Source of the DNA: a virus
Length of the DNA stretch: 22,747 nt
IMG/VR virus record: IMGVR_UViG_3300013131_000259
Span: 1 to 22,747 of that record
Reading direction: 5' to 3' (one strand)
Shown here piece after piece: positions 1 to 22,747 of the stretch. Below the pieces are notes generated by a model. It was given only the letters and a program-made list of their open reading frames with translations, was not told the DNA's origin and did no database searches. How positions within the stretch are numbered: the first letter of the stretch is position 1; every line of letters starts with the position of its first letter. The translations under genes and the position numbers were made by a program.

Positions 1-324
1 CCTGTGTTTCCAGTGGTTCCCTGGGCTCCTGTGGCACCTGTGTTTCCAGTGGTTCCCTGAGTGCCAGTGGCACCTGCGGTGCCTGTGGCTCCTGTGTTTC
101 CAGTGGTTCCCTGAGTGCCAGTGGCACCTGCGGTGCCTGTGGCTCCTGTGTTTCCAGTGGTTCCCTGGGCTCCTGTGGCACCTGTGTTTCCAGTGGTTCC
201 CTGGGCTCCTGTGGCACCTGTGTTTCCAGTGGTTCCCTGGGCTCCTGTGGCACCTGTGTTTCCAGTGGTTCCCTGAGTGCCAGTGGCACCTGTGTTTCCA
301 GTGGTTCCCTGAGTGCCAGTGGCA
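1..324 (-). repeat. Near-perfect 36/54-nt tandem DNA repeat encoding collagen-like Gly-X-Y
   Basis: Eight consecutive units fill this stretch exactly: six of 36 nt and two of 54 nt (73-126 and 127-180). The 54-nt units contain an extra 18 nt encoding GATGTA. Two subtypes alternate at the DNA level (CTGGGCTCCTGTGGCA or CTGAGTGCCAGTGGCA at the unit end). All unit lengths are multiples of nine, so copy-number change keeps both the frame and the Gly-X-Y register. The array continues past the left edge. Confidence 0.95.
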
Positions 325-2612
325 CCGGTGAGACCCGTCGAACCAGACGCGCCTTGAGTTCCTGTGGCACCGGAAGCTCCTTGAACGCCTTGTGCTCCCG
401 TGGCTCCCGTCAAACCTGTGGAGCCTGATGCTCCTTGGACTCCTTGTGAACCTGTTGCACCGGTGAGACCGGTAGAACCTGAAGCACCTTGAACACCCTG
501 GGCACCTGTGGCACCAGTAAGTCCTGTGGAACCTGAAGCACCTTGGACTCCTTGAGCACCAGTCGCTCCTGTCAGGCCCGTCGAGCCAGATGCACCTTGA
601 ACGCCTTGAATTCCTTGAGAACCTGTGGCTCCTGTCAAGCCTGTGGAACCAGATGCCCCTTGGACACCGGTCGCACCTGTCAAGCCTGTGGAACCAGAGG
701 CACCTTGCACGCCTTGGGCACCTGTGGCGCCTGTAAGACCGGTAGAGCCTGAAGCTCCCTGCACTCCTTGAATTCCTTGAGGACCGGTCGCACCTGTCAG
801 ACCTGTGGAACCAGATGCTCCTTGGACTCCTTGTGGACCCGTGGATCCGGTCGCGCCGGAGGGACCTGTCACACCTTGAGGACCGGTCGCACCTCCAGTC
901 AAAAGATTGGTGGCGACACCGGCACCGAGTGCTGTGACGTCGTAGTAGCCGCCACGGTTCGTGCCACCAGTTTCAAAGATGCGCACCTTGTTCTGATACA
1001 CATCGATTGTGACACCTGCACTGATGGACGTGTTTGTCTGTGGCTTTGAAAGTTGAATCTGTCCACCTTCGTCACCGATAGAATAGGTCGAAATAATGCT
1101 GGCGCTGACACTTAATTCCGCCGCCGAAGAGTTGTACGTAAAAACATTTGAACCGGTAAGCGCCCCGCCTGTACCGACATACACGACTTGATTTGCGACC
1201 AGACCGCTGCCTGTCAACGTACCTGAGATCGCGGTGGCATATACGTTGGCCCAGTTCTTAGTGGCAGAGCCTAGGTTATAGAGATTGTTTGTGCCAGGAA
1301 GTATCGATCCCGTCACCGACACGGATCCATTAACTGCCAATTTGTCGGTGAACGTGTTAGTACCTATGCCGACATTACCTGAAGAATCGATTCGAAGACG
1401 CTCAGTCTGAGTTCCTCCTCCGGCGTGTGTTCCGTATGTTAACGTGCTAGCGTTGAAAAGAAACTGTCCAACGCTGTTGCCGTCGTGCCACAATTCAAGC
1501 TGCGGATTGCTGTTGGCTATGACGCGGAAACCTGTTCCTACAGCTGCCGTGTAGGAGTTGTGAAGAGCATTGACGGACGAAGTGCCTGCCCTCAAAGACG
1601 TGGTGGACGTTGTGCCATTAACATCGAGTTTGTAACCTGGTGTCGCTGAACCGATACCAACATTGGTGCCATCGTCATACACAACGCTGGTTCCTAGAGC
1701 ATTTGCTCCCGACCATTTCGCGAGGTAGTTGCTGGTACCACTGCCGCTCACGAGTGTCGTCTCGGATCCTAGCTTGCCTGCCTTCCACTGATCGGTGACT
1801 ACGTCCCAAATGAGAGATCCGGTGACTCCTGTCGTCGTGTCTGCGACGTATATGCCGCCTGTAGAAGCAGGTGATGGACCTGCGTTGAGGAGGATGGCGT
1901 TATCCTTTATCTCGACGACCTGAGAGTTGACGATGGTTTGAGTGCCGTTGACCGTGAGGTTACCGGTAATCGTGACGTCACCAGAGAATGATCCTGTCCT
2001 GACATATATGTCACGCCAACGATACGTTGCTGAACCTATGTCATGGGTGACAGTGACGCCGGGAAGAACAGAACCGGTGACAGAAAGGTTGCCACCAGAA
2101 ATTGCCAGCCTGTTACCATTAGGATCATTTGTTCCTATTCCTACATTTCCCGATGAGTCTATTCTCATCCTCTCAGTTTGCGAACCGAGACTTGTGTTGC
2201 TAACAGCGAAAATCATTCCGCTGTATCCTCCGAGACTTAAATTTGTGTCGCCTGCAGATCTATAGATTCCAATGTATTTTCCTGTTGTGCTTTCGTCTCC
2301 CAGCGAAATAAAGGAGCCATTTGCGAAAATGCCTACTTTTAAGTTTCCATAGACGTGAGCTTTATCCTGCGGTGTATTTGTTCCGATGCCAACGTTGCCG
2401 CTCGCACTGACAAAGAGAATTGAAGTTCCCAGGTAGTTCTGAGCGTCGAGGACACCGACACCACCTGTCTGTTGACCGCCAGGTCTGAAAGTCGCTATCG
2501 GCTCAGACAGGGTAGTTCCACTGCCCGAGACGAGCAGTCGTGACGTGATGTTGGTCGTGCCGATGCCTACTGAACCAGAGACGTTAGTGATTACGGTGTT
2601 ATAAGTTGCCAT
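1..2612 (-). CDS. Fibre-like structural protein with collagen-like stalk (third giant paralogue, 3' end outside the window)
   Basis: The frame is open from an ATG at 2612 to the left edge: 870 complete codons, no stop. The start is preceded by TTAGGA and lies 15 nt after the stop of the upstream fibre gene, so the genes are probably co-transcribed. Residues 1-570 hold phage-fibre motifs: VGIGT repeats, [15 protein letters not shown]-type blocks, and one LLNAGPSP...GGIYVADTT module shared with both neighbouring giant proteins. From about residue 573 on, the sequence is collagen-like Gly-X-Y ([17 protein letters not shown] type, then [11 protein letters not shown]). Collagen-like segments in phage fibres form trimeric triple-helical rods; a trimeric virion fibre is therefore inferred. 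It lacks the GSLTKLxDG units so abundant in its two paralogues. The C-terminal tip is not visible, so receptor-binding or chaperone domains cannot be judged. Fibre class is fairly sure; location on the virion is not. Confidence 0.85.
325..893 (-). repeat. Older, degenerate collagen-like repeat block
   Basis: This part of the collagen segment follows a mostly 18-residue (54-nt) unit of the form [18 protein letters not shown], with shorter 27- or 36-nt and longer variants. At the DNA level the copies differ at many third positions, unlike the almost identical units at 1-324. It joins the globular part of the protein at about 893, where the sequence changes from LLTGG to Gly-X-Y. Confidence 0.9.
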
Positions 2613-2627
2613 GTCTTAACGTCCTAA

Positions 2628-5600
2628 TTATGCAAGTTGCTTCAGTCTGACCGTCGTGTTATTTCCAACAAATCCTGCGGCGTATCCTGCTATCTTCACA
2701 CGCAACGTCGCTGTGCCGCCTTGATCGATGTCTGTGGCTTCGGATCCACTCTGGAAGTAGACGACGTCTGCTGTCAGAGGACCGTTTCCAGCCGCGCCAT
2801 AAAGCGACCGCGGTGCCGGGCTCTCGGATATGAACTGGATGTAGTTTCTCACGGTGGCACCGTTGTTACCGGTACCGATGAGAACCTTGCCGTAGATGAC
2901 GTCCCTGTATGCCGACGAGGCGCTTGAGTTAGGATTGCCGATGATCATTAACTCGTACACGGCTGCATCCGTCGCCACTGATATGGTGTCGAACAGGGCT
3001 GTAGTGCCGCTTGTTGAAGACGGCGAAGTGTATGCCGGGCCCAAAGATCCGGATGCGGTGACGTTGTCAGCGTAGACGTTGGACCACCGCTTGGTGGCAG
3101 AGCCTAAGTCGTAGGTGTCGTCGAGACCCGGCAGCAGAGATCCGGTTACAGACATGGAACCATTTACTGCCAGCATGTCTGTCGTCGAGGCCGATCCAAT
3201 GCCAACGTTAGTGGCATTGAGTTCCACGAAACTTGCCTTGAGCCTGACGCGGGAGTTTGCGGCTCCCGTGACTTCTTGCCCACCGATCTGCAGAGTGTCT
3301 GTCGTGTTGGCGACCGTGATGTAAGATGTGCCTGTCTGTCGTAATCTTAGTTCTCCAACAATGCCGGCATTTCCTTGGACGACCAACTTCTCATTGATGC
3401 TTGTGGTTCCGATGCCGACGTTGCCGCTACCTGAAACGAAGAGGAGGGATGTCGACGCAGAGTTCTGCACATCGAGGACAGGCAGGTTGGCTCCGTTGGC
3501 AGCGCCGTGACGAACGAGGAGTGTGTTCGTTGAACCTGCGGCGGCGTCTCCTTGCACATGCAGACGACCTGAGGGGGCAGAAGTCGCCGTGACGTTGATT
3601 CCAAAGTTACCGTTTGTGTCAACTCCGAACGCCTGGTCGCCGGACACAGTAAAGCTGAGAAGCTGTCCTGTAGTCCTGCGATACATTCCTGTGGTAGATC
3701 CACCTGTGAAAGAGAACGTTGGAGCAGTGGCAGAACCGTTGCCTCCCTTGAAAGGAATCGTCGAATCGATAGATGTCTCGTAGATGTCAACTATGGAAGT
3801 TCCTGTCGAAGTTTGGACGTCGAGTATTCCGCCTGACGGCAGAGCCGTACCAGGTCGCAACGTCAGTGTGGGATTGGTAGATGTCGATGAACCTGACACG
3901 TGGAGGCGTGCTGAGAAAGAACTTGTGCCTATACCCACACGGGAGTTGGCGTCGTCCCACCAGAAGTTGTTGCTGCCGCTGATGAGTCCACCCGTGCCTG
4001 CTACGACGACGTGACCTGCGAGGACGTTGCTTCCGGTGAGAGAGCCAGAGATGTTACTGGCTCTCAACAGGTTCGACGTCTTGGTGTAAGTGAAGTTGGA
4101 GTTAGCACCGAATGTTCCGCCGTCATTGAACTGAACTTGCGTGTCAGACCCTGCGACGTAAGTTGCGCCTGATGCCGTGTTTGAAATGGTGACGGCGCCA
4201 TTGGAACCTGTCACGATGCTGACGTTGCTTCCGGCGATGAGATATGAAGTTCCATCGGTGAGACGAGTATGAGAACCGCTGAGACCCGCCGAGTGATTTG
4301 TGACACCGGTGAATGTCGTACCTGAAACAGTGGCGACGACGGAGTTGTTTATCGACAGCGTGTAGCTGCTGTTTGCTCCCGCATCAGTTCCGATGAGACC
4401 GGTGCCAACTGTGAAAGCTCTCTCGTTGGACAACGTAGAGTCGTTTCCGAGCGTCAAGAACGCCGACGTAGACGGAGCGAGGTTCGGTGCAGACACCGTG
4501 ACAGCGCCACTTGATCCTGTCGTGACAGTGACGTTACTTCCAGCGATGATGTAAGAAGTTCCATCGGTGAGTCGTGTCAGCGAACCGCTAAGACCTGCAG
4601 AGTGGTTCGTGATTCCCGTGAAAGTAGTGCCTGACACCGTCGCGACGACGGAATTATTGATGGAGAGCGTGTAACTGCTGTTCGCTCCGCCGTCCGTAGC
4701 CAGGATGCCCGTACCGACAGCGAGTGATCTCTCGTTCGTGAGGGTCGCATCATTTCCTACCGTGAGGAATGCCGAGGAAACAGGGGCCAAACCTGTCGTC
4801 GCAAGAGTGATCGATCCGTTTGATCCTGTCGTCGCCGTTATGTTGTTTCCAGCGACGATGTATGAGGTTCCGTCCGTGAGTCTCGTGAGAGAACCACTGA
4901 GACCTGCGTTGTGTTTTGTGACACCTGTGAAAGTGGTTCCTGAGACCGTCGCGACGAGGCTGTCGTTGATCGTGAGCGTGTAGTTGCCACCTGCTCCACC
5001 GTCTGTGGCCTTGAGGCCTGTGCTCGGCGTAAAGACTCTCTCAGACGTCAGGGATGCGTCAGCGGCGAGGGTGAGATATTGGGCAGCCGACGTAGCGACG
5101 CCGGTCGTGGCGATAGTCACAGCACCATTTGAACCGGTGGTGAGAGCGATGTTGGAACCTGCCTGTAGGTAGTCCGTGGTACCGTCTGACAGTTTGGTGA
5201 GAGATCCCGTCAGTGCGTTGGAAACGACATTCGACCACCTCTTGGTCGAGTTGCCGAGAGTGTATGTAACATCAACACCTGGCAGTAAAGATCCTGTTAT
5301 CGATGTCGATCCGTTGACTGCCAACTTATCGTTGGTCACCGTCGTTCCGATTCCAACGTTCGTGCCGTTGTCGTATATGATACCATTGCCTATCGAGTTG
5401 GTGCCCGTAAACTTGGCGACATAATTTGCAGTTCCCGTTCCACTGACTGTGCCACCTGCCATCGTCGCTTCGATCGTGACGGCTCCATTGGAACCTGTCG
5501 TGATGGTGATGTTGGGACCCGCCTGCAGGTAGTTGGTCGTTCCATCGCTCAGTTTCGTATGAGAACCACTGAGAGCAGTGGAGACGATGTTGGACCACCG

Positions 5601-8600
5601 CTTCGTAGAGTTACCAAGGGTATATGTGGCATCGACACCAGGAAACAATGAACCTGTGACTGAGAGGGATCCATTAACTGCAAGTTTGTCGGTTGTCGTC
5701 GTCGTTCCTATTCCGACATTGCCTCCTAATGGATTCAAAGAGAGGTCGTACGTCGCAGTTCCAAAATTCGGAACGTATCCTGATTGAATGTATGATGGGA
5801 ACCTGGCACTTAGATACGTGCCGAAAACGATACCGTTTCCTCCTCCACCTTCGACCGTCAGGTTGGCGTTGGTGCGACTAACCGTGTCGTTGGAAGATCC
5901 AAAGATGTGAAACTTGTTTGCAGGAGAGTTGGTTCCAACACCAACATTAGTACCATCATCGTAAATGACACTGCTGCCGACCGCGTTTGCACCCGTCCAT
6001 TTAGTGACATAGTTGGTGGCACCACTGCCTGAAACCAAAGTGACTTCGGATCCAAGCTTGCCGGCTTTCCAGACGTCAGATGCAGCGTCCCACGCAAGTG
6101 AACCTGTGACGCCTGTCGTCGTGTCTGCGACGTATATGCCGCCCGTGGAGGCCGGAGATGGGCCTGCATTAAGAAGGATGGCGTTGTCTTCTATCTCAAC
6201 GACCTGAGTGTTGACGATAAATTGAGTGCCATTGACGATCAAGTCACCTGTAACCGTGACGTCACCCAAGAAAGAACCGCTGCGAGCATATAGGTCTCTC
6301 CAACGATATGCAGTGGAGCCCAGATCATAAGTTACTGTAACTCCTGGTAGGATGGAACCCGTGACCGACAGGTTGCCTCCCGAGATAGCGAGACGATTGC
6401 CATTGGCATCAGCGGTGCCAATTCCCACGTTGCCTGACGCGTCGACTCTCAGTCTTTCAGATCCGTTCGTAGTGGCCGTTATTATGTTTGCACCGGTAGC
6501 CGTGAGAGCGAGAGTGGCACTTGTGGCCGTGAGGTTCACTCCTGCGGTGCCTGTGATGTTGCCGACAGATGTGAGATTGCCTGTCACATTGGCAGTACCG
6601 TCAAAGCTCTGACCCCAGAGTGTACGAGCATTCTGTAGAGCAGTTGCTGTGGCAGCGTTGCCTGTCGTGCTCTGGTTCAAGGTTGGAACATCGGCAGCTT
6701 GAATCGTAGACGACACAAAACGCGTGCCATCGCCTCGAAGATATTGACCCGATGTGGCCGTGTTGTTTATCCTGAAGCCCTGTCCTGAAGAAACGTTGAC
6801 GTCTCCCGCAACATGAAGAAGCTGTGAAGGATTAGTGATACCAATACCAACGCTTCCTCCGAGTGGGTTCAAAGACAAAGCATAAGTCGCAGTCGCGAAG
6901 TTAGAAACGAAGCCAGACTGAATGTAAGTGGGGAAGAGGGACGAAGAGTAGGTTCCAATGACCACTCCATTTCCTCCACCGCCCTCGATCAGGAGATTTG
7001 AGTTTGCACGATTCACGGTGTCGTTCGAGGATCCCATGATGTGAAACTTATTCGTAGGAGCCGAGGTGCCAACTCCGACTCTACCCAGGGAATTATCCCA
7101 TACGAACTGATTGGTTCCGCTGAGGACACCACCTGTTCCAGCCACTACGATTTGTCCCGCCAGGACATTACTGCCTGTGAGAGAACCTGAGATGTTGGTG
7201 ACCCTTAAGAGATTGCTTGTCTTGTCGAAAGTGAAATCGGCGTCAGCTCCAAAAGTACCACCGTCATTGAACTGAACCTGCGTCGTCGATCCTGCAACGT
7301 ATGTCGCACCTGATGCAGAGTTGGTTATTGTTACTGCCCCTGTCGAGCCTGTCGCGACGGTGATGTTACTTCCTGCGATGATATAAGAAGTACCATCAGA
7401 AAGTTTTGTTAACGAACCGCTGAGATTCGTTGCATGAACAGTCGACCATAGTTTAGAAGAAGAACCAAGACTGTACGAGTTAGAAGTGCCTGGTTGAAGG
7501 GAGCCCGTGACCGACAGGGATCCGTTTACGGATAGTTTGTCGCCTGGTGAGGAATTTCCTATTCCCACATTTCCGCTGTTGAGAACTGTTAATAGTTCGG
7601 AAGACGGATTGGTAACGTATAGAACCTTGGCGTTGGGATAAGTTATGGCCGATGAAAGTGTTGTTACTTTTATGTTCGTGTTGGTTCCATTTCCCTCAAG
7701 GAGAATCTCACCACCGGACTTGATTCCATATCCGTTCTCGAAGTAAGCATAACCGTTGTATATGTGTAGTTTCTGACCAGGCGTCGCAGTGCCGAGGCCG
7801 ACGTTTCCGCTGTTGTCCGCTGCGAGAGTCGTGACCGCGCCGGCGCTGTTTCTTATCCTAAGACCGCTCGCGGCATAGTCTATGTACATCAATCCGTCAG
7901 ATTGACGAGGATAAACCCAGTTTTCGTAAGTTCCTGAAGTATTTTTCGCGATGAAAGAAGCGTTGTTGTCGGTGGCAATCACGCCGCCTGTGCCGGCAAT
8001 CGTGAGTTTGTAACCGGGAGACGAAGTAGAAATTCCAAGTCTCGCATTGGAATTGTCCCAATAAAGATTGTTAGTTCCGCTGAGGACACCACCGGTTCCA
8101 GCCACTACGACTTGTCCCACAAGGACGTTACTGCCTGTGAGTGAACCCGAGATGTTGGTGACCCTCAGGAGATTACTTGTCTTGTCAAATGTGAAATCAG
8201 CGTCAGCTCCAAAAGTGCCGCCGTCATTGAATTGTACTTGGGTCGTCGAACCGGCCACATAGCTTGCACCGGACGCTGTCGAAGAAATTGTGACCGAACC
8301 GTTCGAACTAGTCATGATCTGCACGTTGGATCCACCGACTAGATACGACGTCCCATCGACCAATTTGGTGAGAGATCCGCTGAGACCCGCTGAGTGAACT
8401 GTGACACCTGTGAAAGTTGTGCCTGAGACGGTGGCAACGACGGAGTCATTTATAGACAACGTGTAGTTGCCGCCGGCACCGCCGTCAGTGGCCTTCAATC
8501 CGGTGCCAGGCGTGAACACGCGTTCAGACGACAAAGAAGCGTCTACTGCGAGAGTAAGATATTGGGCTGTCGTTGAAGCGAGACCCGACGTAGCAATGGT

Positions 8601-9482
8601 GACTGAACCGTTGGATCCCGTAGTGATGGCTATGTTGGAACCGGCTTGCAGGTAATTCGTAGTTCCATCTGACAGCTTCGTGAGAGAACCTGTCAATGCA
8701 TTTGCGACGACATTCGACCACCGCTTCGACGAAGTACCAAGAACGTAACTGACATTATTGTCGGCACTCGGATTCAAAGAACCCGATATGACTGCGTTTC
8801 CTGCGACGACAAACTTTGAGTCCATTTGCGTCGTACCGATGCCGACGTTGGTGCCATCGTCAAAGAGAACACTCGTTCCTAATGCGTTCGCGCCACTCCA
8901 TTTGACGACGTAGTTGTTCGTTCCACTGCCAGAAACAAGTGCAACTTCTGCTCCTGACCTGCCTGCTTTCCAAACGTCTGTCGTGGAATCCCATATGAGT
9001 GAACCCGTCGTGTTCGCTGTCGTGTCGGCGACGTATATTCCACCTGTCGGCAGGGGAGACGGTCCGGCGTTGAGAAGGACGATGTTGTCCTTTATGTTGA
9101 CGACCTCGGAGTTAACGATGGTCTGAGTTCCGGCGACCGTCAAGTTGCCTGTGATCGTAACATCACCGCCAAACGATCCAGAAGCACCAAAAATATTGCC
9201 TAGATAATCGACCGATGCGACGGATGTGTCTGAATTGTTCCTAATATCCAGTAATCTACCAGAAGGCAGAGGCACTCCTGCACGAACCACTAGTGTGGTG
9301 TCCGTAGACGTCGATGTTCCGGAGACAAAAAGTCGTGAAGTGGCGACCACCGGAGTTCCGACTCCCATGGAGCCTGTCGTCATCGCTGTCGCAAATGTTG
9401 CGTTGGCGGTGTTGTCGACTACGTTGATTGGATTGGAGCCTACGCTGAGGCCGTTCTTTGCATTGAAGTTATTGATCGCCAT
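2628..9482 (-). CDS. Giant modular fibre-like structural protein, 2284 aa
   Basis: ATG start at 9482, 37 nt after the stop of the preceding giant gene. The N-terminus (MAINNFNAKNGLSVG) resembles, from memory, the starts of cyanomyovirus fibre-like proteins. The body contains eight GSLTKLxDGTSYLIAG-type units, three VQFNDGGTFGA units, four NERxFTxGTGL...VVATVSGTTFTG units, two LLNAGPSP...GGIYVADTT modules (about 5935-6280 and 8835-9180), two GGGGNG...IQSG modules and many VGIGT motifs. It is Gly/Ser/Thr/Asn-rich, Cys-poor and has no membrane segment or signal peptide. The last 135 residues (2628-3040) are non-repetitive, end in VRLKQLA and may form the distal cap; there is no recognisable Peptidase_S74 chaperone tail. 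Such proteins normally form trimeric beta-helical fibres on the virion; attachment site and receptor are unknown. Confidence 0.88.
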   Translation of the reverse strand: MAINNFNAKNGLSVGSNPINVVDNTANATFATAMTTGSMGVGTPVVATSRLFVSGTSTSTDTTLVVRAGVPLPSGRLLDIRNNSDTSVASVDYLGNIFGASGSFGGDVTITGNLTVAGTQTIVNSEVVNIKDNIVLLNAGPSPLPTGGIYVADTTANTTGSLIWDSTTDVWKAGRSGAEVALVSGSGTNNYVVKWSGANALGTSVLFDDGTNVGIGTTQMDSKFVVAGNAVISGSLNPSADNNVSYVLGTSSKRWSNVVANALTGSLTKLSDGTTNYLQAGSNIAITTGSNGSVTIATSGLASTTAQYLTLAVDASLSSERVFTPGTGLKATDGGAGGNYTLSINDSVVATVSGTTFTGVTVHSAGLSGSLTKLVDGTSYLVGGSNVQIMTSSNGSVTISSTASGASYVAGSTTQVQFNDGGTFGADADFTFDKTSNLLRVTNISGSLTGSNVLVGQVVVAGTGGVLSGTNNLYWDNSNARLGISTSSPGYKLTIAGTGGVIATDNNASFIAKNTSGTYENWVYPRQSDGLMYIDYAASGLRIRNSAGAVTTLAADNSGNVGLGTATPGQKLHIYNGYAYFENGYGIKSGGEILLEGNGTNTNIKVTTLSSAITYPNAKVLYVTNPSSELLTVLNSGNVGIGNSSPGDKLSVNGSLSVTGSLQPGTSNSYSLGSSSKLWSTVHATNLSGSLTKLSDGTSYIIAGSNITVATGSTGAVTITNSASGATYVAGSTTQVQFNDGGTFGADADFTFDKTSNLLRVTNISGSLTGSNVLAGQIVVAGTGGVLSGTNQFVWDNSLGRVGVGTSAPTNKFHIMGSSNDTVNRANSNLLIEGGGGNGVVIGTYSSSLFPTYIQSGFVSNFATATYALSLNPLGGSVGIGITNPSQLLHVAGDVNVSSGQGFRINNTATSGQYLRGDGTRFVSSTIQAADVPTLNQSTTGNAATATALQNARTLWGQSFDGTANVTGNLTSVGNITGTAGVNLTATSATLALTATGANIITATTNGSERLRVDASGNVGIGTADANGNRLAISGGNLSVTGSILPGVTVTYDLGSTAYRWRDLYARSGSFLGDVTVTGDLIVNGTQFIVNTQVVEIEDNAILLNAGPSPASTGGIYVADTTTGVTGSLAWDAASDVWKAGKLGSEVTLVSGSGATNYVTKWTGANAVGSSVIYDDGTNVGVGTNSPANKFHIFGSSNDTVSRTNANLTVEGGGGNGIVFGTYLSARFPSYIQSGYVPNFGTATYDLSLNPLGGNVGIGTTTTTDKLAVNGSLSVTGSLFPGVDATYTLGNSTKRWSNIVSTALSGSHTKLSDGTTNYLQAGPNITITTGSNGAVTIEATMAGGTVSGTGTANYVAKFTGTNSIGNGIIYDNGTNVGIGTTVTNDKLAVNGSTSITGSLLPGVDVTYTLGNSTKRWSNVVSNALTGSLTKLSDGTTDYLQAGSNIALTTGSNGAVTIATTGVATSAAQYLTLAADASLTSERVFTPSTGLKATDGGAGGNYTLTINDSLVATVSGTTFTGVTKHNAGLSGSLTRLTDGTSYIVAGNNITATTGSNGSITLATTGLAPVSSAFLTVGNDATLTNERSLAVGTGILATDGGANSSYTLSINNSVVATVSGTTFTGITNHSAGLSGSLTRLTDGTSYIIAGSNVTVTTGSSGAVTVSAPNLAPSTSAFLTLGNDSTLSNERAFTVGTGLIGTDAGANSSYTLSINNSVVATVSGTTFTGVTNHSAGLSGSHTRLTDGTSYLIAGSNVSIVTGSNGAVTISNTASGATYVAGSDTQVQFNDGGTFGANSNFTYTKTSNLLRASNISGSLTGSNVLAGHVVVAGTGGLISGSNNFWWDDANSRVGIGTSSFSARLHVSGSSTSTNPTLTLRPGTALPSGGILDVQTSTGTSIVDIYETSIDSTIPFKGGNGSATAPTFSFTGGSTTGMYRRTTGQLLSFTVSGDQAFGVDTNGNFGINVTATSAPSGRLHVQGDAAAGSTNTLLVRHGAANGANLPVLDVQNSASTSLLFVSGSGNVGIGTTSINEKLVVQGNAGIVGELRLRQTGTSYITVANTTDTLQIGGQEVTGAANSRVRLKASFVELNATNVGIGSASTTDMLAVNGSMSVTGSLLPGLDDTYDLGSATKRWSNVYADNVTASGSLGPAYTSPSSTSGTTALFDTISVATDAAVYELMIIGNPNSSASSAYRDVIYGKVLIGTGNNGATVRNYIQFISESPAPRSLYGAAGNGPLTADVVYFQSGSEATDIDQGGTATLRVKIAGYAAGFVGNNTTVRLKQLA
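4230..5190 (-). repeat. 309-nt tandem protein-coding repeat in the 2284-aa fibre gene
   Basis: The codons for the DG of LTDGTS recur at 4252, 4561 and 4870, exactly 309 nt apart, and again at 5182 (312 nt, because that copy carries one extra codon, DGTTDY). Each 103-residue unit reads SAFLTLGNDATLxNER ... VVATVSGTTFTG ... GLSGSLTRLTDGTSY ... TGSNGAVTI. Protein identity between units is high, while the DNA differs at many third positions. Confidence 0.9.
7090..7320 (-). repeat. Duplicated ISGSLTGSNVLxGQ/VQFNDGG segment (pairs with about 8050-8265)
   Basis: This stretch and 8050-8265 encode almost the same protein segment (NISGSLTGSNVL then VQFNDGGTFGADADFTFDK). Their DNA is visibly closer to each other than either is to the other copies of this module, suggesting the youngest duplication among the dispersed modules. 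Confidence 0.75.
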
Positions 9483-9519
9483 GCCTTAGGTTCCCTATCC
9501 CCTAAACAGGTTGCGCTCA

Positions 9520-12500
9520 TCACGCCTTTGTAAGTATCGCAGTGACTTTCCAAACCGTAGAGTTTGTTGAGGCCGGTGTCACTTGTAGGTTAAAGAATCC
9601 TCCGGAGGGGTTAGAAACATCGAAAGTACCTGCAATTCCTCCGACAGTGACAGCTCCATACTCGGTGTGTGACGTCGTGGATCCGTTGTGAATCGCAAGT
9701 ATTTTCGCCGTGTGATACTTACCGCCGGTGGCATCGACGGCCTGCAGTACGAACTCGGCAGACCTAAAGATGTTCGAAGAGACAGCGAGAAGCGTTGTCG
9801 TCGATGTTGAGGTCGTCGTTGCGTTAGAAGTGACGACGGCAGCATCGGAACCGAATCCTATTTCACCACTGCCTGAAACATACATCAACGAAGTGCCGAT
9901 TGAATTCTGTACTTCGAATGTCTTCGTGCCTCCTGTCGGCGACACTGCACCTTCTTTGACCACCATCGTGGGTGTGGATGCGGTCGAGGAGCCAGAGACG
10001 AACAAGCGACCAGCGTAGGAATTTGTTCCGATGCTTACATTCTCACTGGCATTAGCTGTCAATACCGGTGTCGTGCCGTGGAACAATATAAAAATATTAC
10101 TACCTGCTCCGTACTTTATCGCTGTGTCGTTTGCGCCGAATGTTGTGTTATAGATCGGATAGAAACCAGATGTACCTGCAGAGTAGGTTCCTGCCGCAAT
10201 GTAGGACTCTAAACCGAAGTTGTAGCGAGTTACTATGGTTCCACTTACGGTCAGAGGAGCTGCGGGGGTCGTCGTTCCGATACCGACATACCTGTTCGTA
10301 TTGTCCCAAAAGAAACCGTTACTGCCGCTTAGGACACCGCCAGTTCCTGCCAGGACGACCTGTCCTGCGAGGACATTGCTGCTTGTTATGGATCCCGATA
10401 TGTTGAGGACCTTTAGCAGGTTGCCGGTCTTGGTGAATGTGAAGTTTGAATTTGCGCCGAAAGTTCCACCATCGTTGAATTGAACTTGCGTGTCACTTCC
10501 AGCAACGTATGTGGCTCCTGTCGCCGTACTTGTTATCGTGACTGCACCGGTGGAGCCTGTCGCGATAGATACGTTGTTTCCGGCGATGAGATAGGACGTT
10601 CCATCGACCAATTTTGTGAGAGAGCCGCTGAGGCCTGCGTTGTGCTTCGTGGCGCCTGTGAAAGTTGTTCCGGAAACCGTCGCGACAACGCTGTCACTGA
10701 TGGACAGTGTGTAGCTGCTGTTTGCCCCTGCATCGGTACCAATGAGACCATTACCTGCAGTGAAAGCCCTCTCGTTTGAGAGTGTAGCGTCATTACCTAG
10801 CGTCAAAAATGCTGAGGTTGAAGGTGCTAAGTTTGGTGCCGATACCGTGATCGCCCCTGTGGAACCTGTCGTGACAGTGACATTATTTCCTGCAATGAGG
10901 TAAGAAGTTCCATCTGTCAAACGTGTTAGTGAACCACTGAGACCGGCACTGTGGTTCGTAACTCCCGTGAATGTCGTGCCTGATACAGTTGCGACGATAG
11001 AATTGTTGATCGAGAGAGTGACAGATCCATTGGCACCGCCGTCATTCAACAGTATGCCTGTGCCGACAGCCAATGCTCTTTCGTTGGACAGTGTCGAATC
11101 ATTTCCTATGGTGACGAAAGCCGAAGTCGATGGAGCCAGGTTAGGTGCCGCAATGGTGACAGCGCCTGTCGAACCCGTTGCGATGGTCACATTTGATCCT
11201 GCTATCAAGTAGGATGTGCCATTTGACAGTTGTGTCAACGAACCTGTCAGGTTAGTCGCATAGACTGTAGACCACAGTTTTGAACTTGAGCCGAGACTGT
11301 ATGTGTTACTTACACCGGGTAGTAAGGAACCTGTAACAGACATCGAACCATTCACGGCCAACTTATCAGTCGTAACCGTAAGACCGATGCTGACGTTAGT
11401 TCCATCATCATATATGATGCTGTTACCTACAGCGTTCGAGCCGTTCCACTTGGTAACATAATTGTTCGTTCCACTTCCGGAGACGAGCGTTACCTCGGAT
11501 CCAAGCTTACCGGCTTTCCACTGGTCTGTTGTGCAATCCCATAACAACGAACCTGTCATCCCTGTTGTGGTATCAGCGACATAGATGCCGCCTGTCGCCG
11601 CGGGAGCAGGACCTGCGTTGACGAGAATGGCGTTGTCTTCTATCTCAACGACCTGAGTGTTGACAATAAATTGAGTGCCAGCTACTGTCAAGTCACCGGA
11701 AACTGTCAGGTCACCCGTAAACGAACCGCTGCGAGCGTACAAATCACGCCATCGATACACTGTGGAACCGAGGTCGTATGTAGCTGTAACACCTGGCAGG
11801 ACCGAGCCGGTGACAGACAGATTACCACCAGTTATTGCAAGCTTGTTGCCGTTGGTGTTTGTCGTACCTATGCCAACGTTTCCACCTGTGAAGTAGCTGT
11901 TCTCTGCGCGTGTACTTTGAACAGAAGACTTCCACCTACCACCGTCATCCCAAATAGTGACAGCGTTGGCGACATTGAAAGTTATTGTGCTGTTGCTACT
12001 GGCCCACCATCTCACTCCTGAAGCCGGCATCAGCTCGAAAATCTGACTGTCACCTGTCGCATTGTGGTGCACCCACGTGTTGCCGTCGTAGTATGTTCCA
12101 GCGCTATGAAAGACAGAAGTGTCCCACGGCATCAGACCAAACGCTGTCTTATTGACAGCCCTTCGTCCCACTATGGCAGAGTCATCGGATCCACCGGTGT
12201 CGATGGCAATGCCATTTATAGATGCAAAGTCGTTACCGATAGTCAATCGACTGTTGACTGTCGAAGTTCCAATACCGACGTATCCGTTGGTGTTGTTCCA
12301 GAAGAAATTGTTACTGCCGCTAAGCACACCGCCTGCCGCAGTGAGAACAACTTGTCCTGCAAGGACATTGCTTCCGGTCAGGGATCCTGATATGTTGGTA
12401 ACTTTCAACAAGTTACGTGTCTTGTCGAAGGTAAAGTCGGCATCGGCACCAAAAGTGCCACCGTCGTTAAACTGAATTTGTGTGTCACTGCCGGCCACAA

Positions 12501-15363
12501 ATGTGGCACCTGACGCCGTTGCAGATATGGTGACGGCCCCGCTGGAACCCGTGGTTATCTGAACGTTGTTACCCGCGATGAGAAAAGAAGTACCATCGAC
12601 CAATTTCGTGTGTGAACCACTGATCTGATCGATGTATCCTCGATACCATCTCGCTCCTGTAGAGCCGAGGTCGTAGAAGTTATTTTGACTCGGTTTGATC
12701 GTTCCCTGAAAGGTCGTTCCTGAGACGGTCGCGACGACTGAGTCGTTTATTGTCAACGTAACGGCGCCGCTCGTTCCACCGCCGAGAAGACCGTTGCCAG
12801 CAACGACGCTGTGAATCGTACCGCTGTTGATTGTTGCAAGTGACACTGAACCGTTTGACCCAGTTGTCACGGTCATGTTGCCACCGGCTACGATGTAACT
12901 CGTGCCGTCGATTAGTCGTGTTAGAGATCCGCTGAATCCTGTTCCTGCAAGAACATACGAGCCTGTAAGGGCACCTGTATTTTTATTGAACGTGAGGCCA
13001 GATGAAGCCCCAAAGATACCGCCGTCGTTGAATTGAACCTGTGTGTTGACCCCTGAAGCGATCGCGGCGATGGTAACGGCTCCGGACGATCCTGTCGAAA
13101 GAACTATGCTGTTTCCGCCAAGTAGATAATCCGATCCATTCGTAAGTTTGGTCAGAGAGCCGCTGAGACCGGTATTGAACTTCACGGCACCCGAGAATGT
13201 GGATCCTGTGAGTGTCGCGACGATCGAATCATTCACGGTCAAGGACACTGTTCCACTTGTGCCGCCGCCCAATAGACCATTGCCTGCCGTAACGCCGTGA
13301 ATCGTGCCGCTGTTGATAGTCGCCAATGTGACAGATCCGTTCGAACCTGTGACGACCGACATGTTACCGCCGGCGATGAGATAAGAAGAACCATCGACAA
13401 GGCGAGTTAGGGATCCGCTGAATCCTGTCCCAGCGAGGACGTAAGCACCTGTTAAAGCTCCGGTATTTTTATTGAAAGTTAGATTTGAAGAAGCACCAAA
13501 TGTGCCTCCATCATTGAATTGAACCTGCGTATTAGAACCTGCAACGTATGTTGCTCCGGTCGCAGCATTTGTGACTGTCACGGAACCGTTGGATCCCGTA
13601 GCTATTTGAATATTCGAACCTGCAACGAGATAGGAAGTTCCATCGACAAGTTTTGTCAAAGAACCGCTGATCTGATCGATGTATCCTCGATACCACCTTG
13701 CACCTGTCGAACCAAGGTCGTAGAAGTTATTTTGATTAGGCTTAATTGTTCCACGGAAAGTGGTTCCTGAAACCGTCGCGACGACAGAGTCGTTGATGGC
13801 CAGAGTAACGGTGCCGCTCGTTCCACCGCCGAGGAGGCCGTTACCGGCTGTGACATTGTGGATCGTTCCGCTGTTGATCGTTGCCAACGTGATGGCGCCA
13901 TTGGAACCGGTAACGACGGACATGTTGCCGCCGGCGATGAGGTAAGACGTGCCGTCAAGGAGTTTAGTGAGAGAACCACTAAGACTATTGACGTACAGGC
14001 TTCTCCAACTCTTGGAGATCGAACCCAGGTCGTAACTTAGGTTGACACCTGGTTCGACGGTACCTGTGACCGCCAGAAGTCCTGTCGACAAGAATCGACC
14101 GAATTCAGTACCGGCAGTGCCTTGGCCGAACACAATGCTTTTGCCTGAATATGTGCCGATTCTCGTGTCTGAGTTATAAGTCGAGAGAGTTCCGATGTTG
14201 TAGACAGAGACAGAACCATTGACGCTTAAGCCGCTGTCAAAGTAACCCGAACCTTGCACCTGTAACTTGTACGAAAGACTCGTCGAGGTTCCAATTCCAA
14301 CGTTAGTGCCGTCGTCATACAAGATGCTGTTGGTGAGTCCGTTACCACTTGAAAACTTTGAGACGTAGTTCGTCGTTCCACTGCCAGTAACGACGTTGCT
14401 GCCACTCATCAACGTTCCGAAGTTAGTCCACGTCGGCGTTCCTGAACCAGCAGACTGTAACAGTTGTCCCGAGTTTCCAGCGGTGGTCGATTTCAAGTAA
14501 CCTGACGCGTCGAAGTACCCCACACCTCCCTGGGTGCCTCCAGAAATATTATTTGAAGGAGTACCTGTGATGGTTATCGTTTTATTGTAGAGATTATCTG
14601 TTGAACCCGTCGTGACGATGTTAATTTCATTGCCGATGAATCCAGCACGCCATCGATCAGTCAGAGAGTCCCATATCATCGATCCCGTGGTGTTGGCCGT
14701 CGTATCGGCAACATAGACACCACCGAAATTGAGAGGAGCAGGTCCTGCGTTGAGGAGGACAGCGTTGTCTTTTATGTTGACTATCTCGGAGTTGATGATG
14801 GAAGAAGTTCCCATCACCGTCAGGTCACCCATGATGGTCAAGTCACCTGAGAATGAGCCGGTTCGAGCATATAGGTCTCGCCACGACTTCGATGTAGAAC
14901 CTAGGTCATATGTTAAAGTAGAACCGGGAAACAGTGACCCCGTAAAATCAGATTGACCCTGCACCTGAAGTGTTGAGGTGCCGTTGAATGTGGATTTGCC
15001 TATGGAAAGACTGGACGTCGCTTTGTCGAACTGAAAGTTCACATTTGAACCAAAACTACCGGCGTCATTAAACTGAACCCATTTGTTCTGACCGGAGACA
15101 GTCGCAGCGTCGGTCGTCGAAATGGTGATCGATCCGTTTGAACCGGTGACAAGTTGAATGGCACCTGACGACAAAAGGAATGGTGTACCATCGGCAAGTC
15201 TCGTCAAGGACCCTGTCAATTGACTGCTGTACACCATTCTCCACGGCTTCGTGACAGATCCTAGATCGAAAGCTCCCGAAGAGCCAGGTGTGATAGAACC
15301 TGTCACGGCGAAAGAACCGGACAGGCTTACATCATTTACTAGATTTGGGGAGTCTATTATCAC
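9520..15363 (-). CDS. Giant modular fibre-like structural protein, 1947 aa
   Basis: GTG start at 15363, chosen because GAGGG lies 5 nt upstream. It is the first gene of the fibre operon, after a terminator (15494-15514) and a roughly 130-nt leader. Ten GSLTKLxDGTSYLIAG-type units, five VQFNDGG-type units, two LLNAGPAP modules (about 11385-11735 and 14290-14860) and two copies of a GARWYRGYIDQISGS module (about 12640-12830 and 13660-13870) make up most of it. The final 105 residues (9520-9840: SAEFVLQAVDATGGKYHTAK ... TPASTNSTVWKVTAILTKA) resemble a beta-sandwich end domain that I recall from marine myovirus structural proteins, and they differ from the end of the 2284-aa paralogue. Role as virion fibre is inferred from composition and modules. 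Confidence 0.88.
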   Translation of the reverse strand: MIIDSPNLVNDVSLSGSFAVTGSITPGSSGAFDLGSVTKPWRMVYSSQLTGSLTRLADGTPFLLSSGAIQLVTGSNGSITISTTDAATVSGQNKWVQFNDAGSFGSNVNFQFDKATSSLSIGKSTFNGTSTLQVQGQSDFTGSLFPGSTLTYDLGSTSKSWRDLYARTGSFSGDLTIMGDLTVMGTSSIINSEIVNIKDNAVLLNAGPAPLNFGGVYVADTTANTTGSMIWDSLTDRWRAGFIGNEINIVTTGSTDNLYNKTITITGTPSNNISGGTQGGVGYFDASGYLKSTTAGNSGQLLQSAGSGTPTWTNFGTLMSGSNVVTGSGTTNYVSKFSSGNGLTNSILYDDGTNVGIGTSTSLSYKLQVQGSGYFDSGLSVNGSVSVYNIGTLSTYNSDTRIGTYSGKSIVFGQGTAGTEFGRFLSTGLLAVTGTVEPGVNLSYDLGSISKSWRSLYVNSLSGSLTKLLDGTSYLIAGGNMSVVTGSNGAITLATINSGTIHNVTAGNGLLGGGTSGTVTLAINDSVVATVSGTTFRGTIKPNQNNFYDLGSTGARWYRGYIDQISGSLTKLVDGTSYLVAGSNIQIATGSNGSVTVTNAATGATYVAGSNTQVQFNDGGTFGASSNLTFNKNTGALTGAYVLAGTGFSGSLTRLVDGSSYLIAGGNMSVVTGSNGSVTLATINSGTIHGVTAGNGLLGGGTSGTVSLTVNDSIVATLTGSTFSGAVKFNTGLSGSLTKLTNGSDYLLGGNSIVLSTGSSGAVTIAAIASGVNTQVQFNDGGIFGASSGLTFNKNTGALTGSYVLAGTGFSGSLTRLIDGTSYIVAGGNMTVTTGSNGSVSLATINSGTIHSVVAGNGLLGGGTSGAVTLTINDSVVATVSGTTFQGTIKPSQNNFYDLGSTGARWYRGYIDQISGSHTKLVDGTSFLIAGNNVQITTGSSGAVTISATASGATFVAGSDTQIQFNDGGTFGADADFTFDKTRNLLKVTNISGSLTGSNVLAGQVVLTAAGGVLSGSNNFFWNNTNGYVGIGTSTVNSRLTIGNDFASINGIAIDTGGSDDSAIVGRRAVNKTAFGLMPWDTSVFHSAGTYYDGNTWVHHNATGDSQIFELMPASGVRWWASSNSTITFNVANAVTIWDDGGRWKSSVQSTRAENSYFTGGNVGIGTTNTNGNKLAITGGNLSVTGSVLPGVTATYDLGSTVYRWRDLYARSGSFTGDLTVSGDLTVAGTQFIVNTQVVEIEDNAILVNAGPAPAATGGIYVADTTTGMTGSLLWDCTTDQWKAGKLGSEVTLVSGSGTNNYVTKWNGSNAVGNSIIYDDGTNVSIGLTVTTDKLAVNGSMSVTGSLLPGVSNTYSLGSSSKLWSTVYATNLTGSLTQLSNGTSYLIAGSNVTIATGSTGAVTIAAPNLAPSTSAFVTIGNDSTLSNERALAVGTGILLNDGGANGSVTLSINNSIVATVSGTTFTGVTNHSAGLSGSLTRLTDGTSYLIAGNNVTVTTGSTGAITVSAPNLAPSTSAFLTLGNDATLSNERAFTAGNGLIGTDAGANSSYTLSISDSVVATVSGTTFTGATKHNAGLSGSLTKLVDGTSYLIAGNNVSIATGSTGAVTITSTATGATYVAGSDTQVQFNDGGTFGANSNFTFTKTGNLLKVLNISGSITSSNVLAGQVVLAGTGGVLSGSNGFFWDNTNRYVGIGTTTPAAPLTVSGTIVTRYNFGLESYIAAGTYSAGTSGFYPIYNTTFGANDTAIKYGAGSNIFILFHGTTPVLTANASENVSIGTNSYAGRLFVSGSSTASTPTMVVKEGAVSPTGGTKTFEVQNSIGTSLMYVSGSGEIGFGSDAAVVTSNATTTSTSTTTLLAVSSNIFRSAEFVLQAVDATGGKYHTAKILAIHNGSTTSHTEYGAVTVGGIAGTFDVSNPSGGFFNLQVTPASTNSTVWKVTAILTKA
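10590..11230 (-). repeat. 309-nt tandem protein-coding repeat in the 1947-aa fibre gene
   Basis: The same 103-residue unit as at 4230-5190: the equivalent codons lie at 10601, 10910 and 11219, again exactly 309 nt apart. The first unit carries HNAGLSGSLTKLVDGTS, the next HSAGLSGSLTRLTDGTS; the third boundary is the variant NLTGSLTQLSNGTS. Confidence 0.88.
12640..12830 (-). repeat. GARWYRGYIDQISGS module, copy 1 (copy 2 at about 13660-13870)
   Basis: Both copies encode FYDLGSTGARWYRGYIDQIS followed, upstream in the protein, by GNGLLGGGTSG. The DNA is partly conserved (the run GATCTGATCGATGTATCCTC on the plus strand occurs in both) but has many third-position differences elsewhere. Confidence 0.8.
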
Positions 15364-15455
15364 TGTGTCCCTCGCGGAGGCTGTTTAGTTACGAATACGA
15401 AAGTCGTTTACTTGGCATTAAGTATCGTAAAGTCGCAAGCTAATCCTCTGCGAGA

Positions 15456-15471
15456 CGCTATAATATTAGCG
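15456..15471. promoter_or_regulatory. AT-rich imperfect palindrome in the leader of the fibre operon (possible promoter or operator)
   Basis: The 16-nt element has CGCTA/TAGCG arms around an AT core and contains TATAAT on the plus strand. It lies between the terminator at 15494-15514 and the GTG start at 15363, where the operon needs a promoter. It does not match the T4 late consensus TATAAATA, so its role is only suggested by position. Confidence 0.25.
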
Positions 15472-15479
15472 ATCGTTGT

Positions 15480-15514
15480 CGTAAAATAAAAAAGTTCCTC
15501 ACCAAGTGAGGAAC
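15480..15514 (-). terminator. Intrinsic terminator upstream of the fibre operon
   Basis: Read on the minus strand, GTTCCTCAC and GTGAGGAAC form a perfect 9-bp stem with a 3-nt loop (15494-15514), followed at once by a T-run (TTTTTTATTTTAC). It lies 24 nt past the end of the small gene at 15539, so it should end the small-gene transcript and separate it from the fibre genes. Confidence 0.9.
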
Positions 15515-15538
15515 CTCCTTGTAGGGAAGATTGTTGTT

Positions 15539-15760
15539 TCACATACCTGAAACTATTGCCTGAACTGCTGTCCTAACTCTCTCTTGCAACTCTTTTGGAA
15601 GAGCTGAGAGGCACACGTAGTCTTCTGCGGTTATTGCAGCTTGAGGCATGCCACCAGCGATGTAGCTGTTGTTGTGAGTGACCAAGGCACGAATGACGAC
15701 GGGAGGTGGTCCTATTCTCGTCGCGACGATGGGATTGTAGATGTCTGCTCGGTTGTCCAT
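15539..15760 (-). CDS. Unknown small protein (73 aa)
   Basis: I do not recognise this protein. The ATG at 15760 is preferred because GAAGGG lies 6 nt upstream. An in-frame ATG at 15766 would add two residues and overlap the previous stop (ATGA), but would leave no room for a ribosome binding site. The sequence (MDNRADIYNPIVATRIGPPP, later AAITAEDYVCLSALPKELQE) shows a Pro-rich N-terminal half and an amphipathic C-terminal helix, one Cys, and no membrane segment. It is the last gene before the terminator at 15494-15514 and is translationally linked to the gene at 15763. Confidence 0.65.
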   Translation of the reverse strand: MDNRADIYNPIVATRIGPPPVVIRALVTHNNSYIAGGMPQAAITAEDYVCLSALPKELQERVRTAVQAIVSGM

Positions 15761-15762
15761 GC

Positions 15763-15942
15763 TCATCCCTTCAAAATGGATCTTCCCTCATTGAGGGTCT
15801 TGTTAGTCACTTCAAGTTGTGCACGTAGAATTTCCAATTCAGACCTGATGTAGTCTGCAGGTTCTCCTCGACGTTCGGCTTCGACGAGGGCAGCCTCATA
15901 CACACTTATTTTCTCACAAAGAATCTCTCTCGTAGCTGACAT
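15763..15942 (-). CDS. Unknown small helical protein (59 aa)
   Basis: A short frame begins with ATG at 15942, 6 nt after an excellent AGGAG, and ends in TGA overlapping the possible upper start of the next gene. The protein begins MSATREILCEKISVYEAALV and is predominantly charged and helix-favouring (EAERRGEPADYIRSELEILR), likely a coiled-coil hairpin. No family recognised. The strong ribosome binding site, the stop/start overlap and the lack of any competing gene on either strand support it as real. Confidence 0.75.
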   Translation of the reverse strand: MSATREILCEKISVYEAALVEAERRGEPADYIRSELEILRAQLEVTNKTLNEGRSILKG

Positions 15943-16044
15943 GATTTACTCCTCGTAGAAATATACAACATCCTACTGGAAATGGTGGATGTGCTTGCTG
16001 ATGTTCGCTTCTGTGCGCCGTCGAAACCTTTACACCCCGTGATC

Positions 16045-16302
16045 TTACTTTTTGGGTTTAAGAATGTCCTTCAGCACTTCTTCATTCTGCTTCTCTAAGT
16101 CTTTGATCTTGAAAGTCTGAGACTCCTCCCAAGCCTTGAATGACGCAGCCTTGTCCTCCTCGTGGTTCTTGTTGAGAGCTGTGAGGATGCCTATCCTGAA
16201 CTTATTGAGGAGAACGATATCATCCTCAGGAAAATCCATCTGATTCTTCGTGAGGACCTCGAATGTGTGGAGTAATTCGTGCGGAGTGAAATCGATGATC
16301 AT
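16045..16302 (-). CDS. Unknown small protein with coiled-coil C-terminus (85 aa)
   Basis: The ATG at 16302 overlaps the stop of the preceding acidic gene (ATGA), and the GAGGAAG coding for that gene's terminal Glu run serves as ribosome binding site, so translation is coupled. The N-terminal half (MIIDFTPHELLHTFEVLTKN) looks globular; the second half (FKAWEESQTFKIKDLEKQNE ... LKPKK) looks like a short coiled coil with a basic end. Not recognised. A partner role with the acidic protein is possible from the coupling, but is inference. Confidence 0.75.
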   Translation of the reverse strand: MIIDFTPHELLHTFEVLTKNQMDFPEDDIVLLNKFRIGILTALNKNHEEDKAASFKAWEESQTFKIKDLEKQNEEVLKDILKPKK

Positions 16303-16874
16303 TCTTCTTCCTCAGAGTGAAAACCAACGATCGTACCAACAGGAAACATCTTCTTCCAAGCCTTTGGAAGTTTACCAATCTTGAACGAATGCCACTCTTC
16401 TCCATCGTGGATCTGGATTGCACCAGGTTGGTTCAGCACCTTAAATACGTCTTCGATGATAACGGACCCTTCATCGATCAAGACATCGACAATCTCATCT
16501 TCACCAATGTCTTCAAACTCAAAGGACAGAGTGGAACCATCAGGTGTCGTCACGTTGATAGGAGGTAATTCAGATGCCGCGGCAGGATCTACGAAGAGTT
16601 CGGCGGGTTCGTCGTCTTCTTCTTCTTCTTCATCGTCCTCATCCTCATATTCTTCATCCTCGTCTTCATCTTCAGAAGAGGAATCTTCGTATTCCTGGTC
16701 TTCTTCCTGGGAGTCATCCATCGGATGTTGGGACGACTCTTCCTCGGATAAGAAGTGGTGAAGTCTGTCGAGGACGTCTTCAATGGTCGCTCGGGAAGGA
16801 GCGTGATTCGAAGTGCTCAGGTAGTGAAACAGCACCGAATAGATGGTTAAGGCTTCTGACTTTTCGAGCTTCAT
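16299..16874 (-). CDS. Highly acidic low-complexity protein (191 aa)
   Basis: ATG at 16874 with AGGAG 6 nt upstream, directly after a terminator hairpin. Three parts are visible: a helical N-terminal segment (residues 1-47, MKLEKSEALTIYSVLFHYLS...), an almost uninterrupted Asp/Glu/Ser tract (about 48-92), and a folded-looking C-terminal domain (about 93-185; VTTPDGSTLSFEFEDIGEDE, later KLPKAWKKMFPVGTIVGF) ending in EEEE. The acidic tract is encoded by GAA/GAG/GAT/GAC codons that form an imperfect trinucleotide repeat. No family recognised. Polyacidic tracts occur in DNA-mimic, histone-like-binding and scaffold-associated proteins; any of these is speculation here. It is translationally coupled to the 85-aa gene. 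Confidence 0.8.
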   Translation of the reverse strand: MKLEKSEALTIYSVLFHYLSTSNHAPSRATIEDVLDRLHHFLSEEESSQHPMDDSQEEDQEYEDSSSEDEDEDEEYEDEDDEEEEEDDEPAELFVDPAAASELPPINVTTPDGSTLSFEFEDIGEDEIVDVLIDEGSVIIEDVFKVLNQPGAIQIHDGEEWHSFKIGKLPKAWKKMFPVGTIVGFHSEEEE

Positions 16875-16882
16875 GGATGTCT

Positions 16883-16927
16883 CCTATAAAATAAGAAAAA
16901 GTGGGAGGTTGTTAACCTCCCACTTTT
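16883..16927 (-). terminator. Intrinsic terminator with 14-bp stem
   Basis: AAAAGTGGGAGGTT and its perfect complement (16897-16910 and 16914-16927) enclose a 3-nt loop. On the minus strand the stem is followed by TCTTATTTTATAG, a good T-rich tract. It sits between the 88-aa and the acidic gene. Because the stem ends are A/T-rich on both sides it could act weakly in the other direction too. Confidence 0.88.
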
Positions 16928-16939
16928 ATGGGGAATTAA

Positions 16940-17206
16940 TCAGTACGCCTTGTTGACGGCCTGATAGTGCTTCTGCAGCGCGCGGTAGAGAGTGCGAGCC
17001 GTGCGACCGTCGAAGCTGAAAGTGTCGCCCTCTGCCGTATCGATGAAGACACGCGTCGAGTCCGTCTTTGGATTGGTGCTGACGGCCACATTGAGGGAGT
17101 CAGCGTCGCGACGGAAAGTCTCCGTGCGGAGGTTGCCGCGGCGGTCCTCACGAGTACGGATCGAAGCGCTCTTGTTCTGCGAAACGGTGTTCTTCTTGCT
17201 TGCCAT
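16940..17206 (-). CDS. Conserved-looking small protein of unknown function (88 aa)
   Basis: ATG at 17206 with AGGAG 10 nt upstream, a longer than usual spacing. The protein is basic at the start (MASKKNTVSQNKSASIRTRE) and then has a beta-rich core, TRVFIDTAEGDTFSFDGRTA, ending in a helix (RTLYRALQKHYQAVNKAY). The SFDGRTARTLYRAL segment has the look of a conserved phage motif, but I cannot name a family. No membrane segment. It stands alone between the hairpin leader at 17208-17262 and the terminator at 16897-16927, so it probably has its own regulation. Confidence 0.8.
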   Translation of the reverse strand: MASKKNTVSQNKSASIRTREDRRGNLRTETFRRDADSLNVAVSTNPKTDSTRVFIDTAEGDTFSFDGRTARTLYRALQKHYQAVNKAY

Positions 17207-17207
17207 A

Positions 17208-17262
17208 GTCTAGTATCTCCTGGAGACGTATTCGTTTGCGTCTCGTTGGTTAGATACTAGAC
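17208..17262 (-). promoter_or_regulatory. Two-stage hairpin covering the ribosome binding site of the 88-aa gene
   Basis: On the minus-strand transcript an 11-bp perfect outer stem (GUCUAGUAUCU with AGAUACUAGAC) encloses a 6-bp inner stem (GAGACG with CGUCUC, 17239-17244 and 17223-17228) and a 10-nt loop, with a 7/4-nt internal loop between the stems. The 3' strand ends one nucleotide before the AUG, and the AGGAGA ribosome binding site straddles the internal loop and the outer stem. No T-run follows, so it is not a terminator. Translational control or transcript processing is inferred from the geometry; a DNA operator is the alternative. Confidence 0.7.
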
Positions 17263-17303
17263 CCCTGGGTTCAAACTTTACAACACTTATTTTTCGTATG
17301 TGA

Positions 17304-18233
17304 TTACTTGATGAGACCGGCCAGCTTCTGCCAACGTTCGAGGAGAACGTCGCCAGAATTGCTTGTTGACTCTTCTTTCTTTTTAGCCTTAGCAGACTTC
17401 TCGGAACCCGAGACGGCCCGCTTCACGACAGAAGAGAAGGGAGGCATTACGTCAACCTTGCCCGAGTCGAGAGCTTTAGCTGCTGTCGGAACTTCTTTCG
17501 GATCGATCACAGGCATCTGCACTCTGTCAGGTGCCCATTCTGGCACTTCTTGGCTCATTGCGCTGACGTTAGACGACATCTTTTCCAAGGCATCTTCAAC
17601 AGATCCAAACTTCTCTTCAAAAAGTCCTTTGACTTCCTCAGCGGAGTAATACTGAGTTCCTTTGTCGAGGGCTTTCTGTAAAGCCGCCTTGACATTTTCT
17701 GGGGTGTAATCGGCGATGGCACCTTTTCCTGGGTTTCCCTTCTTCTTGTTGAAGACCCCCTTCGTGAGAACATTGAGTACTCCAACCAATTCTTTTCCAG
17801 GAAGTTCAGCTCCAAATCCAGAAACATTCGTCTCTGGGTTCACGAGAATCGCAGCACTCCATCTGTGATGTCCGTCCATTATGTGATTGTCACTGGACAC
17901 TATGCAACCGAGGTTTGTGTCCATCTTTCCGGCCAACATAGAGATTGCCATTCCGACCGTATTATCTATTCTCATCGTAGTCTGAGACGGCTTAAGATCA
18001 GCAGCAGGCCACGTCTTGTTTGAGACGGCTATCTTGTCGTCGTTCTTGTCCTTGTCTAATTCTCCCGACTTGACTATGACTTTTGCGACAGCAGGATCGA
18101 CCTTGTCTAATTCTGTCGGAGCAACTTTCTCTTGTGGGACCTCGAGGGCACTGTCCTTGTCCTCACTCAACATCTTCCTGACTTCGCTTGCAATGTGCTT
18201 CCTAAGCTGCTGTTCGTTGAGAATCTTCTTCAT
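17304..18233 (-). CDS. ParB/sulfiredoxin-like domain protein with scaffold-type C-terminal tag (309 aa)
   Basis: ATG at 18233, one nucleotide after the previous stop, with GGAAGAGGG upstream. Residues 1-22 form a helical lead (LRKHIASEVRKMLSE), residues 25-75 a Lys/Glu-rich linker, and residues 80-130 carry a ParB-like signature: KPSQTTMRID, then IMDGHHRWSAA (DGHHRW at 120-125), the motif that marks the nucleotide/phosphate site in ParB and sulfiredoxin folds. ParB-like nuclease domains occur in many myoviruses without a proven role. The protein ends ERWQKLAGLIK (299-309), nearly identical to the end of the scaffold protein (DRWARLAGIVK). Incorporation into the prohead is therefore a reasonable inference. 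Enzymatic activity (nuclease or CTPase) is not shown by the sequence. Domain call fairly sure; function open. Confidence 0.75.
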   Translation of the reverse strand: MKKILNEQQLRKHIASEVRKMLSEDKDSALEVPQEKVAPTELDKVDPAVAKVIVKSGELDKDKNDDKIAVSNKTWPAADLKPSQTTMRIDNTVGMAISMLAGKMDTNLGCIVSSDNHIMDGHHRWSAAILVNPETNVSGFGAELPGKELVGVLNVLTKGVFNKKKGNPGKGAIADYTPENVKAALQKALDKGTQYYSAEEVKGLFEEKFGSVEDALEKMSSNVSAMSQEVPEWAPDRVQMPVIDPKEVPTAAKALDSGKVDVMPPFSSVVKRAVSGSEKSAKAKKKEESTSNSGDVLLERWQKLAGLIK

Positions 18234-18234
18234 T

Positions 18235-18561
18235 TCACTTGCCCTCTTCCTTGCCTGTTACCTTCTTCAATACGTTCATCACCTTGACGGTGTCCTCGGG
18301 TGAAGCCTCCATCAGCTTCACGAACACGTCGCCGAGAACGGCGTTGTGTCCTGCACCCCTGTTGCCGCCCTTCGCTGCCCTCACGGCCTCGGAGAACTTA
18401 CCGGGATCGACGCCGAGCGTCTTGGCGATGGTCTTCACGTCGAGCGTTCCTTTTGTATCAGCCTGCTCCTTGCCTGCCTTGACGGGAGCGTCGGCCTCTT
18501 CACGGAGAGCCAAAAGTTCCTTCTGAATGATCTTCCTGAGGTGCGATTCTAAAAGCTTCAT
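18235..18561 (-). CDS. Unknown phage protein (108 aa), possible internal head protein
   Basis: A GTG at 18582 would add seven residues, but the ATG at 18561 is preferred because it gives MKLLESHLRKIIQKELL, matching the beginning of the downstream ParB-like protein (MKKILNEQQLRKHIASEVRK). Neither start has a clear ribosome binding site. After a charged linker (residues 20-40) a helical domain follows (LGVDPGKFSEAVRAAKGGNR, then GDVFVKLMEASPEDTVKVMN). The helical lead ends in LRE, the kind of L-x-E site cut by T4 prohead protease, so the lead could be a capsid-targeting sequence; this is inference. The next gene starts one nucleotide downstream, so the two are co-expressed. Confidence 0.75.
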   Translation of the reverse strand: MKLLESHLRKIIQKELLALREEADAPVKAGKEQADTKGTLDVKTIAKTLGVDPGKFSEAVRAAKGGNRGAGHNAVLGDVFVKLMEASPEDTVKVMNVLKKVTGKEEGK

Positions 18562-18573
18562 GCGATTAACTAT

Positions 18574-18607
18574 ACGATACACTACCGCATTTAAAAGCTA
18601 GTATCGT
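18574..18607. promoter_or_regulatory. Inverted repeat between divergent genes
   Basis: ACGATAC (18574-18580) and GTATCGT (18601-18607) are perfect 7-nt inverted arms 20 nt apart, lying between the start of the 108-aa gene (minus) and the GTG start of the only plus-strand gene at 18611. Either an operator for divergent promoters or a weak transcript hairpin; I see no convincing -35/-10 pair. Confidence 0.35.
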
Positions 18608-18610
18608 CAC

Positions 18611-19069
18611 GTGAACATATTTGTCCTGTCGACGGATCCCGAAGAAGCTGCACGGATGCAGTGTGACAAACACTGTCTGAAAATGATACTGGAATCTGGT
18701 CAGATGCTGTGTGCCGCCCATGAGCCCAACACTGCCCCCTGGAAGCGGACCCACTACAACCATCCCTGCACCGTGTGGACTCGTGCATCCACTGAGAACT
18801 ACAAGTGGTTGGCGACCCACGGTCTCGTCCTCTGCGACGAGTACACGAAGCGGTACGGTAAGGTCCACGCGGCCGAGGAGGTGTTGGTGTGGTGTGCTGA
18901 GAATATTCCGGTGAATGTTCCCGTTGGTCCACTCACACCATTTGTCGTGTCAATTAAAGACCCCAAGTACCACCTCGGTGATCCCGTCTCATCCTACCGG
19001 GCTTACTACAAGGGAGACAAAGTGAGATTTGCGAGGTGGAGGTACTGCGATCCACCTTCTTGGTGGTGA
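18611..19069 (+). CDS. Conserved phage protein of unknown function, MNIFVL...DKH family (152 aa)
   Basis: The only gene on the plus strand. GTG start at 18611 with no evident ribosome binding site. The pattern MNIFVLSTDPEEAARMQCDK-H, then KMILESGQMLCAAH, NHPCTVWTRASTENYKWL and SYRAYYKGDK belongs to a family I recall as common in T4-like and other aquatic phages, annotated without function. Conserved-looking His, Asp, Cys and Trp residues (DKH near 19, NHPC around 50, W) suggest a catalytic or metal-binding fold, but no named enzyme signature is present. It ends exactly where the convergent gene ends (stop at 19067-19069, neighbour's stop at 19070-19072). Its lone orientation suggests a cargo gene acquired separately. 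Confidence 0.8.
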   Translation: MNIFVLSTDPEEAARMQCDKHCLKMILESGQMLCAAHEPNTAPWKRTHYNHPCTVWTRASTENYKWLATHGLVLCDEYTKRYGKVHAAEEVLVWCAENIPVNVPVGPLTPFVVSIKDPKYHLGDPVSSYRAYYKGDKVRFARWRYCDPPSWW

Positions 19070-19267
19070 TCAGTCGTCCCTGTAGGCACCACCGCGTTTC
19101 CGACGCTTACAGTAGTTCTTCTGGGAGAACCCCTTGGGGTGGGAGCAGTCGATGGACCGCTTGTACTTGAGCTCCAACGAGACGCCATACCCTTGCGGGG
19201 TTTGTTGGCCACCTTGGTCGAGGCACTCCCTGACGAGGGTGCGGAGCAGTTCCAGGGTGTCGTCCAT
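19070..19267 (-). CDS. Small Cys-containing basic protein (65 aa)
   Basis: ATG at 19267, five nucleotides after the endonuclease stop, without a clear ribosome binding site, so probably translated by coupling. The C-terminal half reads DCSHPKGFSQKNYCKRRKRG, a CxHPKGFSQKxxC pattern that I recall from short segments of aquatic phage proteins; two Cys and a His could bind a metal. The Lys/Arg-rich end could bind nucleic acid. The N-terminal half (MDDTLELLRTLVRECLDQGG) is an amphipathic helix. Function unknown. Confidence 0.65.
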   Translation of the reverse strand: MDDTLELLRTLVRECLDQGGQQTPQGYGVSLELKYKRSIDCSHPKGFSQKNYCKRRKRGGAYRDD

Positions 19268-19271
19268 GGAG

Positions 19272-20213
19272 TTAAGTATTCAATAATTCGTCGTAATTGG
19301 AGCCTTGTTGCCACTCACGATATTTCCATCCATTTTTCTGACAGAAGGTGAGTGCCGCCTCCCTCTTCGCTGCGTTGACTGGCGTGTTCGACAGGGACGG
19401 TGGCTTCACCTCCACGAGGACGTCGCTGTCCTCAAACACCACAAGGAAGTCGGGTATATATCGACGCGTCTCACCGTCGATGGTGTAGGGAATCGACAGT
19501 GGTTCATAACTCCATGAAGTGACTCGGACGTCGGAGTCGAGGAGGACCATCAGTTGGCGTTCCCAGGAGGAACGGTAGTTACACGTCTTCCCCGTCTTTG
19601 GAGAGGTGTACTGACCTGCGGACCACTCGAAACCTCCGTCGAGGTAGCGTTGTGTGATGGCCTGTGAGATCTTTTCGTTACGTTCGGTAAAGTCGTACTG
19701 TCCGTCTGCGAAGCGTTGTTTGTAGGTTTCAGAAGCTTTAACGTGGGCCTCCTCTAATATTCCATTCTTCCATAGTCGTTTTGTGTGATCAGAGAATTTC
19801 TGTTTCTCCTCAGATGTCATTGCGGCATAAGTTGCAGAAGATGATGCGGTTCTTCTAGCTTCGAACTCTGGTGTTCTATTGCTGTTCAAGGATTCTCCTC
19901 TCTTTGCTGCAATATCAGGATGTCGTGCCATCCATGCAGTCATGTTTGCTCGGTTTTTCTCACCGATGCGCCTCTTCTCGTCTTCAGATTTGATCCGGCC
20001 CTTTGCAGAATGACCCTTGATAAATGTCGTGTAATTCCTCATAGCAACATTCCATGAAGTATTTCGACCACAACCGCAGGCACAAAGTGGTTCACTACCG
20101 TTGTGCTGCCACTTTAGGACATACTCTTTCGCCGTCATCTTGTGGCTTCTCATGTGTCGAAAGACAGACTCGATGGAGTCGAAATCCGTGTTGCACTCTC
20201 TGCAAGTTTCCAT
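19272..20213 (-). CDS. Free-standing homing-type endonuclease: zinc fingers plus PD-(D/E)XK nuclease (313 aa)
   Basis: ATG at 20213. Domains in order: a C2H2-like finger (Cys4, Cys7, His20, His24) followed by MTAKEYVLKW, resembling MucR-type fingers; a CxCGCG...FIKGH zinc site (44-68) typical of phage homing enzymes; short NUMOD3-like DNA-binding helices (SEDEKRRIGE at about 76; KISQAITQRY at about 181); and a C-terminal nuclease with YRSSWE (Glu218), IPDF (Asp255) and VEVK (Glu268, Lys270), the PD-(D/E)XK pattern. No GIY-YIG or HNH motif is present. Such genes cut alleles lacking them and spread between phages; insertion directly after the capsid gene, a conserved target, fits. Codon choice is more A/T-ending than in the capsid gene, consistent with recent transfer. 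Class fairly sure; target site unknown. Confidence 0.82.
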   Translation of the reverse strand: METCRECNTDFDSIESVFRHMRSHKMTAKEYVLKWQHNGSEPLCACGCGRNTSWNVAMRNYTTFIKGHSAKGRIKSEDEKRRIGEKNRANMTAWMARHPDIAAKRGESLNSNRTPEFEARRTASSSATYAAMTSEEKQKFSDHTKRLWKNGILEEAHVKASETYKQRFADGQYDFTERNEKISQAITQRYLDGGFEWSAGQYTSPKTGKTCNYRSSWERQLMVLLDSDVRVTSWSYEPLSIPYTIDGETRRYIPDFLVVFEDSDVLVEVKPPSLSNTPVNAAKREAALTFCQKNGWKYREWQQGSNYDELLNT

Positions 20214-20250
20214 ATGTATATTATATGTATGTCAACTGACAAATGTAAAC
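20214..20250 (-). promoter_or_regulatory. AT-rich promoter candidate for the endonuclease gene
   Basis: The minus strand carries TTGACATACATATAATATAC just before the ATG, and there is no ribosome binding site. TTGACA and TATAAT are only 4 nt apart, so this is not a sigma-70 pair; TATAATAT loosely resembles the T4 late consensus TATAAATA but is almost adjacent to the start. An independent promoter is expected because a terminator lies upstream. Confidence 0.3.
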
Positions 20251-20275
20251 AAAGAAGGCCGCCTTTCGGCGGCCT
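20242..20275 (-). terminator. Intrinsic terminator after the major capsid gene
   Basis: Minus-strand AGGCCGCC, GAAA loop, GGCGGCCT (20256-20275) is a perfect GC-rich 8-bp stem with a stable tetraloop followed by TCTTTGTTT. It lies 34 nt after the capsid stop and should end the highly expressed head transcript. Confidence 0.92.
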
Positions 20276-20282
20276 CCAATGC

Positions 20283-20300
20283 GTTAACTATTCAGTTAAC
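20283..20300. other. Small AT-rich hairpin before the capsid terminator
   Basis: GTTAACT (20283-20289) and AGTTAAC (20294-20300) pair perfectly around a 4-nt loop, between the capsid stop codon and the main terminator. It may protect the 3' end of the capsid transcript or simply assist termination. Confidence 0.5.
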
Positions 20301-20309
20301 ATTCATGTG

Positions 20310-22190
20310 CTATATGACGTTCATGTCGAGAACCGTGACTGTCCCGTAAAAATCACTGCGAACCGTCTTCTTGCCGTAGCGGGTCATTACGCCTTTCCTT
20401 GGCGTGAAGTCTTCAGGTGCGAAGATCGTCGGTGTCACGATGAGTGGCACGTATGGAGCGTAGACGTAGCCCGTCTCGAGGTAGGAGCCGCCCTTGTAGC
20501 CGATGAGGATCTTGTTACGTGAGAAGTAAGGATCCTTGTAGACCGTGAAGCGGTTCGAGAGGGTGCCGATTGCCTCTGCACCGATGGTGTAGGGCGATGC
20601 GACCTGTCCCTCGCCGTCCATCGAGAACTTCGGCTTGTAGAGGACCGAGGCTTCGAGGATGGTGCAGACGTCCGGGCCGGTGACGAGGAAGTTCGCCGAG
20701 CCGCGGAGTGTCTTGCGGTGGATGGTGTTGGCGACGTCGATGACGGTCTCGATGAGGGTCTCGTACCACTCACGGACTGTGCCCGTGAACTGCGGTCCGA
20801 TCTGCAGCGAGTCGGTCAGGTTGACGCGAGCGCCGTTCGTCTTGTTGACGAAGCGACCAGGTGAGCGGCTCCAGTAGTAGTTGGCGCCGTTGGCCTGCGA
20901 CACGAGGTCGTTGAGGATCTCACGGTCGATCTCGAGGGCGATCTGCTCCGAGAGGATCGAGGTGAGCTCCACTTCAGCGTCCATCGAGTGATAGGCGTTG
21001 AGGTCCTGTGCGAGCTCGGGGCTCCACTTGGCGCGAAGCTTGCGGGTCTCAGCTGTGATGCTGATGGCCTCGATCTTGATGTCGATCTCGGGGATGACCG
21101 GCGAAGGCGTCGCACCGAAGTCAGACTCGAACGAAGGAACGGTGACTGTCGTGCCCGTGTTGCTGTCGACGGTGAGACCGGTCGAGAGGACGCAGGTGAC
21201 GCGGCCCGAGCCAGCTGTGAGTGTCGAGAGAGCGTTGGCTCCCTTGAGGACGAGCTGAACGTGGGTTCCGTTGAGGGCATTCGGTGTGAAGTAAGGTGCT
21301 GTCGAAGCCGAGAAGTTACCACGCTTGGTGAGGCGGCGAAGGTTGAGGACGCCTGTTCCACCCTGGTATGTCTCGCCCCAGGCTGTGGCGTTGGCGCCGA
21401 AGCCCGAGAAGACCGCGATCTGCTCGACGGCCGTCAGGTCTGTTCCGCTCGGGAGTGCCGAGGTTGGGACGTAGACGAAGATCGTGTCGAGTGTGCTTGT
21501 CGAGAGGTCAGTCTCAACCTGCGAGTCGAAGTCCATGAAGCGAGCGTTGGAGCCCGAGAACTGAGCTGCCGAGCCGAGGACCATGCCTGCCGACCAGGTG
21601 TCGCCGTTGACGCCGCCGTACGAACCTGAAGCCACTGTGCCAGCGGCGAAGTTGATGGCGACCGAGCCTGTGACGCGGCTGTAGCCGGTGTTGACGAGGT
21701 CATACATACCACCAGTTGCGAGCGATCCGCTCTGGACGCCCTTGCCGGTTGGGTTGTTGTAGAGCGACTGACCACGTGTGTATGTCGACTCTGTCGTCTG
21801 GCCTGCGTGTACACCAACGTTTGAACCGTAGGTGTAGTCGAGGTAGAAGATGAGGCCTGAGGGGAGGCTCATCGGCTGGATCGAGACGAGCTCGTTGGCC
21901 ACGAGGCCGCCGAAGACTCTGCGAACGATCGGGAAGGCGATGTTCGAGAAGCCCTGGATCTGACCCGAACCTGCAAGGTTACCGCCACCCGTCGAGAGGG
22001 TGTTGGCTTCCTTGAGGACCTGGGCAGCCTGGTTCTCGAGGAGCTGCGACATAACCTCACGCTTCGTGCCCTCGAGCCCGCGGAGGAGGCCTGTGCGGCT
22101 CCACTTCTCTGTGAGTCGTGCGCGCTCGGCGCCGACGTGCTTCTCTCTGATTCCCTGAGCGAGCTGCTCAAGACTGAAATGCTTTGACAT
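20310..22190 (-). CDS. gp23: Major capsid protein, T4 gp23-like (626 aa)
   Basis: ATG at 22190 with AGGAG 9 nt upstream. Capsid signatures in order: PIVRRVFGGLVANELVSIQP (87-106) followed by MSLPSGLIF, KWSPELAQDL (388-397), ALEIDREIL (418-426), GYKGGSYLETGYVYAPYVPL and KGVMTRYGKK near the end. The N-terminal LLENQAAQVLKE (50-61) followed by ANTLSTGGG fits the prohead-protease cut that removes about 65 residues in T4, here predicted after Glu61. T4 gp23 has 521 residues; the extra roughly 100 lie mainly at 170-360, between the N-arm and the KWSPELAQ block, and may form a surface insertion domain. Codons are strongly C/G-ending, as expected for the most abundant virion protein. It follows the scaffold gene by 35 nt. 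Confidence 0.96.
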   Translation of the reverse strand: MSKHFSLEQLAQGIREKHVGAERARLTEKWSRTGLLRGLEGTKREVMSQLLENQAAQVLKEANTLSTGGGNLAGSGQIQGFSNIAFPIVRRVFGGLVANELVSIQPMSLPSGLIFYLDYTYGSNVGVHAGQTTESTYTRGQSLYNNPTGKGVQSGSLATGGMYDLVNTGYSRVTGSVAINFAAGTVASGSYGGVNGDTWSAGMVLGSAAQFSGSNARFMDFDSQVETDLSTSTLDTIFVYVPTSALPSGTDLTAVEQIAVFSGFGANATAWGETYQGGTGVLNLRRLTKRGNFSASTAPYFTPNALNGTHVQLVLKGANALSTLTAGSGRVTCVLSTGLTVDSNTGTTVTVPSFESDFGATPSPVIPEIDIKIEAISITAETRKLRAKWSPELAQDLNAYHSMDAEVELTSILSEQIALEIDREILNDLVSQANGANYYWSRSPGRFVNKTNGARVNLTDSLQIGPQFTGTVREWYETLIETVIDVANTIHRKTLRGSANFLVTGPDVCTILEASVLYKPKFSMDGEGQVASPYTIGAEAIGTLSNRFTVYKDPYFSRNKILIGYKGGSYLETGYVYAPYVPLIVTPTIFAPEDFTPRKGVMTRYGKKTVRSDFYGTVTVLDMNVI

Positions 22191-22225
22191 GATTGATTTC
22201 TCCTAATTGAGTTGGTTTGATTGAA

Positions 22226-22747
22226 TCACTTGACGATTCCGGCGAGACGTGCCCAACGGTCAGCCTCGAAGCCCTCGTTGAGGGTGTTGGTGGCCGATGC
22301 GGGACGTGCCGGACGCGACGATGAACCGATGACTCCACGATCAGCGGACTCCGTCAACTTACCCGTGGATGCACTCGAGAGTGTCTTCACGAGGCTCTCG
22401 TACACGAGCTTCACCTCACGCTCATTCTTCGCCTCGTCGAGTCTCTCGATGACCTCGGCCTTCTGGCGCTTGGTGAGGGACTCGTTCTGGAGAAGCTTGT
22501 TCGTGAAGAGCAGCTTCGCGTTGAACAGATTCGTTTCTGCCAACTTGTTGCGGAGATTGGTCTCAACCGCTGACTTTCTGGATCCGCCATTGAGGACGGC
22601 TCCCTTGCGGGTTGCCTCTGCGAGCATACCCTTGAGTCGTGTCGTGCGAGCGACTGACTCGTTGAACTTGGTTGCATAGAAGTTGTAGGCTTCCTTGAGC
22701 TTGGACTGGTTCCTCTTCGCCTGCTTCTTGTCGGCGGGCTTCTTCGC
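22226..22747 (-). CDS. gp22: Prohead scaffold protein, T4 gp22-like (C-terminal part only)
   Basis: The frame is open from the right edge; about 173 codons are visible and the start lies outside. It sits immediately upstream of the capsid gene, the position of gene 22 in T4. The visible part is Lys/Ala-rich and helical (KKQAKRNQSKLKEAYNFYAT), then carries NLFNAKLLFTNKLLQNESLT and REVKLVYESLVKTL, the pattern I associate with gp22-type core proteins. The internal core is assembled with the capsid shell and then degraded by the head protease. It ends DRWARLAGIVK, a tag shared with the ParB-like protein at 17304, preceded by LNE, a possible protease site. Family assignment rests on context plus these helices. 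Confidence 0.75.
   Translation of the reverse strand, partial: AKKPADKKQAKRNQSKLKEAYNFYATKFNESVARTTRLKGMLAEATRKGAVLNGGSRKSAVETNLRNKLAETNLFNAKLLFTNKLLQNESLTKRQKAEVIERLDEAKNEREVKLVYESLVKTLSSASTGKLTESADRGVIGSSSRPARPASATNTLNEGFEADRWARLAGIVK

Follow-up and report, generated by a model that had tools for sequence, protein, structure and literature searches.

Why do two proteins with no other resemblance, encoded on one phage fragment, end in much the same eleven residues? The window, that is, the whole stretch of 22,747 nucleotides analysed here, is a 22.7-kb fragment of a T4-like phage, as indicated by its match to the Gp23 major capsid protein (MCP) and its source in a virus record. An earlier note on this DNA had described the ending as an exact terminal tag common to a scaffold and a ParB-like protein, and had suggested that it directs or docks proteins to the inside of the prohead and could belong to a cargo-loading system by which a ParB-like protein is delivered with the genome.

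Two similar C-termini in a T4-like head-gene region

The features of the window that bear on this question are as follows.

20310..22190 (-): major capsid protein, Gp23 family (PF07068, E 4.5e-76)
22226..22747 (-): scaffold-position protein, C-terminal part, directly upstream of the MCP gene, its 5' end lost at the window edge
22229..22261 (-): scaffold C-terminal tag DRWARLAGIVK, the last 11 aa
22274..22282 (-): putative prohead-protease site L-N-E of the scaffold, its Glu at -7 from the tag Trp
17304..18233 (-): ParB/sulfiredoxin-fold protein of 309 aa, putative prohead cargo (PHROG_2859, E 3.9e-11; AF2; Foldseek)
17307..17339 (-): ParB-like C-terminal tag ERWQKLAGLIK, the last 11 aa, DNA checked
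17337..17345 (-): ParB-like L-L-E, putative protease site, directly before Arg-Trp
18162..18233 (-): N-terminal helix motif MKKILNEQQLRKHIASEVRKMLSE of the ParB-like protein, with LSE at its end (AF2 helix 7-27)
18235..18582 (-): ORF of 115 aa, upstream of the ParB-like gene; N-terminal motif MKLLESHLRKIIQKELLALREE present, C-terminal tag absent

ORF calls and a reading of the DNA bore out both ORFs and both endings: the scaffold-position ORF terminates in LNEGFEADRWARLAGIVK and the ParB-like protein in LLERWQKLAGLIK. The two 11-mers are identical at 6/11 positions and positive at 10/11, so that "exact" overstates the likeness, although a shared, similar ending at the extreme C-terminus stands, and outside the tags the two proteins gave no significant alignment. 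The L-x-E sites noted ahead of both tags are present (LNE and LLE) at unequal spacing, the ParB-like Glu being residue 1 of the 11-mer and the scaffold Glu lying 7 residues before the Trp; cleavage at the putative LLE site would take a 10-residue tail off the ParB-like protein. Among the neighbouring ORFs, the 115-aa ORF, whose product is possibly a second internal protein, has a syntenic relative at 247616-247960 in the 298-kb record G001. A pyrimidine-dimer glycosylase-like ORF lies at 18611-19069(+), on the strand opposite to the head genes (PF03013, E 5e-7; PHROG_624), and an endonuclease-like ORF with a zinc-finger-like start and a TnsA-like N-terminal domain (PF08722, E 2.8e-15) immediately follows the MCP gene at 19272-20213(-). 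Three very long ORFs (>870, 2284 and 1947 aa) at 3-15363(-) contain many similar repeats as well as a collagen-like GxTGATG stretch, and are likely fibre proteins.

The scaffold is so named for its place immediately upstream of the Gp23 MCP gene, a family match being absent (no PHROG match was obtained). The gene order protease-(core)-scaffold-MCP was found in G001-G004, G008, W01, W02 and L012, and complete scaffold-position relatives are 540-700 aa long, encoded between core-protein genes and the MCP gene. Shortly upstream of the scaffold gene, G002 (128337-128555), G003 (175728-175955) and G004 (33596-33820) encode a small, very basic protein of 72-75 aa, whose counterpart in Microcystis phage Mel-JY01 (22183-22410) is annotated as ribosomal protein S21. 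Profile comparison (hhalign) of the scaffold with T4/cyanophage gp22 was not significant, either at full length (E 0.25, probability 0.2%) or for the C-terminal region (E 0.012, probability 3.7%, with a plausible register LTxxQKxxV). We considered the T4 gp22 and gp21 tails as instances of the same tag, given a similar helical register (Y-x-x-V-A-x-x-F in VYAKVASRF), and dropped this reading because the profiles were not significant and no other protein of T4 or Syn10 shares the gp22 tail; from the latter result it follows that tail sharing may be specific to the present phage group.

The AF2 model of the ParB-like protein (pLDDT 87) consists of an N-terminal helix (7-27), a globular core, a low-confidence linker (286-294) and a final helix (294-308) formed by the tag; in an alignment of relatives, too, the core (with DGHHRW) and the tail are conserved and the linker between them varies. 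By predicted fold the core is a member of the ParB/sulfiredoxin superfamily (Foldseek: BFVD ParB/Sulfiredoxin, E 9.5e-10; PDB ParB-N domain, E 4e-3, probability 0.99). The protein has no ParB Pfam or PHROG match, and its helical C-terminal half is unlike solved ParB (TMq about 0.22). HTH and dimerisation domains of a chromosome-partition ParB were not recognised in it. The name "ParB-like" holds for the fold, but nothing points to a role in partition, and we infer that this is probably an injected or internal nucleotide-binding protein rather than a partition protein. Its N-terminal segment is a candidate targeting segment.

Distribution of the tail among related phages

We searched relatives of the window phage for tagged C-termini, as the earlier note had suggested, and found the tail on several unrelated families. 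Pattern scans of IMG/VR returned at least 228 loci, and in 212/228 of the matches listed the tag lay in frame at an ORF end. Nearly all tagged ORFs among these matches encode the protein that precedes the MCP (beginning, for example, MSKQLYEEALADVKK), and we therefore regard the tag primarily as the C-terminus of the scaffold itself, present on almost all scaffolds of a large T4-like group. Seven related records were examined nearly whole, with ORFs predicted mechanically: G001 (298 kb), G003 (289 kb), G002 (273 kb), G004 (202 kb), G008 (69 kb), Flavobacterium phage immuto (160 kb) and Mel-JY01 (190 kb). The pattern [RK]W..LAG occurred 17 times in their 1,966 predicted ORFs, 15/17 within the last 18 residues.

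When each genome was scanned with its own scaffold tail, cargo tails scored 28-46, above the internal null windows of the same genome (null maximum across all genomes, 34). A family-blind, all-versus-all comparison of C-termini, which counted pairs between genes without any other common 6-mer, returned tagged pairs among the leading or only matches in G001, G002, G003, G004, G013 and G014, with at most a few other matches per genome. A chance resemblance between two C-termini might be suspected from the window, where only two proteins have the tag; the census refutes it, since the tag recurs on many families and is enriched at C-termini only, and we give this explanation practically no weight.

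Besides the scaffold, the carriers include two ParB-like paralogues (A and B); a P-loop protein with GPPAAGKG, poorly predicted in structure (pLDDT 55), in which the tag is kept in all sampled relatives; and a HAD/PNKP-like protein (PHROG_415; DUF2608), for which a search for relatives returned the query alone. A 968-aa protein at L276:4974-7880(+) has a FliG_C domain (PF01706, E 5e-15) and ends in the tag LDRWHLLAGIKK; from its sequence it is a candidate for an injected protein aimed at the flagellar motor. Further carriers are proteins of 418-1040 aa without family matches. A protein of 135-148 aa, encoded between the protease and the scaffold, ends in DLFEGAGNWAALAF or similar (the variant LFEG..NWAxLAF), or, in another lineage, in AWKKLAGT or HWKKLAGN (WKKLAG[TN]); it is likely a core protein bearing a variant of the tag. 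Proteins of ~310-330 aa ending RKWRKMSGI (G003:64178-65113(+)) and RRMRKMAGI (G013:158255-159256(-)) possibly carry a degenerate tag on a further family.

None of the tagged proteins is recognisably a replication, metabolic or tail protein, and a spread of the tag over many clearly non-virion proteins, which would speak against a head signal, did not occur. The view of the ending as a tag of ParB-like cargo is less well borne out: the tag belongs primarily to the scaffold, occurs on other proteins besides the ParB-like one, and some ParB-like relatives lack it. In the cultured relatives immuto and Mel-JY01, the scaffold-tail scan found the tag on the scaffold alone; a paper on Baltic Flavobacterium phages, consulted for virion proteomics, does not mention the immuto phages.

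Parallel tail change, putative protease sites and a proposed route into the prohead

In some lineages the ParB-like gene adjoins the head genes: it lies between the protease and scaffold genes in L012, L016 and L017, directly precedes the scaffold in L342, and lies between the protease and the core protein in L023 and L025. In L012 and L016 the scaffold ends in RMQKLAGIK and the ParB-like protein in HMMQVRAGIIK or HMMKVRAGIVK, so that Met replaces Trp in both tails on the same contig. A Phe/Phe likeness (scaffold DRFKTLVNFNR in G022, ParB-like VKRFNIFK in the relatives L026/L027) is only suggestive because the two tails are on different (sister) contigs. Four ParB-like proteins (L011, L014, L015 and L310) are untagged despite a Trp-tailed scaffold; the tag is therefore not obligatory, and in these relatives the N-terminal motif alone may suffice for targeting.

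The N-terminal region of the window MCP contains LTEKWSRTGLL and LLE/LKE sites, and its EKWSRTGLL (22083-22109(-)) resembles the tag; among the T4-like MCPs examined, those extended at the N-terminus have a [KNQ]W motif close to the beginning (NKWKPLLEG in T4). We left the MCP motif (EKWxRTGLL) out of the system because the MCP Trp is kept where the scaffold Trp changes to Met (L012).

At the DNA level the two window tags agree at 24/36 nucleotides including the stop, which could be taken to favour a likeness that has no function in itself and stems from recent 3'-end recombination or a common domain, or else a tail that serves generally in degradation or stability. As a sign of recent copying between the two genes, however, this figure is uninformative (third positions agree at 7/12). 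Against such explanations, the tag is found on many unrelated families across divergent phages, is kept while the linker ahead of it is unconserved, and changed in parallel on scaffold and cargo in one lineage; we consider them very unlikely.

Putative protease sites keep set distances ahead of the tag. The nearest [LIVM]-x-E had its Glu at -7/-8 from the Trp in 106/167 unique scaffold tails, compared with 12.5% at random anchors, and 43/167 had no L-x-E within 14 residues of the Trp. In most other cargo tails the Glu of a hydrophobic-x-E lies directly before R/K-W (LLE, IVE, LVE, MVE and others). From these positions, the tag is probably clipped by the prohead protease. Many cargo proteins also have the N-terminal helix motif MKxTxxQLRxLIxxE: it was present in 28/42 tagged non-scaffold proteins (>=200 aa) compared with 13% of long ORFs, and [LI]FE followed within 80 residues in 12/42 compared with 4.7%, these figures being approximate since scaffolds still account for two or more of the 42. 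In the whole records G001-G004 (L059-L103, L123-L133), ~8-22 short proteins per genome have the N-terminal motif MKITKRQLRRIIREEYSRLKRQG in common, often in tandem and most without the C-terminal tag; they possibly form an expanded family, or the motif is a further targeting signal, located at the N-terminus.

Taken together, a signal that targets or docks proteins to the inside of the prohead, as first suggested, is the best explanation and our leading hypothesis, given the occurrence of the tail on the scaffold, on a core variant and on a few other proteins per phage, with L-x-E nearby. We put at roughly 70% the probability that unrelated proteins have taken over the conserved tail with which the scaffold ends, and that it acts on them as a C-terminal capsid-targeting (cargo-loading) sequence. 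A short helix, [RKN]-W-x-x-L-A-[GF], would be common to the scaffold, the core protein and the cargo; the tail itself is read directly from the sequences and the helix is predicted. Cargo tails would then occupy the binding site of the scaffold tail, on the inner face of the coat or on the scaffold core, and co-assemble into the prohead; the parallel tail changes in one lineage point to such a common receptor. The inner face of the coat is our first candidate because herpesvirus scaffold C-termini bind the coat protein and are clipped there (PMC12474303), and the scaffold core is the other because T4 internal proteins interact with the core (PMC9026906). The prohead protease would cut at L-x-E just before the helix while the scaffold is cleared, and the freed cargo domain would remain in the head and be injected with the DNA, as the conserved L-x-E placement and the analogy with T4 internal proteins suggest. 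A wider claim is that of scaffold mimicry, in which uncultured T4-like phages, as a large group, would use the C-terminal tail of the scaffold as a transferable code for loading cargo. Injected proteins, in a set that varies (ParB-fold, P-loop, HAD-like, FliG_C and others), would have the tail appended and would lose it to the prohead protease; we hold this to be slightly better than an even bet.

The tag might instead be a docking site for the protease itself, an exosite peptide recruiting it to the adjoining L-x-E, with localisation left to something else, for instance the N-terminal motif. The fixed distance from L-x-E to tag in scaffold, core protein and cargo would suit this arrangement, as would the many cargo proteins whose N-terminal motif could target them. 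Yet that distance is 7-8 in scaffolds as against 2 in cargo, 43 of the 167 scaffold tails keep the tag without a near L-x-E, such a C-terminus is missing from the MCP, which is presumably cut as well, and the T4 L/I-x-E is reported to be a surprisingly short cleavage determinant (PMC9026906). We judge protease docking unlikely. A basic, Trp-containing helix could also be an amphipathic membrane anchor that tethers core proteins to the inner membrane, the place at which T4-type proheads begin to form, and proheads of T4 and SPN3US form at or stay on the membrane according to the literature. The hydrophobic moment of the tag is unexceptional, however (68th-81st percentile of C-terminal 11-mers), that of the core-protein and Met variants is still lower, and the core variant NWAALAF has no basic face; on the hydrophobic moment we rejected this reading, to which we assign only a slight probability.

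Comparison with known systems

In engineered P22, a scaffold-derived segment carries fused cargo inside. That fusion is artificial, whereas the phage case would be natural and involve ~10 residues; if the capsid-targeting reading is true, it would provide a natural handle of about this length for loading proteins into T4-type heads. The head cargo and injected proteins of an uncultured phage could likewise be read from protein C-termini by motif search. In the literature on capsid targeting, scaffold C-termini and C-terminal propeptides (subscription journals being little covered) we did not find a shared tail described, and our leading hypothesis, based on sequence comparison, is that capsid-targeting sequences here take a new form, located at the C-terminus and derived from the scaffold.

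The closest parallels differ in instructive ways. The capsid-targeting sequence (CTS) of T4 IPI, IPII, IPIII and Alt is a short terminal peptide, carried by unrelated internal proteins, with an adjacent L/I-x-E protease site, and it targets proteins to the prohead core (PMC9026906). The window tags resemble it in adjoining putative L-x-E sites (LNE, LLE), and the proteins that carry them, candidates for a place inside the head, are unrelated to one another, but the T4 CTS is N-terminal and the tag lies at the extreme C-terminus; the T4 CTS is not described as the scaffold's own end (PMC9026906), whereas the tag is of the same kind as the scaffold tail; and many cargo proteins here have an N-terminal motif besides the C-terminal tag. 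As known head targeting of the T4 type uses N-terminal peptides, a scaffold-like C-terminal peptide would tell what the signal mimics. C-terminal processing has precedents: T4 Alt is cut at both termini (PMC9026906), and a core-targeting role was proposed from mutants for the C-terminal propeptide of the SPN3US protease gp245 (PMC7411985). The C-terminal propeptides of T4 gp21, Alt and gp245 likewise lie next to a prohead-protease site, but they are not described as common to a scaffold and multiple cargo proteins, and we claim no sequence similarity to them. The C-terminus of the herpesvirus scaffold binds the major capsid protein, is cut by the maturational protease at the M site and recurs on the protease-scaffold precursor (PMC12474303). 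The two herpesvirus proteins have the tail in common because their genes overlap, whereas the phage tag, known here from sequence, sits on unrelated proteins. Encapsulin cargo-loading peptides are short, usually C-terminal and sufficient for loading into an HK97-fold shell (PMC7355545), but unlike the proposed phage case, in which the MCP is Gp23, encapsulin loading involves no scaffold and no protease cleavage. If our reading is true, the phage tail would form a parallel to both the herpesvirus scaffold tails and the encapsulin loading peptides.
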